A stretch of 64,000 nucleotides of DNA from Haloplanus natans DSM 17983 (GTDB lineage: Archaea > Halobacteriota > Halobacteria > Halobacteriales > Haloferacaceae), in the NCBI RefSeq assembly GCF_000427685.1, contig NZ_KE386573.1, forward strand, positions 620,001 through 684,000, in the 5' to 3' direction. The notes beneath the pieces are model-generated. The model saw only the letters and a program-made list of their open reading frames with translations, searched no databases and was not told where the DNA came from. Position 1 is the stretch's first letter. Every line of letters starts with the position of its first letter. The position numbers were made by a program, and so were the translations under genes. Below are positions 1-64,000 of the stretch, piece after piece.

Positions 1-220
1 GGGCCGCGGCCACCAGTTCCCTGACCGGATCGTCCGGTCCCCGGCCGGAGACGAGCAGGTCGTCGACCTCCCGCCCGGTCAGGTCGTCGCGCTCGATGCC
101 GATCATGGACACGAACCGACCGTTGGCGTCGCGAACGACGCCCGTGTCCGGATCGACGACGAGCAGCCCGTCGGAGACGTGCTCGAAGAGCGCCCGGTAT
201 CCCGATCCGGGATCGGTCAT
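1..220 (-). CDS. PAS-domain sensor protein, N-terminal part (runs off the window)
   Basis: The minus strand reads from an ATG at 218-220 off the left edge, giving the first 73 residues of a protein. They have the look of a PAS domain: a GYRALFEHVSDGLLVVD start, then an asparagine-containing VVRDANGRFVSMIG stretch and a DLTGREV turn. In haloarchaea such N-termini usually belong to multi-PAS or PAS-GAF histidine kinases or to bacterio-opsin-activator-type regulators. The output domain lies outside the window, so the class cannot be decided. It is transcribed in the same direction as hisH, 60 bp downstream of the hisH stop. Confidence 0.75.
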   Translation of the reverse strand, partial: MTDPGSGYRALFEHVSDGLLVVDPDTGVVRDANGRFVSMIGIERDDLTGREVDDLLVSGRGPDDPVRELVAAA

Positions 221-280
221 CGGCGTCTTGTTCACGCCGGCTGTGAGGGAGAGATCGATATAAACCCGCTCCTCCGATTA

Positions 281-988
281 TCACTGCGTATAACAGATGT
301 CGACGAAGTTCCGCAGGATCGTCAGCCCCGTCTCCCCGCTCTTTTCGGGGTGGAACTGGGTCCCGAAGACCGTTCCGTCCTCGTTCGCGATAACCGCGGG
401 GAACGTGCGGCCGTGGTCGGTCGTCGCGACGACCGCCTTGTCGTCGTCCGGGACGGCGTAGTAGGAGTGGACGAAGTAGGCGTACTCGTCGTCGACGGAG
501 CCGCCGCCCGGACCCTCCCGGTCGGGCGCGTCCGCCGGGTCGACGCCGGAGACGAGCGGGTGGTCGCGCTCCACCGACAGTTCGTTCCAGCCCATGTGGG
601 GCACCGTCTGGCCCTCGGCGAAGCGGACGTTCCGCCCGGGGACGAAATCGAGGCCGACGACGTCGCCCTCGCCGGCGTGGTCGGCCTCCTCGCTCGACGT
701 GAGGAGCATCTGCATCCCGAGACAGATACCGAAGACGGGCTGGCCGCGGGAAACGGCGTCGGCGAGGGCGTCGCGGTACGGCCCGGCGTTTTCCATCCCC
801 TCGCGGAACGCGCCGACGCCCGGGAGGACGATGCCGTCGGCGGCGGCGAAGTCGTCCGGGTCGTCGGTGATGGTCACGGACGCGCCGGCGCGTTCGAGGC
901 CGCGCGTGGCCGACCGGAGGTTGCCGAGGCCGTAGTCGACGATGACCACGTCCGCCAGCGCCTCGGATGGGGGTCGGGACAGGCTCAT
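281..988 (-). CDS. hisH: Imidazole glycerol phosphate synthase, glutamine amidotransferase subunit HisH
   Basis: This 235-residue class I glutamine amidotransferase supplies ammonia to HisF for the fifth step of histidine biosynthesis, giving IGP and AICAR. The catalytic triad is visible: Cys89 in the GICLGMQ nucleophile elbow, and His213 and Glu215 in the FHPEKSG motif. The oxyanion-side LPGVGAF motif lies at 55-61. A glycine- and acid-rich insertion at about 150-170 makes it a little longer than bacterial HisH (about 200 aa), as is common in haloarchaea. The ATG at 986-988 fits the family N-terminus (VVIVDYGLGNLRS). No other biosynthetic his genes adjoin it, so the pathway is scattered here. 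Confidence 0.95.
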   Translation of the reverse strand: MSLSRPPSEALADVVIVDYGLGNLRSATRGLERAGASVTITDDPDDFAAADGIVLPGVGAFREGMENAGPYRDALADAVSRGQPVFGICLGMQMLLTSSEEADHAGEGDVVGLDFVPGRNVRFAEGQTVPHMGWNELSVERDHPLVSGVDPADAPDREGPGGGSVDDEYAYFVHSYYAVPDDDKAVVATTDHGRTFPAVIANEDGTVFGTQFHPEKSGETGLTILRNFVDICYTQ

Positions 989-1202
989 ACGCCACGTCGG
1001 TCCGCGGGGGGGAAGTGGTTTTCCGTTGCGGTAGGGATTATCGGCTCTGCTGAAATCCTCGGCCGCTGATCTGCGGTCGATCCAGTTCTGCAGACGGGGT
1101 GCGTACGGTGTCGGGCCTGCGTCGCCGACGCTTCACACTGTCCGGGCCGAGGGAGTTGATGGATTGAGTGTTTAATACGGTCCCCTGCTATAACCGATCT
1201 AC

Positions 1203-3062
1203 ATGGAAGACACTCCGGGCACTGAGGCTATTGCTGACAGCGGTGGAGTGACCGCTGGCGAGTCGAGAGGCGTTTACGAAGCGATCTTCCGTGAAATGAG
1301 TGACGCAGTCTTTCTCATCGATGTTGCACGATCCGACCACGACTACACGTTCACTTACCTGCGAAACAATACCTCACACCAACGGCGGACCGGTCTTTCC
1401 GAAGACGAGTTACGCGGACAGACTCCACGGGAACTTCTCGGTGACGAACAGGGCACAGTTGTTGCTGAAAACTACCGCCAGTGCGTCGACAAACGAAGGA
1501 CGATCGAGTACGAAGAGGAATTAGACCTACCGGGCGGGACGAGTCACTGGCAGACAAAGCTCACCCCGATTATTGATGCCGGAGACGTCACTCAAATCGT
1601 CGGCGTCGCACGGGACATAACGGAGCAAAAGGAGCAAGAACGGAAGCTAAAGCGCATCCATCGACGATTCGAAACCGTCATGGAAACCATGTCCGCAGCG
1701 GTATTTTTGAAGGACGCTGACGGCCAGTATCTCGTGATGAATCAGGCGTGCCGCGAACTGTTCGACGTCGAAGGTCAAGACATCGTCGGCTTGACCGATG
1801 ACGACCTCTTCCCGTCGGATACCGCGAGGCAGGCCAGAACGGACGACCAATGGGTCGTCGAGAACGGCGAGATGATCGAGATAGAGGAAACGATTCCAAC
1901 AACGGCAGGACACACCGTCCGGCTAACGCGGAAATCGCCGGTGTACGACGAAGATGGCGAGGTTGTTGCTCTCTGTGGGGTCTCCACCGACATCACCGAG
2001 CGCAAGGAACGCGAGCAGGAGCTTCAGATGGTCCGCGAGCGGTTCGAGCGATTTGCGGGTAACGTCCGAGATGGGTTTTTTTTGTTGCCGACCGACTACT
2101 CCGAAACCGAATACGTGAACCCGGCAGTGGAACGGATCTACGGAATCACGCCAGAGGAGGCCTACGACGACCCGACGGCCTGGCTCCGACACGTCCATCC
2201 CGACGACAAGGACGAGTTACTCGCAGATATGGAGGCCCAGCGGGACGGCACGATCCAGTGGCCGGTCGAACAGGAGTTCCGTATCGAACATCCTGACCGT
2301 GGAAGGCGGTGGGTGCGGGCCCACCTTGACGTGGTTCCCGACGAGAACGGCGACCCGACGTGGATCACCGGCATCTCGACTGACATCACCGAGCGAAAGG
2401 AACGCGAGAAAGAACTACAGCGACAGAACAGTCGCCTCAACGAGTTTGCAAGTGTGGTCTCTCATGACCTCCGCAACCCACTCAACGTCGCTCAAGCGCG
2501 GGCGACGATTCTGCAACAGCAAGCTGCCGACGAGTTGCAGGAGCACCTCGCTCCACTCCTCAACTCGCTGGAGCGGATGGAGAGCATTATCGAGGATACG
2601 CTGACGCTCGCTCGGCAGGGTGAGACCGTCGGCGATATGAGCTCGATATCGCTCGTCGACTTGGTGGGTAAATGTTGGGCCGGAGTAGAGACAGCCGAGG
2701 CGACGCTCGAAATCGACGAGGAGTTCACGATACATGGCGACCGCGACCGGCTCCGACACGTGTTCGAGAACCTGTTCCGTAACGCAGTGGAACATGGCGG
2801 CGAGGGCCTGACAGTCCGCGTTGGACGCGCTGGCGAGGACTGTCTCTACGTCGAAGATGATGGGCCGGGAATCCCGACGGATGACCGCGACGCAGTGTTT
2901 GAACCGGGCTACACGTCTGCAACTGGCGGAACGGGCTTCGGTCTCACGATCGTCAAGCGCATCGCAGAAGCTCACGGCTGGGACGTGACGATTACCGATG
3001 GACGAGACGGCGGTGCTCGGTTCGTGTTCGATGCTGTTGGGCTGAACGATAGTAACGCTTGA
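1203..3062 (+). CDS. Multi-PAS sensor histidine kinase
   Basis: A 619-residue soluble sensor kinase. Three PAS/PAC modules are seen at about 25-150, 150-275 and 275-405; each ends in a typical DITERKEREQELQ-like PAC exit and coiled linker. They are followed by a HisKA domain with phospho-acceptor His421 (VVSHDLRNPL), then HATPase_c with N box (FENLFRNAVEHG), G1 (DDGPGIP) and G2 (GGTGFGLTIV). There are no membrane segments, so it should sense a cytoplasmic or diffusible cue. No receiver domain or partner gene is adjacent. A TATA-like TTTAATAC lies about 27-35 bp upstream of the ATG, implying a short leader. Codon use is visibly less G+C-rich than in the neighbours, which may mean later acquisition. 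Confidence 0.9.
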   Translation: MEDTPGTEAIADSGGVTAGESRGVYEAIFREMSDAVFLIDVARSDHDYTFTYLRNNTSHQRRTGLSEDELRGQTPRELLGDEQGTVVAENYRQCVDKRRTIEYEEELDLPGGTSHWQTKLTPIIDAGDVTQIVGVARDITEQKEQERKLKRIHRRFETVMETMSAAVFLKDADGQYLVMNQACRELFDVEGQDIVGLTDDDLFPSDTARQARTDDQWVVENGEMIEIEETIPTTAGHTVRLTRKSPVYDEDGEVVALCGVSTDITERKEREQELQMVRERFERFAGNVRDGFFLLPTDYSETEYVNPAVERIYGITPEEAYDDPTAWLRHVHPDDKDELLADMEAQRDGTIQWPVEQEFRIEHPDRGRRWVRAHLDVVPDENGDPTWITGISTDITERKEREKELQRQNSRLNEFASVVSHDLRNPLNVAQARATILQQQAADELQEHLAPLLNSLERMESIIEDTLTLARQGETVGDMSSISLVDLVGKCWAGVETAEATLEIDEEFTIHGDRDRLRHVFENLFRNAVEHGGEGLTVRVGRAGEDCLYVEDDGPGIPTDDRDAVFEPGYTSATGGTGFGLTIVKRIAEAHGWDVTITDGRDGGARFVFDAVGLNDSNA

Positions 3063-3238
3063 CCGACTACTTCAGCAGTTCTGAGCCGACCGTGGGAGCG
3101 CTGTGCGGTATCCTCTTCGAACGAATCCCCCGTTGTTTCGGAGCGAGGTTTCGACGAAGGCGGACCGTCGGCAGTCATCGTCCGTTCTCGACAGGACGGC
3201 CCGACGAGAAGCGACAAACCGGTACGACGACCGCCCTC

Positions 3239-3320
3239 ATACGGTTTAGTGTAAGTCATTACCGGTGGGTCGCCAGGACGGGTCGGCGACCCACCGGTGA
3301 ACAGTTACACTAATCCGTAT
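3239..3320. repeat. Nested palindromic element, type A, full copy
   Basis: This 82-bp nested inverted repeat has outer arms ATACGGTTTAGTGTAA / TTACACTAATCCGTAT and an inner hairpin ACCGGTGGGTCGCC / GGCGACCCACCGGT around a 10-nt loop. The hinges between arms and core are not symmetric (GTCATT on one side, GAACAG on the other). Its right end overlaps the first base of the TGA stop of the uracil-DNA glycosylase gene. A second 82-bp copy lies in the opposite orientation at 58747-58828. Confidence 0.9.
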
Positions 3321-3919
3321 CAGTAGTCGCCCAACCGCGACTGCCCGCCGCCCCCGTCCGTCGAGACGCCGGCTAGGTCGGCCGCCTTCGCTATCGCCGC
3401 GTCGAACGCCTCCCGCTGGCTCCGGTCGTAGAGCGTCGCCGCCGGGTGGAGACAGACGAGGACGCGCCGCCCCGCTCCGCCGAGACGTGCGTCGACGACC
3501 GATCCGGTTTCGTTCGTCACCGCGACGGAGCGATCCAGCAGTCGCTCCCCGGGAACCTTCCCGAGCGTGACGATCAGGTCCGGGTCGACGTGGCTTATCT
3601 CCGCCGCCAGAAACTCGGTGCAGTTGTCGAGTTCCTCGACGTGGGGGTCACGGTTCTCCGGCGGCCGACACCGGACGCAGTTGGTGATCCGAACGTCCGC
3701 GCGGGCGAGGCCGGCGTCGCGGAGGGCGTCGTCGAGCACCGACCCCGACCGGCCGACGAAGGGTTCGCCCCGTTCGTCCTCGTTCACACCGGGTGCCTCG
3801 CCGACGAAGCAGAGGGCGGCGTCGTCGGGGCCGACGCCGTTGACGATGCGACTCCGGGACTCGACGAGCGCCGGACAGCGCTCGCAGACGGTCACGTCCG
3901 GCCCGTCGGTTTCGACCAT
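3320..3919 (-). CDS. Uracil-DNA glycosylase, type 4/5-like (Fe-S)
   Basis: This 199-residue protein should remove uracil from deaminated DNA at the start of base-excision repair. Motif 1 is GEAPG at 40-44 followed by the EPFVGRSG stretch, and motif 2 includes LHPA at about 157-160. Cysteines 12, 15, 84 and 100 have the spacing expected for the 4Fe-4S cluster of family-4 enzymes. The ATG at 3917-3919 places the first CxxC near the N-terminus as in the family. The DUF99 gene lies 24 bp upstream on the same strand, so the two may be co-transcribed. The stop codon abuts a nested palindrome that may serve as its 3' end. Confidence 0.88.
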   Translation of the reverse strand: MVETDGPDVTVCERCPALVESRSRIVNGVGPDDAALCFVGEAPGVNEDERGEPFVGRSGSVLDDALRDAGLARADVRITNCVRCRPPENRDPHVEELDNCTEFLAAEISHVDPDLIVTLGKVPGERLLDRSVAVTNETGSVVDARLGGAGRRVLVCLHPAATLYDRSQREAFDAAIAKAADLAGVSTDGGGGQSRLGDY

Positions 3920-3943
3920 ACTGCATGGGTGGGGGCCGCCGGC

Positions 3944-4522
3944 TTAAACGTCCCCGTCCCGGTCGGTCGCCCGGAACCGACGCGCCGCGCGGGCGGCCAA
4001 CCGAGCCACGCGGAGGGGCTCCGGCCGGCCGCCTTCGGGGGTGAACGCGCGGACGATCCGTTCGGCCCGGTCGGCGTCGACGCCGACGGCCCGGACCCAC
4101 ACGTCCGCGTCGTCGACGGCGAGTCGGTGGCGCGACGGCTGGGCGCGGTAGGTCCGCACGCGCGTCGCGAGCGCCCCGCCCGAGAACGCCTCGCGGAGCG
4201 CGGGTTCGAGGCCGGGGCTCGCTTCGAAGGAGACGGAGAGCACGGGCCGGGACACGGCGTCGGCGAGGGCGTGCAGGTCGACGACGTTGAACCACGCGGG
4301 CGCGATGCCCGCGAGCAAGAGATACTGGACGTCTTCGCGGTCCAGATCACCGTACATCGACTCCATGGCGGCGGTGGCGTCGGTGCCGCCGACCGCACAC
4401 GATCCGAAGACGAACCCGTCGGCGGTCCGATCCGCTCGAACGACGGCACCGCAGAGAACGCTCCGCTCGTCACCGCCGGCGAACGACTCGGTGACGCCGA
4501 GCGCCCGAGAGCCGGGTTTCAT
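3944..4522 (-). CDS. DUF99 family protein
   Basis: This 192-residue protein matches the archaeal DUF99 (UPF0215) pattern: an N-terminal KPGSRALGVTESF, a central DREDVQYLLLAGIAPAWFNVVD and RPVLSVSFEASPGLEPAL. The family is widespread in archaea and without a proven function; it has been noted near DNA-repair genes, which fits the glycosylase immediately downstream. No catalytic motif or membrane segment is evident. It is read in the same direction as the glycosylase and as the small DUF5786 gene upstream (49-bp gap), which suggests a short operon. Confidence 0.85.
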   Translation of the reverse strand: MKPGSRALGVTESFAGGDERSVLCGAVVRADRTADGFVFGSCAVGGTDATAAMESMYGDLDREDVQYLLLAGIAPAWFNVVDLHALADAVSRPVLSVSFEASPGLEPALREAFSGGALATRVRTYRAQPSRHRLAVDDADVWVRAVGVDADRAERIVRAFTPEGGRPEPLRVARLAARAARRFRATDRDGDV

Positions 4523-4571
4523 CGCGGCGGTGGGTCGCGACCGGGACGAGCGCGGGTCACGACCGGCACCG

Positions 4572-4748
4572 TCACTCCTCTTTGATGTCTTTGAGCCGAT
4601 CGAGTAGTTCGTCGTTCGACGCGCCGATTTCGAACTCCACCGATCCCTGGTGCTCGTTTTCGGAGGTTTCGACCCCCTCGTTGTCGTCGAGGTCGGCGTC
4701 TAACTCCTGATTCTCCTGTTCGGATTCGTCGTAGCTCCCGAAGCCCAT
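4572..4748 (-). CDS. DUF5786 family small acidic protein
   Basis: This 58-residue, very acidic protein opens with MGFGSYDESEQENQ, the signature I associate with haloarchaeal DUF5786. The start at 4746-4748 is chosen because the family begins there; the longer frame upstream has no coding character. The middle is a low-complexity Asp/Glu run, and the tail (ASNDELLDRLKDIKEE) looks helical. Function is unknown. It is conserved across haloarchaea and probably abundant. It may be co-transcribed with the DUF99 gene. Confidence 0.85.
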   Translation of the reverse strand: MGFGSYDESEQENQELDADLDDNEGVETSENEHQGSVEFEIGASNDELLDRLKDIKEE

Positions 4749-4890
4749 ACGTGTGACTATAGCACACCCACTATGAAAAAACATTTGCAGGCTCCGGCCG
4801 AGTCGATTCGGGCAGTTCTCGCACCTACTGTAAGCCGTCTCACACGAGTGAATGCGACGATATTTCCCGCTAGCCCCCGGTGGAACGGCT

Positions 4891-5508
4891 ATGGACGTGC
4901 TCAACGTCACCGCGGACGCCGAGGAGTTCACCTGTAACGCGTATCTGGTCACCGGCGAGACGCCGACGCTCGTCGACGCGGGGACGATGCCCGGCGTCGA
5001 ATCGGTCGTCGCGGCGGCCGTCGACGAACTCGACCGGGTGGTCCTCACCCACCAGCACCACGACCACGTCGGCGAACTCGACGCGGTGCTCGACGCGTTC
5101 GACGCCGACCTGTACGCCTACGGGGACCACCCGCGGCGGACCCACGGGCTCTCGGACGGCGACACCGTGGCGATGGGCGAGGAGTCCTTCGACGTGGTGT
5201 ACACGCCGGGACACGCCGACGACCACGTCTCGCTCGTGAGCGAGCACACGCTGTTCAGCGGCGACGTCGTCGTCTACAACGACGGCGCGTTCGACGACGG
5301 GAGCTTCGGCCGGACCGACATGGCGGGGCAGTCACGCGAACGGCTCATAGGGAGTTTAGAGACGTTACTGGGGCGACTCCCCGACTCGGTGACGGCGATG
5401 TACGCCGGCCACGGTGACGCGTTCCACGCCGACGACGGGAGCGTCCGGGACGTGATCGAGCGGGCGCTCTCGCGGGCACGGCGTCGCGAGCCGAAGTATC
5501 CGGAGTGA
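4891..5508 (+). CDS. MBL-fold metallo-hydrolase
   Basis: This 205-residue metallo-beta-lactamase-fold hydrolase carries the HxHxDH zinc motif (H54, H56, D58, H59), a downstream TPGHADDH with a further ligand His, FSGDVV with the bridging Asp, and MYAGHGD with the last His. This is the glyoxalase II / general thioesterase-like layout; the substrate cannot be told. The ATG at 4891 is preferred to one 39 bp upstream because MDVLNVTADAEEF aligns with the first strand of the fold. It is convergent with rpl40e, whose stop lies 3 bp from its own. Confidence 0.88.
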   Translation: MDVLNVTADAEEFTCNAYLVTGETPTLVDAGTMPGVESVVAAAVDELDRVVLTHQHHDHVGELDAVLDAFDADLYAYGDHPRRTHGLSDGDTVAMGEESFDVVYTPGHADDHVSLVSEHTLFSGDVVVYNDGAFDDGSFGRTDMAGQSRERLIGSLETLLGRLPDSVTAMYAGHGDAFHADDGSVRDVIERALSRARRREPKYPE

Positions 5509-5511
5509 CGA

Positions 5512-5661
5512 TCAGGCGCTACGGCGCTCTTTCGCCTTGGGACGGAGCTTCTTGTACCCGCACTTGCGACAGCGCGTGGCCCGCTGTGCGTTCCGTGCGT
5601 TACATCGCATGCAGATCTGTTTCTCGAGCATCCGCTTTTCCGCTTCCTCGAAGGTAGCCAT
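5512..5661 (-). CDS. rpl40e: 50S ribosomal protein L40e
   Basis: This 49-residue protein matches archaeal L40e: a basic tail ([13 protein letters not shown]) and a zinc ribbon of C17-x2-C20 and C31-x2-C34. The start [12 protein letters not shown] at 5659-5661 fits the family; the longer frame upstream is not conserved in character. It is a small structural protein of the large ribosomal subunit. Confidence 0.96.
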
Positions 5662-5752
5662 ACGCCAGATTTTCCGGGCGACCGGCATAACGCTTGCGAG
5701 TGCCCCCGAGGACAACGCAAGCGTTTAGACGGCCGGTGGAGTAGACGGAGGC

Positions 5753-6208
5753 ATGGCGGACTGTCCACTCGCCGACGACTGCCCCAGTTTCTCGGAGCGC
5801 ATCCAGGGCATGGGGTGTCAGCACTACGGCGACCGCGGGGGTGCCGAGTGGTGTAACCACTACGACATGCCCATCTCCGATCTGAAACAGCAGCCGGTGA
5901 AACCCGGCGAGGAACTCGTCGTCGAGGTGACCGACATCCACGAGAGTGGGGCGGGCGTCGGCCGCACCGAGGACGGCTTCATCGTCCTCGTCGACGGGAC
6001 GCTCCCCCCGGCACGGGCGCGGGTCCGTATCCATCGGGTGAAAGCCAACCACGCGACTGCCGACGAAGTCGAGCGGCTACCGATGGACGACGGCGAGGAA
6101 CACGCGGACGAAAACGCGGAGGAGACGACCACGGAGTCCGAAACCGGCGGCCGTGACTCGGGGCGGCCGGAACAGTTGGGCAGCCGGGACAACTTCTGGG
6201 GCGGGTAG
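5753..6208 (+). CDS. TRAM-domain protein with N-terminal cysteine cluster
   Basis: This 151-residue haloarchaeal protein has four N-terminal cysteines (C4, C10, C22, C34), probably a metal-binding unit. A TRAM domain follows at about 50-105 (GEELVVEVTDIHESGAGVGR ... DGFIVLVDGTLPPARARVRI), then a low-complexity acidic/threonine tail ending in NFWGG. TRAM domains bind RNA and occur in archaeal RNA chaperones and tRNA-modifying enzymes, so an RNA-binding or translation-linked role is likely. It is divergent from rpl40e with a 91-bp shared upstream region. Confidence 0.85.
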   Translation: MADCPLADDCPSFSERIQGMGCQHYGDRGGAEWCNHYDMPISDLKQQPVKPGEELVVEVTDIHESGAGVGRTEDGFIVLVDGTLPPARARVRIHRVKANHATADEVERLPMDDGEEHADENAEETTTESETGGRDSGRPEQLGSRDNFWGG

Positions 6209-6286
6209 GGGACACCGCGCGGGCCACGACGGCAGTGGACACACACGAAGTGTAGCTTTTAGGTGCCGAGGGCGTAAGCGCGACGT

Positions 6287-6751
6287 ATGGAAGACGATCC
6301 GGACGCGGACGCGCTGCTCGAACGCGCCGGTTTCGACCCCGAGAAGAGCGTGCTGACACGCCGCCAGGCAGAGGTGCTCGCCCTCCGGGAGCGGAACGTA
6401 CGGCAGTCGACGATCGCCGACCGTCTGGGCACCTCCCGTGCCAACGTCTCGAGCATCGAATCGAGCGCGCGGGACAACGTGGCGAAGGCACGGGAGACCG
6501 TCGCCTTCGCCGAGGCGCTGACCGCCCCCGTCCGGGTCGAAGTCGACGACGACACGGATCTCTACAACGTGCCCAAACTCGTCTACGACGCCTGCGACGC
6601 CGCGGGGGTCAAAGTGAACCACACGGCCCCCGACCTGATGAAACTCGTCAGCGACGAGGCGGGCGAGGCCGTGCAGGGTCGCGAGATTCAGGCACCGCTT
6701 CTGGTCGGCGTCACGACCGACGGTACCGTCCGCGTCCGGCAGTCGAAGTAG
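6287..6751 (+). CDS. tfx: Tfx family DNA-binding transcriptional regulator
   Basis: A 154-residue protein with a LuxR/sigma-like helix-turn-helix near the start (LTRRQAEVLALRERNVRQST ... LGTSRANVSSIE, about 22-65), followed by the archaeal Tfx C-terminal domain that ends GREIQAPLLVGVTTDGTVRVRQ. Tfx was first described as an activator of molybdenum formylmethanofuran dehydrogenase in a methanogen; in haloarchaea its targets are unknown. It is convergent with manC, with the two stops immediately adjacent (6751/6752). Confidence 0.9.
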   Translation: MEDDPDADALLERAGFDPEKSVLTRRQAEVLALRERNVRQSTIADRLGTSRANVSSIESSARDNVAKARETVAFAEALTAPVRVEVDDDTDLYNVPKLVYDACDAAGVKVNHTAPDLMKLVSDEAGEAVQGREIQAPLLVGVTTDGTVRVRQSK

Positions 6752-7759
6752 CTAGAACTCGTCCCGTTCTCTCAGTTCCGCCACCAGATCCCGTACTCGC
6801 TGGGCCCGTTCCGTCGGCACCACGAGCACCCGGTCGTCGTACGCGACGACCGCCAAGTCGTCGACGCCGACGAGCGACACGTGCACGCCGTCGCCCGCGA
6901 CCACGTTGTGTTCGGCGTCGAGGCTCACCACTTCGGCGTCGCCGGCGACGACGGTGCCGTCCGCGTCCGCCGGCAGGACACGCCGGAGTGCGTCCCACGA
7001 GCCGAGGTCGTCCCACTCGACATCGAGGGGGACCGTCACGGCGTCGTCGTCGCGTTCGAACACCGCGTAATCGACGCTCACCGGATCGACAGCGTCGAAT
7101 CCCGCGGTTGCATCGCCCGCGTCGAGGGCGTCGAGCAACGGCGCGAGCGGCGTGTGCCGCGCCGCCGCCCGGAACGCTGCCGGCGTCCACGCGAAGATGC
7201 CGGCGTTCCAATAGTAGCCCCGCTCGACGTACCGTCGTGCCCGCTCGGCGTCCGGTTTCTCGTGGAACGCGGCCACCTCGGCGTAGTCGCCGTGGTCCGG
7301 CCCCGGTTCGACGTAGCCGTACCCCGTCTCCGGTCCGGTCGGTTCGACGCCGAACGTGACGAGGGCGTCCGTCCCGGCGGCGACACGGGCGCCCCGGCGC
7401 GCCGGCGTCTCGAAGTCGCCGTCGACGTGGTGGTCGCTGGGCAGTGCGAGGACGACGGGGTCCGCGAATCGCTCCGCGATCCGGTGGGTGGCGTAGGCCA
7501 GCGCCGGGCCGGTGTCCTTGCCTTCGGGTTCGACGAGGACGGTGGTTTCGGGGACGGTTTCGCGAACGGCGTCGGCGAGGTCGGGGCGGGTGACGGTAAC
7601 CACCGCGTCGGCGAAGTCGACGCGGGAGACGGTGCGTTCGAGGAGGGTGTCGTCGCCGCCGAGGGCCAGCAACTGCTTCGGCCGGTCGCGTCGACTCGCG
7701 GGGTAGAGCCGAGAGCCGGTCCCGCCGGCCAATACGGCGGCGACGAGTGGTCGCTCCAT
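6752..7759 (-). CDS. manC: Mannose-1-phosphate guanylyltransferase
   Basis: This 335-residue nucleotidyltransferase makes GDP-mannose from GTP and mannose 1-phosphate for glycans. The signature loop LAGGTGSRLYPASRRDRPKQLL is at about 11-32, with LPSDHHV and the FHEKPD and YWNAGIFAW motifs following. It lacks the C-terminal phosphomannose-isomerase domain of bifunctional bacterial enzymes. No other glycan genes adjoin it. A nested palindrome fills the 40-120 bp upstream of its start. Confidence 0.92.
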   Translation of the reverse strand: MERPLVAAVLAGGTGSRLYPASRRDRPKQLLALGGDDTLLERTVSRVDFADAVVTVTRPDLADAVRETVPETTVLVEPEGKDTGPALAYATHRIAERFADPVVLALPSDHHVDGDFETPARRGARVAAGTDALVTFGVEPTGPETGYGYVEPGPDHGDYAEVAAFHEKPDAERARRYVERGYYWNAGIFAWTPAAFRAAARHTPLAPLLDALDAGDATAGFDAVDPVSVDYAVFERDDDAVTVPLDVEWDDLGSWDALRRVLPADADGTVVAGDAEVVSLDAEHNVVAGDGVHVSLVGVDDLAVVAYDDRVLVVPTERAQRVRDLVAELRERDEF

Positions 7760-7798
7760 GCCTCACCTTGGACGATTCGGGACAAAAACACACCGCTC

Positions 7799-7878
7799 AC
7801 ACTGTCGGCTGTAACTGTTTCAAGATATTCGCCATCCCGGGATGGCGAATATCTTGATTGACTTACAGCCGGCAGTGT
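7799..7878. repeat. Nested palindromic element, type B, full copy
   Basis: This 80-bp element has outer arms ACACTGTCGGCTGTAA / TTACAGCCGGCAGTGT (one mismatch) and a perfect 18-bp inner palindrome CAAGATATTCGCCATCCC and its complement. The hinges are again CTGTTT and ATTGAC, like those of type A. Its right edge falls on the first base of the TGA stop of the 7878-8150 gene. The A+T-rich inner arms stand out from the surrounding G+C-rich DNA. Confidence 0.9.
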
Positions 7879-8150
7879 CACCACGTCTCGACGACACCCT
7901 CGCGGATGTCCTCGACACAGCCCTCGCAGTCGGGGTGGTCGGCCTCGTAACACTCGGGGCGCGCTCCGTCGTCGAGGGTGACGGTGCGGCGTTCGGCTTC
8001 CCGCCGGCAGACGATGCGGGCCCGGCCCTCCGCGTCCCGTGGCAGGGCGGGGGTCTCCCGCCCCTCGCGGTAGGCGTTCCGGGCCTCGGCGTAACGCCGG
8101 CCGGCCGAGCGGAACGTGGTCCGTACGAACCGTTCCAGCCGGTCGTCCAT
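7878..8150 (-). CDS. Small haloarchaeal protein of unknown function (DUF7091-like)
   Basis: This 90-residue protein starts MDDRLERFVRTTFRSAGRRY and ends with a four-Cys/His-rich stretch (ARPECYEADHPDCEGCVEDI) that could bind a metal. I recall similar proteins beside rpa genes in haloarchaea, but the family name is from memory. The ATG at 8148-8150 is chosen because codon use upstream of it loses coding character. It is divergent from the rpa gene with about 155 bp between the starts, so a shared regulatory region is likely. Confidence 0.75.
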   Translation of the reverse strand: MDDRLERFVRTTFRSAGRRYAEARNAYREGRETPALPRDAEGRARIVCRREAERRTVTLDDGARPECYEADHPDCEGCVEDIREGVVETW

Positions 8151-8304
8151 ACCGCTCCTTGCGCCGCCGGCGTGAAAGGTTCGTCGGCGTCGAGCGGCCC
8201 TCTCGCCCGATTTCACTTTCGCCGTGCTCACGGAACTTTTTATATCGTCGCGCACCAATCGCCGTGTGCCTCCCAACGAGAACACCACGGAGGCGAGTGA
8301 GACC

Positions 8305-9234
8305 ATGACCGATTTGCACACCCACGCGGAGGATATCGTAGCGCAGTTTTCGGACCACCTGGATCTGACCGTCGACGAGGTCGAGGAGCGACTCGAAAAC
8401 CTCGTCAACGAGTACCGGGTCCCGGTTGACGAGGCGCGCCGGAGCGTCGTGAACAGTTACCTCGACGAGGCCGGCCTGGAGCGCGACGCTCTGGGCGGCG
8501 GCGGCAACGCCTCCGTCGGCCTCGCGGAGATCGACCAGGACGAACAGTGGCTGGACGTGACCGCCAAGGTCGTCGAACTGTGGGAGCCCCGGAGCGACTC
8601 GGTGGCTCAGGTCGGCCTGCTCGGCGACGAGACGGGGACGACCAAGTTCGTCGCCTTCGAGACTTCGGATCTCCCCGAACTGGACGAGGGGGCGGTCTAC
8701 CGCCTGGAGAACCTCGTCACCGACGAGTACCAGGGTAACTTCTCGGTGAAGCTCAACCGGACGACGACCATCACCGAAGTCGACGAGGACATCGAGGTCG
8801 GCGACGACGCCGAAACCGTCGAGGGGGCGCTGGTCGACATCCAGAGCGGGAGCGGCCTGATCAAGCGCTGTCCCGAGGCGGACTGCACGCGCGTCCTCCA
8901 GAACGGTCGGTGTTCCGAACACGGCAGCGTCGAGGGCGAGTTCGACCTGCGGATCAAGGGCGTCCTCGACGACGGCGAGGCGGTTCACGAGGTGATCTTC
9001 GACCGCGAGAGCACGGAAGCGCTCACCGGAACCACGCTGGAGGAGGCGAAAGACATGGCGATGGACGCGCTCGATACGACCGTCGTCGCCGACGAGATGC
9101 GCACGGGGACGCTCGGCCGGTACTACCGGGTGAGCGGCCCGCAGTTCGGCCGGTACGTGCTGGTCGACGAGTTCGAACGGCTGAGCGATCCGGTCGACGC
9201 CGAAGCGGCCCTCATCGAAGCGAGGTCGATCTAA
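8305..9234 (+). CDS. rpa3: Replication protein A, Rpa3-like, with zinc finger
   Basis: A 309-residue single-stranded DNA-binding protein. A helical N-terminus (about 1-60) leads into an OB fold (about 75-165: WLDVTAKVVELWEP, TTKFVAFETSDLP, YRLENLVTDEYQGNFSVKLN). A zinc finger follows (C189, C194, C203, H206) and then a second OB-like region. The length fits the Rpa3 type rather than the longer Rpa1 of Haloferax. A TTTTTATAT box at 8237-8245 would place transcription start near a GTG at 8266; that GTG start would add 13 residues, but the ATG at 8305 matches the usual MTDL start. It is followed after 1 bp by its partner gene. Confidence 0.92.
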   Translation: MTDLHTHAEDIVAQFSDHLDLTVDEVEERLENLVNEYRVPVDEARRSVVNSYLDEAGLERDALGGGGNASVGLAEIDQDEQWLDVTAKVVELWEPRSDSVAQVGLLGDETGTTKFVAFETSDLPELDEGAVYRLENLVTDEYQGNFSVKLNRTTTITEVDEDIEVGDDAETVEGALVDIQSGSGLIKRCPEADCTRVLQNGRCSEHGSVEGEFDLRIKGVLDDGEAVHEVIFDRESTEALTGTTLEEAKDMAMDALDTTVVADEMRTGTLGRYYRVSGPQFGRYVLVDEFERLSDPVDAEAALIEARSI

Positions 9235-9235
9235 C

Positions 9236-9868
9236 ATGAGTCAGACACCTACCCGCGAAGTCGCGCGCCGCGTCTTCGCCCGCGAGTTCAACGACGCGAG
9301 TCACACGTTCAAAGAGTCCGAGGACGAACGGGCCCCGGTCTACCTCCTGCTTCCGACGGGCGAACGCGCCAACCGCGTGTTCCTCGTCGGCACCCTGACC
9401 GAGAAAGAGGACGTGGGCGAGGGCGACGAGTACTGGCGGGGTCGCATCGTCGACCCGACGGGGACATTTTTTGTCTACGCCGGGCAGTACCAACCCGAGG
9501 CGGCGTCGACGCTCCGTGATCTCGAACCGCCGGCGTACGTCGCCGTCGTCGGCAAGCCTCGCACCTACGAGACGGACGACGGGAGCGTCAACGTCTCCGT
9601 GCGGCCCGAATCGATCACCGCCGTCGACTCCGTCACCCGCGACCGCTGGGTCGTCGAGGCGGCCCAGCGAACCCTCGAACGCGTCGCCGCCTTCGAGGAC
9701 GAGAGCAACGAGTACGCCCGCATGGCCCGCGAGGAGTACGATCTCTCGACCGACGAGTACCGGCGGATGGCCCTCGCCGCCCTCGAAGGGCTGGACGAGT
9801 CGGACGAACTCGGCTCGGACGGCGAGGCCGACGCCGACGGCGGCATCGACGCCCCGGCCGAGCACTGA
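9236..9868 (+). CDS. rpap3: RPA-associated protein (Rpap)
   Basis: This 210-residue protein is encoded immediately after rpa, the conserved haloarchaeal rpa-rpap pairing. It has an OB-like fold (NRVFLVGTLTEKEDVGEGDEYWRGRIVDPTG ... PPAYVAVVGKPR), a helical region, and a low-complexity acidic tail. In Haloferax volcanii such proteins act only with their cognate RPA; that is family knowledge. The 1-bp gap implies translational coupling and one mRNA. Confidence 0.92.
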   Translation: MSQTPTREVARRVFAREFNDASHTFKESEDERAPVYLLLPTGERANRVFLVGTLTEKEDVGEGDEYWRGRIVDPTGTFFVYAGQYQPEAASTLRDLEPPAYVAVVGKPRTYETDDGSVNVSVRPESITAVDSVTRDRWVVEAAQRTLERVAAFEDESNEYARMAREEYDLSTDEYRRMALAALEGLDESDELGSDGEADADGGIDAPAEH

Positions 9869-9931
9869 CCGCCCGACGCCTCGCCGTCTGACGAACGCTT
9901 AAGTGAGTCGGGCGTCGATATTGGGACCAGC

Positions 9932-10330
9932 ATGGGCAACAAGAACAAGACCGTCTCCTTTCGCGTCAACGAGGACGCGTTCGAGACCCTGCGCGATATC
10001 GCCGAGGAGCGTGACATCTCGCTCTCCGAGGTGTTTCGCGACTACGTCGACATGCTCGTTGCCCACGACGGCCAGGTGGAAGTCGTCCCCGAACACGAAC
10101 TCGCCCGCCGCTCCGACGACGAGCCCAGCTTCCCGCCCACCGTCGAGGTGCCGAAGACGTTCGTCCGCGAGCACGAACGCCTCGAACTCGAGGCCGACCA
10201 CCTGCGGGACCAGCTAGACGAACACAAACGCTACATCGACCACCTGCGGGACCAGCTAGAGGCGGACGAGGAGATAATCCACCTCGACGACCTGGACGAC
10301 GAGCGCGACGAGCCGTATCAGATCGGTTGA
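9932..10330 (+). CDS. Ribbon-helix-helix-like DNA-binding protein with coiled-coil tail
   Basis: This 132-residue protein starts with an RHH/CopG-like segment (NKTVSFRVNEDAFETLRDIAEERDISLSEVFRDYVDML, about 5-42). After a spacer comes a predicted coiled coil (about 75-120) that contains a near-exact duplication of HLRDQL; the matching DNA, CACCTGCGGGACCAGCTAGA, occurs at 10200-10219 and 10240-10259. An RHH dimer with coiled-coil multimerisation suggests a sequence-specific or architectural DNA-binding role. I do not recognise a named family. It stands alone, just downstream of the rpa operon. Confidence 0.75.
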   Translation: MGNKNKTVSFRVNEDAFETLRDIAEERDISLSEVFRDYVDMLVAHDGQVEVVPEHELARRSDDEPSFPPTVEVPKTFVREHERLELEADHLRDQLDEHKRYIDHLRDQLEADEEIIHLDDLDDERDEPYQIG

Positions 10331-10363
10331 GACGGTCCGCGGCGGACTGATCGTCGGTGACGC

Positions 10364-10819
10364 CTATCCCGACAGCGCCCGCCGCGTTTCGGCGGCCCGC
10401 CGTTCCATCTCCGTGTTGCCTTCGACGGCCGCCAGCGACTCGACCGCTTCGAGTCGCCGCACCGCCTGATCGAGAAAGGACAGTACGTCGCCCGGGTAGG
10501 CGTACAGCATGTAGTCGTCGGTCATCACGTCGACGATGGCGTCCGGACCCAGACCCTGCGCCCGCAGTTCCAGCAGATAGCGGATGAACTGGCGTTCCGG
10601 GTAGCCGGTGTAGAGGTCGTCGGGGTCTTCGCAGTCGAGGAAGTCGGTGGCGAAATCGAGCAGTCGATCCCGGGTGGCGTCGTCGAGTTTGGTGAGGCCG
10701 TCGCCGCTGTAGAGCACCTCCATCGTCGCACCCTTGAACGCGCCCTTGGGGATGGACGTATCCAACTGGGAGACGATCCGGCGGTGGTTCTTCAGATACA
10801 CTTTGTCGGTGATAGCCAC
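10364..10819 (-). CDS. Conserved haloarchaeal protein, function unknown
   Basis: A 151-residue soluble, mostly helical protein (MAITDKVYLKNHRRIVSQLD ... FKGATMEVLYSGDGLTKLDD ... YPERQFIRYLLELRAQGLGPDAIVDVMTDDYMLYAYPGDVLSFLDQAVRRLE). I do not recognise a motif that gives a function. Codon use, the strong third-position GC and the lack of overlap with other genes support it as real. It converges with the RHH-like gene (33-bp gap) and is divergent from tRNA-His. Confidence 0.75.
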   Translation of the reverse strand: MAITDKVYLKNHRRIVSQLDTSIPKGAFKGATMEVLYSGDGLTKLDDATRDRLLDFATDFLDCEDPDDLYTGYPERQFIRYLLELRAQGLGPDAIVDVMTDDYMLYAYPGDVLSFLDQAVRRLEAVESLAAVEGNTEMERRAAETRRALSG

Positions 10820-10929
10820 TGGGGACCCCTACACGACGGCGCGTCTAAAGGCTCCCGGCTTTGTGTCGACGACCCACGGCGGCCCCGAGTCGTAACCTAC
10901 TTTACTCACAGCGCGGTATCGTAAGCCGT

Positions 10930-11002
10930 GTCCGGGTTGGGGTAGTGGTTATCCTTCAGCCTTGTGGAGGCTGAGACGCGGGTTCGATTCTCGCACCCGG
11001 AC
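10930..11002 (+). tRNA. tRNA-His (anticodon GTG)
   Basis: The stretch folds as a complete tRNA without intron or encoded CCA. The acceptor is TCCGGGT / ACCCGGA with an additional G(-1):C73 pair, which is the tRNA-His identity element. There is a D arm, anticodon stem CAGCC/GGCTG around loop TTGTGGA (anticodon GTG), and T arm GCGGG TTCGATT CTCGC. A CTTTTT run follows immediately, a likely terminator. A hairpin (GGACTTTTTCCAC ... GTGGAAAGTCC, 11000-11040) begins at its 3' end. Confidence 0.95.
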
Positions 11003-11068
11003 TTTTTCCACGACGACCGAAGGGAGGAGTGGAAAGTCCGACAGAGAGCGGAGCGAGGCCGCGAGTGA

Positions 11069-11084
11069 GGTTCGATTCTCGCAC
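11069..11084 (+). repeat. Copy of the tRNA-His T-arm sequence
   Basis: GGTTCGATTCTCGCAC here is identical to 10981-10996 in the T arm of tRNA-His, 88 bp upstream, and the flanks are similar (GAG before, TCGAAC after). It could be the remnant of an integrase attachment-site duplication or of a lost second tRNA. No integrase gene is nearby. Confidence 0.7.
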
Positions 11085-11179
11085 TCGAACGGCGACGCGC
11101 TCCGGTGTCGGCCGTCGATGCCGACCCCCGCCGAGACGCGGCACCACGCTTTTTCAACCGCGCAGTCGATCCACTCAGT

Positions 11180-12259
11180 ATGGACGAACGCCGTACCGTC
11201 GTTGCCCTCTTCGGCCTCCTCGTCGGCCTGGTCACCGCTTTCATCGCGTATCGGTTCATCGCCGCCCTCACCGTCGCCGTCTTCCTCTACTACTCTACGC
11301 GCCGCTTCTACAAGGCGCTCGGACGGCTCCACGTTCCCAGGCAGGTTCGTGCTCTCACCGTCCTCTCCTTGCTTGCGATACCGCTTCTCCTCCTGCTCAG
11401 TTACACGCTCGTCTTGCTGGTGACCGAGACACAGCGGTTTCTGGAGACCTATCCGGTCGTCGAGGCGGCGGGGACGAATTTCGCGTGGCTCGGCGCCACC
11501 GACGAGATTCCGGATCTCACCGTCGACGGCCTCGTCGATGCGTATCAGGCCGGGCAGTTCGAGGTGATCACGGACTTTCTGGTCGAACACGCCGCGGTAC
11601 TGACGAACGCGATCACGGGCTTTTTCCTCAACCTGTTCATCGTGGTCATCGTCACGTACTATCTCCTGATCGACGGCCACCGGTTCCACGACTGGCTGCT
11701 CCGGTTCGACGACGACGCCATCGTCCGTGAGTATCTGGAGGCCGCCGACCGCGAACTCGAAGCCATCCTCTTTGGGAACCTGCTGAACGTCATCGCCATC
11801 GCGCTCATCGCCGTCGGCTCGTTCATGGGCTACAACGCCCTCGTCCCCGAGGCCGTCGAGGTGCCCTACCCCGCACTCGCGGGCGTCCTCACGGGTGTTG
11901 CGAGCCTGATCCCCGTCGTCGGGATGAAGGTGGTGTACGTCCCCCTCGCCGGCGCTATCGCCGCGCCGATGGTGATCTCGGGCGAGTATTCGCTGCTCGG
12001 CTACCTCGTTGCCTTCCTGTTCGTGGCCGTCGTGATCGTCGACACGATTCCGGATCTGATCCTCCGGCCGTATCTCAGCGGCGAGCGGACCCACGTCGGC
12101 CTGTTGATGCTTGCGTACATCTTCGGCCCCGTCGTGTTCGGGTTCTACGGGCTCTTTTTCGCGCCTATCGTCCTCGCGCTCGGTATCACCTTCGCCCACA
12201 CGGCGCTTCCCCGACTCCTCGGTGCCGACGAAACGCCGGACGCGGCGCCGGGTCCGTAG
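11180..12259 (+). CDS. AI-2E family transporter-like membrane protein
   Basis: This 359-residue protein has the AI-2E/PerM (UPF0118) layout: paired N-terminal membrane helices (VVALFGLLVGLVTAFIAYRF and the following one), a third near residue 70, a soluble helical stretch, then four to five C-terminal helices with LLNVIAIALIAVGSFMGY, PALAGVLTGVASLIPVVG and the IPDLILRPYLSGERTHVGLLML motif typical of the family. Bacterial relatives export quorum signals or act as Na+/H+ antiporters; the substrate here is unknown. The ATG at 11180 is chosen because the residues before it are not membrane-compatible or conserved in style. Confidence 0.88.
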   Translation: MDERRTVVALFGLLVGLVTAFIAYRFIAALTVAVFLYYSTRRFYKALGRLHVPRQVRALTVLSLLAIPLLLLLSYTLVLLVTETQRFLETYPVVEAAGTNFAWLGATDEIPDLTVDGLVDAYQAGQFEVITDFLVEHAAVLTNAITGFFLNLFIVVIVTYYLLIDGHRFHDWLLRFDDDAIVREYLEAADRELEAILFGNLLNVIAIALIAVGSFMGYNALVPEAVEVPYPALAGVLTGVASLIPVVGMKVVYVPLAGAIAAPMVISGEYSLLGYLVAFLFVAVVIVDTIPDLILRPYLSGERTHVGLLMLAYIFGPVVFGFYGLFFAPIVLALGITFAHTALPRLLGADETPDAAPGP

Positions 12260-12273
12260 CCGGCGCCGCGGCG

Positions 12274-14925
12274 CTACGCCACGTCGACGCCGGTGATCTC
12301 GAAGCGCGCACCGTCCGCCGATCCGGCCGTACAGTCGACGGTCCAGCCGTGGGCGCACGCGATGTCCCTGACGATGCGCAGGCCGAACCCCGTCCCGCCG
12401 TCGTCCGTCGAGTAGCCCGCCTCGAACACCTGCTCGCGTTCGTCGGGCGGAATACCGACGCCGTCGTCCTCGACGTAGAAGCCGCGCGCGTCGCCGTCCG
12501 GGCCGGTGACCGTCCCGACGGTGACGGTGAGGAACTCCTCGTCGGGGCGCGCGCCGTGCTCGACCGAATTCCGAAACAGGTTCTCGAGCACCTGCGCGAG
12601 CCGACTCTCGTCGGCCCGTATCGTGCGGTCGTCGACGCGGTCGAGGGTGGCGTCGCCGGTTTCGACGTTGGCCCAGCACCGCTCGGCGACCCGTGACAGG
12701 TCGACCGGTTCGGCCTCCTCGACGCTCTCTCCCTCCCGTGCGAGCGTGAGCACGTCGTCGATGAGCGTCTCCATACGCCCGAGCGCCCGGGTGGCCTCGT
12801 CGATATGGGGGCTGTCACACGTCTCGGTCGCCAGTTCCAGGTGACCGCCCGCGACGTTGAGCGGGTTCCGGAGGTCGTGGCTGACGAGGCTCGCGAACTC
12901 GTCGAGTCGCTGATTCTCGCGTTCGAGTTCGGCTTCGCGCTCCCGAAGCACCGCCTCGTGTGCGACGCGATCGATGGCCGCCGTGACGTTCTCACAGAGC
13001 AACTGGACGAGCCGGCGCTCGTTCTCGTCGAACGCGTCCGGTTCCGTCGACGCGACGAGGACGACCCCGTGGTCGCCGAGCGGTACGATGTACTCGCTTC
13101 GGAGCGGCGTCGACTCGTTGTGCAGGCTCTCGGCGTCGTCGAGGTCGGCGTAGTGTTTCGCCGCATTCGTCTCGAAGGCCTCCCAGGCGATGCTTCCCGG
13201 TCCCAGGTCCGGGGGCTCGCCGATCACGTCCTCGACCCTGCTCGTCCACGCCGCCGGGACGAGCGCCGACGCCTCTTCGTCGTGATAGTGGACGGCCGCG
13301 TGCCCGAGCGTCAGGATATCCGCGAGCGCATCGACGGTCATGTCCGCGACCGTCGCCGTCGAGTCGGCGCGCAGCAACTCCCGCGTCGTCCGGTGGAGTT
13401 CGTTCAGCGCCCGCTCGCGGTCCTTTCGCTCGGAGATGTCGCGAGCGATGCCGACGATCCGGTACGGCTCCCCGCCCTCGTCGGGTAGCGTCCAGCTACA
13501 GAACTCGTAGGTCCGGCCCTCCCCGCCCGCCGTCCGGAGACGGAGTTCGCGCTCGTCCGACCCGTGTTCGAGCGCGTGACGAACCCCGGCGACGACGCTC
13601 TCGCGGTCGGCCGCGTCGAACAGCTCCACCGGGTCCATCGCCTCGAGCTCCGCCCGTGTGTCGCCCGTCAACTCGGGTTCGTTCACGTAGACGGCGTTGC
13701 CCGCGGTGTCGAGCACGTAGAACACGTCGTCGAGGGCATCCCGAAGCACGCGCTCGTACACGGTGGTCGGGGTCGACTCGGTCTCGCACTCCCGACAGAT
13801 CGCCACGAACCCGGGATGGCCGTCGTCGACGGCCACGACGGCGGTGTGTGCCCGTGTCAGATCGCCGTTCTCGCGAACGTGTGGGCCCTCGTCCTCGGCC
13901 GTGCCCGACGCCCTAGCCTCGTTCAGGAGCGTCGACAGGCGCTCGGCTTCGGACGCTGCCGGGTAGAGTCGCGACGCGTGGTCGCCCAGCACGCCGCGGT
14001 CGGCGTAGCCGAACAGCCGTTCGGCGCCGTCGTTCCACCCCGTGATGTAGCCGTCGTCGTCGAGCGTGAGAACGGCGTACTCGTCGAGGTCGTCGAGCGG
14101 ACGGGCGAGTTGCGGTCGGTTCCGGTGGAGGCCACGGCCGTCGGCCCCCCCGTCGTCGGATGGCTCTTGTACCAGACAGATCATGGTTCCGTCGCCGGTG
14201 TACGCGAGCGCGTGGTTCGTCAGAATCCGGTCGCCGTCGGCGCGTTCGTACACCGTCTGCCCGCTCCACCGACCGTCACGGGGGACGGCCGGCAGGATCT
14301 CGTCGTACATCCGATCGACGTGGGCGTCGGGGTAGAGTAGCTCCCAGTGTGTCCCGATGAGTGCCGACCGATCGTAGCCCACGATGTCGGCGTAGGCCTG
14401 GTTGACGTACTGAAAGTAGCCGTCCTCATCGAGGAGGGCGATACCCTCGCGGGCGGTGTCCATCGCCCCGTAGGCACGCCTCACTAGCTGTTCGGCGTCG
14501 TGTCTCGACACCGCGTTCTCGATCCGGTTGGCGAGGACGGTGTACTGGTCGATCCCCGGTCCCTTCTGGAGATACTCCGTGACACCGGCGGAGATGGCCT
14601 CGCTCGCTATCTCCTCGCTGCCCTTGCCGGTAAAGAGGATGAACGGAACGGCAGGGTCACGCTCGCGGACGGCCCGGAGGAAGTCGAGGCCGTCCCGACC
14701 CGGCATCTCGTAGTCGCTGACGATGCAGTCGACCGCGTCGGTTTCGAGTCGATCGAGCGCGTCGTCGACGGTCGTCTCCGTCAGGACGCGAAACGCATCG
14801 TCCTGTCGTTCGAGAACGGTGGCGGCCAACTGGAGCAGATCGCCGTCGTCGTCGACGTGGAGGACGTTGATCGACCCCCGGCCGCGGACGACGCTGGGAA
14901 TCTCCGCCGGGTCGTCGATACTCAT
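12274..14925 (-). CDS. Hybrid sensor histidine kinase: receiver-PAS-GAF-HisKA-HATPase
   Basis: An 883-residue cytoplasmic kinase. An N-terminal receiver domain (about 20-135) has INVLHVDDD and the phospho-acceptor Asp in DCIVSDYEMPGRDG. Then come about three PAS modules (145-265, 285-400, 400-515), a GAF-like domain (about 520-660), HisKA with His683 (SLVSHDLRNPLNV) and HATPase_c (FRNSVEHG, DDGVGIP, GGTGFGLRIV). A receiver at the N-terminus of a kinase usually makes it a downstream relay component. The ATG at 14925 is preferred over one 21 bp upstream. It is convergent with the AI-2E gene (15-bp gap). Confidence 0.92.
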   Translation of the reverse strand: MSIDDPAEIPSVVRGRGSINVLHVDDDGDLLQLAATVLERQDDAFRVLTETTVDDALDRLETDAVDCIVSDYEMPGRDGLDFLRAVRERDPAVPFILFTGKGSEEIASEAISAGVTEYLQKGPGIDQYTVLANRIENAVSRHDAEQLVRRAYGAMDTAREGIALLDEDGYFQYVNQAYADIVGYDRSALIGTHWELLYPDAHVDRMYDEILPAVPRDGRWSGQTVYERADGDRILTNHALAYTGDGTMICLVQEPSDDGGADGRGLHRNRPQLARPLDDLDEYAVLTLDDDGYITGWNDGAERLFGYADRGVLGDHASRLYPAASEAERLSTLLNEARASGTAEDEGPHVRENGDLTRAHTAVVAVDDGHPGFVAICRECETESTPTTVYERVLRDALDDVFYVLDTAGNAVYVNEPELTGDTRAELEAMDPVELFDAADRESVVAGVRHALEHGSDERELRLRTAGGEGRTYEFCSWTLPDEGGEPYRIVGIARDISERKDRERALNELHRTTRELLRADSTATVADMTVDALADILTLGHAAVHYHDEEASALVPAAWTSRVEDVIGEPPDLGPGSIAWEAFETNAAKHYADLDDAESLHNESTPLRSEYIVPLGDHGVVLVASTEPDAFDENERRLVQLLCENVTAAIDRVAHEAVLREREAELERENQRLDEFASLVSHDLRNPLNVAGGHLELATETCDSPHIDEATRALGRMETLIDDVLTLAREGESVEEAEPVDLSRVAERCWANVETGDATLDRVDDRTIRADESRLAQVLENLFRNSVEHGARPDEEFLTVTVGTVTGPDGDARGFYVEDDGVGIPPDEREQVFEAGYSTDDGGTGFGLRIVRDIACAHGWTVDCTAGSADGARFEITGVDVA

Positions 14926-15020
14926 GCAGGCACGTACGAATGCCAACGCAAGTATCCTTGGGCTCCGTCTATCACGACCGATACGGCGAGTCGTCCGTCG
15001 GCTCCGGGACGTTCTCCCCG

Positions 15021-16208
15021 TCAGCGCCGGGCGAACTCCGGCTCGCTCGACAGCCGGTCCAGTCCAGTCCCCGACTCGGCTCCCGATCCACGGGTACGGA
15101 TGATGTTGAACGCGGTGACGAGGTCGGACCGGGAGATGAGGCCGACGAGATTCCCCGTCTCGTCGACGACTGGCAGTCGCCCCACCTTCTCGCGTTGCAT
15201 CATCGAGATGGCGTCCATCGCGTCGGCGTCGGGCGTGATCGTCACCAGATCCGTCGCCATCACGTCCTCGACGCGGTAGGCGTCCCGTTCCACCTCGCGA
15301 ACCTCCCGGGTGTCGTCGAGGGTGACCATGCCCACGAGGCTCCCGCCCCGAAGGACGGGGTAGCCGGTGTGGCGCTCCCGGAACATCCGGTCGGTGAGCG
15401 CCGTGACCGAGGTGTCGGCCGTGACGGTCTGCAGTTCCCCCGCTGGCGTCATGATGTCGCCGACGGTCACGTCCTGGAACGCCGCTTTCATCACCGTCTG
15501 CTGGGCCTCGCTGGAGGCGCCGATGTAGATGAAGAAAGCAAGCGCCACCAGAAACAGGTTGGCGAAGAGGCCGACGATGGCGAGGACGATGGCGAACAGT
15601 TTGCCGACTTCGGCGGCAATCTGGGTCGCGCGGGCGTGGGGTCGCCGTCGCGCCAACAGTGCCCGAAGGACGCGCCCGCCGTCCATCGGGAAGCCGGGGA
15701 GCATGTTGAACACCGCGAGCGCGACGTTCGTCAGGGCGAGATAGGCGAGGACGAACTGCACGGTCGGGAGCGCGCCGGGGACGACGCGGAAGGCGGCGTA
15801 GGAGACGACGCCGAGGGCGACGCTAACGATGGGGCCCGCGACGGCGATGGTGAACTCCTGTTTCCAGTCTTCCGGCATCTCGGTGAAGCGTGCGACGCCG
15901 CCGAACAGCCAGAGCGTGATCGACTCGATTTCGTAGCCGTACCGCATGGCGACCAGGGAGTGGCCGAACTCGTGGAGGAGGACACAGACGAAGAGGCCGG
16001 TCGCCGCCGCGGCGCCGAGGACCCATCGCGTCGATCCCGCGGTGAGCGCGTCGACGGGCATCGCCGACCCGAACGTGGCGTTGAGGACGGTGGCGAGGTT
16101 CCCCACGTCCGACCCGATCAGCCACGCGAACAGCGGGAGGACGAGCAGGAAGGTGAGATCGAGTCTGATCGGAATGCCGAACGCGCTTCCGATACGGATA
16201 CCGCGCAT
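15021..16208 (-). CDS. Site-2 protease family membrane metalloprotease with two CBS domains
   Basis: A 395-residue M50 intramembrane protease. The zinc motif HEFGH is at 79-83 within a membrane helix, and the second-ligand motif FPMDGGRVLRALLARR is at about 175-190. About six membrane segments occupy 15-240, followed by two CBS domains (about 245-385) that may bind adenine nucleotides. The family cleaves membrane-anchored regulators. Its position between a hybrid kinase and a secreted protein gives no clear client. It is read in the same direction as both neighbours but is separated by 75-95 bp. Confidence 0.92.
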   Translation of the reverse strand: MRGIRIGSAFGIPIRLDLTFLLVLPLFAWLIGSDVGNLATVLNATFGSAMPVDALTAGSTRWVLGAAAATGLFVCVLLHEFGHSLVAMRYGYEIESITLWLFGGVARFTEMPEDWKQEFTIAVAGPIVSVALGVVSYAAFRVVPGALPTVQFVLAYLALTNVALAVFNMLPGFPMDGGRVLRALLARRRPHARATQIAAEVGKLFAIVLAIVGLFANLFLVALAFFIYIGASSEAQQTVMKAAFQDVTVGDIMTPAGELQTVTADTSVTALTDRMFRERHTGYPVLRGGSLVGMVTLDDTREVREVERDAYRVEDVMATDLVTITPDADAMDAISMMQREKVGRLPVVDETGNLVGLISRSDLVTAFNIIRTRGSGAESGTGLDRLSSEPEFARR

Positions 16209-16237
16209 ACCGGACGTAGCGAGGGGACGGACTTATA

Positions 16238-16283
16238 CTGTCGGTTGTGACTGGTCGCGGGATGGTGTCGTCCCGACGACCGA
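16238..16283. repeat. Nested palindromic element, type B, degenerate or half copy
   Basis: The left part, ACTGTCGGTTGTGACTGGT, matches the left arm and hinge of the 7799 element (ACTGTCGGCTGTAACTGTT) with few changes. It is followed by a different hairpin core (GGTCGCGGGA ... TCCCGACGACC). The right outer arm is missing, and the sequence ends exactly at the TGA stop of the 16284-17966 gene. Confidence 0.6.
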
Positions 16284-17966
16284 TCAGTTCGCCCCCGTCA
16301 CCGGCGTCACTTCGAAGACGCCGACGGTGCCGCTGATCTCGAAGCCGACACAGAGCAGGGGGTTGCGGATCGGGCTCTCCGACGCCGGAACGAAGTGGAC
16401 GCCCTCGGGCGCGAAGTCGCCGGCTCGCGCCGGATCGTCGCCGTCCGGATTCTCCTCGGCCGCCGCGGCGAGGTCATCCTCGCTCACGCTGTAGTCGCGG
16501 TTGACCACCATCTGGGTGTACTCGGGGCTTTCGGGACTCGTCACGTCGTAGGTGGCGATACCGCTCCCTACTTCCTGTCCGACGAACGCGAACGTCCGGT
16601 CGCCGACGACGCCGAGTTCGGCGCTTTCGGTCTCCGGCCCGCTCTCGACGACGTTCAGGTGGCCCTCCGGGTACTGCTCGGCGAAGGTTCGCTCGAACCG
16701 GCTCCCGCTGTCGAACGCGAGTCGCAGGCCGTCGTCCTCGACCTGCCACACGGAGAACGACCGGCCGCCGATGGCGTAGATGTCGGTGTAGCCGTTCGGT
16801 CCGTCGGCGAACTCCGCCATCGCCGCCTCGTTGACCTCCATGTTGCCGAGATTCTCGGGCCGTTTGAGTTCCTCGACGCCGTCGACGTAGGGGTTCTCCG
16901 AGAGGTCGAACCCCGCAGGATCGAGGTCGAGGTTCTTCAGGACGCTCACCTCGAAATCCTTCGCGTCGCCCTCGTTGGCGGTGACGACGAACGTGTCGCC
17001 GCCGACCTCGTAGGCGTCGATGGCGTCGGGCTGGTACATCCCCCGGATCGGCCAGTTCTGGAGGCTGCTGGCATCGGCGTCGCTCGTGTCGAGTTCGCTT
17101 CCGGGGAGCGAGAAGTCCTTGAATCCGAGGCCGTCGATGCGTTCGACCGTCGCCGACGCGAGGTCGACGGTCGCGATGGCGTTGTTCTCCTGAATGCTGA
17201 CGAACGCCCGCTCGCTGTCGGGCGCGACGGTGACGAACTCCGGTTCGATGACCGCCGAGGCGACGGCCTCGCCGTCGCCGGGCGAGACGAGGTGGACACC
17301 CTCCTCACGGAGCGCGGCCTCCTGTCCGTCGAAGGCCTCGAACGTCGCCGTCGAGACGTCGGCATTTCGCGCCCCGCGACTCACGTCGATCACGCTGACC
17401 GACCCCGCCGGATCGGTCGAGTCGCCCGGTTCGCCCTCGTTGGCGACGACGACGTAGTTCCCGTCGGGGCCGATGGTCACTTTATCGGGGAGCGGGCCGA
17501 CCGACACGGCGTTGACGAACTCCAGCGACGACGGGTCGTAGAACGCGACGGCGCCGTCCTCGGTCGCCGGATCGGCCTCGATGGCGGCCGCGACGAGGGT
17601 CCCGTTCACGTCGACGCTGTTGGTGCCCCCGACCGACGAGACGACATCGCTCTCGGAGCCGACGAGGTCGCTCGCGTTCAACACGCCGGCTTGCGTCGGG
17701 GCGGTCGGGTCCGAGAGATCGAGCACCTCGACCTGCCCGGCGCCGGAATTGACGACGAACAGGCGGTTCCTCGGGGCGTGGAAGGCGACGATCTCCGCGC
17801 CGCCCAGCGCCTCGCCCGTCGCGTACCGCCCGATCCGACTCAGGCGAACGGTCTCGACATCGTTGCCGCCCCCGCCGAACTGCGCCGCGACACCCGAGGG
17901 GATCGCGGCCGCGGCGAACGCGCCAAGCACACTGCGCCGACTGAATCCGTGAGTGTTCAGGACCAC
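16284..17966 (-). CDS. Secreted choice-of-anchor I family beta-propeller protein (Tat substrate)
   Basis: A 560-residue exported protein. It starts with a Tat signal (FSRRSVLGAFAAAAIPSG, twin Arg followed by a hydrophobic run), then WD/YVTN-like propeller repeats (NRLFVVNSGAGQVEVLDLSDP, NYVVVANEGEPGD, RAFVSIQENNAIATVDLAS, DTFVVTANEGDAKDF). This matches the 'choice-of-anchor I' family, often annotated as alkaline-phosphatase or phytase-like. No catalytic claim can be made. The start is a GTG at 17964-17966, giving VVLNTHGFSRRS; there is no suitable in-frame ATG close to the signal peptide. Confidence 0.8.
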   Translation of the reverse strand: MVLNTHGFSRRSVLGAFAAAAIPSGVAAQFGGGGNDVETVRLSRIGRYATGEALGGAEIVAFHAPRNRLFVVNSGAGQVEVLDLSDPTAPTQAGVLNASDLVGSESDVVSSVGGTNSVDVNGTLVAAAIEADPATEDGAVAFYDPSSLEFVNAVSVGPLPDKVTIGPDGNYVVVANEGEPGDSTDPAGSVSVIDVSRGARNADVSTATFEAFDGQEAALREEGVHLVSPGDGEAVASAVIEPEFVTVAPDSERAFVSIQENNAIATVDLASATVERIDGLGFKDFSLPGSELDTSDADASSLQNWPIRGMYQPDAIDAYEVGGDTFVVTANEGDAKDFEVSVLKNLDLDPAGFDLSENPYVDGVEELKRPENLGNMEVNEAAMAEFADGPNGYTDIYAIGGRSFSVWQVEDDGLRLAFDSGSRFERTFAEQYPEGHLNVVESGPETESAELGVVGDRTFAFVGQEVGSGIATYDVTSPESPEYTQMVVNRDYSVSEDDLAAAAEENPDGDDPARAGDFAPEGVHFVPASESPIRNPLLCVGFEISGTVGVFEVTPVTGAN

Positions 17967-18091
17967 ACCGGAGTCGGTGGATGGCTGGTTGAAACGTCCT
18001 GCTAAGAGCCCTATATACGGGTTCGTATCGCTCCCGACGGTTCGTACGTCCGTCTGCCGGTGCGTCGCTCCCCCTCGGCGCCGACCGTCCC

Positions 18092-18505
18092 TCACGCTTC
18101 GTCGCCGTACGTCCCGACCTCGACCAGATTCCCGTCCGGGTCCCGGACGTACACCGACATGAGCGTCCCGACGGCGCCCGTCCGCTCGACCGGGCCGGCC
18201 ACGATTTCGATACCGTGCTCGTCGAGGTGGTCGACTACCGCGTCGATCGGCGTCTGGACCACGACACAGAAGTCGCCGCTTCTCGGCGTCGGCGTCTCGG
18301 CGACGTGATCCGCGACCCGGTGATCGACGGGATGCAGGTTGACCTTCCGGTCGCCGAACTGGACGGCCCGGCGGTCGTCGCCGAACGTCACCACCTCGGC
18401 GCCCAGCGTCTCGTAGAATGCACAGGTCGCCGCGATATCCTCGACAGTGAGGACGAGGTGATCGATGCCGGTCGGCGTCACGCCCGTCGTCGGCTGGTCG
18501 GTCAT
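18092..18505 (-). CDS. VOC family protein (glyoxalase/bleomycin-resistance fold)
   Basis: This 137-residue protein shows the paired beta-alpha-beta-beta-beta modules of the vicinal oxygen chelate fold: GIDHLVLTVEDIAATCAFYETLGAEVV at about 12-38 with a His metal ligand, a NLHPVDH stretch, and YVRDPDGNLVEVGTYGDEA at the end with the conserved Glu. Members bind a divalent metal and act as lyases, dioxygenases or drug-binding proteins; the substrate is not predictable. It is divergent from the cupin gene, and about 100 bp are shared between the starts. Confidence 0.88.
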   Translation of the reverse strand: MTDQPTTGVTPTGIDHLVLTVEDIAATCAFYETLGAEVVTFGDDRRAVQFGDRKVNLHPVDHRVADHVAETPTPRSGDFCVVVQTPIDAVVDHLDEHGIEIVAGPVERTGAVGTLMSVYVRDPDGNLVEVGTYGDEA

Positions 18506-18605
18506 CGACGCCCGTAGGTCGGCCCGGCACAATACGGTTTGGTGTAAAACGCGTTCGCGTCGCAGAGGCCAAACGCTTAGGCGCCGTCCCCGCGTACGAC
18601 GAGCC

Positions 18606-18983
18606 ATGAGCGAACACTCCCCAGCCCCGGTTATCAAGCGACGCGATGATATCGAGTACGAATCCGTCGACGCCGCCGACGGCCTCTCGAAGGGCGTCCT
18701 CCTCTCCGGGGCGGACGGCACACCCCACTTCGCGATGCGGCGGTTCACGATCGATCCGGGCGCCGAAGTGCCGAAACACACCAACGCGGTGGAACACGAA
18801 CAGTACGTCCTCGAGGGCGAGTACGTCGTCGGCATCGACGGCGAGGAACGCACGGTGTCGGCGGGCGACGCCCTCCTCATTCCCGCGGGCGTCGTCCACT
18901 GGTACCGCAACGAGAGCGACGACCCCGGTGCGTTCATCTGTGCGGTGCCGAACGGCGACGACACGATCGAGTTAGCCGAGTAA
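18606..18983 (+). CDS. Cupin-domain protein
   Basis: This 125-residue single-domain cupin has motif 1 PGAEVPKHTNAVEHEQYVLEGE at about 58-79 (the usual G-x5-HxH is replaced by KHTNAVEHEQ, still offering two His and a Glu) and motif 2 GDALLIPAGVVHWYRN at about 90-105. Small cupins of this type bind a metal and act as dioxygenases, isomerases or regulators. The start at 18606 follows a short A+T-poor leader. It is divergent from the VOC gene, a pairing that suggests shared regulation in detoxification or secondary metabolism. Confidence 0.85.
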   Translation: MSEHSPAPVIKRRDDIEYESVDAADGLSKGVLLSGADGTPHFAMRRFTIDPGAEVPKHTNAVEHEQYVLEGEYVVGIDGEERTVSAGDALLIPAGVVHWYRNESDDPGAFICAVPNGDDTIELAE

Positions 18984-19041
18984 ACGCCGCCGACCGACTG
19001 GAGTCGAACGGCTGAAATACCCCGTTGCCGTAGCTGTATCC

Positions 19042-21096
19042 GTGTCACGGCAGGTCGGACGCGTCGAGACGCTCTTCTTTCACGAGCGCGACGGTGATTT
19101 CCTGGTCGCCGTCGTCCGCGACGGGGAGCGGGTGTTCCGGGCCGTTCTCGAACTGAAAGAGACGAGCGCCGGCCCTCGCCCCGGTCGCTTTCGAATCCAG
19201 CGCGGATCGAGCGAGGAACCGCGCGACCCGGACCAGTTCGTCGAACTCGCGCGCCGCGCCGAGCGTCTCCGCATCTCCCAGCAGACCTCCGCGGCCGGTC
19301 GCGAGCGAATCCAGGAGATGCTCGACGGCTATCAGCTTGACGCCCTCACCGTCCGCACCTGTCGCTACTGTGCCGCCGAAGGTCGGTACTCGCCGATCAC
19401 GGAGGACACCGCGATCAAGGCCGACCGCGACCACATCTGCCCCGACTGCGCGAAACGCGAACTCGATACGGAACTCGCGTACGCGGGCGGATTGACCGGC
19501 GCCGCCGAGGACCGACTCGAGGAGTTGCTCTTGAAGGTTCAGGACCTCGACCGCATCACCAACCTCCTGCAGGGGAACCTCGACCCCGACCTGACGAAGT
19601 TCGACGAGATCGGGGCGACCGTCGAGGACGTCGACCCCGTCGAGACGTGTGATCTGGATCTCCACCCCGAGCTGAAAACCCAGCTCACGAACCGGTTCGA
19701 CACCCTCCTGCCCGTCCAGAGCCTCTCGGTTCGGAACGGTCTGCTCGACGGCGACGACCAACTGGTCGTCAGCGCAACGGCGACAGGGAAGACGCTCGTC
19801 GGCGAGATTGCCGGTATCGATCGGGCCCTGAAGGGCGAAGGGAAGCTCCTCTTTCTCGTCCCGCTCGTCGCCCTCGCCAACCAGAAAGAGGAGAACTTCG
19901 AGGAGCGCTACGGCGACCTGGTGGACGTGACGATTCGGGTCGGTGGCAGCCGGGTCAGCGACAGCGGCGCCCGGTTCGACCCCTCGGCGGACGTGGTGGT
20001 CGGCACCTACGAGGGTATCGACCACGCGCTCCGGACGGGGAAGGACCTCGGCGACGTGGGAACCGTCGTCATCGACGAGATTCACACGCTGAAGGAGGGC
20101 GAACGCGGCCACCGCCTCGACGGGATGATCTCCCGACTCAAACACTACTGCGAGCGCCGGGCCGATGGCGGGGGCGAGTACGCGGGCGCCCAGTGGATCT
20201 ACCTCTCGGCGACCGTCGGCAACCCCGAGTGGCTGGCAAAGAACCTCCGCGCGACGCTCATCGAGTTCGAGGAGCGGCCGGTGCCCATCGAGCGCCACCT
20301 CACATTCGCGGACGCCCGGGAGAAAACACGAATCGAGAACCGTCTGGTTCGCCGGGCCTTCGACAGCAAGTCCTCGAAGGGGTATCGCGGGCAGACGATC
20401 ATCTTCACCAACTCGCGGCGACGGTGTCACGAAATCTCCCGCAAACTGGAGTACGATTCGGCGCCCTACCACGCCGGGCTCGATTACGGCCGGCGCAAGC
20501 GCGTCGAGCGTCAGTTCGGGAATCAGGACCTCGCGGCGGTCGTCACCACCGCCGCGCTCGCGGCTGGCGTCGACTTCCCCGCCTCACAGGTCGTCTTCGA
20601 TACGCTCGCGATGGGCATCGAGTGGCTCTCGGTCCAGGAGTTCGAGCAGATGCTCGGCCGCGCGGGGCGTCCGGACTACCACGATCAGGGCGTCGTCTAC
20701 CTGCTCGTGGAACCGGACTGCGCCTACCACAACACGATGGAGATGACCGAAGACGAGGTGGCGTTCAAGCTGTTGAAAGGGGAGATGGAGGACGTCCGCA
20801 CCGTCTACGACCTCTCGGCGGCCGCGGAGGAGACGCTGGCGAACATCACCGTCGCCGGCAAGCGGGCCAAACGGCTCAACGACCGGATGCTCGGCGACGT
20901 GCCGACGACACAGGCGGTCGGTAAACTGCTGGAGTGGAACTTCATCGACGGCCTGAAGCCGACGCCGCTCGGCCGCGCCGTCACGCGGCACTTCCTCGCG
21001 CCCGACGACGCCTTCGCCATCCTCGACCGCATCCGCAAGGGGATGGACCCCTACGACCTCGTTGCGGAACTCGAACTGCGGGACGACGAGGGCTGA
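19042..21096 (+). CDS. DEAD/DEAH-box helicase of the haloarchaeal DUF5814 type
   Basis: A 684-residue superfamily 2 helicase. An N-terminal domain of about 210 residues contains a four-cysteine zinc-ribbon (RTCRYCAAEG ... HICPDCAKRE, about 108-140). Then come Walker A SATATGKT, PLVALANQK, DEAH-type DEIH, LSATVGNP, and the C-terminal RecA domain with FTNSRRRC, ALAAGVDFPA and the Ski2-like QMLGRAGRPD motif. The Ski2/Hel308-like motifs suggest DNA or RNA unwinding in repair or RNA metabolism. The start is a GTG at 19042. It is a monocistronic gene. Confidence 0.9.
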   Translation: MSRQVGRVETLFFHERDGDFLVAVVRDGERVFRAVLELKETSAGPRPGRFRIQRGSSEEPRDPDQFVELARRAERLRISQQTSAAGRERIQEMLDGYQLDALTVRTCRYCAAEGRYSPITEDTAIKADRDHICPDCAKRELDTELAYAGGLTGAAEDRLEELLLKVQDLDRITNLLQGNLDPDLTKFDEIGATVEDVDPVETCDLDLHPELKTQLTNRFDTLLPVQSLSVRNGLLDGDDQLVVSATATGKTLVGEIAGIDRALKGEGKLLFLVPLVALANQKEENFEERYGDLVDVTIRVGGSRVSDSGARFDPSADVVVGTYEGIDHALRTGKDLGDVGTVVIDEIHTLKEGERGHRLDGMISRLKHYCERRADGGGEYAGAQWIYLSATVGNPEWLAKNLRATLIEFEERPVPIERHLTFADAREKTRIENRLVRRAFDSKSSKGYRGQTIIFTNSRRRCHEISRKLEYDSAPYHAGLDYGRRKRVERQFGNQDLAAVVTTAALAAGVDFPASQVVFDTLAMGIEWLSVQEFEQMLGRAGRPDYHDQGVVYLLVEPDCAYHNTMEMTEDEVAFKLLKGEMEDVRTVYDLSAAAEETLANITVAGKRAKRLNDRMLGDVPTTQAVGKLLEWNFIDGLKPTPLGRAVTRHFLAPDDAFAILDRIRKGMDPYDLVAELELRDDEG

Positions 21097-21124
21097 CGGG
21101 CGGCGGTGCGGGCGCGGCCGGTCG

Positions 21125-21529
21125 TCAGCCGAGGCGCAACGACTCCATCGTCTCGACCCAATCCTCGGGGAGCGGCCGCGAGGTGCCCGCTTCGGGGTCG
21201 ACGTACACCTGTGTCGTCTCGGCGGTGGCAGCCACCCGGTCACCTGCTCGGAGTTCGTAGCCGACGACGACACTCGACTCCCCGATGGAGCGGACGCCCA
21301 TCTCGACTGTCACCGTCCCGTCGGCGAGGGTCACCTCGTGGCGGTAGTCGATTTCGAGGTTGACGAGGACGGTGTCGATGTCGTCGAGGCCGACGCCGAG
21401 TACGTCGGCGTAGTAGTCGACGCGCGCCTGTTCGAGATACGTCGCATAGACGGCGTTGTTGACGTGGCCCATCGCGTCCACGTCGCGAAAGCGGACCTGC
21501 AACTCGGTCTCGTACTCGAAGTCGGTCAT
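21125..21529 (-). CDS. Acyl-CoA thioesterase, YbgC/4HBT hotdog fold
   Basis: This 134-residue protein has the 4-hydroxybenzoyl-CoA thioesterase signature: VRFRDVDAMGHVNNAVYATYLEQAR at about 12-36, with the catalytic Asp and the HVNN motif. The second hotdog strands carry DYRHEVTLADGTVTVEMGVRSIGESS. The family hydrolyses short acyl-CoA thioesters. It is convergent with the helicase and read in the same direction as the SIMPL gene. Confidence 0.92.
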   Translation of the reverse strand: MTDFEYETELQVRFRDVDAMGHVNNAVYATYLEQARVDYYADVLGVGLDDIDTVLVNLEIDYRHEVTLADGTVTVEMGVRSIGESSVVVGYELRAGDRVAATAETTQVYVDPEAGTSRPLPEDWVETMESLRLG

Positions 21530-21559
21530 AGGGGGTGGTGAACGACCGGGTAGTTGTGC

Positions 21560-22126
21560 CTACCGGAGGGAGCAACGTGCGGTCGACACACGCCGGTGTG
21601 AGTGTTCGTGTCGTTCCCATCCCGACCCACGGCTCCGACACGCCGCCCTCGCCGTCGTCTCGCATACGTCGCCCACGACCAGCCCCTCGACGGCCGCGAT
21701 GCGTTCGGCCGTCTCCCGCGCGCGCTTCGTGGCCGCTTCGAGGGCCTCGTCCCGTAACTCCCGGCGGACCGCCTCGTGCAGGTGGAAATCGATCGATCCG
21801 ACCTTGCCGCCGGCGTCGGTCGCCTCGACGAACACGTCGCCGACCGTCTCGGGCACGCAGTCGACGACGAGTCGCTCCGTCGCGCGGTACGGCGCGTCCG
21901 TCTCCGGTTCGAACAACTCGCTGGTGTCGTTGATGGAGCGCTCGACCGTCCGAATCCGGCCGTTCGACACCGATAGCGACTCCTCGACGGTCGCCGTGCG
22001 GTCTCGGGCTGTCTCGCGGGCGGCCGTCGCCGAGTCGCCGTCGCCGTTCACCGTCACTTCCACCACCGCCAGGTCCGGCATCGCCTCGCGCCGTCCGGTG
22101 CCGTCGGTCGTGACATGATGTGACAT
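21560..22126 (-). CDS. SIMPL (DUF541) domain protein, probably C-terminally truncated
   Basis: This 188-residue protein shows the SIMPL pattern: AVVEVTVNGDGDSATAARETARDRTATVEESLSVSNG with alternating strand and helix, then TERLVVDCVPETVGDVFVEATDAGGKVGSIDFHLHE and a RDEALEAATKRARETAERIAAVEGL helix. After about residue 155 the expected last strand-helix unit is replaced by a Cys/Arg/His-rich tail (ARAACRSRGSGWERHEHSHRR) unlike the family, which suggests a frameshift or recent truncation. The function of SIMPL proteins is unclear. No signal peptide is seen, although many family members have one. Confidence 0.7.
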   Translation of the reverse strand: MSHHVTTDGTGRREAMPDLAVVEVTVNGDGDSATAARETARDRTATVEESLSVSNGRIRTVERSINDTSELFEPETDAPYRATERLVVDCVPETVGDVFVEATDAGGKVGSIDFHLHEAVRRELRDEALEAATKRARETAERIAAVEGLVVGDVCETTARAACRSRGSGWERHEHSHRRVSTARCSLR

Positions 22127-22233
22127 AACGTCACACGTTCGGCTCCCGTTCCATCAGTCCCCGTCAGACGCGCGACACACGGCGGGTCCGCACTGGCCGA
22201 GATTTATGTCACCGACCCTCTACCGTGTGGCCG

Positions 22234-23175
22234 ATGCCTTCGGACACGCTACCCTCGACCGTCGCCGTCGTCGGCGCCGGGACGATGGGACACGGCCTCG
22301 CGCTCCAGTTCGCCCGCCACGGCGCGGGCGTGACGCTCGTCGATCACCGCGAGTCGAACCTCGACGACGCGCGCGCCGGCGTCGACGACGCCCTCGACTT
22401 CCTCGCGGCGGAGGGGTTGCTGGACGCCAATCCCGCCGCGGTCCGTGCCCACATCGACTACACGCTCGATACGTCGGCGGCCGTCGCGAGCGTGGACCTC
22501 GTCGTCGAAACCGTCTCCGAGGACCTGTCGGTGAAACAGCGGGTGTTCGCCGAACTCGCGGCGGCCGCCCCCGACGACGCCGTCCTCGCGACCAACACCT
22601 CGGGTATTCCGATCACCGACATCGCGGCGGCCGTCCCCGGAGCGGCCGACCGGGTCGTCGGCTGTCACTGGTGGAACCCGCCCTACCTCCTGCCGACCGT
22701 CGAGGTGGTTCGTGGCGAGACGACGAGCGACGAGACGGTCGACCGGACGGCGGCGTTCGTCGAGGCGGTGAACCGGGAGCCGATCCGCGTCGAACGCGAC
22801 GTGCCCGGCTTCGTCTGGAATCGGATTCAGTTCGCCGTCCTCCGGGAGTGTACGCATCTGGTGAGCGAGGGTGTGGCGTCGCTCGCGGACGTGGAACGGG
22901 CGGTGCGGGACGGCTACGCGCTGCGAACCGCGGTCGTCGGCCCGTTCGAGACCGCCGACCTCGCCGGTCTCGACCTGTTTCGGACCATCGCGGCGGATCT
23001 CTATCCCCACCTGAGCGACGCGGACGAACCGGGACCGCTGTTCGACGAGCGACTGGCGGCGGGACGGGGCGGCGTCGAAGACGGCGCCGGCTTTCACGAG
23101 TACGACGCGTCGCCCGTGGACGTGATCCGGCGGCGCGACGAACGGGTGGCGGCGATTCGGCGGGCGCTGGACTAG
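22234..23175 (+). CDS. 3-hydroxyacyl-CoA dehydrogenase
   Basis: This 313-residue NAD-dependent dehydrogenase carries the Rossmann motif VGAGTMGHGLA at about 13-23, the acidic NAD-specificity residue in VTLVDHRESN, and the ETVSEDLSVKQRVFAEL and ATNTSGIPITDIA motifs. The catalytic His is in GCHWWNPPYLLPTVEVV, followed by FVWNRIQFAVLRE. It oxidises an L-3-hydroxyacyl-CoA in beta-oxidation or related pathways. A TTTATG box at about 22203-22208 places the transcript start close to the ATG at 22234. It fits with the MaoC hydratase, acyl-CoA dehydrogenase and carboxyltransferase genes nearby. Its stop codon overlaps the convergent 23172-23390 gene. Confidence 0.9.
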   Translation: MPSDTLPSTVAVVGAGTMGHGLALQFARHGAGVTLVDHRESNLDDARAGVDDALDFLAAEGLLDANPAAVRAHIDYTLDTSAAVASVDLVVETVSEDLSVKQRVFAELAAAAPDDAVLATNTSGIPITDIAAAVPGAADRVVGCHWWNPPYLLPTVEVVRGETTSDETVDRTAAFVEAVNREPIRVERDVPGFVWNRIQFAVLRECTHLVSEGVASLADVERAVRDGYALRTAVVGPFETADLAGLDLFRTIAADLYPHLSDADEPGPLFDERLAAGRGGVEDGAGFHEYDASPVDVIRRRDERVAAIRRALD

Positions 23176-23390
23176 CGCATCTCGTCGAGACGCCGGAACG
23201 CGTCTGCGTCGGCGGTCAGCCAATGCGTGAGCCGTTCGATTTCGGTTGCGTCGGCGGGGTAGAGCGTCTGTCGATCGGCGGAGCCCTCGTACGCGACAAC
23301 GACGGAGTTGAGGCTGTCGTCGTCGCGGGCGAGGGTGGGGCCTGCGTCGGGGATGCCGGCGGCGTCGTCGGGAGTTGAGGTGTTCGACAT
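23172..23390 (-). CDS. Small haloarchaeal protein (DUF7511-like)
   Basis: This 72-residue acidic protein has a compact conserved-looking core (SLNSVVVAYEGSADRQTLYPADATEIERLTHWLTADADAF) that I associate with haloarchaeal DUF7511; the name is from memory. Its function is unknown. The 3' end overlaps the stop of the hydroxyacyl-CoA dehydrogenase gene by four bases in convergent orientation. Confidence 0.75.
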   Translation of the reverse strand: MSNTSTPDDAAGIPDAGPTLARDDDSLNSVVVAYEGSADRQTLYPADATEIERLTHWLTADADAFRRLDEMR

Positions 23391-23521
23391 GACCCATGCG
23401 CCGGTCCGTGGTGACGACGTTTAGAGCCTGCTATGTGGCGTACGGGACGGTCGGTGATCCGGGGTCGCCACACTATGTCATCGTTTAACAATGTAGTTCA
23501 CCCTACCATTTCGACTGGAGA

Positions 23522-23962
23522 TCACCGTTTCAGCGAGAGCACGGTCCGGTCGAACGAACAGACGAGTTCGTCGTCGACGAACGCCTCGACCTGCATGGTG
23601 ACGACGCCCCGGTCGCCGTCGCTCGTCTCGCGTTTGTCCGTCACTGTGGTTCTCGCGCGGAGGGTGTCGCCGAGACGGACGGGCGCGGGATGTTCCACAT
23701 CGTCGTACGCGAGGTTGGCGACGATGGTGCCGTCGGTGGTGTCGGGAACCGAGAGGCCAACGGCGAGGCTCATGGTGTAGAGACCGTTGACGATGCGCTC
23801 CCCGAACTCCGTCTCGGCCGCGAACTCGGCGTCGAGGTGGAGCGGTTGCTGGTTCATGGTCATGTCACAGAAGCGCTGGTTGTCGCTCTCGGTGATCGTC
23901 CGCCGCTTGTCGTGGTCGATGGTCTCTCCCACCTCGAACTCCCCGTAGTAGCGGCCGGTCAT
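23522..23962 (-). CDS. MaoC family dehydratase / hydratase
   Basis: This 146-residue hotdog-fold hydratase has VGETIDHDKRRTITESDNQRFCDMTMNQQPLHLDAEFA at about 10-48 and IVNGLYTMSLAVGLS. The family hydrates enoyl-CoA; the NQQPLHLD segment resembles haloarchaeal mesaconyl-CoA hydratase-like and R-specific enoyl-CoA hydratases, where Asp and His act as catalytic residues. Together with the nearby dehydrogenases it belongs to an acyl-CoA-processing neighbourhood. It is divergently placed from the DUF7511-like gene's promoter region and co-directional with the MFS gene. Confidence 0.88.
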   Translation of the reverse strand: MTGRYYGEFEVGETIDHDKRRTITESDNQRFCDMTMNQQPLHLDAEFAAETEFGERIVNGLYTMSLAVGLSVPDTTDGTIVANLAYDDVEHPAPVRLGDTLRARTTVTDKRETSDGDRGVVTMQVEAFVDDELVCSFDRTVLSLKR

Positions 23963-24001
23963 GGGGCTACGTCGCGGGCAGTCGACAAAGGGATTGGGCC
24001 G

Positions 24002-25183
24002 TCAGCGCAGTAGCCGCGCGCCCAACCCGATGACTCCGAGACCGGCACCGGCCGCCGCGACGCCGAAAACGGCCCGGACGCCCCACGCCCCCGCGACCGG
24101 TCCGAAGACCACGGGCGCGAGGAACTGCCCGACGTATCCGAACGTGGCGACGTAGGAACTGAACTGTCCCTGTCGGTCGGCCGGAACGAGGTCCTCGACC
24201 CACAGCAACACCGTAGGGAAGACGAGTCCCTGTCCGAGGCCGAAACAGACGACGGGAACGAGCGCGACGACCCGCGACGACGCGGCCGTCGCGACGGCGA
24301 ATCCGACCGTCCAGAGGCCGAACGCGGCGAGTGTCAGTTGTCGATACGATAGACGGCGCGTGATCCGGTCGTAGTAGTAGGCGCTCACACCGCCGGCGGT
24401 GCCCATGGCGGAGAGATAGAGGCTGATCGTGAGCGACGAGTCGACGCCGACGGTGGAGAGAACGCCCGGGTAGTAGACGACGACGCCGTAGAGCAGGAGG
24501 TTCGTCCCGGAAAAGAGGGCGTAGACGAGGAGGAGCACCGGCGTCCCGCCGACCACGCGGTGGAGGGCGGCGAGACCACTCTCGTCGGCGTCGCGGGTGC
24601 TCCCGCGGGCCGGCTCCGGCACCGTCAAGAGGGCAACGAGACCGAGCGGGAGTGCGAGGAGGTAGACGCCGAACGGTCCCTGCCACGAGAGGGTGCCGAG
24701 GACGCCCCCGACGAGCGGCCACACCGCCGCGCCGAGGCTGTTGGCGCTCCCCCGGAGCCCCATCGCCCGGTCCTTGTGGGTCCCCTCGTAGAGCGAGTAG
24801 ATCAGGACGGTGATCGAGGTGTAGACGAACGCGACGGCGACGCCGAGGACGGCCCGCGTGACGAGGAGGGCGGGAAACGTCTCGACGACGAGACCGGCGC
24901 CCCCGGCGATACCGTAGAGTACGAGGCCGAGGACGTACGGCCGGCGAGGACCGTAGCGGTCGATCGCCGTCCCCGCAATCGGGCTCGTGAGCACGATGAA
25001 GAGTCCGTGGGTCGTGATGACGAGGCCGGCGAGCGACTGGGAGACGCCCAGGCTCGTCCCGATCCGATTGACGACGGGACCGAGGACTGCCCCGGCCATC
25101 ACGGTCAGCGTACCGGAGGCGACGAGGACCCACAGGGCGTGCTCGGGGGTTCGGCGTCCGACCGACAAATCACCGTTTACCAT
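24002..25183 (-). CDS. MFS transporter
   Basis: This 393-residue protein has about twelve membrane helices. The family loop between helices 2 and 3 is present as GTAIDRYGPRRPYVLG at about 64-79, with a second-half counterpart (YYDRITRRLSYRQL). It looks like a haloarchaeal drug- or metabolite-proton antiporter; the substrate is unknown. It begins MVNGDLSVGRRTPEHALWVLVASG, with the first helix directly after. It lies between acyl-CoA genes and could export or import an organic acid. Confidence 0.85.
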   Translation of the reverse strand: MVNGDLSVGRRTPEHALWVLVASGTLTVMAGAVLGPVVNRIGTSLGVSQSLAGLVITTHGLFIVLTSPIAGTAIDRYGPRRPYVLGLVLYGIAGGAGLVVETFPALLVTRAVLGVAVAFVYTSITVLIYSLYEGTHKDRAMGLRGSANSLGAAVWPLVGGVLGTLSWQGPFGVYLLALPLGLVALLTVPEPARGSTRDADESGLAALHRVVGGTPVLLLVYALFSGTNLLLYGVVVYYPGVLSTVGVDSSLTISLYLSAMGTAGGVSAYYYDRITRRLSYRQLTLAAFGLWTVGFAVATAASSRVVALVPVVCFGLGQGLVFPTVLLWVEDLVPADRQGQFSSYVATFGYVGQFLAPVVFGPVAGAWGVRAVFGVAAAGAGLGVIGLGARLLR

Positions 25184-25254
25184 CGACTCGTCACCCGTTT
25201 GAGGGCGGCCCCGAAGAGCCTGCGGTCTCCGGCGACTTATGAGGAGTACCGAAG

Positions 25255-25296
25255 TGCAAGGGGAAAGCCCCGTGCTTTAGCGCGGGGGGATGTCAC
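25255..25296 (+). mobile_element. Right-end scar of an IS1341-type (IS200/IS605) element
   Basis: The segment contains GGGAAAGCCCCGTGCTTTAGC followed by GCGGGGGGATGTCAC. In haloarchaeal IS1341-type elements a near-identical tail (…GCCCCGTGCTTTAGCGCGGGG…ATGTCAC) follows tnpB and forms the right-end hairpin, which is also the 3' part of the guide RNA. No tnpB is left here. The last bases overlap the TGA stop of the carboxyltransferase gene on the opposite strand. The identification is by remembered similarity, not by a search. Confidence 0.7.
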
Positions 25297-27041
25297 AGGA
25301 TCGTCCCGTGTTTCTTTTCGGGTAGCTCCTTCTCGATGGACTCGTAGAACTCGAACCGCGAGACGAGTTCGTCCCGGAGCGTGCTCGGCGGGACGAGTTC
25401 GTCGATCACCACCTCGCTCGCCATGCGATGCACGTCGATGTCGCGGCGGTACTCCTCGCGGAGCCGTTCTTCCTCCCGGGTCCGCTCCTCGGGGTCGTCG
25501 ATGGCGGCGAGTTTGCGGGCGTAGACGGCGTTGATCGCCGCTTCCGGCCCCATGATCGCTATTTCGCCGCCCGGCAGTGCGAGCGTCGACTCGGGAGCGT
25601 ACGCCGGTCCCGACATGGCGTAGATTCCCGCGCCGTACGCCTTCCGCACGACGACACACTGTTTGGGCACCGTCGCCGACGCCGCCGCGTAGATCATCTT
25701 CTTCCCTTTCTCCAGAATCCCCTCCTTCTCGACCCCCGATCCGGCCATGAACCCCGGCGTATCACAGAGATAGAGCAGGGGAATCCCGTAGGCGTCGCAG
25801 GTCCAGACGAACTCGGCGGCCTTCTCGGCGGAGTCCGGGAAGATGGCGCCCGCCCGCGTGTCCGGCTGGTTGGCGACGATACCCACCGGCCGGCCGTCGA
25901 GGCGGGCGAACGCCGTGACTATCTCGGCGCCGTACGCCGGTTTCAGTTCGAGCACGGAGTCGGCGTCGGCGACCCGATCGATCAGGTCGCGCACGTCGTA
26001 GCCCTTTCGGGGCGCCTCGGGGACGACCGAATCGATACCGTCGGGCGACTTTGCGGGCGCGATACCCTCGGTCCGTGGTGGGTCCGCGTCGGCGTTGTCG
26101 GGGAGATAGGAGAGCAGGCGGGCGGTCAGTTCGCGGGCGTGTTCCTCGTCCCGGGCGACGAGATCGGCGCTTCCCGACTCGGCGGCGTGGACGGCGGGGC
26201 CACCGAGTTCGTCCAGACTGACCTCCTCACCGGTCACCATCTCGACCATCCGCGGCGAGGCGATGGCCATTGCCGATCCCTCGACCATGATCGTGAAGTC
26301 GGCGAAGATGGGGGTGTAGGCCGCGCCGGCGATACAGGGGCCGTAGAGGACACAGATCTGTGGCACCCGCCCGGAGAGCATCGAGTGGTTGTAGTACACC
26401 TTCCCGATGCCCTCGCGGTTGGCAAAGAAGCCGGTCTGCTGGTCGATCCGGCCGCCCGAGGAGTCCATCAGGTAGAGCGCGGGCTTGCCGTTTTGCAGCG
26501 CCCGTTCCTGCATCCGAAGCAGTTTCTCGACACCCCGGCGAGCCATCGACCCCGCCTTGACCGTGTAGTCGTTCGCCATGACGTGGACCGCCCGCCCCTC
26601 GAAGGTGGCGGCGCCGGTGACGAGGCCGTCGGCGGGGAGGCGGTCGGAATCACCGTCCTCGCTCTCGTCCACCGTGGACGAGTTCGGATGCCACGCGTCG
26701 AAGTTGGCGAACCGGCCGTCCTCGAAGGTCAACCCCTCGAACCACAGATCGAGGCGGTCGCGGACGAACAGTTTGCCCGTCTCGCGCTGTCGCTCGCGGT
26801 ACTTTTCGGGGCCGCCCTGCAGGATATCCTCGATTTCGTCCCACAGACGCTCCTCGCGGTCTGTGGGGCCGGCGTCCTCGCTCGACCGTGCGCTCACGCC
26901 GCCCTCGGGCGGGTCGCCCTCGGCCAGTGGGTCGTCACCATCGTCGGCGAACACCCGAACGCGCTCCCCGAACCGGGTTGCGAGGGCACGGGCGATGGCC
27001 TCGGCTTCCTCGACCGTGGAGTCGGCGACGCGAACGTCCAT
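25293..27041 (-). CDS. Acyl-CoA carboxylase, carboxyltransferase subunit
   Basis: This 582-residue biotin-dependent carboxyltransferase transfers CO2 from carboxybiotin to an acyl-CoA. The N-lobe acyl-CoA site includes YTVKAGSMARRGVEKLLRMQERAL, the oxyanion segment SGGRIDQQTG, and GPCIAGAAYTPIFADF. The C-lobe has ETGVE-like IPLLYLCDTPGFMAGSGVEKEG and KAYGAGIYAMSGPAYAPE. The sequence is closest in style to methylcrotonyl- or propionyl-CoA carboxylase beta subunits. Its start overlaps the stop of the acyl-CoA dehydrogenase gene by one base, so the two are one operon, as in leucine or branched-chain catabolism. No biotin carboxylase gene is in the window. Confidence 0.92.
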   Translation of the reverse strand: MDVRVADSTVEEAEAIARALATRFGERVRVFADDGDDPLAEGDPPEGGVSARSSEDAGPTDREERLWDEIEDILQGGPEKYRERQRETGKLFVRDRLDLWFEGLTFEDGRFANFDAWHPNSSTVDESEDGDSDRLPADGLVTGAATFEGRAVHVMANDYTVKAGSMARRGVEKLLRMQERALQNGKPALYLMDSSGGRIDQQTGFFANREGIGKVYYNHSMLSGRVPQICVLYGPCIAGAAYTPIFADFTIMVEGSAMAIASPRMVEMVTGEEVSLDELGGPAVHAAESGSADLVARDEEHARELTARLLSYLPDNADADPPRTEGIAPAKSPDGIDSVVPEAPRKGYDVRDLIDRVADADSVLELKPAYGAEIVTAFARLDGRPVGIVANQPDTRAGAIFPDSAEKAAEFVWTCDAYGIPLLYLCDTPGFMAGSGVEKEGILEKGKKMIYAAASATVPKQCVVVRKAYGAGIYAMSGPAYAPESTLALPGGEIAIMGPEAAINAVYARKLAAIDDPEERTREEERLREEYRRDIDVHRMASEVVIDELVPPSTLRDELVSRFEFYESIEKELPEKKHGTIL

Positions 27042-28207
27042 CAGTACGACCTCGGGAACCCCATCTCCTGGCTGATGTGGTTGTACGCCATCTGCTGGGT
27101 GACGGGCGCGAGGCGGGTGAGGTTGATCTCGCGCCACCACCGCTCCACGTCGTACTCCGTGGCGTACCCCCACCCGCCGAACGCCTGCATGGCGTGATAG
27201 ACGGCTTCGATGCCCGCCTCGACCGCCGCGGCCTTGGCGACGTTCGACTCGTAGCCACACTCCTCTCCCTGATCGAACAGCCACGCCGCCTTCTGACGCA
27301 TCAGCCGCGCCGTCTCGACGTTCGTGTACGCCTGCGTGATGGGGAAGGAGACGCCCTGGTGGGTGCCGATGGGCGCGCCGAACACCTCGCGGTCGTTGGC
27401 GTAGTCGACCGCCTTCGACACCGCGAGTTCGGCGACGCCCGCCGCGCCCGCCGCGAAGCCGATCCGCTCGGGGTTCAGCGTCTCGACCAGGTGCCACCAC
27501 CCTTCGTCTTCCCCGCCGAGGAGGGCCGATTCGGGGACACGCACGTCCTCGATAAACACCTCACAGGATTTCGAGTAGTTTAGGGCGTGTTTCTCGATGG
27601 GCGACACCTCGATGCCTGGGTCGTCCATGTCGACGAGAAAGAGGCTCAGTCCCTCCGTCGGTGTCTCGACTTCGTCTCTGGGCGTCGTGCGCGTGACGAG
27701 GATCAGGTCGTCTGCGCGGTCGGCGAAGGTGATCCACGCCTTCTTCCCGTTCAGGACGTACTCGTCGCCGTCGCGTTCGGCACGGGTGCCGACGTTCAGC
27801 GTGTTCGTCCCCGCGTCGGGTTCGGTGATGGCAAAGGAGAACATCCGGTCGCCGGTCGCCACGCCGGGCAGATACTCCTCCTTCTGGCCCTCCGTTCCGG
27901 ACTCCCGGAGGGCAACGGCGGCCATGCCCGCGGTGACGACGAGATACCACGTGCCCGCCATCCCACAGCCTCCGGCACACAGCGTCTCCATCGCGAGTCC
28001 CATCTCCTGGAGACCCATGCCGGCGCCCTCGTACTCCTCGGGAACGAGGAGGCCGTGAAAGCCCGCCTCGCCGAGTTCGTCCCAGAAGTCGGTGGCGAAC
28101 TCGCCTCGCTCCTCTTTCTCGCGCCAGTACTCCGGGCCGTACTCGGACGCGATGTCCGCGGCCGTCGACCGGATCAGCGCGTGTTCGGGTGGCGCGTCGA
28201 ACTCCAT
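27041..28207 (-). CDS. Acyl-CoA dehydrogenase
   Basis: This 388-residue FAD enzyme desaturates an acyl-CoA. FAD- and substrate-binding motifs are MFSFAITEPDAGTNTLNVGTRAERDGDEYVLNGKKAWITFADRAD (about 125-170) and the C-terminal MQAFGGWGYATEYDVERWWRE. A Glu in the latter segment's neighbourhood serves as catalytic base in isovaleryl-like enzymes. The start MEFDAPPEHALIR at 28205-28207 is preferred because an AAATATAGG box lies about 25-35 bp upstream, implying a leaderless or near-leaderless mRNA. The first part of this gene and its promoter are duplicated at 51.94-52.07 kb. Confidence 0.93.
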   Translation of the reverse strand: MEFDAPPEHALIRSTAADIASEYGPEYWREKEERGEFATDFWDELGEAGFHGLLVPEEYEGAGMGLQEMGLAMETLCAGGCGMAGTWYLVVTAGMAAVALRESGTEGQKEEYLPGVATGDRMFSFAITEPDAGTNTLNVGTRAERDGDEYVLNGKKAWITFADRADDLILVTRTTPRDEVETPTEGLSLFLVDMDDPGIEVSPIEKHALNYSKSCEVFIEDVRVPESALLGGEDEGWWHLVETLNPERIGFAAGAAGVAELAVSKAVDYANDREVFGAPIGTHQGVSFPITQAYTNVETARLMRQKAAWLFDQGEECGYESNVAKAAAVEAGIEAVYHAMQAFGGWGYATEYDVERWWREINLTRLAPVTQQMAYNHISQEMGFPRSY

Positions 28208-28245
28208 ACTTCCTCTCCGTGGCCCGGGCACCTATATTTGCGCGT
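28118..28245. repeat. Left copy of a direct repeat bracketing the catabolic island
   Basis: This stretch covers the first 30 codons or so of the acyl-CoA dehydrogenase gene and its promoter. It matches 51943-52068 in the same orientation at nearly nine positions in ten by eye, including runs such as CGACCGGATCAGCGCGTGTT. Weaker similarity continues past the promoter to about 28275. The region between the copies holds all the operator-bearing genes. Confidence 0.8.
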
Positions 28246-28278
28246 CGGCTTTTTGGATCGTCGCTTCGATCCCTTCCC

Positions 28279-28392
28279 GTGAACCGAACGACCGAACTCG
28301 CGTTCGTCGTGAGCCTCCATTTCGCGCTCTTCGCCCTGCTCGTCAAACCCGTCGACGGCGGCAACGCCGCCGAGGCCGGATGGGAATCGTAG
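28279..28392 (+). CDS. Possible small membrane protein
   Basis: A 37-residue frame beginning with GTG at 28279 encodes NRTTELAFVVSLHFALFAL, a plausible single membrane helix, then LVKPVDGGNAAEAGWES. It sits divergently from the acyl-CoA dehydrogenase promoter. There is no family I recognise and the start is a guess. The frame could equally be chance, since it lies exactly at the edge of the bracketing direct repeat. Confidence 0.3.
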   Translation: MNRTTELAFVVSLHFALFALLVKPVDGGNAAEAGWES

Positions 28393-28414
28393 CGGCGTAC
28401 CGGCGCCGTCGCAG

Positions 28415-29458
28415 TCACACCTGCTCGCGGGTCCCAAGAACGTAGCCGAGAAACACGATGGCTGCGGTGCCAGCGAACGTCTCGAAGCCCGCAACGGCCG
28501 TCGCGAATCCCGACGGCGGCGTATCCGGCGGTGACGTGGTGAATGTCACGATACTGTAATACAGGCTCCGTCTTGGAGCCATCCCGGAGTCCCAGTAGAC
28601 CGCGGCGGACAGGAGCCACAGCACGACCATCATCGTGGCGATCCATCGCAACTGTATCCCGTACCCGGTGAACAATTGTGACCCGCACGACCAGAGATAT
28701 GCGAGCCACCCGCGCCCACCTTCTGCTCTTGCCTCCCGGCGCCGAGCTTTGCGTTCCCGAACCCGAGCGGTTCGAGCCCGGCCCGTGAGCCCGTTCGCAC
28801 TGTAGGCGACCCGAAGCTCGTGGTTCACACGGGCAATACGGTCGTACTGCTGCTGCTCGGATACGTCAGTATCGGTAAGGTCCCGCAGAAGTTGCTCGCT
28901 CGGGGCGTCGATCCGCGTGTTCCGGGCAAGTGTGGCGTCGGCAAGGGCAGTGTTATGTAGATACGCGCGGCGTAGGTCCGCAGCAGTGAGGTTTGCACCG
29001 GAGAGATCGGCGTCTTCAAGCGTCGCCCCGGAAAGATCGGTGTTTTCGAGATCGGCCCCGGAGAGATCGGCATCGGTGATGTTTCCGCCAGAGAGGTCGG
29101 CGTCGTCGAGGTCAGCCCTGGGAAGGTTGGCGTCTTCGAGATTCACACCGGAGAGATCAGCGGCAACGAGCCCCACGTCCTCGGGAAACGAAATCGACGT
29201 TAGATCGCTCCTGCGCGCCACCGCACCGTGTAGATCGCCGTTTTCAATCGTTTTCACGAGCTCCGTTTTCGGTTTGTCCGTGGTATCGGCATGCCAGACG
29301 CACCGCTCAAACTCCGCTGTCTCCGACTCCCATACCGGGCGAGAACAGCGCCACGATTCGAGATCGAAATCCTTGATAGCAGCCCTACTGATTGGAAGAT
29401 CACCGCTCGTGACGGTACACGTCTTCACGCTGCGGTCGGTGGGGGAGTCTCCTAGCAT
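28415..29458 (-). CDS. Pentapeptide-repeat protein with C-terminal two-helix ion-channel module
   Basis: A 347-residue protein. An N-terminal segment (1-80) precedes a right-handed beta-helix of pentapeptide repeats (A(D/N)LSG-type, about 95-175, e.g. DADLSGANLTAADLRRAYL). A basic linker follows (RARTARVRERKARRREARAEGG), then two membrane helices around a pore loop at about 265-345. The pore reads YYSIVTFTTSPPD where K+ channels have T(V/I)GYGD, so the filter is altered. Pentapeptide plus Ion_trans_2 fusions are known in haloarchaea but their gating is not. It is the first gene inside the island's left border. Confidence 0.85.
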   Translation of the reverse strand: MLGDSPTDRSVKTCTVTSGDLPISRAAIKDFDLESWRCSRPVWESETAEFERCVWHADTTDKPKTELVKTIENGDLHGAVARRSDLTSISFPEDVGLVAADLSGVNLEDANLPRADLDDADLSGGNITDADLSGADLENTDLSGATLEDADLSGANLTAADLRRAYLHNTALADATLARNTRIDAPSEQLLRDLTDTDVSEQQQYDRIARVNHELRVAYSANGLTGRARTARVRERKARRREARAEGGRGWLAYLWSCGSQLFTGYGIQLRWIATMMVVLWLLSAAVYWDSGMAPRRSLYYSIVTFTTSPPDTPPSGFATAVAGFETFAGTAAIVFLGYVLGTREQV

Positions 29459-29846
29459 GCAGACCCATTCGATCGCCGATTGGAATGTTTTGTCGGTGAC
29501 GAGAACCTACGTGGAGTCGGACTCTCGACGATCCGCGGCGTAGTTTGCAGTGGCCTCCCGATCGGCATCGATGTACGGTGAGATTCCTCCCCCTGCGTGC
29601 ACGACAGTATGAGTTACTACGAGTAGTTCTCGCCGCATCGCCGCTGGAAGGGCCCCTTCGGACGGGGTGTCGTTGTGGCGGACTGGAGCCGTGCCCCGCC
29701 CCATCCCGAGAAGTCCCGTGCCGTTCCACGATCCCGAGCGTTGATTGTCGTCGGCCGGCTCCGGCGCAGGTTTCAGTATTGAGCGGCCTCCGTCAGGTCC
29801 GGACTTGAACCGAAATCCCGATGTTTCGTAGTGTTTACAACAACCA
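29459..29846. other. Mostly non-coding stretch
   Basis: I find no convincing gene here. A minus-strand frame at 29507-29638 would give 43 residues ending in VVHAGGGISPYIDADREATANYAAD; it has modest coding character but no family I know and no clear promoter. The rest has lower G+C than the neighbours and no repeat that I can see. Confidence 0.5.
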
Positions 29847-29993
29847 CTATCGGGATTCCATCCAGATCGTTTCTATACTACAGTTCGGGCAGTCGCGTAC
29901 CGTCTTCAGTGGGCCGTTGTCGGACTGTACACCCTCGGGGACGGTTGCGCTTGCGGTCTCACCACAGACGATACATTCGAACTCGACCTGCAC
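29847..29993 (-). CDS. Small zinc-finger protein with two CxxC motifs
   Basis: This 48-residue protein starts at a GTG (29991-29993); an in-frame TGA two codons upstream rules out a longer form. It reads VQVEFECIVCGETASATVPEG and continues through LKTVRDCPNCSIETIWMESR, with C7/C10 and C36/C39 forming a zinc ribbon. Very similar small CxxC...CxxC proteins are common in haloarchaea; several affect biofilm, motility or lipid regulation in Haloferax. It stands alone between the channel gene and the ABC transporter. Confidence 0.85.
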   Translation of the reverse strand: MQVEFECIVCGETASATVPEGVQSDNGPLKTVRDCPNCSIETIWMESR

Positions 29994-30051
29994 GGATCAC
30001 CCTATGCCAATTAGGATTCATATAGTTGACTGGCTCTGCTGGAGGCCTCAC

Positions 30052-30092
30052 TATAGTAGCGTTTGGAATCGTTCGCACACCTGATCGCGTGC
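30052..30092. repeat. Nested palindromic element, type C, left half
   Basis: TATAGTAGCGTTTGGAATCG and the following CACACCTGATCGCGTGC match the left half of the full element at 55779-55862 (TATAGTAGCGTTTGGAACTG ... CACACCTGATCG). The right half is absent. It lies in the long leader region upstream of the ABC permease promoter. Confidence 0.8.
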
Positions 30093-30204
30093 GGTAATTG
30101 CTACGAGTCGTCTTCATACTCGTGTGACACGATCGCCACGCCGGCCTCGGTAGTGTGTTCGCCGGCTCCTTCGCGATCTCCACCCCGGCGACGCGTGGTC
30201 ACGT

Positions 30205-30237
30205 TTTATATAATTTAAAACCACCTCCGCATGGTGG
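30205..30237 (+). promoter_or_regulatory. Promoter with operator-like box for the ABC permease operon
   Basis: An A+T-rich TATA region (TTTATATAATTTAAAA) is followed at once by CCACCTCCGCATGGTGG, an imperfect version of the box shared by the island's promoters. The box sits just downstream of the TATA element, where a bound protein would block initiation. Confidence 0.6.
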
Positions 30238-30344
30238 ACATCTATGTATCAGCGGGGTAGATATACGCTAACCAGAATGAGGGGTACGAATCGACCGGCA
30301 AGCGAGTTCTCGCCAGCGTATCGTGACGGGAACGGGACTCGGCG

Positions 30345-31301
30345 ATGAGTATTCGAGACGAGTTCCACAAAAGCAGTACGCGTCTGAAGTGGCGGGTGAT
30401 AGACGCGCTGATAGACCTCAAAGAGCGCCTCCCGTTCGACTCGACGAGCGTGTCCGACCGGTTCGGCTACGTACTCATCTCGTCGGGCATCCTGCTCGTC
30501 AGCTTCCTGGCCGTCGGGATGGCGTTACTCCTGGAATATAGCTTCCTGACGTACGACTCGATCGAGATCGTCGTCTACGAGTACACCCTGAACAACTGGC
30601 TCCGTCTCGTCGAGACGACAGCGTTCCACACGGTGTTCGTCAGGACGCTGCTCTACTCGGCGGTCGTCACTATCGGGAGCGTCGGTCTCGGCATCCCCTA
30701 CGCGTACCTCGTGGTGCGGACGGAGCGCCCGCTCTTCCGGTACTTCCTGCTTTTCGGCCTGTTCGTTCCGTTCTTCACGGGCGTCATCATCCGAGCCTAC
30801 GGCTGGCTCATCATCCTCGGGAAGACCGGACTCGTGAACTGGCTGCTGAAAACGGTGGGTATCGGCACTGTGGGAATCATCGGAACGCCCATCGCCATCG
30901 TCCTCGGTCTCCTGCAGTATCTGCTTCCGTTCACGGTGCTGATGCTGACGCCGGCGATCGCGAGCATCGACCCGGACCTAGAGCGGGCGGCGAAAAACTG
31001 CGGGGCGAACCAGTTGGAGACGTTCCGCCACGTCGTGTTGCCGCTTGCGCGTCCCGGCATCACCGCGGCGACCATCGTCGCGTTCACCCTGTCGATGGCG
31101 AACTACTCCATCCCCGACCTGCTCGGTGGGACGAACAGTTTCGTGGCGAACTTCATCTACAACAAGATATTCGGCACGTTGAACTACCCCTTCGCGGCGG
31201 TCCTCTGTCTCGTCCTCGTCGTCGTCGCGTCGGTGTTCGTCTTCGGCGTGTTCAAGCTGTACGGAACTGGGACACTCGGCGTGGAGGTGGATGACGAATG
31301 A
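30345..31301 (+). CDS. ABC transporter permease, PotB-like
   Basis: This 318-residue inner-membrane permease belongs to the polyamine/iron-type (PotB) family, with about six helices. The EAA loop that contacts the ATPase is AAKNCGANQLETFRHVVLPLARPGITAA at about 214-241. It starts at the ATG at 30345. The next permease overlaps it by four bases (ATGA), so the pair is translationally coupled. The ATPase (40428-41537) and binding protein (47188-48378) of this system are encoded elsewhere in the island, each with the same promoter box. The likely substrate is a cationic or zwitterionic organic nitrogen compound. Confidence 0.92.
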   Translation: MSIRDEFHKSSTRLKWRVIDALIDLKERLPFDSTSVSDRFGYVLISSGILLVSFLAVGMALLLEYSFLTYDSIEIVVYEYTLNNWLRLVETTAFHTVFVRTLLYSAVVTIGSVGLGIPYAYLVVRTERPLFRYFLLFGLFVPFFTGVIIRAYGWLIILGKTGLVNWLLKTVGIGTVGIIGTPIAIVLGLLQYLLPFTVLMLTPAIASIDPDLERAAKNCGANQLETFRHVVLPLARPGITAATIVAFTLSMANYSIPDLLGGTNSFVANFIYNKIFGTLNYPFAAVLCLVLVVVASVFVFGVFKLYGTGTLGVEVDDE

Positions 31302-32107
31302 GCGGTCTCCTCCGGCGCATCGGCGGCGACCACCCGTATCTGACCGCGTTCGCCCTCTTCGAATTCGTCTTCCTCGTGTTGCCGTCGGTCATCATCCTCA
31401 TCGCCTCCTTCGGATCGGACCAGATCATCTCGTTCCCGCCCACCGACCTGAGTCTCAAGTGGTACGCGTCGCTCCTCGAAGAACAGGATTACATCCAGCC
31501 GTTCCTCCACAGCGTCATCGCCGCGACATTCTGTACCGCCATCTCGATTCCCATCGGCGTGATGACGGCCCTCGGCCTGAACCGATACGACATCCGGTTC
31601 GAACACGGCATCCAGATTTATCTGCTGTTGCCGTTCACCGTCCCCCTCGTGGTGTCGGGGTTCATACTGCTGTTGCTCTTCGGCCGCCTCGGCTGGATCG
31701 GTGACCTGTGGGCAGTCGGGTTGGCGCTGACCATCATCAACATCCCGTTCATGATATGGAGCGTCGCATCGAGCGTCAACGCCTTCGACCCGACGCTCGA
31801 ACACGCCGCACAGAGCCTCGGTGCCGAGGAGATTCAGACGTTCAGGTACGTGACGCTGCCGGCGCTGATGCCGGGCATCATCTCCGGGTCGCTACTCATG
31901 TTTATACTCGCGTTGAACGAGTTCGTCGTCAGCCTCATCATCACGACGACGGCGACGGAGACGCTTCCCGTCGCGATTTACGGCGCGATCCGTGGCAACA
32001 TCAGCCCGCAGATCGCGGCCGTCGCGAGCATCTACGTCGTCATCGCTATCGTCGCCATCGTCGTCGCGGACCGCCTCGTCGGCCTCGAACGCTTCCTGCA
32101 CTCCTGA
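31298..32107 (+). CDS. ABC transporter permease, PotC-like
   Basis: This 269-residue partner permease has about six membrane helices and the EAA loop AAQSLGAEEIQTFRYVTLPALMPGIISG at about 168-195. With the upstream permease it forms the heterodimeric channel. In the PotABCD layout the order is usually ATPase-permease-permease-binding protein; here only the permeases remain adjacent. The 160 bp after its stop contain a short GTCGA tandem repeat (about 32202-32218). Confidence 0.92.
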   Translation: MSGLLRRIGGDHPYLTAFALFEFVFLVLPSVIILIASFGSDQIISFPPTDLSLKWYASLLEEQDYIQPFLHSVIAATFCTAISIPIGVMTALGLNRYDIRFEHGIQIYLLLPFTVPLVVSGFILLLLFGRLGWIGDLWAVGLALTIINIPFMIWSVASSVNAFDPTLEHAAQSLGAEEIQTFRYVTLPALMPGIISGSLLMFILALNEFVVSLIITTTATETLPVAIYGAIRGNISPQIAAVASIYVVIAIVAIVVADRLVGLERFLHS

Positions 32108-32265
32108 TACCCTCGGCCGTGACTGTACGGAACGATCCACACCCCGAGGAACCGGATCGTTCCACGGACGTACAGCCGTCAGTCCGAGCGCGACCCCGAG
32201 TCGAGTCGAGTCGAGTCGCTCCCGGTGTCGTGTCGGGGAGGCGTCCCCGCTCTCGTCCGGGGCGT

Positions 32266-33165
32266 CTACCCCGACACGCCTGCCAGGGCGTCGAGTTTCT
32301 CCCGGAGGTCGAAGCGCGTGATCGCCGCCCGAGCACAGCGATTGCCAGAGTCGGCGGCCGCCCGCCGGTCGCCGCCGTCGAGCATCGCGCGGACGAACCC
32401 GGCGTTGAAGAAGTCGCCCGCGCCGCAGTCGTCGACGGCGGTGACCGGGTCGGTCCCGACCCACTCGGCGTCGTCTTCGACGAGGAGACACCCGCGTTCG
32501 CCGGCCTTGATGGCGCACGCCGACGCGCCGTCGGCGACGAGGGTCGATCCGGCAGTCGCGAGGTCGTCGCAGCCGGCGAGGCGCCGGGCTTCCTCGTCGT
32601 TCACGAGGAGCGTATCGACGAACGAGAGCATCTCGAAGAACGTCTCGTGCCACCCGCCGGGCGACCAGTTCGTGTCGAGAAACACGGGGCGGTCGTCGGC
32701 CGCGAACTCGCGGGCGACGGCGACGATGTCTTCGCTCCAGAGATACGGGGCTTGCGAGAAGCCGGTGACGAAAAGCGCGTCGTGCTCGTCGGCGGCGGTC
32801 ACGGGCGGAAGGGTCCCGGACTCGCTGGCACCGCGGTGCGTGACGAACGAGCGATCGGTCTCGAACAGGAATCCCGCCGCAACGCTAATCCGTGTGTCCG
32901 ACTGCTGGAAGACGCCACTCGTGTCGACGCCCCACTCGTCGAGAAACGAGAGCCAGTGGGTCGAGAGGACGTCGTCACCGACGTTCGCGACGATGTCGGT
33001 GGGCGTCCCGAGTGCGGCGAGGCCGAGCGACGAGTAGCCGGCGGAGCCACCCGCCCGAAGGTCGTAGCCGGGGGCGACGACTTCTTCACCCCGGTCCGGA
33101 TACCGGTCGAGCCCGGCGAAGACGACGTCGACGATGGCGTCACCGATGACGAGAACGGAGGTCAC
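32266..33165 (-). CDS. PfkB family carbohydrate kinase
   Basis: This 299-residue ribokinase-family sugar kinase has an N-terminal substrate region (VIGDAIVDVVFAGLDRYPDRGEEV), a central GGSAGYSSLGLAALG motif, and the C-terminal PfkB signature with catalytic Asp in DCGAGDFFNAGFVRAML (about 249-265). It phosphorylates a sugar or sugar-like alcohol with ATP. The start is a GTG at 33163-33165. It is convergent with the permease operon and co-directional with the Lut genes, from which it is separated by 58 bp. The box-like CCACGGTCATAATGG at 33174-33188 is a poor match to the island operator, so its control is uncertain. Confidence 0.85.
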   Translation of the reverse strand: MTSVLVIGDAIVDVVFAGLDRYPDRGEEVVAPGYDLRAGGSAGYSSLGLAALGTPTDIVANVGDDVLSTHWLSFLDEWGVDTSGVFQQSDTRISVAAGFLFETDRSFVTHRGASESGTLPPVTAADEHDALFVTGFSQAPYLWSEDIVAVAREFAADDRPVFLDTNWSPGGWHETFFEMLSFVDTLLVNDEEARRLAGCDDLATAGSTLVADGASACAIKAGERGCLLVEDDAEWVGTDPVTAVDDCGAGDFFNAGFVRAMLDGGDRRAAADSGNRCARAAITRFDLREKLDALAGVSG

Positions 33166-33223
33166 AGTGAACCTGTTTCAGCCACGGTCATAATGGTTGG
33201 TCCAGGGCGGGGAGCGCGAGCCG

Positions 33224-35431
33224 TCAGCGCCCGTCCGGGGCGACGAGTTCGACCGGATGGGTAACGTCGCGAACGAAGAGGTCGGCCATCTGCTCCGTAC
33301 AGGAGGTGCCGCTCGCGACGAGCGTCCGGTCGGACTCGTCGGCGAACTGGTCGTGGAGGTCCTCGCCGACGTCCAGCGAGAGTTCGTAGTACTCGGATTT
33401 GTAGCCGAAACTGCCGGCCATGCCACAGCACTCGACGTCGGAGGTGACGATGTCGAAGCCGAGGTCTTCGAGGACGGCCTCGGTGTAGGCGTCGACGCCC
33501 AGCGTTCGCTGCTGGCAGTGGCTGTGGTAGGCGACGGGGACGGTGGCGCCCGCGAGGGCGTCCGCGTCCGCGCCGTTCGACAGCAGGCCGTAGACGTACT
33601 CCATGATCTCGTAGCTGTTCTCCGAGAGTCGCGCGTGGGAGTCGGCGTCGAGGAGTTTCTCGTACTCGCGGCGCATCATGGCGAGGTCGGACGGTTCGAC
33701 GACGACGACGTCGAACCCGGCGTCGAGATAGGGGTCGAGGTCGGCCGCCACCGCCTCGGCGTGGTCGGTGGCCGTCCGTACCATCCCCTGTGAGAGGGGG
33801 GCCCGTCCACTCTCGATGGGCGAGCCGAGTTCGACGTGAACGCCGAGAGCCTCCAGCGTCCGGACCGCTGCCTTGCCCCGGTCGGTGAGGACGTAGTTCG
33901 TGTAGGCGTCCGGGTAGAGAACGACCGCTCGGTCGGCGGTGGCGTTCGGCGCACGCGGGCGGCGGGATTCGAACCAGTCGACGAGCGTCTCGCGTTCGAA
34001 CTGCGGCAGGTCCCGGTCGGGGGCGACGCCGAGATAGCGGTCCATCAGGGTTCGGACGGGGCCGAGTTGCGCCACCCAGTTCGACACCGGTGCGGTCGCA
34101 CTGCCGAGTTTTGCGAGCGTTCCGAAGTTCCCGAAGAACCGCTTCTGCGGACTGACCGTCCCTTCGGCGTCCGGCGTGAGACCCTCGACGAGGAACTCGA
34201 ACTCCGAGGGGGGCGTCTCGCCGTTGATCCTGTCGCGAACGACGGTGTTTATCCACGGGATGTCTATCTTCACCGGACAGGCGTTCACGCACCGCGAACA
34301 CCCCGTACAGAGGTCGTTGAACTCGCTTGTGGTCTCCAGCCCTTCGATTCCGGCCTCCCACCCGGTGGCGATGCCGCCAGTGTACGTCTCGCCGCCGAAA
34401 GCGTGGCCGCCGACGTGCTGGAAGTTGCCACAGGAGTTCGCACACGCTCCACACCGAATACAGTACAGCGTCTCGCGCAGGTGGTCGTCCTCGCGCATCT
34501 CGGTCCGCCCGTTGTCGATGAGGACGAGGTGAAAGTCGCGTTCGCCGTCACCGCTCCCGAGGGGTTCGTCGGGGTTCTCGAAGTCGATAGTGGGCGAATC
34601 GACTGGTGGCGTGAGCATCGAGACGTACTGGGAGATGTCCTGTCCCGTCGCCGTCTTCGAGATGAGTTCGACGAAGGGCTGGAGTGTCTCGGCGTTCGGG
34701 ATGATCTTCTCGATGCCCGCGACGGCGACGTGGGTGTCCGGCGTTACCGCCGACTTCCGGGCGTTGCCCTCGTTCGTCACGAGCGTGATGGTCCCCGACT
34801 CCGCGAGGACGAAGTTCGCCCCCGTCATCCCGACGTCCGCGTCCCGGATTCGTTCTCCGAGGTAGTCCCGGGCGAACTCGGTGAGTTCCTCGGCCGTCTC
34901 GAAGGGTTCCTCGGGGTCGAACACACGGTTGAACAGTTCCGCGACGGCCTCCCTGGACTTGTGCAGAGACGGCCCGATGAGATGCGACGGAGCCTCGTCC
35001 GCGACCTGGATGACGAACTCCCCGAGGTCCGTCTCGAAGACGTCGACGCCCATCGCCTCGAGTGCCTCGTTGACCTCGATCTCCTCCGTCGTCATCGATT
35101 TCGACTTCACGAGGGTCTCGGCGTCTTTCGACCCGACGACATCCGTGATGTAGCGGTTCGCGTCGTCGGCGTCGTCGGCGACGTAGAGGGTGCCGCCGTT
35201 GGACTCGACGCTCTCGCGGAGAGTGTCGATCAGGTCCGGGAGGTTCTCGATGGCGTCTTCTTTGATCCGCCGGGCCTGCGTCCGGAGGTCCTCGAACTCG
35301 TCGAATCGCTCGATGGCCTCGTAACGCCCCTCGTTCAGGTGCGTGACGTTCTCGTGGACGGCGTCCCCCTCGGTTTCGAGGAGGTGCCGAATCCGTTCCG
35401 CCTTGCGTCGGCGCTTGCGTTGTGCGCTCAT
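33224..35431 (-). CDS. LutB-LutA fusion: LUD domain, two [4Fe-4S] motifs and CCG domain
   Basis: A 735-residue fusion corresponding to the LutB and LutA (LldF/LldE) parts of the lactate-utilisation complex. The LUD domain spans about 60-315 (GMTGANFVLAESGTITLVTNEGNARKSAVTP). Two ferredoxin motifs follow: C324-C327-C330-C334 and C375-C378-C381-C385. The C-terminal CCG region has SHCQQRTLG and ECCGMAGSFGYK, as in GlpC/LutA. Such complexes oxidise L-lactate or related 2-hydroxyacids and pass electrons to the membrane. The start overlaps the LutC stop by four bases. Confidence 0.88.
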   Translation of the reverse strand: MSAQRKRRRKAERIRHLLETEGDAVHENVTHLNEGRYEAIERFDEFEDLRTQARRIKEDAIENLPDLIDTLRESVESNGGTLYVADDADDANRYITDVVGSKDAETLVKSKSMTTEEIEVNEALEAMGVDVFETDLGEFVIQVADEAPSHLIGPSLHKSREAVAELFNRVFDPEEPFETAEELTEFARDYLGERIRDADVGMTGANFVLAESGTITLVTNEGNARKSAVTPDTHVAVAGIEKIIPNAETLQPFVELISKTATGQDISQYVSMLTPPVDSPTIDFENPDEPLGSGDGERDFHLVLIDNGRTEMREDDHLRETLYCIRCGACANSCGNFQHVGGHAFGGETYTGGIATGWEAGIEGLETTSEFNDLCTGCSRCVNACPVKIDIPWINTVVRDRINGETPPSEFEFLVEGLTPDAEGTVSPQKRFFGNFGTLAKLGSATAPVSNWVAQLGPVRTLMDRYLGVAPDRDLPQFERETLVDWFESRRPRAPNATADRAVVLYPDAYTNYVLTDRGKAAVRTLEALGVHVELGSPIESGRAPLSQGMVRTATDHAEAVAADLDPYLDAGFDVVVVEPSDLAMMRREYEKLLDADSHARLSENSYEIMEYVYGLLSNGADADALAGATVPVAYHSHCQQRTLGVDAYTEAVLEDLGFDIVTSDVECCGMAGSFGYKSEYYELSLDVGEDLHDQFADESDRTLVASGTSCTEQMADLFVRDVTHPVELVAPDGR

Positions 35432-35937
35432 CGGTCGGTGATGAGGACGACTTCGACGTGTTTCGGGCCGTGGACGCCCTCGACGAGGGCGCCCATGTCG
35501 CCGGTCGAACTCACGCCCGTGGCGAAGACAGACGACCCGCCGGCGGCAAAGCGGCCGTCGAGGTAGTCGGTGGCCGCTTCGACATCCGGGAGGACGTCGC
35601 TCTCGCGGACGACGGCGACGTGTGTCGGTGGATAGAGGCTGACTGGCTCGGTCCCGACCGGGTCGCTATCCACGACGAGCGTTCCGTACTCGGCGACGGC
35701 CTTGCCGACGGGTGTGACGCCAACCTCGGCCGCCTTCAGCAATCGAGGGGTCGGTGGCGTCTCGACGACGGTGTCGGCGAGAGAGAGGCCGTCGTGCGCC
35801 TCGAAGGGGACGCCGACGGCCGGTTCGGTGACGAGTGAATCTATCGTCGCGGCGAACTCGTCGGCCTCGGTGCGCGTCAGCGACACGCCCAGGTCGGAGA
35901 GCGACGACTCGAATCGTCGTGTGTCAGCGGCACTCAT
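35428..35937 (-). CDS. lutC: LutC-type LUD domain protein
   Basis: This 169-residue LUD-fold protein shows the LutC C-terminal signature FATGVSSTGDMGALVEGVHGPKHVEVVLI at about 138-166. It is the third component of the 2-hydroxyacid (lactate) oxidation complex, encoded first in the operon. The start MSAADTRRFESS at 35935-35937 is chosen over a frame running 216 bp further upstream, since the operator box and promoter lie at 35975-35992. Confidence 0.87.
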   Translation of the reverse strand: MSAADTRRFESSLSDLGVSLTRTEADEFAATIDSLVTEPAVGVPFEAHDGLSLADTVVETPPTPRLLKAAEVGVTPVGKAVAEYGTLVVDSDPVGTEPVSLYPPTHVAVVRESDVLPDVEAATDYLDGRFAAGGSSVFATGVSSTGDMGALVEGVHGPKHVEVVLITDR

Positions 35938-35974
35938 GTATCCCGATTCTTGAAGAGCCACTAAGATGTATCTA

Positions 35975-35992
35975 CTCCATATGGCGGCCACC
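35975..35992 (-). promoter_or_regulatory. Operator-like box upstream of lutC
   Basis: In gene direction the box reads GGCCGCCATATGGAGTAGAT: a CATATGGAG core followed after about four bases by a weak TATA-like TACATCTTA. The same core and spacing occur before the regulator and the hydroxyacid dehydrogenase genes. Confidence 0.6.
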
Positions 35993-36315
35993 CTCACGCG
36001 GCGCGAGCGTCGACCGCGGGACGCCGCTCTGAGAACGGCGGTCGACCCCCGAGATTCGGGATCGGTCGGTCGACCCCTCGCCGCCGTCGGGGGTGTTCGG
36101 TGCCCGTCCTGGGAACCAGTCACCGCCGTTGGCGGTGACGTAGTCGCGGCCATGGGGGTCGAACGCGATACCGACAGCTCGGGACGACCACGCCGTGCTC
36201 GTCGCGCGATAACTCGAAATCATCCGACTCACGGTGCGGTTTCTCGCCACGGAGCCGGGCCGAGAGCACTGTCCGGAGCGTGCGGGTTTATCAGCGACGC
36301 CCCGCAGTGTGGCGC
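35993..36315. other. Intergenic region between lutC and the M20 hydrolase
   Basis: This 323-bp stretch has no gene that I can support. It contains a perfect short palindrome GTCACCGCCGTTGGCGGTGAC-like hairpin (about 36119-36138), a second inverted repeat with GTCGACC arms around 36045-36075, and a TTTATCAG TATA-like element at about 36287 before the hydrolase. No clear copy of the island box precedes the hydrolase itself. Confidence 0.6.
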
Positions 36316-37563
36316 ATGGACATCGACGCAGCGCGACTCCGAGACGACGTGGAGACGAACGCGACGTTCGGCGCGGTGGACGCCGAGGACGGACGGGGCC
36401 GAACCGTTCTCACGGGGAGCGCCGCCGACAGACGCGCCCGCGAGTACTTGCTCGGGCGACTCGAAGACGCCGGCCTCGACGTTCGTGTGGACGCCGTCGG
36501 CAACGTCGTCGGGCGGTGGACGCCGCCTGGGTGTGACCCCGAGGCCGCCCCCGTCGCCTTCGGGAGCCACCTCGACTCCGTCCCGCGCGGTGGCATCTTC
36601 GACGGGCCACTCGGGGTCTACGGCGCACTGGAGGGCGTCCGCGCGATGCAAGGGAGCGACGTCTCCCCCGCCCGCCCCGTCGATGTCGTCTGTTTCACCG
36701 AAGAGGAGGGGGCCCGATTCGGCGTCGGAACCCTCGGGTCCTCGGTGGCGACGGGCCACCGCGGGACGGCGGACGCACTCGCCCTCGAAGACGACGACGG
36801 CGTCACCCTGCGTGAACGCCTCGAAGGGATCGGGTTCGACGGCGACGACGAGGTTGACGCCAGCGAGTGGGACGCGTGGATGGAACTGCACATCGAACAG
36901 GGGACGCGACTGACGGCCGCCGGCGCGAGCGTCGGCGTCGTCGAGTCGATCACCGGCATCACGAACTGCGAGGTGACGGTGAGGGGCGAGGCGGACCACG
37001 CCGGATCGACGCCGATGTACGAACGCGCGGACGCACTGACGGCCGCCTCGGAGTTCGTCCTCGACCTCGAACGCGCGGCGGAGGAACTCGCGACGACGAG
37101 CGAGGCAGCCGTCGGCACCGCCGGCAAGGGATCGATAGCGCCGAACGCGCGAAACATCGTTCCCGAGAGAGTGCAGTACCAACTCGACATCCGTGACGTC
37201 GACCGGGGGAAAATGGACCGACTCGTCGAGCGCTGTCGGACGAGTCTCGCACGCATCGAGCGAACTCGGGGCGTCGGAACGTCGCTCACGCGGTACCGGG
37301 ACAGCCCGCCGAGTCGGATGGCAGAGCGGTGTCTCACGGCCGCGGACGACGCGGCGACGGCGCGGGGCGTCGAGTCGATTCGCCTGTACTCGGCGGCGAT
37401 GCACGACACGGCGAATCTCGCGGACGTGACCGACGCCGGCCTCCTGTTTGCACCCTCGGTCGACGGGGTCTCACACTCGCCGCGGGAGTGGACCGACTGG
37501 GACGACTGCGCGACGGCGAGCGGCGTCCTCGCGGAGGCCGTTCGGGCCCTCGCGTCGACCTGA
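36316..37563 (+). CDS. M20-family amidohydrolase (hydantoinase/carbamoylase, AllC/HyuC-like)
   Basis: This 415-residue Zn-dependent hydrolase of the allantoate amidohydrolase / N-carbamoyl-L-amino-acid hydrolase family has metal ligands in FGSHLDSVPRGGIFDG (His, Asp), EEEGARFG (Glu-Glu), HIEQG (His) and the C-terminal MHDTANLAD segment. The dimerisation lid begins at GITNCEVTVRGEADHAGSTPM. The family cleaves carbamoyl or ureido groups from amino acids. In a hut cluster without HutG, it is a candidate for removing the formimino group from N-formimino-glutamate; this is inference. The ATG at 36316 is preferred to one 36 bp upstream. Confidence 0.85.
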   Translation: MDIDAARLRDDVETNATFGAVDAEDGRGRTVLTGSAADRRAREYLLGRLEDAGLDVRVDAVGNVVGRWTPPGCDPEAAPVAFGSHLDSVPRGGIFDGPLGVYGALEGVRAMQGSDVSPARPVDVVCFTEEEGARFGVGTLGSSVATGHRGTADALALEDDDGVTLRERLEGIGFDGDDEVDASEWDAWMELHIEQGTRLTAAGASVGVVESITGITNCEVTVRGEADHAGSTPMYERADALTAASEFVLDLERAAEELATTSEAAVGTAGKGSIAPNARNIVPERVQYQLDIRDVDRGKMDRLVERCRTSLARIERTRGVGTSLTRYRDSPPSRMAERCLTAADDAATARGVESIRLYSAAMHDTANLADVTDAGLLFAPSVDGVSHSPREWTDWDDCATASGVLAEAVRALAST

Positions 37564-37575
37564 CCCGTCCACGAC

Positions 37576-37593
37576 CCACCATCCGGAGGGTGG
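37576..37593 (+). promoter_or_regulatory. Operator-like palindrome upstream of ridA
   Basis: CCACCATCCGGAGGGTGG is close to a perfect inverted repeat around TCCGGA and matches the island box. It is followed by CCTTTTTTCTT, and the ridA GTG lies 33 bp after the box. Confidence 0.65.
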
Positions 37594-37625
37594 CCTTTTT
37601 TCTTGGGGTTCGCGGACTGTTGGCT

Positions 37626-38069
37626 GTGACCCGGTACGCAATCAACCCCCCTCGACTCAAGGACGCCCGCGGAATCGGCTACAACCACGCGATAGTCGAC
37701 GGCGGAACGTTCTACATGGCCGGACAGGTGGCGATGGACGAACACTCGAACGTCGTCGGCGACGACATCGAGACACAGGCCCGGAAGGCCTACGAGAACG
37801 TCGGCATCTTGCTGGGGACCATCGGCAAGACGTACGCCGACATCGCCAAGGTGACCACCCACATTGTCGACCCGAAGGAACACTACTACGACGGCTACAA
37901 GGAGGTCTACTGGGAGACGTTCGAGGAACCCTACCCCTGCCACACGGTTCTCGGACACGAGCAGTTGGCCAACGAGGATTACCTCGTCGAAATCGAAGTC
38001 GAGGTGCCACTGACGGACGCGGACGTCGACGGCATCGAACCGGACGGCGACGTGATCCGCGAGGTCTGA
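37626..38069 (+). CDS. RidA/YjgF family enamine/imine deaminase
   Basis: This 147-residue Rid-family protein clears reactive 2-aminoacrylate-type enamines or imines made by PLP or amino-acid-oxidising enzymes. It has YNHAIVDGGTFYMAGQVAMDE, ETQARKAYENVGILLGTIGKTYADIAKVTTHIVD and the end ANEDYLVEIEVEVPL. The canonical catalytic Arg segment (SRSAV...V-E-V-E) is replaced by HTVLGHEQLANEDYLVEIEVE, so it may belong to a non-archetypal Rid subgroup. The start is a GTG at 37626. It is followed by the aminotransferase, a logical pairing. Confidence 0.85.
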   Translation: MTRYAINPPRLKDARGIGYNHAIVDGGTFYMAGQVAMDEHSNVVGDDIETQARKAYENVGILLGTIGKTYADIAKVTTHIVDPKEHYYDGYKEVYWETFEEPYPCHTVLGHEQLANEDYLVEIEVEVPLTDADVDGIEPDGDVIREV

Positions 38070-38146
38070 TAGTGATCATCGTAAGTCAGTACTGGTGGGT
38101 CGCCGACCCGTTCCGGCGACCCACCGGTAAACAGTTACAATGAACA
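38067..38146. repeat. Nested palindromic element, type A core, full copy
   Basis: The element begins with the ridA stop codon itself (TGATAGTG...). It has the inner hairpin ACTGGTGGGTCGCC / GGCGACCCACCGGT and the usual hinges (GTAAGTCAG on the left, AAACAGTTAC on the right). The outermost arms are only weakly complementary, unlike those at 3239 and 58747. Confidence 0.85.
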
Positions 38147-38160
38147 GTACGACTCGCCGC

Positions 38161-38190
38161 CCGCCATACGGAGGGGCCGGCGTTTATTAT
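38161..38190 (+). promoter_or_regulatory. Operator-like box and TATA element of the aminotransferase
   Basis: CCGCCATACGGAGGGG matches the island box. It is followed after five bases by CGTTTATTAT, a TATA element; the ATG lies 22 bp beyond, so the mRNA is nearly leaderless. Confidence 0.65.
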
Positions 38191-38211
38191 GCAAGCCACG
38201 CATCCTCGGGC

Positions 38212-39372
38212 ATGACGAAGGGACCCGAACTCTCGGGACTCGTGACGCGAATGCCGCGGTCGGGAATTCGAGAGGTGTTCGACGCGGCACAGGCGTACGA
38301 CGACCTCGCGGATCTGAGCATCGGCGAACCCGACTTCGCCACGCCCGCCCCCGTAGCGACTGCCGTCTCCGAGGCCGTCGGGACGGGCGTAAGCAGTTAC
38401 ACCGAGACGGTCGGCCGCGCCGACCTCCGGGAGTCGATCGCGACGAAACTCGCCGACGCGAACGACATCGACGCGGCAGCCGAATCGGAGGTGATCGTCA
38501 CGCCCGGCGCGATGGGCGCGCTCTTCGCCGCGGTGCACGTCCTCTGTGATCCCGGCGAGGAGGTCCTCGTCCCGGAACCGTACTGGCCGAACTACCACGG
38601 GCACGTCGCCAGCGCGGACGCCCGGTTGGTCGCCCTGCCGACGGACGGGACGTTCGTCCCGGCCCCCGAGAGCGTCACGGCGGCGGTGACCGAAGACACG
38701 ACGGCCATCCTCCTGAACACGCCGGGGAATCCGACGGGGGCGGTCGTCCCACCGGACCGACTGCGGGCCCTCGGCGAGGTGGCGGCCGAACACGACCTGT
38801 GGATACTCGCGGACGAGACGTACGAAGACCTGGTGTACGACGGTGCGACCCACCACTCGCTTGCGAGCGACGGGGAGCGGTTCGCACACACGGTGACGGT
38901 TCACAGTTTCTCGAAGTCCTACGCGATGACGGGGTGGCGAATCGGCTACGCGAGCGCGCCGGCCCACGTCGTCGACGCGATGCGCGTCCTGCAGGAACAC
39001 ACGGTGTCGTCCGTGGCCGAACCCGCGCAGGTTGCCGCGGCCGCCGCACTCGACAATCGGGACATCGTGACCGACATCCACCGCGCGTTCGCCGACCGCC
39101 GGGAGTTGATACTCGGGCGACTCGCGGAGATGGACGGCATCGACCCTGGGACGCCACAGGGCGCGTTCTACGTGTTCGCCGACGTCTCGGATATCGCCGA
39201 CGACAGTCGGGCGTTCGTCGAACGACTCATGGCCGACGCGGGTGTCGCCGCCGTCCCTGGATCGGTGTTCGGTGACGCCGGCGAGGGCCACGTTCGGTTC
39301 TCGTATGCGACCGACGCCGCGACCATCGAGACCGCGATGAACCGACTCGAAGGATTGCTCGAAGCGGTCTGA
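38212..39372 (+). CDS. Class I/II PLP-dependent aminotransferase
   Basis: This 386-residue fold-type I aminotransferase starts with the family MPRSGIREVFDAAQ and has LSIGEPDFATPAPV, the LNTPGNPTGAVV Asn motif, DETYEDLVYDG and the PLP lysine in SFSKSYAMTGWRIGYASAP (about 245-263). It should move an amino group between an amino acid and a 2-oxoacid. In this island it could link histidine and imidazolepyruvate, or another imported amino acid; the substrate is not visible. It has its own operator-bearing promoter. Confidence 0.92.
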   Translation: MTKGPELSGLVTRMPRSGIREVFDAAQAYDDLADLSIGEPDFATPAPVATAVSEAVGTGVSSYTETVGRADLRESIATKLADANDIDAAAESEVIVTPGAMGALFAAVHVLCDPGEEVLVPEPYWPNYHGHVASADARLVALPTDGTFVPAPESVTAAVTEDTTAILLNTPGNPTGAVVPPDRLRALGEVAAEHDLWILADETYEDLVYDGATHHSLASDGERFAHTVTVHSFSKSYAMTGWRIGYASAPAHVVDAMRVLQEHTVSSVAEPAQVAAAAALDNRDIVTDIHRAFADRRELILGRLAEMDGIDPGTPQGAFYVFADVSDIADDSRAFVERLMADAGVAAVPGSVFGDAGEGHVRFSYATDAATIETAMNRLEGLLEAV

Positions 39373-39396
39373 CCGTCGACGACGCGAGTCGTCGTG

Positions 39397-39418
39397 CCAC
39401 ATATGGAGGTTATATATG
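39397..39418 (+). promoter_or_regulatory. Operator-like box and TATA element of the D-2-hydroxyacid dehydrogenase
   Basis: CCACATATGGAGG is followed directly by TTATATATG. The distance from this TATA to the ATG at 39446 is about 28 bp, which points to a leaderless transcript and argues against the ATG at 39416, which lies inside the TATA box. Confidence 0.7.
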
Positions 39419-39445
39419 TTCTGGGAGGGAGTGATCACTCCGCAT

Positions 39446-40423
39446 ATGGGACTACGTGTCGTCATGCTCGATCCGGACTGGTTCGGCGACGTCGAGGCGG
39501 AACGTGACCACTTCGAACGACTCCTCGGCGACGGCGTCGTCGTCGAGGCGATAGACTGCACCGACGCCGAGATACCGGAACGGGTCGGCGAGGCGGATTT
39601 CCTGCTCTCGCACTACACGAACGTGTCGGCCGAGAGTATGGACGCGACGGGGTGTTCGGTCGTCTCGCGGTACGCGACGGGCACCGATGGCATCGACATC
39701 GACGCCGCGACGGAACGCGGCGTCCGGGTGACCCGAGTGCCGACCTACTGCAACGACGAGGTGGGGATGCACGCACTGTCGCTCGCGCTGACGTTCGTCC
39801 GTGGGCTTCCGACGTACGACGCCTCGACGGCGGACGGGCGATGGGCGTGGGGAGACGCCGCCCCCCTCCAACCGGTGTCGGACCTCACGTTCGGCCTGCT
39901 GGCGTTCGGGAACAAGGGTCGCTCTACCGGCGAGAAAGCGCGCGCGCTGGGATTCGACGTGTGCGCGTACGACCCGTACGTGGCCGACGACGACATCGAA
40001 GCCGAGGGAGTACGACCCGTGGACTTCGAGACGTTGCTCGCGGAGGCCGACGTGCTCTCGATTCACACGCCGCTGACCGACGAGACGGCGGACATGATCG
40101 ACGCCGACGCACTCGACGCACTCGACGACGACGCCATCGTCGTCAACACCGCTCGCGGCCGCGTGCTGGACGAAGACGCCCTTCTAGACGCACTCGACGA
40201 GGGGCGACTCCGCGGAGCGGGCCTCGACGTCCTCCGGACGGAACCGCCGGGCGACGACGACCCGCTTCTCGGCCGGGACGACGTCGTCGTGACGCCGCAC
40301 GCGGCGTGGTACTCGACGCGAACCGCTCGGGAACTCCGCCGCCTCGGGACGGAGATCGCCGTCGCCGCCTACGAAAAACGGGAGACGGACGGCCTCGTCA
40401 ATCCGGGCGTGATCCGGGACTAA
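39446..40423 (+). CDS. D-isomer-specific 2-hydroxyacid dehydrogenase
   Basis: This 325-residue NAD(P)-dependent dehydrogenase interconverts a 2-oxoacid and a D-2-hydroxyacid. Catalytic residues are recognisable: Arg in NTARGRVLDEDAL, Glu in LRTEPPG and His in TPHAAWYS. The nucleotide-binding loop reads FGLLAFGNKGRSTG, where the usual GxGxxG has Ala for the first Gly. A Tyr/Cys-rich PTYCNDEVGMHALSLAL follows the family's VP.Y..EEVA pattern. It is convergent with the ABC ATPase (4-bp gap). A role in reducing or oxidising a keto acid made by the neighbouring aminotransferase is likely. Confidence 0.9.
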   Translation: MGLRVVMLDPDWFGDVEAERDHFERLLGDGVVVEAIDCTDAEIPERVGEADFLLSHYTNVSAESMDATGCSVVSRYATGTDGIDIDAATERGVRVTRVPTYCNDEVGMHALSLALTFVRGLPTYDASTADGRWAWGDAAPLQPVSDLTFGLLAFGNKGRSTGEKARALGFDVCAYDPYVADDDIEAEGVRPVDFETLLAEADVLSIHTPLTDETADMIDADALDALDDDAIVVNTARGRVLDEDALLDALDEGRLRGAGLDVLRTEPPGDDDPLLGRDDVVVTPHAAWYSTRTARELRRLGTEIAVAAYEKRETDGLVNPGVIRD

Positions 40424-40427
40424 CCGC

Positions 40428-41537
40428 TCACTCGTCGGGGTAGAGCAAGGCGTCACCGATGTCCCACCCGACGGTGACGGGGTCACCCCGTTGGTGGATG
40501 ACCTGCGTGTCGGAACTCCGGTCGACGATGCGGAGCGTTGGCTCGAACTCGGGAATGGAGACGTGATACTGCGTCCGGTCGCCCTCGAAGGACACCTGGT
40601 CGACCGTCGCGTCGTAGGTGTTGTCACACTCGGCGTCGAGTTCGACCTGTTCTGCGCGAATCGCGACGACGACGTCGGAGTGCCCCTCGACGGCGGCGGC
40701 GGAAACCCGCATCGTCCCGTCGCCCACGGCGACGGTGGCGGTGTCGTCGGTTCGGTCCGTCACGGTACCGTAGAGGAGCGTGGTGTTCCCGATGAAGTCG
40801 GCGACGAACGCCGTTTCGGGGGACGCATACAGGTCCTGTACGGGGTCGAGTTGTTCGAGGCCGCCGTCGCGGATGACGGCGATTCGGTCGGCCATCGAGA
40901 GCGCCTCCGTCTGGTTGTGCGTGACGTGGACGATGGTGAGTTCGGTCTCCTCGTGGATGCGGGCCAGCTCCGCTCGCATCTCCTCGCGGAGTTTCTTGTC
41001 GAGCGAACTCAGGGGTTCGTCGAGCAACAACAACGTGGGCTCGTAGACGATGGCGCGGGCGAACGCGACCCGTTGCTGTTGGCCGCCCGAGAGAGCGTCG
41101 ACCGGTTTGTCGGCGTAGTCGACGGGCAAGCGGACGAGTTCGAGCACGTCTTCGACCTTCCGGTCGATGTTCTCGACGCTCTCGCGCCGCATCTTCAGGG
41201 GGAACGCGATGTTCTCCTTGACGGTCATGTGGGGGAACAGCGCGTGGCTCTGGAAGACGAGGCCGATGTCCCGTTCGTACGGCGGTTCGTCGGAGACCGG
41301 CTGCTCGTTGATATAAATCTCGCCCGTCGTCGGCTTCTCGAAGCCGGCAATCATGTGCAGGAGCGTCGTCTTGCCGGCACCACTCGGTCCGAGTATCGTG
41401 ATGAACTCGCCGTCGTTTATCGGAATCGTCACGTCGTCGACGGCACAGAGCGAACCGTACTCCTTCGTCACGCCGTCGATACGAACGACGGAGTCGGATG
41501 AATCGGTCACGGTTTCGTCGAATTGGTGGGTCGCCAT
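40428..41537 (-). CDS. ABC transporter ATP-binding protein, PotA-like
   Basis: This 369-residue ATPase has Walker A GPSGAGKT (50-57), the signature LSGGQQQRVAFARA (about 150), Walker B LLLLDEPLSSLD and the H-loop HVTHNQTEALS. The C-terminal TOBE domain (about 285-365) is typical of PotA/FbpC-type importers. It is the energy-coupling subunit for the permeases at 30345-32107 and the binding protein at 47188-48378. The ATG at 41537 is preferred over one 54 bp upstream because the operator box and promoter lie just upstream (41582-41598). Confidence 0.93.
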   Translation of the reverse strand: MATHQFDETVTDSSDSVVRIDGVTKEYGSLCAVDDVTIPINDGEFITILGPSGAGKTTLLHMIAGFEKPTTGEIYINEQPVSDEPPYERDIGLVFQSHALFPHMTVKENIAFPLKMRRESVENIDRKVEDVLELVRLPVDYADKPVDALSGGQQQRVAFARAIVYEPTLLLLDEPLSSLDKKLREEMRAELARIHEETELTIVHVTHNQTEALSMADRIAVIRDGGLEQLDPVQDLYASPETAFVADFIGNTTLLYGTVTDRTDDTATVAVGDGTMRVSAAAVEGHSDVVVAIRAEQVELDAECDNTYDATVDQVSFEGDRTQYHVSIPEFEPTLRIVDRSSDTQVIHQRGDPVTVGWDIGDALLYPDE

Positions 41538-41581
41538 CGTCTGCTGTCGACACCTGTTTGCCCTGAGGGCACATAACACGA

Positions 41582-41598
41582 CCCTCCGCATGGGGGGG
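41582..41598 (-). promoter_or_regulatory. Operator-like box upstream of the ABC ATPase
   Basis: In gene direction the box reads CCCCCCCATGCGGAGGG. An A+T-rich CTTAACT lies just upstream and GTGTTATG just downstream, so the TATA element cannot be fixed by eye. Confidence 0.6.
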
Positions 41599-41607
41599 CA
41601 GTTAAGT

Positions 41608-42258
41608 TCACGTGAGGAAGTAACGCAGGAGGTTCTTGATAATCTTGTTTTCCGCCCGTCGGAGATGTTCCTCGAACGTCCGCCGGGAGACGTCCATCTC
41701 CGCCGCGATGTCGCCGGTGGTCGCCTCTCGTGGAATCTCGTAATATCCCTCCTCGACGGCCAACGAGAGGGCGCGTTTCTGTCCGTCCGAGAGACTCGGC
41801 AGCGCGGAATCGAGCATGAGAATCGGAATGTCGGGCGTGATGGAACTGATTTCGCGTTTGGCCTCGACGGTGACGCGGTGGTCGTCGCTGATGTCGTGAT
41901 AGACCTGGGAGAGTTGCTCTTCGGTGAGCGCGAGGACGCGTGCGAAGAGCGCTCCGTTTCGATACGTCAGCGGTGGGAGCGAGAGACACTGGTGCGGTTG
42001 GAGATAGCCTTCGAGGAGGTCGTCACGGAAATCGAGGAGACACGAACCGGTGATGAGAATCGCCTCTTCGTCCTTGTAGACGATCTCCTGAATGCCGATG
42101 GTGTCACGGAACGTCTCGACCGGTGCCTCGATGTCGGTCCCACTCACGTAGACGAGGTCACAGTACTGATTGCACCACATCTCGACGCGTACGTCCTGGT
42201 TCATCGTCACGTCCGCGTACGGACTCGTGTGGTCGATACGAAGCGTTGCCTCGTACAT
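41608..42258 (-). CDS. HTH-10 (bacterio-opsin activator type) transcriptional regulator
   Basis: This 216-residue protein has an N-terminal ligand/sensor region of about 155 residues, without a recognisable PAS or GAF domain. It ends with the haloarchaeal HTH-10 domain: LSDGQKRALSLAVEEGYYEIPREATTGDIAAEMDVSRRTFEEHLRRAENKIIKNLL (about 155-211). Such proteins are typical one-component regulators. It lies between the ATPase gene and divergent hutU, and its own promoter carries the island box. It is the only regulator inside the direct repeats, so it is the best candidate to bind that box. Confidence 0.9.
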   Translation of the reverse strand: MYEATLRIDHTSPYADVTMNQDVRVEMWCNQYCDLVYVSGTDIEAPVETFRDTIGIQEIVYKDEEAILITGSCLLDFRDDLLEGYLQPHQCLSLPPLTYRNGALFARVLALTEEQLSQVYHDISDDHRVTVEAKREISSITPDIPILMLDSALPSLSDGQKRALSLAVEEGYYEIPREATTGDIAAEMDVSRRTFEEHLRRAENKIIKNLLRYFLT

Positions 42259-42301
42259 TGATATCTATTCACACACCCGTTGCACGTTGTAGTATTTATA
42301 T

Positions 42302-42317
42302 CCCCCTCCATATGATG
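42302..42317 (-). promoter_or_regulatory. Operator-like box upstream of the regulator gene
   Basis: In gene direction the box reads CATCATATGGAGGGGGATAT and runs into a TATAAATA element at about 42290-42298. The box is on the upstream (BRE) side of TATA, the position expected for activation or for competition with TFB. Confidence 0.65.
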
Positions 42318-42352
42318 ACGTTCCGACGGCGAATCACGGCGTGTCGCGGCGA

Positions 42353-42383
42353 ATTATTATATAAATCCCTCGCCATATGTGGG
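42353..42383 (+). promoter_or_regulatory. hutU promoter with operator-like box
   Basis: TATTATATAAATCC is followed by CTCGC and then CATATGTGGG. The same TATAAATCC, five-base spacer and CATATG recur before the binding-protein gene at 47135-47162, so these two promoters have matching geometry with the box downstream of TATA. Confidence 0.7.
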
Positions 42384-42426
42384 TGCGCTCTTCATCGTGA
42401 CGAGACGCAAATGGAGCGGACGAGAG

Positions 42427-44181
42427 ATGTTTCACCATCCACGTGACGACACCCCGAGTGAGCGCTGGCAGGCCCTCGACGGCGCACCGGAAGGGACGGA
42501 ACTGAACGCGAAGGGATGGCGGCAGGAAGCCGCATACAGACTGCTGAACAACAACCTCGACCCGGAGGTCGGGGAGGACCCGGAGAGTCTCGTCGTCTAC
42601 GGCGGTACGGGTCGTGCGGCGCGCAGTTGGGACGCCTACGACGCCCTCACGGACGAACTCCTCGAGTTGGAGGACGACGAGACCCTCCTCGTCCAGAGTG
42701 GGAAGCCGGTCGGCCGGTTCAAAACGCACGAGCGGTCGCCGCGCGTCCTCATCGCCAACTCGAACCTCGTCGGCAAGTGGGACGACTGGGACCACTTCCA
42801 CGAACTCGAAGCGGAGGGGTTGATGATGTACGGGCAGATGACCGCCGGGTCGTGGGCCTACATCGGCACGCAGGGCATCATTCAGGGAACCTACGAGACG
42901 CTGGCGGAGTGTGCGAACCAGCATTTTGAGGGCACCCTCGAGGGGCGGGTCGTCGTCACGACGGGGCTCGGCGGGATGGGCGGCGCACAACCGCTCGCGG
43001 TGACGATGAATCGCGGCGTCTGCATCACCGCCGAAGTCGACGAGGCCCGAATCGACAGACGCCTCGAAACCGGCTACTGTCAGGAGAAGACCGACGACGT
43101 CGGCGAGGCGATTCGGAAAGCGAGGGAAGCCGCCGAAGCCGGCGAACCGTACAGCGTCGGCGTCCACATGAACGCCGCGGAGTTCTACGAGGCGCTCCTC
43201 GAACGCGAGTTCGTCCCCGACGTGGTGACGGACCAGACGTCCGCACACGACGCCCTCGAAGGCTACATCCCGAGCGGATACACGATGGCGGAAGCCGAGG
43301 AACTCCGGGAGTCGGACCCCGATGCCTACCTCGAAGCGAGCCTCGAAACGATGGAGCGAGTCGTTGACGGCATCCTCGAACTGCAAGAGCGCGGCGCGAT
43401 CGCCTTCGAGTACGGCAACAACATCCGGGGACAGGTCAAAGAGTACCGCGATCCGGACGCCCCGTGGGCGCTCACTGGCACGCCGGGGGACGAACGCGAC
43501 CCCTTCGATTTTCCGGGGTTCGTCCCCGCGTACATCCGGCCCATGTTCTGTCGTGGGCAGGGGCCGTTCCGCTGGCTCGCACTGTCCGGCGACGAGGCCG
43601 ACATCCACCGAACGGACGAGGCGATCAAGGAACTGTTCCCGGAGAAAGACCGGCTGGTCCGCTGGATAGAACTCGCTCAAAAGCAGGTCGAATTCCAGGG
43701 CCTCCCCGCTCGGGTCTGTTGGCTCGGTTACGAAACCAACGAGGAAGGGATCACGGAACGCGCGCAGTTCGCCCTCCGCATCAACGAACTCGTGCGTGAC
43801 GGCGAGATTTCGGCACCCATCGTCGTGACCCGCGACCACCTCGACGCCGGGTCCGTCGCCTCGCCCAACCGCGAGACCGAGGCGATGCGCGACGGGTCCG
43901 ACGCCGTTGCCGACTGGCCCATCCTGAACGCGCTCTTGAACTGTGCGGCCGGAGCCGACATCGTCAGCGTCCACGACGGGGGCGGCGTCGGCATCGGCAA
44001 CTCCCTGCACACGAACAACCACGTCGTCCTCGACGGGACGGCCCAGGCCGCCGAGACCGCAAAACGCGTCTTCACGACGGACCCTGGAATGGGCGTCGTC
44101 CGCCACGCCGACGCCGGATACGAGGCCGCCATCGAGGAAGCGGCGCGTTCGAACGTCCACATCCCCATGCGTGAAGAATGA
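42427..44181 (+). CDS. hutU: Urocanate hydratase
   Basis: This 584-residue NAD-dependent enzyme converts urocanate to 4-imidazolone-5-propionate. Family motifs include [11 protein letters not shown], a [13 protein letters not shown] loop, [62 protein letters not shown] and [14 protein letters not shown]. The active-site Cys sits in the [12 protein letters not shown] segment. The ATG at 42427 is preferred because the longer frame would start within the operator box. HutI follows after 46 bp. Confidence 0.96.
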
Positions 44182-44227
44182 CCCGACCGAACACTCGCGC
44201 TTCGGCCGTCGGCCGGCGGAGACGGCG

Positions 44228-45445
44228 ATGACGAAAACGACCGTCGTTCACGGCGCACGGCAACTCGTCCGGGTAGACGAATCCGGCGTCGACACCGTCG
44301 AAGACGGGGCCGTCGCCATCGAGGACGGCACCGTCGTCGCCGTCGGATCGACGGCGGAGGTGACGCGGGAGTACCCCGCCGAGACGGCCGAGACGGCCGT
44401 CGACGCGACGGGGAAGACCGTGCTTCCGGGCTACGTCGACCCACACACCCACGCCGTCTTCGCGGGCGAACGCGTCGACGAGTTCGCCGCGAAGCTCGCG
44501 GGCAAGAGCTATCAGACGATTCAGGCCGAAGGCGGCGGCATCTTCTCGACGGTTCGGGCGGTTCGGGAGGCGTCACTCGCGGAACTCACCGACACCCTTC
44601 TGGACCACCTCGACGTGATGCTGGCGCACGGCACGACGACGGCGGAGGTGAAATCGGGGTACGGCCTCTCCGTCGAGTCGGAGCGTCGGCTGCTCGAAGC
44701 CGTCGCCCGAGCGGACGAACGCCACCCCCTCGACCTGGTGCCGACGTTTCTGGGGGCCCACGCCGTCCCCGAGGGGACCGACCCCGACGAGTACGTCGAC
44801 GAGGTCGTCCACGAACAGATACCCGCCGTCGCCGACGCCGACCTCGCCGTCTTCTGTGACGTCTTCTGCGACGAGGGGGCGTTCACGCGCGAACAGTCCC
44901 GTCGCGTCCTCGAAGCGGGACTCGAGTACGGCCTCGCGCCGAAGATTCACGCCGAGGAGTTCGAACGCCTGGGCGGCGCGCAACTGGCCGCGGACCTCGG
45001 CGCGGTGAGCGCCGACCACCTCCTGCGGGCGACGGCCGAAGACGCGGCGGCGATGGCAGCGGCCGACGTGACGCCCGTGTTGCTCCCGGGAACGGCGTTC
45101 ACCCTCGGGACGGCCTACGCGGACCCGGCCCCATTCGGGACGGCCGGCAGTCGGGTCGCACTCGCGACTGATTTCAACCCCAACTGCTACTCACAGAGCA
45201 TGGAGTTCGCAATGGCGCTCGCGTGCAACGGGATGCGGATGACGCCGGCAGCGGCGCTCCGTGGGGCGACCCACCACGCCGCCGCCGCACTGGCGCTCGA
45301 CGACGGGACGGGGACGCTCCGGAAGGGCGCTCCCGGCGACGTCGTCGTCGCGGACGCCCCGCGATTCGAGTACGTCCCGTACAACGCGGGCGTGCGAACG
45401 ACCGAAACCGTCCTCAAGGGGGGGGAGGTGGTTCACCGTGCGTGA
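44228..45445 (+). CDS. hutI: Imidazolonepropionase
   Basis: This 405-residue amidohydrolase-superfamily enzyme opens the imidazolone ring to N-formimino-L-glutamate. The first metal ligands are H73 and H75 (DPHTHAVFAGER). Others are in KSGYGL (substrate), LGAHAVPEG (His), KIHAEEF (His) and ALATDFNPNCYS (Asp). The start follows hutU by 46 bp, and the stop overlaps the hutH start by eight bases, so all three genes form one translationally coupled operon. Confidence 0.96.
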   Translation: MTKTTVVHGARQLVRVDESGVDTVEDGAVAIEDGTVVAVGSTAEVTREYPAETAETAVDATGKTVLPGYVDPHTHAVFAGERVDEFAAKLAGKSYQTIQAEGGGIFSTVRAVREASLAELTDTLLDHLDVMLAHGTTTAEVKSGYGLSVESERRLLEAVARADERHPLDLVPTFLGAHAVPEGTDPDEYVDEVVHEQIPAVADADLAVFCDVFCDEGAFTREQSRRVLEAGLEYGLAPKIHAEEFERLGGAQLAADLGAVSADHLLRATAEDAAAMAAADVTPVLLPGTAFTLGTAYADPAPFGTAGSRVALATDFNPNCYSQSMEFAMALACNGMRMTPAAALRGATHHAAAALALDDGTGTLRKGAPGDVVVADAPRFEYVPYNAGVRTTETVLKGGEVVHRA

Positions 45446-47006
45446 CGTCGCCGTCGACGGCGAGACGCTGTCCGTCGAGGACGTCGAGGCCGTCGCCCGA
45501 GGGGGTGCGTCCGTGACCGTCCCGGAAGACGCCCGCGAGGCGGTCCGCGAGTCGCGCCGGCGAATCGAAGACATCCTCGAAACCGACGAACCCGTCTACG
45601 GCGTCAACACGGGCTTCGGCGAACTCGTCCAGGAACGCATTCCCAGGGATCAGATCGAGGCGATTCAGCGGAACCTCATCCGCAGTCACGCGGCGGGAGC
45701 GGGCGAGTCCCTCCCCGAGGACGTCGTCCGCGCGATGATGACGACGCGCCTCAACGCCCTCGTGAAGGGGTACTCGGGCGTACGGGAACGCGTCGTCGAC
45801 TTGCTCGTCGGGATGCTCAACGAGGGCGTCCACCCGCTCGTGCGGTCGAAAGGGAGTCTCGGCGCGAGCGGTGATCTGGCACCGCTCGCACACATGACGC
45901 TCGTCCTCGTCGGCGAGGGGGAGGCCCTCGTCGACGGCGAGCGACTGGACGGGGCGGTGGCCCTCGAACGGGCGGGACTCGAACCCCTCGACCTCCGCGC
46001 CAAGGAGGGACTGGCGCTCATCAACGGCACGCAACTCACCGTCAGTCTCGCCGCACTCGCGGTGCTCGACGCCGAACGCGCCTTCCGCGCCGCGGACGTC
46101 GCGGGCGCGATGACGACCGAGGTGGCGAAGAGTACGACCGCGTCGTCGCACCCGCGCATCAACGACGTGCGCCCCCACCGAGGGCACCGTGAAGCGGCCG
46201 AGAACGTGTTGGCTCTCACCGAACACTCCGAAATCGTCCAGTCACACCGAAACTGTGACCGAGTGCAGGACGCCTACTCGATTCGCTGTCTCCCGCAGGT
46301 CCACGGGGCCGTCCGCGACGCGGTTCGTCACCTGCGGGACGTCGTCTCGGTGGAGTTGAACAGTGCGACCGACAATCCCCTCGTCTTCGACGCGGACCAC
46401 ATCGACCCGCGGGCCAGCGGGACCGACGAATCGGCGGTCGTGTCCGGTGGCAACTTTCACGGCGAACCGCTGGCGCTCCCCCTCGATTACGTGACGAGTG
46501 CGATGACCGAACTCGCGGCGATTAGCGAACGCCGTCTCGACCGTCTCCTCAATCCGAACGTGCAGGAAGACCATCTGCCGCCGTTTCTCACCGCCGACGC
46601 CGGCCTCCAGTCCGGCTACATGATCGCACAGTACGTCGCGGCGGACCTCGTGAGTACGAACCGTTCGGAGGGCCGGCCGTCGATGGACAGCGCGGTCGTG
46701 AGCGGCAACCAGGAGGACCATGTGAGCATGAGCGCACAGAGCGCGCTGCGCGCCAGTGACGCCGTCGAACGGACGACGCGCGTCGTCGCGTCCGAACTCG
46801 TGTGTGCGGTCCAGGCGCTCGATTTCGTGGAGTCGTACACCCCCGGTGTCGGCACGAAGGCGGCGTACGAGTGCGTCCGCGAGGAGGTCCCGCATCTCGA
46901 TGCGGACCGACCGATCCACGTCGACATCGACGCTGCCACCGAACTGATCACGTCCGACCGCCTGTTGGACGCCGTCGAAGACGCCCTCGACGAACCGCTT
47001 CAATAG
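45438..47006 (+). CDS. hutH: Histidine ammonia-lyase
   Basis: This 522-residue enzyme eliminates ammonia from L-histidine to give urocanate. The MIO-forming triad Ala143-Ser144-Gly145 is in KGSLGASGDLAPLAHM. Other family motifs are YGVNTGFGEL (with Tyr54), QEDHVSMSAQSA and NPLVFD. The start is a GTG at 45438-45440, inside the end of hutI; there is no nearby in-frame ATG. It is the entry enzyme of the hut pathway, encoded last in the operon. Confidence 0.96.
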   Translation: MRDVAVDGETLSVEDVEAVARGGASVTVPEDAREAVRESRRRIEDILETDEPVYGVNTGFGELVQERIPRDQIEAIQRNLIRSHAAGAGESLPEDVVRAMMTTRLNALVKGYSGVRERVVDLLVGMLNEGVHPLVRSKGSLGASGDLAPLAHMTLVLVGEGEALVDGERLDGAVALERAGLEPLDLRAKEGLALINGTQLTVSLAALAVLDAERAFRAADVAGAMTTEVAKSTTASSHPRINDVRPHRGHREAAENVLALTEHSEIVQSHRNCDRVQDAYSIRCLPQVHGAVRDAVRHLRDVVSVELNSATDNPLVFDADHIDPRASGTDESAVVSGGNFHGEPLALPLDYVTSAMTELAAISERRLDRLLNPNVQEDHLPPFLTADAGLQSGYMIAQYVAADLVSTNRSEGRPSMDSAVVSGNQEDHVSMSAQSALRASDAVERTTRVVASELVCAVQALDFVESYTPGVGTKAAYECVREEVPHLDADRPIHVDIDAATELITSDRLLDAVEDALDEPLQ

Positions 47007-47134
47007 GGACGCCGAGTCAGCTAATCACACGATTTTCGGGAGATTTTTAGCGCAATCCATACTGTTTTCCACACATCATCCGATGAATCTCGATGTTACA
47101 GGAGCGAGAGGCCGATTGCTCCCGTACCACGAGT

Positions 47135-47162
47135 GTATATAAATCCGACCACATATGGAGGG
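47135..47162 (+). promoter_or_regulatory. Promoter and operator-like box of the binding-protein gene
   Basis: TATATAAATCC, a five-base spacer GACCA, then CATATGGAGGGT. The geometry equals that of the hutU promoter. The ATG within the CATATG box is therefore unlikely to be a start codon. Confidence 0.7.
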
Positions 47163-47187
47163 TAGGGACGTAACCACTCGTCTCCGT

Positions 47188-48378
47188 ATGAACTACCTAC
47201 ACATGACAAGAGATACCAAACCAAACGGGTCGAAGAGGCTATCGAAACGCTCACGTAGGCGGTTTCTCGCAACCGTCGGTGCGACGACCGTCGCCGGACT
47301 CGCGGGCTGTTCCGGCGGCGGGTCGGGTGGCGGTTCCGGTGGCGGTTCCGGCGGTACGTCGACGGGCGAGGCGAACTCGACGCCGCAAAAGCCGAACAGC
47401 ATCACGGTACGTGCGTGGGGTGGTGCGTGGCAGGACAACCTTCAACAGTACGTCGCCAAACCGTTCACCGAGGCGACGGGCATCAACGTCGAGTTCGACA
47501 ACTCGACCGAAGAGGAGATGCAGGGGAAGATTCGGACGGCCATCCAGCAGAACCGCAAACCCCCGGTCAACGTCAACTGGTCGCTGGAGAAGACCAGCTA
47601 TCGCTCCTATCGGATGGGGCTGATGGAGCCGTTGAACCCCGAAATCGTCCCGAACGTGCAAGGGTTGTTGGGTGCGAGCAAACCGCAGGTCGAAGGCGCC
47701 GAGTGGCCGTTCGTCAACCTCTACTCGTACACCTACGCGCTGACGTACAACACCGATCAGGTGACGAGCGAACCCAAATCGTGGAACGTCTGGTGGGAAG
47801 ACCAGTGGGAGAGTTCCATCGGTCTGTACCCCGGCGGCCACGGCGTGACGCCGGTCGTCGCCAAGATGACTGGAACGGAGATGGGCCCCGTCGAGGAGAT
47901 GCAGCCCGTCTGGGACAAATATCAGGCGCTCAAACCGAACGTCGGGACGATCGGCGACGACTCCCACCTCACGCAGAACCTCCGGCAGGGCGAAGTTTCG
48001 ATGGCCGTGATGCTTCCGGCGAACATCATCAACGCCCAAGACGAGGGCGCACCCGTCGAGTACACCATCCCCGAGGAAGGCGCACGGGCGGGCCGCGACA
48101 CGATGTGGATCCCCACGAACCAGGACGAGAAGTACGTCTACTGGGGACAGAAGTTCATCAACACCGCCGCCGCCGCCAAGAACCTCGGCCCGTGGGCCGA
48201 GAACCTCGGTGTCGCACCGCTTCACCCCGAGGCGGAGATCCCCGGCTGGATGAAGGAGTCAGTCGCCTTCCCCACCAGCGAAGAGCAGTTCAACCGGATG
48301 ATAACCGTGCCGCTCGATCTCGTCGTCGAGTACCAATCCAAGTGGGAAAGCAAGGTCAGCGAGATGATGCAGGCCTAG
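47188..48378 (+). CDS. ABC transporter substrate-binding lipoprotein, PotD/PotF-like (Tat)
   Basis: This 396-residue extracellular binding protein has a Tat lipoprotein signal: KRSRRRFLATVGATTVAGLAGC with twin Arg and an LAGC lipobox, then a Gly/Ser-rich tether. The mature part has the periplasmic-binding fold of the spermidine/putrescine group (VRAWGGAWQDNLQQYVAKPFTEATGINVEFDN, later WNVWWEDQWESSIGLYPGG). It may start at 47188 or at the ATG at 47203. It delivers substrate to the permeases encoded 15 kb away. It is transcribed separately from hutUIH but with the same operator. Confidence 0.92.
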   Translation: MNYLHMTRDTKPNGSKRLSKRSRRRFLATVGATTVAGLAGCSGGGSGGGSGGGSGGTSTGEANSTPQKPNSITVRAWGGAWQDNLQQYVAKPFTEATGINVEFDNSTEEEMQGKIRTAIQQNRKPPVNVNWSLEKTSYRSYRMGLMEPLNPEIVPNVQGLLGASKPQVEGAEWPFVNLYSYTYALTYNTDQVTSEPKSWNVWWEDQWESSIGLYPGGHGVTPVVAKMTGTEMGPVEEMQPVWDKYQALKPNVGTIGDDSHLTQNLRQGEVSMAVMLPANIINAQDEGAPVEYTIPEEGARAGRDTMWIPTNQDEKYVYWGQKFINTAAAAKNLGPWAENLGVAPLHPEAEIPGWMKESVAFPTSEEQFNRMITVPLDLVVEYQSKWESKVSEMMQA

Positions 48379-48453
48379 CCGAACGGCGAGCGGACGACCT
48401 TTTCGTGTCGGAGAGGCCTCCGTCGGCGGGATAGCAGCCGACGGGTCCGGGCG

Positions 48454-49557
48454 TCAACGACGCTCGTCTCGACGCTTTCGCTTCCGTGCGAGTTCGTCCA
48501 CAGTCACGAGTGCGTCTCTCACCGCGGCGGGCGTCACCTCGAACGGTTCGTTGTGAATCGTCTCGAACGGTTCGCACGTCGCCTCCGCAATCGTTCGCAG
48601 TTGGTCGTCCGTCGGCGCATCGAGGCCAACGTCGGCCAACGTCACCGGTAGCCCCACGTCGAGCGAGAAGTCGATCAACTCGTGAATCGTGTGGGTCTCA
48701 CGGCCTTCGAGGACGAGTTGCGTGAGCGTTCCGACGTTGACCTTCTCGCCGTGGGTCGCGTGGTGTGTGGGTTCGACGCGCGTGAGGCCGTCGTGAACGG
48801 AGTGGGCGGCCGCGAGCCCCCCGCTCTCGAAGCCGAGTCCGCTCATGAGCGTGTTGGCCTCGACGACGGCGTCGACGCTCTCCGTGACGGCGTCGCGTTC
48901 GACGGCGGCAACGGCTCCGCGGCCGTGTTCCCGAATCGTGTCGTAACACGTCCGTGCGATGGCGTGGGCGGTTCGTGTCGAGCGGCCGTCGAAGACGTTC
49001 GTGGCGTCGGCCCGATACGCCGCGTCCGCTTCGAACCACGTCGCGACGGCGTCGGCCATCCCCGACCGGAGAAAGCGCGTCGGAGCGCCGGCGACGACTG
49101 CGGTGTCGACCACCACGAGGTCGGGGTTCACGCCGTGGAACCGAAAGTCGTCGAACTCGTCGTCTTCCGTGTAGAGTACCGAGAGACTGCTCGTCGGTGC
49201 GTCCGTCGAGGCGATGGTCGGGACCGTGACCAGTCGGGCACCGACGTCGCTCCGGACGGCCTTCGCCGTGTCGAGTGCGCGGCCGCCGCCGGCGCCGACG
49301 ACGACGTCCACATCGCGAGCGTGCGCCGCGATGCGGTCGATTTCGGCGGGCGTACACGACCCCCGAAACGTGACGTGGTCGACGGAGAATCCCTCGGCGT
49401 CGAGGCTCGCGACGAGTGGGTCGGCGACGATGTTCATCACCGTTTCGTCGGCTATCAGGACCGCCCTATCGCCCTCGAACGGGAGGTGCGTCCCGACGTC
49501 GTCGAGAACGTCGCGTCCCTGAACGTACGCGCTCGGAGCGTTGAACGTACGGGTCAC
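48454..49557 (-). CDS. Iron-containing alcohol dehydrogenase, glycerol dehydrogenase (GldA)-like
   Basis: A 367-residue metal- and NAD-dependent dehydrogenase. Motifs are GAGGGRALDTAKAV (NAD-binding), PTIASTDAPTSSLSVLYTEDDEF (about 122-144), GMADAVATWFEA with a metal-ligand Asp, and the His ligands in AHSVHDGLT and HHATHGEKV. This pattern is that of GldA rather than glycerol-1-phosphate dehydrogenase. The GTG at 49557 aligns with the family N-terminus; an ATG 33 bp upstream is the alternative. The substrate is probably a vicinal diol. A weak box-like TCCGGGGTACGGAGGG at about 49621-49637 precedes it. Confidence 0.85.
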   Translation of the reverse strand: MTRTFNAPSAYVQGRDVLDDVGTHLPFEGDRAVLIADETVMNIVADPLVASLDAEGFSVDHVTFRGSCTPAEIDRIAAHARDVDVVVGAGGGRALDTAKAVRSDVGARLVTVPTIASTDAPTSSLSVLYTEDDEFDDFRFHGVNPDLVVVDTAVVAGAPTRFLRSGMADAVATWFEADAAYRADATNVFDGRSTRTAHAIARTCYDTIREHGRGAVAAVERDAVTESVDAVVEANTLMSGLGFESGGLAAAHSVHDGLTRVEPTHHATHGEKVNVGTLTQLVLEGRETHTIHELIDFSLDVGLPVTLADVGLDAPTDDQLRTIAEATCEPFETIHNEPFEVTPAAVRDALVTVDELARKRKRRDERR

Positions 49558-49693
49558 GCCGGACCCTCCGGAAACGAGTCGTCCATACACGGTGTTCTCG
49601 ACGACGGGGTCATCAAGCTATTCCGGGGTACGGAGGGCGATATATGCGACTGCCGTCGGAAGCGACGGGGCCGAACGGGAACACGACCGGCGC

Positions 49694-50473
49694 TCATCTG
49701 ACGGTGTAGCCGCCGTCGATGACTATCGTCTCGCCTGTCATGTAGGACGACGCCTCCGACGCGAGATAGACGACGGTTCCCCCGAGGTCCTCGGGCGGGG
49801 CCATCTCTTCCATGAGCATCTCCGACAGCCACGCCTCCTCCATGTCGGGGTTCTCGGCGAGCAGTTCGTCTATCATCTCGGTCCGGATGTACCCCGGCGC
49901 GAGCGCGTTCGCCCGGATGTCGTATCCGGCCCATTCGGAGGCGAGTTGCCGCGTGAAGGAGACGACGCCGCCCTTCGAGGCGTGGTAGACGACCTCCTCC
50001 TGCGGGTAGTTGGCGACGAAAGCGGACATCGAGGCCATGTTGATGACGTTGCCGCCGTCGCCCTCTATCATCGCCCGTCCGGCGTGTTTCGTACAGAGGA
50101 ACACGCCCGTCAGGTTCGTCCGGAGGACCTCGTTCCACGTCTCCAGCGACATCTCGTGGGCCGGTGCCGTGCGGGCGATGCCGGCGTTGTTCACCAGTAC
50201 GTCGATAGCGCCGAACGTGTCGAGCGTCGCTTCGACCATCGCCTCGACGGCGCTCTCGTCGGTGACGTCCGCCCGGACGGCCAGCGTTTCGACGCCCGTC
50301 GCATCCGCGATCTCGTCCGCTGCCCGTTGCCCGTCGGCTTCGCTTCTGCTCACGACGCACACGTTCGCGCCCGCTTCCGCCAGCGCTTCCGCGAGTGCGC
50401 GGCCGATGCCGCGGCTCGCGCCCGTGACGATTGCCGTCTCTCCGTCGAGTCGGAACTGATCCAGTCCGATCAT
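49694..50473 (-). CDS. Short-chain dehydrogenase/reductase
   Basis: This 259-residue classical SDR has TGASRGIGRALA (cofactor loop, about 17-28), NNAGIA, catalytic Ser in NMASMSAF, and YHASKGG (Tyr-x3-Lys). The C-terminus EASSYMTGETIVIDGGYTVR is typical of gluconate-5-dehydrogenase or FabG-like enzymes that oxidise sugar acids or polyols. An Asn/Arg-type residue after strand 2 (VVSRSEADGQ) suggests NADP(H). It has its own operator-like box upstream. Confidence 0.9.
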   Translation of the reverse strand: MIGLDQFRLDGETAIVTGASRGIGRALAEALAEAGANVCVVSRSEADGQRAADEIADATGVETLAVRADVTDESAVEAMVEATLDTFGAIDVLVNNAGIARTAPAHEMSLETWNEVLRTNLTGVFLCTKHAGRAMIEGDGGNVINMASMSAFVANYPQEEVVYHASKGGVVSFTRQLASEWAGYDIRANALAPGYIRTEMIDELLAENPDMEEAWLSEMLMEEMAPPEDLGGTVVYLASEASSYMTGETIVIDGGYTVR

Positions 50474-50510
50474 ACACTGGGGCTTGCTCCAGAGCGTAAT
50501 AATTCAGTGA

Positions 50511-50527
50511 CACCGAATGGAGGGTGG
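50511..50527 (-). promoter_or_regulatory. Operator-like box upstream of the SDR gene
   Basis: The sequence on the plus strand is CACCGAATGGAGGGTGG. In gene direction CCACCCTCCATTCGGTG is followed by TCACTGAATTATTACG, an A+T-rich TATA candidate about 25 bp before the ATG. The match to the island box is imperfect in the centre. Confidence 0.55.
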
Positions 50528-50563
50528 GGCCGTTCTCCGGCGGACCGGGGCGACACGGAGTCG

Positions 50564-51832
50564 TCACTCGAAGCGGGTGCGGACGCTTTCGGCGTGAGCC
50601 TCGAGGCCCTCCAGTTCGGCCAGCGTGACGATGGTGTCGGAAATCGAATCGAGTACGTCGCCGTCGAGTCGCTGGACCGTTCGTGAACGGACGAAACTGT
50701 CCACCGAGAGGCCGCCCGTCGTCCTGGCGGACTGCGATGTCGGCAGGACGTGGTTCGTGCCACTGGCGTAGTCGCCGGCGGCGACGGGACTGTACTCGCC
50801 GACGAAGACGCTCCCGGCGCTGTCGATGTGGTCGAGCGTCTCGTCGTCGTCTGCGGTCATCACCACAAGGTGTTCGACGGCGTACTCCTCGGCGAACGCC
50901 GTGGCGTCGGCCATCGAATCGGCGACGAAGACGCCGCTACTCTCGTTTGCTAACGCCTCCTCGATGACGTCCGTCCGGTCACGTTCCGGGGCTTGGCGCT
51001 CGACTTCCGCGACGACATCCTGAGCGAGCGTTTCGTCCGGCGTCACCGCGACGGCCGACGAGTGGGGGTCGTGTTCGGCCTGCCCGACGAGTTCCGCGGC
51101 GACGTAACGGGGGGTCGCCGTCCCGTCGGCGACGACTAACACCTCCGTCGGCCCGGCTATCATGTCGATCGCCACGTCACCTCTGACCTCGGCTTTCGCC
51201 GCGGCGACCCATCGATTCCCCGGTCCGACGATCTTTTCGACGGCCGGTATCGTCCCCGTCCCGTGAGCGAGCGCCCCGATGGCCTGAGCCCCGCCGACGC
51301 CGTACACTTCGTCGGCACCGGCGAGTCCGATAGCCGCGAGCGTCACCGGGTTCAGTTCGTCCGCCGGCGGCGTCACCACGACGACTTCCTCGACGCCCGC
51401 CACTTTCGCGGGGACGACGGTCATGAGTGCCGTCGAGGGGTACGCCGCACTGCCGCCGGGAACGTACGCCCCGACGCGCCGAATCGGTCGAAACTGGCGG
51501 CCGAGAATCGATCCGTCGAACGAGTCGGTCCAGTCGGTCCGAACCTGACGCTCGTGGAACGCCCGGATTCGCTCTGCGGCCGCCTCGATGGCCTCGCGTA
51601 TCTCCGGATCGACGTTCGACGCCGCCCGTTCGGTCGCATTCGTGATGTCGAATTCGTCGACATCGACGCCGTCGAACTTGCGACTGAACTCACGAAGCGC
51701 GTCGTCGCCGTCGGTCCGAACCTCCTCGACGATGGCCCGCACGTCGTCGCGGATTTCATCGATTCCGGCGTCTCGGTCCAAAACGACCGCCCGTTCGGAC
51801 GGGGTGAGGGCGGAGAGCGATTGTGTCTCCAT
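50564..51832 (-). CDS. hisD: Histidinol dehydrogenase
   Basis: This 422-residue Zn- and NAD-dependent enzyme normally oxidises L-histidinol to L-histidine. Zinc and catalytic residues are all present: Gln and His in LVGQAEHDPHS, Glu-His in YAVEHLVVMT, Asp in AAGDYASGTNHVLPT, and the last His in EGLEAHAES. Other motifs are RRVGAYVPGGSAAYPST and GPGNRWVAAAK. It may be the biosynthetic enzyme, but it lies at the end of the catabolic island and has the island operator upstream. HisD paralogues elsewhere oxidise other amino alcohols or diols, so a catabolic role is possible. Confidence 0.9.
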   Translation of the reverse strand: METQSLSALTPSERAVVLDRDAGIDEIRDDVRAIVEEVRTDGDDALREFSRKFDGVDVDEFDITNATERAASNVDPEIREAIEAAAERIRAFHERQVRTDWTDSFDGSILGRQFRPIRRVGAYVPGGSAAYPSTALMTVVPAKVAGVEEVVVVTPPADELNPVTLAAIGLAGADEVYGVGGAQAIGALAHGTGTIPAVEKIVGPGNRWVAAAKAEVRGDVAIDMIAGPTEVLVVADGTATPRYVAAELVGQAEHDPHSSAVAVTPDETLAQDVVAEVERQAPERDRTDVIEEALANESSGVFVADSMADATAFAEEYAVEHLVVMTADDDETLDHIDSAGSVFVGEYSPVAAGDYASGTNHVLPTSQSARTTGGLSVDSFVRSRTVQRLDGDVLDSISDTIVTLAELEGLEAHAESVRTRFE

Positions 51833-51871
51833 GGCGGTTATCGTACGCTCGGGTTTCTGTATTAAACTTCA

Positions 51872-51885
51872 CCCGCCATGTGGGG
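51872..51885 (-). promoter_or_regulatory. Operator-like box upstream of hisD
   Basis: In gene direction GTTAACGCGACCCCACATGGCGGGT. The box CCCCACATGGCGGG follows a TTAA element with nearly the same spacing as in the hutU and binding-protein promoters. It is the last box of the series and lies about 58 bp from the right bracketing repeat. Confidence 0.6.
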
Positions 51886-51942
51886 TCGCGTTAACTCCGG
51901 CATCGGTTCCACCAGACGGCGAGGGCTTGGAGCGACGAGACG

Positions 51943-52068
51943 CTCGCGCCAGTACTCGGGGCCGTACTCGGACGCGACGCCTCGGCCCTCGACCGGATCA
52001 GCGCGTGTTCGGGTGGCGCGTCGAAGTCCATAGTGGCCCCCCGTGGCCCGAGAACCTATATCTGCGGT
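51943..52068 (-). pseudogene. Truncated 5' fragment of an acyl-CoA dehydrogenase gene with its promoter
   Basis: On the minus strand the ATG at 52028-52030 region begins MDFDAPPEHALIRS, almost identical to MEFDAPPEHALIRS of the intact gene at 28207. Two small indels then shift the frame, and after SEYGPEYWRE similarity stops at about 51943. The promoter with CCTATATCTGCGG is retained upstream. The fragment is in the same orientation as the intact gene, 23.8 kb away. It is either what remains of a paralogue or a target-site duplication made when the island arrived. Confidence 0.8.
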
Positions 52069-52116
52069 CGAAGTGGTCGTCGGGAGGTTTTTGCGTCGCC
52101 CCGATCCAGACAGCAC

Positions 52117-53157
52117 ATGACCGACGTCGACGGGGACGACGCCCAACCGAGCGATCGGTTGCGCGCCCGCGCCGCCGAGAGCCGAACGAAGCTCTGGTTG
52201 CTGCTCGAGGCCGACCGTCGTCTCGTCGTCGCGGGGCTGTTCCTCGTGGTGGTTGCGGTGTTGGTCGCGGTGGGGGTGTCCCTCCCGGCCGCCGAGAATA
52301 CGCTCCGCACCACCGACTCGATCGACACGCTCTTTCAGGGCTTCCTCACCGCCACCATCACCGGCGTCACGCTGGTGTTGACGCTGAACCAGCTCGTGCT
52401 CTCGCAGGAACTCGGCGCGGTAGGCGACCAGCGCGAGCGGATGGCGGGCGCCCTCGAATTTCGCGAGGATGCCGCCGAACTCATCGAGGCGCCGGTCAGT
52501 CCCGCCCGGCCCTCGCAGTTCCTGCGGGCGCTCGTGCAGATGGCCGGTCGGCGTGCCGCCAACCTTCGGGACGCCGTGGACGAAGGCCACCCCGCCCACG
52601 CGGCGGTCACGGACCTCACGGGGAGTCTGATCGGGAACGCCGAGAGCGTCACCGACGACCTCGACGGCGCGCAGTTCGGCGAGTTCGACGTGCTCTCGGC
52701 GGCACTGAACTTCAATTACTCGTGGAAGATATTCACCGCCCAGCGCATCCGCGCGGATCACGACGCTCTCGACGACGACGCCGAGGCGGCGCTCGACTCG
52801 CTGGTCGATACGCTCGAACTGTTCGGGCCGGCACGCGAACACTTCAAAACACTGTACTTTCAGTGGGAGCTCATCAATCTCTCGCGGGGCATCCTCGCGG
52901 CCGCCCTCCCCGCGCTCCTCGTGACGATCTGCATGGTCGCCTTCTTCGACCGCACGGGCGCCACGGCCCAGTCGCTGGGTCTCGTTCCCGTGGTCGCCTT
53001 CACGTCGACGGTGGCGATCCTGCCTTTCCTCGTCCTGTTCGCCTACGTCCTTCGGATCGCGACGGTGACGAAACACACCCTCTCCATCGGCCCGTTCATC
53101 CTGCGCGAGACGGAGCAGGTGGAGGAAGTGACGTGGGACGACACCCAGTCCCGTTAG
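52117..53157 (+). CDS. Haloarchaeal membrane protein, function unknown
   Basis: This 346-residue protein has four predicted membrane helices: LVVAGLFLVVVAVLVAVGVSL (about 29-50), TLFQGFLTATITGVTLVLTL (about 70-92), ILAAALPALLVTICMVAFF (about 265-285) and VVAFTSTVAILPFLVLFAYVL (about 295-318). A long helical cytoplasmic or extracellular part lies between the pairs. I do not recognise the family. The ATG at 52117 fits the short leader after the duplicated promoter region. It sits 31 bp upstream of gatB and may be co-transcribed with it. Confidence 0.8.
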   Translation: MTDVDGDDAQPSDRLRARAAESRTKLWLLLEADRRLVVAGLFLVVVAVLVAVGVSLPAAENTLRTTDSIDTLFQGFLTATITGVTLVLTLNQLVLSQELGAVGDQRERMAGALEFREDAAELIEAPVSPARPSQFLRALVQMAGRRAANLRDAVDEGHPAHAAVTDLTGSLIGNAESVTDDLDGAQFGEFDVLSAALNFNYSWKIFTAQRIRADHDALDDDAEAALDSLVDTLELFGPAREHFKTLYFQWELINLSRGILAAALPALLVTICMVAFFDRTGATAQSLGLVPVVAFTSTVAILPFLVLFAYVLRIATVTKHTLSIGPFILRETEQVEEVTWDDTQSR

Positions 53158-53188
53158 CCTTTAGCCACCGGCCGTATAAGCCCGCGTA

Positions 53189-54679
53189 ATGACTGCGCAG
53201 GCGCTCCAGCAACGTGATCTCGCGGTCGTCATCGGGCTGGAGGTCCACGTCCAGCTCGAAACCGACACGAAGATCTTCTGTGGCTGTTCGACCGAACCGG
53301 CCGAGGACGAGGAACCGAACACCCGGACCTGCCCGGTCTGTCTCGGCTTGCCGGGGGCGCTTCCCGTGCTCAACGAGGCGGCCGTCGAGGCGGCGGTCAA
53401 GATCGGGAAGGCACTCGACGCCGAGGTGGCCGAGGACACCCGCTTCCACCGGAAGAACTACTACTACCCCGACCTGCCGAAGAACTTCCAGATCACGCAG
53501 TACGACGCGCCGATCTGTGCCGACGGCTCGCTCGAAGTGGGCGTCGAGGGCGAGCGCCGCGACATCGGCATCGGTCGCGCCCACCTCGAAGAGGACCCGG
53601 GGAGCCTCCAGCACGAAGGCGGCAACATCGAGACGGCCAGTCACACGCTGGTCGACTACAACCGCGCGGGCACGCCGCTGATGGAGATCGTCACCGACCC
53701 GGACTTCCGCGGTCCCGGCGAGGTGCGGGCGTTTCTCGCCAAACTGGAGGAAGTACTCGAGTATCTCGGCGTCTTCGACGCCTCGCGCGACGGCAGCCTC
53801 CGCATCGACGCCAACATCTCCCTCGTCCCCGCCGACGAGATGGACGACGACGGCGTCGTCGACGACTCGACCCTCGCCGCGGCCAACCGGACGGAGGTGA
53901 AAAACATCTCCAGTCACAAGGGGGCGGAGAAGGCGCTGGCCTACGAGGTGACCCGCCAGAAGAACGCGGTGAAGCGCGGCCGCGAGGTCGAACAGGAGAC
54001 CCGTCACTGGGACGAGTCGCGGGGCATCACCGTCTCCATGCGGTCGAAAGAAGAGGAGAAGGACTACCGCTACTTCCGGGAGGCCGACCTCCCGCCGCTA
54101 CAGGTGGCCGACTGGAAAGAGCGCATCCCCATCCCCGAACTCCCCGACGCCCGCCGCGAGCGCTTCCGCGAGGCGTACGGCCTCGATACCGAGGCGGCGT
54201 CGAAGCTCACGTCGACGAAGGAAGTGGCGGACTTCTTCGAGGACGTGGCCGACCGCTTCGATCCCGATCTTGCGGCGACGTGGGTGGCCGACGACCTGCT
54301 GGGCGAACTCAACTACCGCGACATGCGGATCACCGACGTGACGGATCGCCTCGACGAGTTCGCCCGCCTGATCGAACTCGTCGCCGCGGACGAGATAACC
54401 GAAAAAAACGCCCGCGAGGTGGTCCTGCGGGCGATGCTCGACGAAGGACTGCGTCCGGACGAGGTGGTCGAGCGCGAGGGTCTGGGGAAGGCGGGCGACG
54501 ACGCCGTCGAATCCGCCGTCGAGGCGGCCATCGATGAAAACCCCGACGCCGTCGAGGATTACCACGCTGGCGAGGGCGGCGCCCTCAACTTCCTCGTCGG
54601 GCAGGTCATGAGTAAGACGGGCGGAAGCGCCGACCCCGCCGCCGTCAACGGCCTGCTTCGCGAGCGACTCGACGATTAA
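53189..54679 (+). CDS. gatB: Aspartyl/glutamyl-tRNA(Asn/Gln) amidotransferase subunit B
   Basis: This 496-residue GatB amidates Glu-tRNA(Gln) or Asp-tRNA(Asn) together with GatA and GatC. The N-terminal signature VVIGLEVHVQLETDTKIFCGCSTE is at about 11-34, with zinc-binding cysteines there and in TCPVCLGLPGALP. The kinase-like part has DYNRAGTPLMEIVTDPDF and SLRIDANISL. The C-terminal YqeY-like domain ends FLVGQVMSKTGGSADPAAVNGLLRERLDD. The use of an aspS lacking N-terminal specificity in the same window fits an indirect route to Asn-tRNA. Confidence 0.96.
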   Translation: MTAQALQQRDLAVVIGLEVHVQLETDTKIFCGCSTEPAEDEEPNTRTCPVCLGLPGALPVLNEAAVEAAVKIGKALDAEVAEDTRFHRKNYYYPDLPKNFQITQYDAPICADGSLEVGVEGERRDIGIGRAHLEEDPGSLQHEGGNIETASHTLVDYNRAGTPLMEIVTDPDFRGPGEVRAFLAKLEEVLEYLGVFDASRDGSLRIDANISLVPADEMDDDGVVDDSTLAAANRTEVKNISSHKGAEKALAYEVTRQKNAVKRGREVEQETRHWDESRGITVSMRSKEEEKDYRYFREADLPPLQVADWKERIPIPELPDARRERFREAYGLDTEAASKLTSTKEVADFFEDVADRFDPDLAATWVADDLLGELNYRDMRITDVTDRLDEFARLIELVAADEITEKNAREVVLRAMLDEGLRPDEVVEREGLGKAGDDAVESAVEAAIDENPDAVEDYHAGEGGALNFLVGQVMSKTGGSADPAAVNGLLRERLDD

Positions 54680-54896
54680 CGGCCCAGCACCGGCTGCTCG
54701 AGTGCGACCACCTCGGCCATGATGGCCTCGACGTGGTCGTCCTCCACACCGTTTTCCTCCAGTGCCGACCGCAGGTACTGCCCGACGCGTGGCGGTCGAC
54801 CGTAACGGAATCGATCGACGCCGCCTCGCCCAGTGCGGCCGCGAGACAGTCGGCCACGCCGCGGAGTTCCAACTGCACGTGAATCCCCGAGGCCAT
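54676..54896 (-). pseudogene. Frameshifted small haloarchaeal gene
   Basis: One minus-strand frame reads MASGIHVQLELRGVADCLAA and continues to SIDSVTVD. The adjacent frame then continues GRPPRVGQYLRSALEENGVE and on to the stop after LEQPVLGR. The two halves join at about 54790-54800 within GTCGACCGCC and together would form a compact protein of about 73 residues. A one-base indel, or a sequencing error, is the simplest reading. The stop overlaps the gatB stop in convergent orientation. I do not recognise the family. Confidence 0.65.
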
Positions 54897-54993
54897 GCAT
54901 CCTGCCAATTTCCGCCGGCTGATAAACGCGTTCGTTCGGCACGGCACGCCCGACGGTCGCGCCCCCGTCGCCACTGCACGCCGTCGCCGTCGG

Positions 54994-55656
54994 TCACTCC
55001 GATCGGCCGTCGTCCATCAGAGACGAGACGACGAGTCGCTTGATCCCGCGTCGAAGGAGGCCACTGGCCGCGGGCTGAGAGATACCCAACTCGGCGGCGA
55101 CATCGCCGAGCGTCGCGTTCCGTGGCTCTTCGAAATAGCCCATCTCGCACGCGACGAGCAGCGCTTCCCGCTGGCTATCGGTCAACCCGGCATCCGTCTC
55201 ACCCAAACTGGCGTACTCGTTTACGCGCAGTAACTCGATGTCGATGTCGTGCTGTTGTGCGTAGTCCCAGAGGTGGACCAGATCGGTTCGCTCGGGTATC
55301 CACACCGTCAGCACCCACGCGCGTCCATCGTTTTCCATGTCGAGGATGACGCCATTGGCGGCCGAAATCACCGGCGAGAGGAGCTTCGCTTCGTCGGTAT
55401 ACTCGAAGCTGTAGATCGCCCTCTCGTCTCTGGTTTCGATGACTCGTTCGAACTCGCCGACGGTCCGATCCTCTCGTAACCCGTCTTCGAACCGGGAAAA
55501 ATCCGAAGACTTTATATGATAGAAGAATTTCCCCGATGTCGGGTCCGTTCCCGCCTCCGACACCGACTTGACGTTCGCAGTTCGGTCGTGAGCGACGGTC
55601 TCCGTGAGCACTATGTCGGGATGCCGGGCTCGGACGACCGCTTTGATATCGGCCAT
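54994..55656 (-). CDS. HTH-10 (bacterio-opsin activator type) transcriptional regulator
   Basis: A 220-residue protein with an N-terminal sensor region of about 155 residues (KAVVRARHPDIVLTETVAHDRTANVKSVSEAGTD ... WVLTVWIPERTDLVHLWDYAQQHDIDIELLRV). The HTH-10 domain follows: LTDSQREALLVACEMGYFEEPRNATLGDVAAELGISQPAASGLLRRGIKRLV (about 158-209). It is similar in build to the island regulator but outside the direct repeats, with no copy of the island box upstream. Targets are unknown. Confidence 0.9.
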   Translation of the reverse strand: MADIKAVVRARHPDIVLTETVAHDRTANVKSVSEAGTDPTSGKFFYHIKSSDFSRFEDGLREDRTVGEFERVIETRDERAIYSFEYTDEAKLLSPVISAANGVILDMENDGRAWVLTVWIPERTDLVHLWDYAQQHDIDIELLRVNEYASLGETDAGLTDSQREALLVACEMGYFEEPRNATLGDVAAELGISQPAASGLLRRGIKRLVVSSLMDDGRSE

Positions 55657-55778
55657 TGTTCTGTAGGGCAGTAGTTTTTATCGCGGTGACTCCCGCAATC
55701 AAGCACTTCGAGACGCCCGGGGATTATTTACGTTGCGATGCTCGTAACCGGCGCCGTCGCGGTGGCCGTGTGGCGAGT

Positions 55779-55862
55779 TATAGTAGCGTTTGGAACTGTT
55801 TGCACACCTGATCGCCAGACTGCGTTCGATCAGGTGTGCAATGACTTACAAAGGCTACTATA
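55779..55862. repeat. Nested palindromic element, type C, full copy
   Basis: Outer arms TATAGTAGC / GCTACTATA, hinges GGAACTGTT and AATGACTTACA, and inner hairpin TGCACACCTGATCG / CGATCAGGTGTGCA. The hinges equal those of types A and B, while arms and core differ. A half copy lies at 30052-30092. Confidence 0.9.
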
Positions 55863-55889
55863 CCCGAGGCGCGCCGCTCTCCCGGTGAC

Positions 55890-56027
55890 TTAGATTTGGT
55901 GGCTGAACAGCGTCGCCCAGAGGGACTCGAACCGACTGGTCGTGAACGACGGGGTGACTTTGGCGGGGAGGTAGAATTTCGATTCCGTAGCTACATCGTG
56001 ATCGTCGGCACGGGATCTCTGTACCAT
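55890..56027 (-). CDS. Possible small protein, function unknown
   Basis: A 45-residue frame runs from the ATG at 56025-56027 (MVQRSRADDHDVATESKFYL) and continues as PAKVTPSFTTSRFESLWATL to FSHQI. It is uninterrupted and of ordinary composition, but it has no family I know. It begins within the gap before topA and ends 28 bp from the palindrome. It is too short to be sure. Confidence 0.4.
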   Translation of the reverse strand: MVQRSRADDHDVATESKFYLPAKVTPSFTTSRFESLWATLFSHQI

Positions 56028-56233
56028 ACGGCCGAACGAAAGGCCCGTGACCGCATCCGTCTGTAGCTTAATCGTATAAGCTATTTATGCCGGGGCCGGA
56101 ATCGGTCCCGGATTTCTGCCCACGTCGCCCGGTGAGACCGACGTGCCGCCGGCATGGGATCAGTTCACACGACTCACGTCCAGCGATTACGGCCACGAAA
56201 GCTTTAGGCGGGTGGTCGGCCTACGAGTCGGCG

Positions 56234-58747
56234 ATGAAACGCGGCCCCGAACTGATCGTCACGGAGAAGGACAACGCCGCCCGCCGGATCGCCGACATTC
56301 TGAGCGGCGGGAGCGCGGATAGCGACCGCGTCAACGGCGTCAACGTCTACAAGTGGGGCGGCAAGCGGTGTATCGGGCTCTCGGGCCACGTCGTCGGCGT
56401 CGACTTCCCGCCCGAGTACAGCGACTGGCGGGACGTGGAACCCGTCGAACTCGTCACCGCCGAGGTGGAGAAACGGCCGACCCAGGAGAACATCGTCGCC
56501 GCCCTGCGGCGACTGGCGCGCAACGCCTCGCACGTCCACATCGCCACCGACTACGACCGCGAGGGGGAGTTGATCGGCAAGGAGGCGTACGAACTCGTCC
56601 GCGAGGTGAACGAGGAGGCACCCATCGACCGCGTGCGCTTCTCCTCGATCACCGACCGCGAGGTGACGGAGGCCTTCGCCGACCCCGACGACCTCGATTT
56701 CGATCTCGCTGCCGCGGGCGAAGCCCGACAGATCGTCGACCTGATGTGGGGGGCGTCGCTCACCCGCTTTCTCTCCCTCTCGGCCCGCCAACTCGGCGAC
56801 GACTTCATCTCCGTCGGCCGGGTCCAGGGGCCGACGCTCAAGCTGATCGTCGACCGAGAGCGCGAAATCGACGCGTTCGACCCCGAGGACTACTGGGAAC
56901 TGTTCGCCGACCTCACGAAAGACGACGAGACGTTCGAGGCGGGCTACTTCTACCTCGACGAGGACGACACGGAGGCGGACCGCGTCTGGGACGAGGAGAC
57001 GGCCGAGGCCGTCTACGACGTGCTCTCCGCGGCGTCGTCCGCGACGGTCGAGGAGGTACGCCGACGCACCCGCACCGACGACCCGCCGGCGCCGTTCAAC
57101 ACGACGCAGTTCATCCGCGCCGCGAGCGGGGTCGGCTACTCCGCACAGCGCGCCATGAGCATCGCGGAGGACCTCTACACCGCGGGCTACATCACCTACC
57201 CGCGGACGGACAACACGGTCTACCCCGAGGATCTGGAGCCCCGGGACCTGCTCGACGCCCTCGCGGCCGGCCCCCGCTTCGGTGACGACGCCGCCTCCCT
57301 CCTCGACGCCGACGACATCACGCCGACGGCCGGCGACGAGGAAACGACCGACCACCCGCCGATCCACCCGACCGACGAACTCCCCTCGCCCTCTGATCTC
57401 TCCGAGGACGAGTGGGAAGTGTACGAACTCGTCGTGCGGCGCTTTCTCGCCACCGTCGCCGACGCGGCGACGTGGGAACACCTGCGCGTCGTGGCGACGG
57501 TCAGCGGCGAGGAGATGGACCCCTCGCTCAAGGCGAACGGCAAGCGGCTAGTCGATCCGGGCTACCACGCCGTCTACCCCTACCGCTCGACGACCGAGAA
57601 CTACGTCCCCGACGTGACGGAGGGCGAGGAACTCGCGGTGACCGAGACGCGACTGGAGGCCAAACGGACCCAGCCGCCCCGCCGGTACGGCCAGTCGCGG
57701 CTCATCGAGACGATGGAAGACATGGGTATCGGGACGAAGGCGACCCGCCACGACGTGATTCAGAAACTCTACGACCGGGGGTACATCGAGGGCGACCCGC
57801 CGCGGCCGACCCGTCTCGCCCGCGGCGTCGTCGAGGCGTCCGAGGAGTTCGCGGACCTCATCGTCACCGAGGCGATGACCGCGCAGTTGGAGGCGGATAT
57901 GCAGGCTATCGCCCGTGGCGAGGCGACACTGGAGGACGTGACCGACGAGTCACGCGAGATGCTCGAACGCGTATTCGAGCGCCTCACCGAGTCGCGGGAG
58001 GCGCTGGGCGACCACCTCCGCGACTCGCTGAAAGCCGACAAGACCGTGGGACCGTGTCCCGAATCGGATCACGACTTGGTGATCCGGCGGAGTCGCCACG
58101 GCTCCTACTTCGTCGGCTGTGACGGCTACCCCGACTGCACCTTCACGCTTCCGCTGCCCTCGACCGGCAAGCCGATTCTGCTGGACGAGACGTGTCCGGA
58201 CCACGGCCTCGCGGACGTGAAGATGCTCGCCGGCCGCAAGACGTTCGTCCACGGCTGTCCGCTGTGTGCGGCCGAGGCCGCGGAGAAGGAACCCGACCTG
58301 ATCGTCGGTGCCTGCCCCGAGTGCGGCGAGGCGGCGGGCGGCGAACTCGCGATCAAGCGGCTCCGATCGGGTGGTCGGCTCGTCGGTTGTACGCGCTACC
58401 CCGACTGTGATTACTCGCTCCCCATGCCCCGTCGGGGCGAGGCCGAACTCACCGACGAGACGTGCGAGGAACACGGCCTGCCGGGCATCCGCATCACCTA
58501 CGAGGAGGACCGCGAGCCGTGGGAACTGGGATGTCCGATCTGTAACTACCGCGAGTATCAGGCCAGGCAGGCGGGGACGGAACTGGAGGCCATCGACGGC
58601 ATCGGCGAGAAGACGGCGGCAAAGCTGAAGGATGCGGGTGTCGAGGACGTGGCCGGGTTGAAGTCGGCCGAACCCGACTCGCTCGCGGACGAAATCGACG
58701 GCGTCGGGCCGGACACGGTGCGGAACTGGCAGGCCGACGCGGACTGA
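56234..58747 (+). CDS. topA: DNA topoisomerase I (type IA)
   Basis: This 837-residue type IA topoisomerase relaxes negative supercoils. The Toprim domain has LIVTEKDNAARRIA at about 7-20 and TDYDREGELIGKEAYEL at about 105-121. The catalytic Tyr322 is in GYITYPRTDNTVYP. The C-terminus has three four-Cys zinc ribbons (VGPCPESDHDLVIRR... GCDGYPDC; VGACPECGE ... GCTRYPDC; CPICNY) and a final helix-hairpin-helix (ELEAIDGIGEKTAAKLKDAGVEDV). The start MKRGPELIV at 56234 is chosen; the upstream 49 codons lack conservation character. Its TGA overlaps a nested palindrome. Confidence 0.95.
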   Translation: MKRGPELIVTEKDNAARRIADILSGGSADSDRVNGVNVYKWGGKRCIGLSGHVVGVDFPPEYSDWRDVEPVELVTAEVEKRPTQENIVAALRRLARNASHVHIATDYDREGELIGKEAYELVREVNEEAPIDRVRFSSITDREVTEAFADPDDLDFDLAAAGEARQIVDLMWGASLTRFLSLSARQLGDDFISVGRVQGPTLKLIVDREREIDAFDPEDYWELFADLTKDDETFEAGYFYLDEDDTEADRVWDEETAEAVYDVLSAASSATVEEVRRRTRTDDPPAPFNTTQFIRAASGVGYSAQRAMSIAEDLYTAGYITYPRTDNTVYPEDLEPRDLLDALAAGPRFGDDAASLLDADDITPTAGDEETTDHPPIHPTDELPSPSDLSEDEWEVYELVVRRFLATVADAATWEHLRVVATVSGEEMDPSLKANGKRLVDPGYHAVYPYRSTTENYVPDVTEGEELAVTETRLEAKRTQPPRRYGQSRLIETMEDMGIGTKATRHDVIQKLYDRGYIEGDPPRPTRLARGVVEASEEFADLIVTEAMTAQLEADMQAIARGEATLEDVTDESREMLERVFERLTESREALGDHLRDSLKADKTVGPCPESDHDLVIRRSRHGSYFVGCDGYPDCTFTLPLPSTGKPILLDETCPDHGLADVKMLAGRKTFVHGCPLCAAEAAEKEPDLIVGACPECGEAAGGELAIKRLRSGGRLVGCTRYPDCDYSLPMPRRGEAELTDETCEEHGLPGIRITYEEDREPWELGCPICNYREYQARQAGTELEAIDGIGEKTAAKLKDAGVEDVAGLKSAEPDSLADEIDGVGPDTVRNWQADAD

Positions 58748-58828
58748 TACGGATTAGTGTAACTGTTCACCGGTGGGTCGCCAGGACGGGTCGGCGACCC
58801 ACCGGTAATGACTTACACTAAACCGTAT
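58747..58828. repeat. Nested palindromic element, type A, full copy
   Basis: This 82-bp element has the same arms, hinges and inner hairpin as 3239-3320 but in opposite orientation, except that the 10-nt loop (AGGACGGGTC) keeps the same plus-strand orientation. It begins at the last base of the topA stop codon. Confidence 0.9.
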
Positions 58829-58908
58829 GACTGCGGAGGTCGTCCGACCCGGGACTCCGACGCGCGAGTCGGACCCTTTTTATCGACGCCGGGGAGTAGA
58901 GTGTCCCA

Positions 58909-59622
58909 ATGACCGCGCCGTGGGACGACTGGGATCACGTCCTCAAGGTTGACCCCGACAAGGAACTCGTGGACGGCGAGACCTTCGAGGACGTCTGTGC
59001 CACCGGTACCGACGCGATCGAGATCGGTGGAACGACCGGGATGACCAGAGAGAAAATGGAGACGGTCGTCGAGGCCTGCAGCAAGTACGGCGTCCCGCTG
59101 TACCAAGAGCCGTCGAACCCGGCAGTCGTCATCGACGACGACGCTCTCGACGGCTACCTGATTCCGACGGTGTTCAACGCTGGCGACAGTTTCTGGGTCA
59201 CCGGCGCGCACAAGGAGTGGGTGCGAATCGAGAACGGTCTCGACTGGAGTCGCACGCACACGGAGGCGTACATCGTGCTCAACCCGGACTCGTCGGTGGC
59301 GGAGTACACCGACGCGAACTGCGACCAGTCGCCGGACGACGTGGCCGCGTACGCCGCGGTCGCCGAGAAACTGTTCGGACAGGAGATCATCTACATCGAG
59401 TACTCGGGGACGCTCGGCGATCCGGAGACGGTGCAGGCCGCAGCCGACGCTCTCGACGAGTCCACGCTCTTTTATGGCGGCGGCGTCGGCGACTACGACA
59501 CCGCCTACCGGATGGGGCAGTACGCCGACGTGGTGGTCGTCGGCGACTTGCTCCACGACGAGGGCTGTGCGGCCGTCCGCGAGACGGTCGAGGGCGTGAA
59601 CGACGCGCACGCTGGCGACTGA
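58909..59622 (+). CDS. Geranylgeranylglyceryl phosphate synthase
   Basis: This 237-residue TIM-barrel enzyme joins geranylgeranyl diphosphate to sn-glycerol 1-phosphate, the first committed step of archaeal ether lipids. Motifs are [71 protein letters not shown] and [13 protein letters not shown] (phosphate binding), with [11 protein letters not shown] at the end. The length equals that of haloarchaeal group I enzymes. It follows topA after the palindrome and ends in a further half palindrome. Confidence 0.94.
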
Positions 59623-59656
59623 TAGTGTTTATTGTAAGTCATCACCGGTGGGTCGC
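59620..59656. repeat. Nested palindromic element, left half
   Basis: The sequence begins with the stop codon of the GGGP synthase gene (TGATAGTGTTTATTGTAAG) and continues TCATCACCGGTGGGTCGC. It matches the left half of the 38067 element and the type A core arm. The right half is missing. Confidence 0.8.
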
Positions 59657-59675
59657 TACGACGGTACGAAGTGGG

Positions 59676-60422
59676 TCAAGCCGGATCGGCGCCGGTCGAC
59701 TCGGCGGCGCACGGAGCGTCGACGGTCGCCCCCTCCGCCGGCCGCGCCGCGTTCCAGACGGCGGCGGCGACGAGGCCGCCGTAGAACTGGACGGCCGCGA
59801 CGAGGAGGGCGCCGACCCCTGGGACCGCCGTGGCGACGGTGCCGAGGACGGCGGCGCAGACGCCCGCACCGACGGCGACGAGCGACGCTCGGAGCCACGC
59901 CCGGAGTGTCGCCATCGAGCGCACCCGCCGACCGATCCGACCGAACGCGAACGCCTCGGCCACGTCGTCGCTCGTCGCGTACGCGGTCACCGCGACGGTC
60001 GCGGCGTAGCCACAGACGGGGAGAAGCGCCATTCCCGCGACTGCGGCGACGGCGGCGGCGGTCAGGCTAGTCGGATCGACCGCCCCGAGGACGCTCGTCG
60101 GTCGAACGAGCAGGGCCGTCCGCCACCCGGCGTACGCCGAGGTTAGGCCGGCCGCCCCAGCCGCGATCGGCGCCGCCGCGGGGAGGTGGTACGCGGCGAC
60201 GACGCCTGTGGCCCGCAGCCCCGTCCGGGTGAGCGATTGGAGGTCGGTAAACGCCGGTAGCGATCCCGCCTCCGCCCGAAGCAGACGGACGGCGTACCCC
60301 GCGAGGAGGACGCCAGGAACCACGAGTGGCACGGTTGCGACGAGTAATGCGCCGACGAGGACGGTGTGTGCCCAGCCATCCGTTTCGAGCGGCCAGCGAA
60401 GCGTCGAGTCGAGGTCCCTCAT
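59676..60422 (-). CDS. DUF4013-like membrane protein
   Basis: This 248-residue integral membrane protein has about six helices rich in Ala, Gly and Val. It starts with DSTLRWPLETDGWAHTVLVGALLVATVPLVVPGVLLAGYAVRLLRA, as in archaeal DUF4013 proteins. No function is known. A TTTATATATC box at 60447-60458 sits 25 bp upstream of the ATG at 60422, pointing to a leaderless mRNA and against the ATG at 60446. It is convergent with GGGP synthase. Confidence 0.82.
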   Translation of the reverse strand: MRDLDSTLRWPLETDGWAHTVLVGALLVATVPLVVPGVLLAGYAVRLLRAEAGSLPAFTDLQSLTRTGLRATGVVAAYHLPAAAPIAAGAAGLTSAYAGWRTALLVRPTSVLGAVDPTSLTAAAVAAVAGMALLPVCGYAATVAVTAYATSDDVAEAFAFGRIGRRVRSMATLRAWLRASLVAVGAGVCAAVLGTVATAVPGVGALLVAAVQFYGGLVAAAVWNAARPAEGATVDAPCAAESTGADPA

Positions 60423-60522
60423 TCCAGGGTGGAGTGGCCTCGGCATGATATATAAACGCTCGTGGCAAGCGGGGGTGGGTGCGGCGTAGTCATACCCACG
60501 CCGCGGTGGGGTGTGATTTCGC

Positions 60523-60852
60523 TCAGAAGATGTCGTCCCGACTCTCGTCGACGACATCGAGGAAGGGTTCGACCTCCGCAAACCGTGAGCCGCGCGTGAG
60601 CGTCTCCGTCGACGGGTCCCAGTCGACGAGGTCGTAGTCGTCTAGTTTGGGGAGGTGGTTGTGGCGGAGTTCGAGTTCGAGGAGGTCCGGCTCCTCACCG
60701 TCCTCGGTGCGGAGGATGGCGCCGAGTCCGCCCTCGGTTCGTCGCTCCGGGTCGGCGAGGACCCACAGGATATACCGGCGGTACTCGTGGCTGAGAATCT
60801 CGAACAGCTCGTTCAGTGAGTCGTTCGCCCCCTCGTCCGATTCCTCTGTCAT
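60523..60852 (-). CDS. Winged-helix DNA-binding protein (DUF7344-like)
   Basis: This 109-residue protein has an acidic N-terminus and then a wHTH: NELFEILSHEYRRYILWVLAD, LELELRHNHLPKLDDYDLVDWDPSTETLTRG. The last part (FAEVEPFLDVVDE) is a short dimerisation helix. This pattern is common in small haloarchaeal regulators. The target is unknown; nearby candidates are the DUF4013 gene downstream and the divergent enolase-superfamily gene. Confidence 0.85.
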   Translation of the reverse strand: MTEESDEGANDSLNELFEILSHEYRRYILWVLADPERRTEGGLGAILRTEDGEEPDLLELELRHNHLPKLDDYDLVDWDPSTETLTRGSRFAEVEPFLDVVDESRDDIF

Positions 60853-61062
60853 TCCCGTGATTTCTTCCCCCGCCGAACGTGGGTTCCCGCGCGACGCCTC
60901 GCGACCGGTGGCGCACCGATTGCGCGCTCCGCCGGGAACGAACGTACAGCGTTCGTACGTTCTACTGTCGAACCGGACGGAAGTAGCTGTTGCTGTCTCC
61001 GCCGATCCGGAACGCCACTGGCCGCCACGGGGTTTTTTTCCTCACCCGCCGAAGCGCGGACG

Positions 61063-62160
61063 ATGGAGATAACCGACGTACGCGTCGAACGGATCGAAGT
61101 CCCGCTTTCCCGACCGCTGGGCGTCTCCCGTGACCGCTCGATGTCCGCCCGAGGGGCGGCGTTCGTCGTCGTCGAGACGGACGCGGGGATCACGGGCATC
61201 GGCGAGGGTGTGGGGCCCGAGTCGTACATCGTCGAGCGCATCGTCGAGGAGAAGTACGCGCCGCTGCTGATCGGAGAGGACCCCCTCGACATCGAGCGGC
61301 ACTGGCAGTCGATGGTGACCGACACGGTGTACAAAGATCGGAAGGGACAGGGCCTCTCGGCCGCCAGCGGCGTCGATATCGCTCTCTGGGACATCGCGGG
61401 CAAACACCACGGCGTCCCCGTCTACCGGCTGCTCGGCGGGCCGATAGAGGGGTCGCTGAAACCGTACGCGAGCGACCTGTTCTGGCAGGACCCCGAGACG
61501 ATGGCCGAGCGCGCGCGGTCGTACGTCGACCGCGGGTTCGCGGGCGTGAAGACCCACCTCGGCCGCGGTATCGGCGCCGACGAGGAACGGGTGGCGGCGA
61601 TGCGCGACGCCATCGGCGACGCGGCACTGATGGTCGACATGAACTGTGGGTACGACCGCCCCGAGGCCCGTCGTGTCGGGCGAATGTTGGAGGAGTACGA
61701 CGTCTACTGGTACGAGGAGCCCCTCAGCCCGTACGACGTTGACGGCCTTACCGCCCTGCGCGAGGAGCTCTCCGTCCCCATCGCGTCCGGAGAGAACGAG
61801 TATACGAAGTGGGGCTTTCACGACCTGTTCGAGGCGGACGCCGTCGACTACGCGATGCCGGACGTGATGCGCTGTGGCGGCATCACCGAGGCGAAGAAAA
61901 TCTGCGGGCTCGCGGAGACGTACAACACGGTCTGTACGCCCCACTGTTTCACCACGGGCGTCGGCCTCGCGGCGACGATGCACGTGATGGCGGCGTCGCC
62001 CGCCTGTGAGTGGTTGGAGTTCGATCCGACGGATTTCGAGGTGTACGAACCGCTCTTCAAGACGCCGCCCGAAATCGAGGACGGCCGGATCGCGCTGCCG
62101 GAGGAACCGGGACTGGGCGTCCACCTCGACGAGGACGTGATCGGGGAGTACCGCGTCTGA
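61063..62160 (+). CDS. Enolase superfamily enzyme (mandelate racemase/muconate lactonising group)
   Basis: This 365-residue enzyme has metal ligands Asp in MVDMNCGYD, Glu in WYEEPLSPYD and Glu in ASGENEYTKW. The general acid/base side includes a KTHLGRGIGADEE motif with Lys and the TPHCFTTGVG His. The pattern resembles sugar-acid dehydratases or mandelate-racemase-like enzymes rather than o-succinylbenzoate synthase. The substrate is not predictable by eye. It is flanked by the wHTH gene and aspS; the 44-bp gap to aspS leaves co-transcription open. Confidence 0.9.
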   Translation: MEITDVRVERIEVPLSRPLGVSRDRSMSARGAAFVVVETDAGITGIGEGVGPESYIVERIVEEKYAPLLIGEDPLDIERHWQSMVTDTVYKDRKGQGLSAASGVDIALWDIAGKHHGVPVYRLLGGPIEGSLKPYASDLFWQDPETMAERARSYVDRGFAGVKTHLGRGIGADEERVAAMRDAIGDAALMVDMNCGYDRPEARRVGRMLEEYDVYWYEEPLSPYDVDGLTALREELSVPIASGENEYTKWGFHDLFEADAVDYAMPDVMRCGGITEAKKICGLAETYNTVCTPHCFTTGVGLAATMHVMAASPACEWLEFDPTDFEVYEPLFKTPPEIEDGRIALPEEPGLGVHLDEDVIGEYRV

Positions 62161-62204
62161 TCGGAAACGGGCGCGTTTAAGACGCGCGATACACACGAAC
62201 GGGT

Positions 62205-63506
62205 ATGGAACACCGAACCCACACGGCCGACGTCGTCGCCGGAGAGACGGCGACGGTCGCCGGCTGGGTCCACGAGATCCGGGACCTCGGCGGCATCGCC
62301 TTCCTGATCCTTCGGGACAAGACCGGCAAACTCCAGGTCAAATTCGAGAAAGACGAGATGGACGAGGACCTCGTCGAGACGGGGCTGGGCGTCCACCGCG
62401 AGAGCGTCGTCGCCGTCACCGGCGCGGTCGAGGAGGAATCGCGCGCGCCCACGGGGCTCGAGATGGTGCCCGACTCGGTCGACGTGTTGGCCGAGGCCGA
62501 CCCCGAACTCCCGCTCGACCCCTCGGGGAAAGTCGACGCCGAACTCCCGACCCGGCTCGACAACCGGACGCTCGACCTCCGCAAGCCCGAAGTGAAAGCC
62601 ATCTTCGAGATCCGGAGCGAGATCCTGCGCTCGGTGCGGGAGTACTTCCGCTCGGTCGGCTCGACGGAGATCAACACGCCGAAAATCGTCGCCACCGGGA
62701 CCGAGGGCGGCACCGAGCTCTTCCCGATCACCTACTTCGGCAAGGAGGCGTTCATGAACCAGTCGCCACAGCTGTTCAAACAGCTGATGGTCGGCAGCGG
62801 GCTGGAACGGGTCTTCGAAATCGGCCCCATCTTCCGCGCGGAGGAGCACAACACGCCCCGCCACCTCAACGAGGCGACGATGATCGACTTCGAGTCGGCC
62901 TTCGTCGACCACCACGAGGCGATGGACGTGTGCGAGGGGACGCTCAAGGCGGCCTACGAGGGCGTCGCCGAGAACTGCGCCGAGGAACTGGAACGTCTCG
63001 GCTACGACGACTTCGCGGTTCCGGACGCCGACTTCCCCCGGCTCACCTACGAGGAGGCCATCGAGCGCATCAACGCGACGGGCGCACTCGACGAGCAGTT
63101 GGTGTGGGGCGACGACCTGCCGACCGAGGCCGAGAAGGCCCTCGGCGACGACGTCGGCGGCCACTACTTCATCACCGACTGGCCATCCGAGATCAAGCCG
63201 TTCTACATCCAGGATTACGACGACGACCCGCAGCTGTCGAAGGGGTTCGATCTGATGCACCCGCGGATGGAACTCGTTTCGGGCGGGCAGCGCGAACACC
63301 GCTACGACGAACTCGTCGCCGGCTTCGAACAGCAGGGACTCGACCCCGCGCAGTTCGACTACTACACGAAGATGTTCAAATACGGGATGCCGCCCCACGC
63401 CGGGTGGGCCTACGGCGTCGAACGGCTGGTGATGACGATGCTCGACTTGGGGAACATTCGGGAGGCCGTCATCTTCCCACGCGACCGGCAGCGACTGAGC
63501 CCATAG
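62205..63506 (+). CDS. aspS: Aspartate--tRNA(Asp/Asn) ligase
   Basis: This 433-residue class II aminoacyl-tRNA synthetase has an N-terminal OB anticodon-binding domain ([27 protein letters not shown]), motif 2 ([19 protein letters not shown]) and motif 3 ([34 protein letters not shown]). The archaeal short form usually charges both tRNA(Asp) and tRNA(Asn), consistent with gatB in this window. The last 29 bp of the gene are duplicated 89 bp downstream. Confidence 0.95.
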
Positions 63507-63591
63507 GGCGACGCGGTCCGGGAGCGTGGGTGCAGGGAGTGGAGTGCAACGGAACGACCGTGTTCCCACGCGACCGGCAGCGACTGAGCCC
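63474..63591 (+). repeat. Direct duplication of the aspS 3' end
   Basis: TTCCCACGCGACCGGCAGCG plus the following nine bases (63474-63502) recur without mismatch at 63563-63591. Each copy is followed closely by a stop codon (TAG, then TAA). The 60 bp between are unrelated to aspS. The arrangement resembles an attachment-site scar at the 3' end of a conserved gene. Confidence 0.9.
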
Positions 63592-63598
63592 GTAACCG

Positions 63599-64000
63599 CT
63601 AGTTTCCCTGAATCGCGTCGATGACCATCGCCGCGACGACGACGGCGTCCCGCGGAACGTCGCCGGCGTCGTCGATAGTGATGTCGTACGTGTCCCGCAG
63701 GGAGAGTTGGCCGTCGATGCGTCCGACGTGTCCACCCTGGGCGTCGGTGATTTCGTACTTATGCGGGATGAGTTCGCCGAACGGAAGGAGGTTCCGCGCG
63801 AGCGTCACCACGGCCCCGCGCGAGGTGATCTTCGCTAACGCCGCCTCCGTCTCGCCGTCACGAATCGTCCAGGTGTCCCGGAGGAGGGAATAATCGTTGT
63901 CGAGGATCGCCACCCGCTTGCCGGTCTCGGCGTCGACGATAGCGTAGTTCCCGGCGATGTCGAGAACCCCACCGGCCTTGACGGTGAACACTTCGTTCCC
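63599..64000 (-). CDS. LURP-one-related protein, C-terminal part (runs off the window)
   Basis: The visible 133 residues (start beyond the right edge) have the LURP-one/scramblase-like beta-barrel pattern: FTVKAGGVLDIAGNYAIVDAETGKRVAILDNDYSLLRDTW, KYEITDAQGGHVGRIDGQLSLRDTYDITIDDAG and the closing helix VPRDAVVVAAMVIDAIQGN. These proteins are widespread in haloarchaea with no proven role; a lipid- or membrane-linked function has been suggested for the fold. The stop (63599-63601) lies just past the second copy of the aspS tail, convergent with aspS. Confidence 0.85.
   Translation of the reverse strand, partial: GNEVFTVKAGGVLDIAGNYAIVDAETGKRVAILDNDYSLLRDTWTIRDGETEAALAKITSRGAVVTLARNLLPFGELIPHKYEITDAQGGHVGRIDGQLSLRDTYDITIDDAGDVPRDAVVVAAMVIDAIQGN

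Follow-up and report, generated by a model that had tools for sequence, protein, structure and literature searches.

A PF24280 and HTH_10 protein as putative local regulator of a transporter/transaminase cluster that includes hut genes in Haloplanus natans

What does the regulator encoded next to hutU in Haloplanus natans DSM 17983 control? Its gene lies in a window of 64,000 nucleotides, the whole stretch of DNA that we analysed. A preliminary description presented it as the candidate regulator of the hut cluster, which would also control itself and might sense a pathway metabolite such as urocanate. Our results suggest a wider role. We consider it about 75% probable that the protein is a local one-component regulator acting via CATATG palindromes at five cluster genes. 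It is best regarded as a local regulator that serves a transporter, transaminase and hydroxyacid cluster, which here includes hut, and not strictly as a hut regulator.

The gene is a clean ATG-start open reading frame of 216 amino acids (Table 1). That it encodes an HTH-10 protein is correct: the C-terminus matches HTH_10 (PF04967) with 68.2 bits against a cut-off of 23.1 (E = 5e-19; residues 156-208). The N-terminus covers the whole PF24280 profile (169.8 bits, cut-off 27). The earlier statement that it carries no PAS, GAF or receiver signature also holds; Pfam yielded no match to these domains or to BAT (PF15915) at E values up to 1, and none to a GntR winged helix or UTRA domain of the HutC type. 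We dropped the filing of the regulator as Bat-type because GAF, PAS and BAT are all absent. The description of the N-terminus as an undescribed sensor domain is only half right. No described ligand was found for it, and its function is undescribed, but the family already has a name in Pfam, HVO_A0563_N, taken from H. volcanii HVO_A0563.

The genome encodes one PF24280 protein and has 22 HTH_10 matches. In the cluster, we found no second regulator among the nine other products scanned, from the M20 amidase to the SBP; RidA, whose frame starts at 37626, was scanned in the wrong frame, and neither its lack of a Pfam match nor its identity values should be given weight. Hence, the claim of a single regulator in the cluster holds for the products scanned, as does the claim that its gene is divergent from hutU. 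A further HTH_10 regulator is encoded at 55003-55656 on the minus strand, outside the boxed cluster; it is a single chain whose N-terminal domain is of BAT type. When the profiles of the two proteins were compared, essentially the HTH part alone aligned.

Table 1. Coordinates of the regulator, its putative boxes and the surrounding genes in the window.
Feature	Position	Strand	Basis or remark
PF24280 + HTH_10 one-component transcription regulator, 216 aa	41608..42258	-	ORF, Pfam, AlphaFold model
N-terminal domain PF24280 (HVO_A0563_N), residues 3-146, putative sensor	41821..42252	-	Pfam, model, fold search
HTH_10 DNA-binding domain, residues 156-208	41635..41793	-	Pfam
Box CTCCATATGGCG, lutC-like promoter	35975..35986		CCATACGGAG at equivalent place in H. 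denitrificans
Box CCACATATGGAGG, 2-hydroxyacid dehydrogenase promoter	39397..39409		Same 13-mer, same promoter in H. denitrificans, H. sulfurifontis
Extra CCATATG over start codon of 2-hydroxyacid dehydrogenase gene	39443..39449	-	
TATA box of regulator, ATATAAATA	42293..42301	-	Spacing to box as in relatives
Regulator's own box CTCCATATG	42306..42314		Half match, TATA-side half only
TATA-like element TTATATAAAT before hutU	42357..42366	+	Predicted from sequence
Box CGCCATATG, hutU promoter	42371..42379		
Box CCACATATGGAGG, SBP promoter	47149..47161		Same 13-mer, same promoter in H. denitrificans, H. sulfurifontis
LutB/LdhH-like iron-sulfur protein, after lutC-like gene	33224..35431		Profile match
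lutC-like gene	35428..35937	-	Putative, assigned by position; no NCBIfam match
Class I/II aminotransferase	38212..39372	+	Profile match
D-2-hydroxyacid dehydrogenase	39446..40423	+	Profile match
ABC transporter ATPase, directly behind regulator (putative operon)	40428..41534	-	Profile match, synteny
hutU, urocanate hydratase	42427..44181	+	Profile match; start placed at 42427 in this analysis
hutI, imidazolonepropionase	44228..45445	+	Profile match
hutH, histidine ammonia-lyase	45438..47006	+	Profile match
ABC transporter substrate-binding protein (SBP), PotD-like	47188..48378	+	Profile match; start chosen by comparison with the H. denitrificans locus (L104)

The genes around the regulator combine hut with transport and amino acid conversion. 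hutU, hutI and hutH are present, but no hutG match exceeds the cut-off anywhere in the genome, where arginase-type matches are sub-threshold. The M20 amidohydrolase (36316-37563) is a candidate for a formiminoglutamate-handling enzyme. With the aminotransferase and the 2-hydroxyacid dehydrogenase, the cell could convert histidine to imidazole-pyruvate and imidazole-lactate. Beside the cluster there is a hisD match (50564-51832, minus strand), which is also kept in Haloferax loci without hut.

A short sequence box hints at common control. CCATATG occurs seven times in the window against 0.95 expected, a number reached by none of 100 shuffles. The longer CKCCATATG occurs 13 times in the 3.8 Mb genome, and six of these occurrences (five sites) fall within the approximately 11 kb from 35975 to 47160 (Poisson P about 3e-11, with the density in the remaining genome as reference). 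All five sites precede genes: the lutC-like gene, the 2-hydroxyacid dehydrogenase gene, the regulator, hutU and the SBP gene. None of the seven remaining sites in the genome precedes an evident histidine or transport gene. A genome-wide scan with a degenerate 12-mer and two mismatches was uninformative.

The regulator's own promoter had been said to contain one of the clearest boxes, which our data contradict. From 42306 it reads CTCCATATGATGA, and the match is limited to the half beside its TATA box. The best copies are those of the exact 13-mer CCACATATGGAGG, found twice in the genome, at 39397 and 47149.

Haloferax denitrificans and H. sulfurifontis show that the cluster can be found without hut. 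Their orthologues are 87% identical to the window regulator and lie in a cluster of conserved order: hisD, SDR, glycolaldehyde reductase, SBP, regulator, ABC ATPase, 2-hydroxyacid dehydrogenase, aminotransferase, M20 amidase and lut genes. hutU, hutI and hutH are missing from this cluster in both species. Nevertheless, CCACATATGGAGG is present in exactly two copies per genome, at the promoters of the 2-hydroxyacid dehydrogenase and SBP genes, and the H. denitrificans regulator promoter again carries a half box, CAAATGGAGG. The hut genes of both species are located elsewhere, beside another PF24280 regulator (L177, L182) that is 43% identical to the window protein; the promoter region of the L177 regulator contains a different palindrome, CCACCGTGAGGTGG. 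The tree places the window protein outside the main hut-linked branch, in a distinct branch of five rows (support 100/98). Members of this branch adjoin hut as well as ABC ATPase, aminotransferase and 2-hydroxyacid dehydrogenase genes in Halopenitus and Halobellus, and hut and an ABC ATPase gene on a 6.6-kb Haloarculaceae contig. Because of the Haloferax clusters without hut, the synteny and the separate branch, the regulator appears to belong with the transporter/transaminase cluster, of which hut is a frequent but dispensable member. In Halopenitus persicus, the interval from the regulator gene to the ABC ATPase gene contains a perfect palindrome, CCTCCATATGGAGG (L106, 6787-6800).

Across Halobacteria, PF24280 and hut are closely linked. 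Of 391 genomes, 238 contain PF24280 and 185 contain hutU. PF24280 is found in 174 of the 185 hutU genomes, compared with 64 of the 206 without hutU. The regulator is present and divergent from hutU in 28 of 30 loci that were fetched for their hutU score, and divergent from hutU in at least 65 of 79 regulator loci, counts in which closely related loci are not independent. The same dependence applies to the palindrome TCCRNNYGGA. An exact copy is present in 28 of the 112 intergenic regions between regulator and hutU (25%; shuffles, 0.7%), and a copy with at most one mismatch in 75 (shuffles, 14%); its typical distance from the regulator start is 36-41 nt. The exact palindrome is at its usual place in none of nine hutU promoters from genomes without the regulator. 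With a looser palindrome score, two of these nine reach the threshold, about the shuffled rate, and this score separates linked from unlinked hutU promoters weakly. Aligning 53 non-redundant loci on the dyad shows a strong TATAAA on the regulator side (-17 to -12) and, on the hutU side, a weaker TATT (+15 to +18); these loci were chosen for the palindrome, which fixes CC/GG, and the flanking TATA elements played no part in the choice. The window regulator shares the arrangement of the hut-linked clade, divergent from hutU with a palindrome in between.

Not all PF24280 proteins fit this pattern. A second subfamily, without the WCN motif, is found mostly in genomes without hutU, genus mates included. 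In L067 (1489-2223; relatives L062-L077) its gene is divergent from a rhodanese/metallo-beta-lactamase-fold gene, which suggests a sulfur-linked role for that subfamily. Two loci with hutU and without PF24280 (L093, L094) have an opposite-strand upstream gene for a small ribbon-helix-helix-like protein starting MGNKNKTISFRVNED, possibly a replacement regulator.

The N-terminal domain offers some clues to what the protein senses. Structure prediction, suggested earlier as a check, produced a confident AlphaFold model (pLDDT 88.5 for the full length; 91.0 for the N-terminal domain, pTM 0.84). In the PDB, the domain has a single significant fold match, Ta1207 of Thermoplasma (5m86; E = 1.6e-4, TM 0.61). 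Known ligand binders with ferredoxin-like or ACT-type folds (aspartate kinase, the AHAS regulatory subunit, ArgR/AhrC) appear at E values of 0.2-0.8, which are insignificant, and searching solved structures by sequence yielded nothing of use. Among 52 homologues, the invariant residues include W28, C29, N30, D34, T70, C73, P95, P96 and Y99, and H32 is nearly invariant. The resulting WCN-H-D motif is common to the window protein and the hut-linked clade. A metabolite pocket in the PF24280 domain is plausible, and urocanate is one possible ligand among several.

We propose the following mechanism. A regulator dimer would bind palindromes built on CATATG with CC/GG flanks, of which CCACATATGGAGG is the best copy, next to the TATA boxes of the lutC-like gene, the 2-hydroxyacid dehydrogenase gene, hutU and the SBP gene. 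It would control its own gene through the half match, and such autoregulation via a half box beside its own TATA box is plausible. The PF24280 domain would bind a small metabolite that the cluster imports or produces, with histidine or an imidazole relative as the most likely candidate, and DNA binding would change as a result. We infer the pairing of this protein with the box from linkage and co-conservation. The near confinement of the box to the cluster and the presence of CCACATATGGAGG at the same two promoters in three genomes support the cluster-regulator reading. More tentatively, and with some doubt on our side, PF24280 with WCN-H-D...C could be a new archaeal sensor of histidine or imidazole metabolites. 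Hut-linked members would then be general haloarchaeal hut regulators using one palindrome midway between opposed core promoters, and the window branch would bring the same sensor to a transporter/transaminase cluster.

One could also argue that the protein is dedicated to hut, detects urocanate, histidine or formiminoglutamate by direct binding and controls itself. Its position divergent from hutU, here and in the homologous loci counted above, the strong co-occurrence with hutU and the motif common with the hut-linked clade are all compatible with this idea. We nevertheless regard it as unlikely, because an 87%-identical orthologue and the same box occur in a cluster without hut, while hut in those genomes has its own regulator and a different box. 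Thus, of the earlier cluster-regulator claim, the single local regulator and a cluster-specific box conserved at the same genes stand, but the restriction to hut is weakened. Even less probable is a redox or metal sensor working through C29, H32 and C73. Invariance of both cysteines and near-invariance of the histidine would suit such a sensor, but N30, D34, P95, P96 and Y99 are conserved equally, the domain has no CXXC or known metal motif, and the genomic context is catabolic. Least probable of all is that the box is owned by a factor encoded elsewhere, for example a global regulator, with the HTH_10 protein as a mere target or neighbour. The half match at the regulator's own promoter would agree with that, as would the fact that the protein-box pairing is predicted from linkage. 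Yet the box is nearly confined to a cluster in which no second regulator was found, and box type tracks regulator type in genomes with two paralogues.

Whether the local regulator activates or represses is a closer question. Sites of the archaeal TrmB regulators are associated with activation when upstream of BRE/TATA and with repression when downstream (PMC4158304). Three of the boxes in the window (lutC-like gene, 2-hydroxyacid dehydrogenase gene, regulator) lie upstream of TATA; those at hutU and the SBP gene lie between a strong TATA and the gene. A repressor that binds beside TATA, blocks general factors or RNA polymerase and is released by its ligand is a serious contender, although we lean against it. 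The boxes at hutU and the SBP gene are where a TrmB-family repressor site would be expected (PMC4158304), but the boxes of the lutC-like and 2-hydroxyacid dehydrogenase genes, like those of the hut-linked clade, are upstream of TATA, and the hutU-side element in that clade is weak, as expected of activated promoters. For the wider hut-linked clade we favour activation, because the palindrome is about 15 bp from a strong regulator-side TATA and about 15 bp from a weak hutU-side TATT. A single operator between two core promoters is the geometry expected for an activator of both, or for a hutU activator with self-feedback. In the window cluster, both activation and repression may occur.

In the literature searched, we found neither a paper on HVO_A0563 nor one on a hut regulator of haloarchaea, and the one paper found on the Haloferax hut cluster calls that cluster not yet experimentally verified. 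Control of archaeal histidine breakdown appears to be undescribed in this literature. The kind of protein is known. What appears to be undescribed is its conserved pairing with hut in haloarchaea, along with the predicted operator. With a regulator in 174 of 185 hutU genomes of Halobacteria and a predicted operator, archaeal hut control becomes directly testable in Haloferax volcanii. The paralogue pair with different boxes in one Haloferax genome provides a natural specificity test.

Dedicated local control factors of hut are known from bacteria: HutC, a GntR protein, in proteobacteria and HutP in Bacillus. The likeness to these is in dedicated local control of hut, and we found no homology to the window protein. 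With Bat of Halobacterium salinarum the window protein has in common a C-terminal helix-turn-helix and the role of a local regulator near its target genes. Bat activates the bop operon and has GAF and PAS/PAC domains (PMC3184054), whereas the window protein has neither GAF nor PAS. If our proposal is right, it would resemble TrmB in using a palindrome beside BRE/TATA whose side sets the effect (PMC4158304), but its DNA-binding domain and sensor are unrelated and it is not a member of that family. Closest are the HVO_A0563-type proteins of H. volcanii, which also have a PF24280 N-terminus and HTH_10. The H. volcanii hut genes are HVO_A0559 to HVO_A0562 (PMC8305020); the adjoining locus numbers suggest that HVO_A0563 is also beside hutU, and in Haloferax, the genes for relatives of the same type are divergent from hutU. 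The window protein differs from this type in forming part of a separate five-row clade, in its identity of about 43% to the hut-linked proteins of Haloferax, and in belonging to a cluster that can exist without hut genes.
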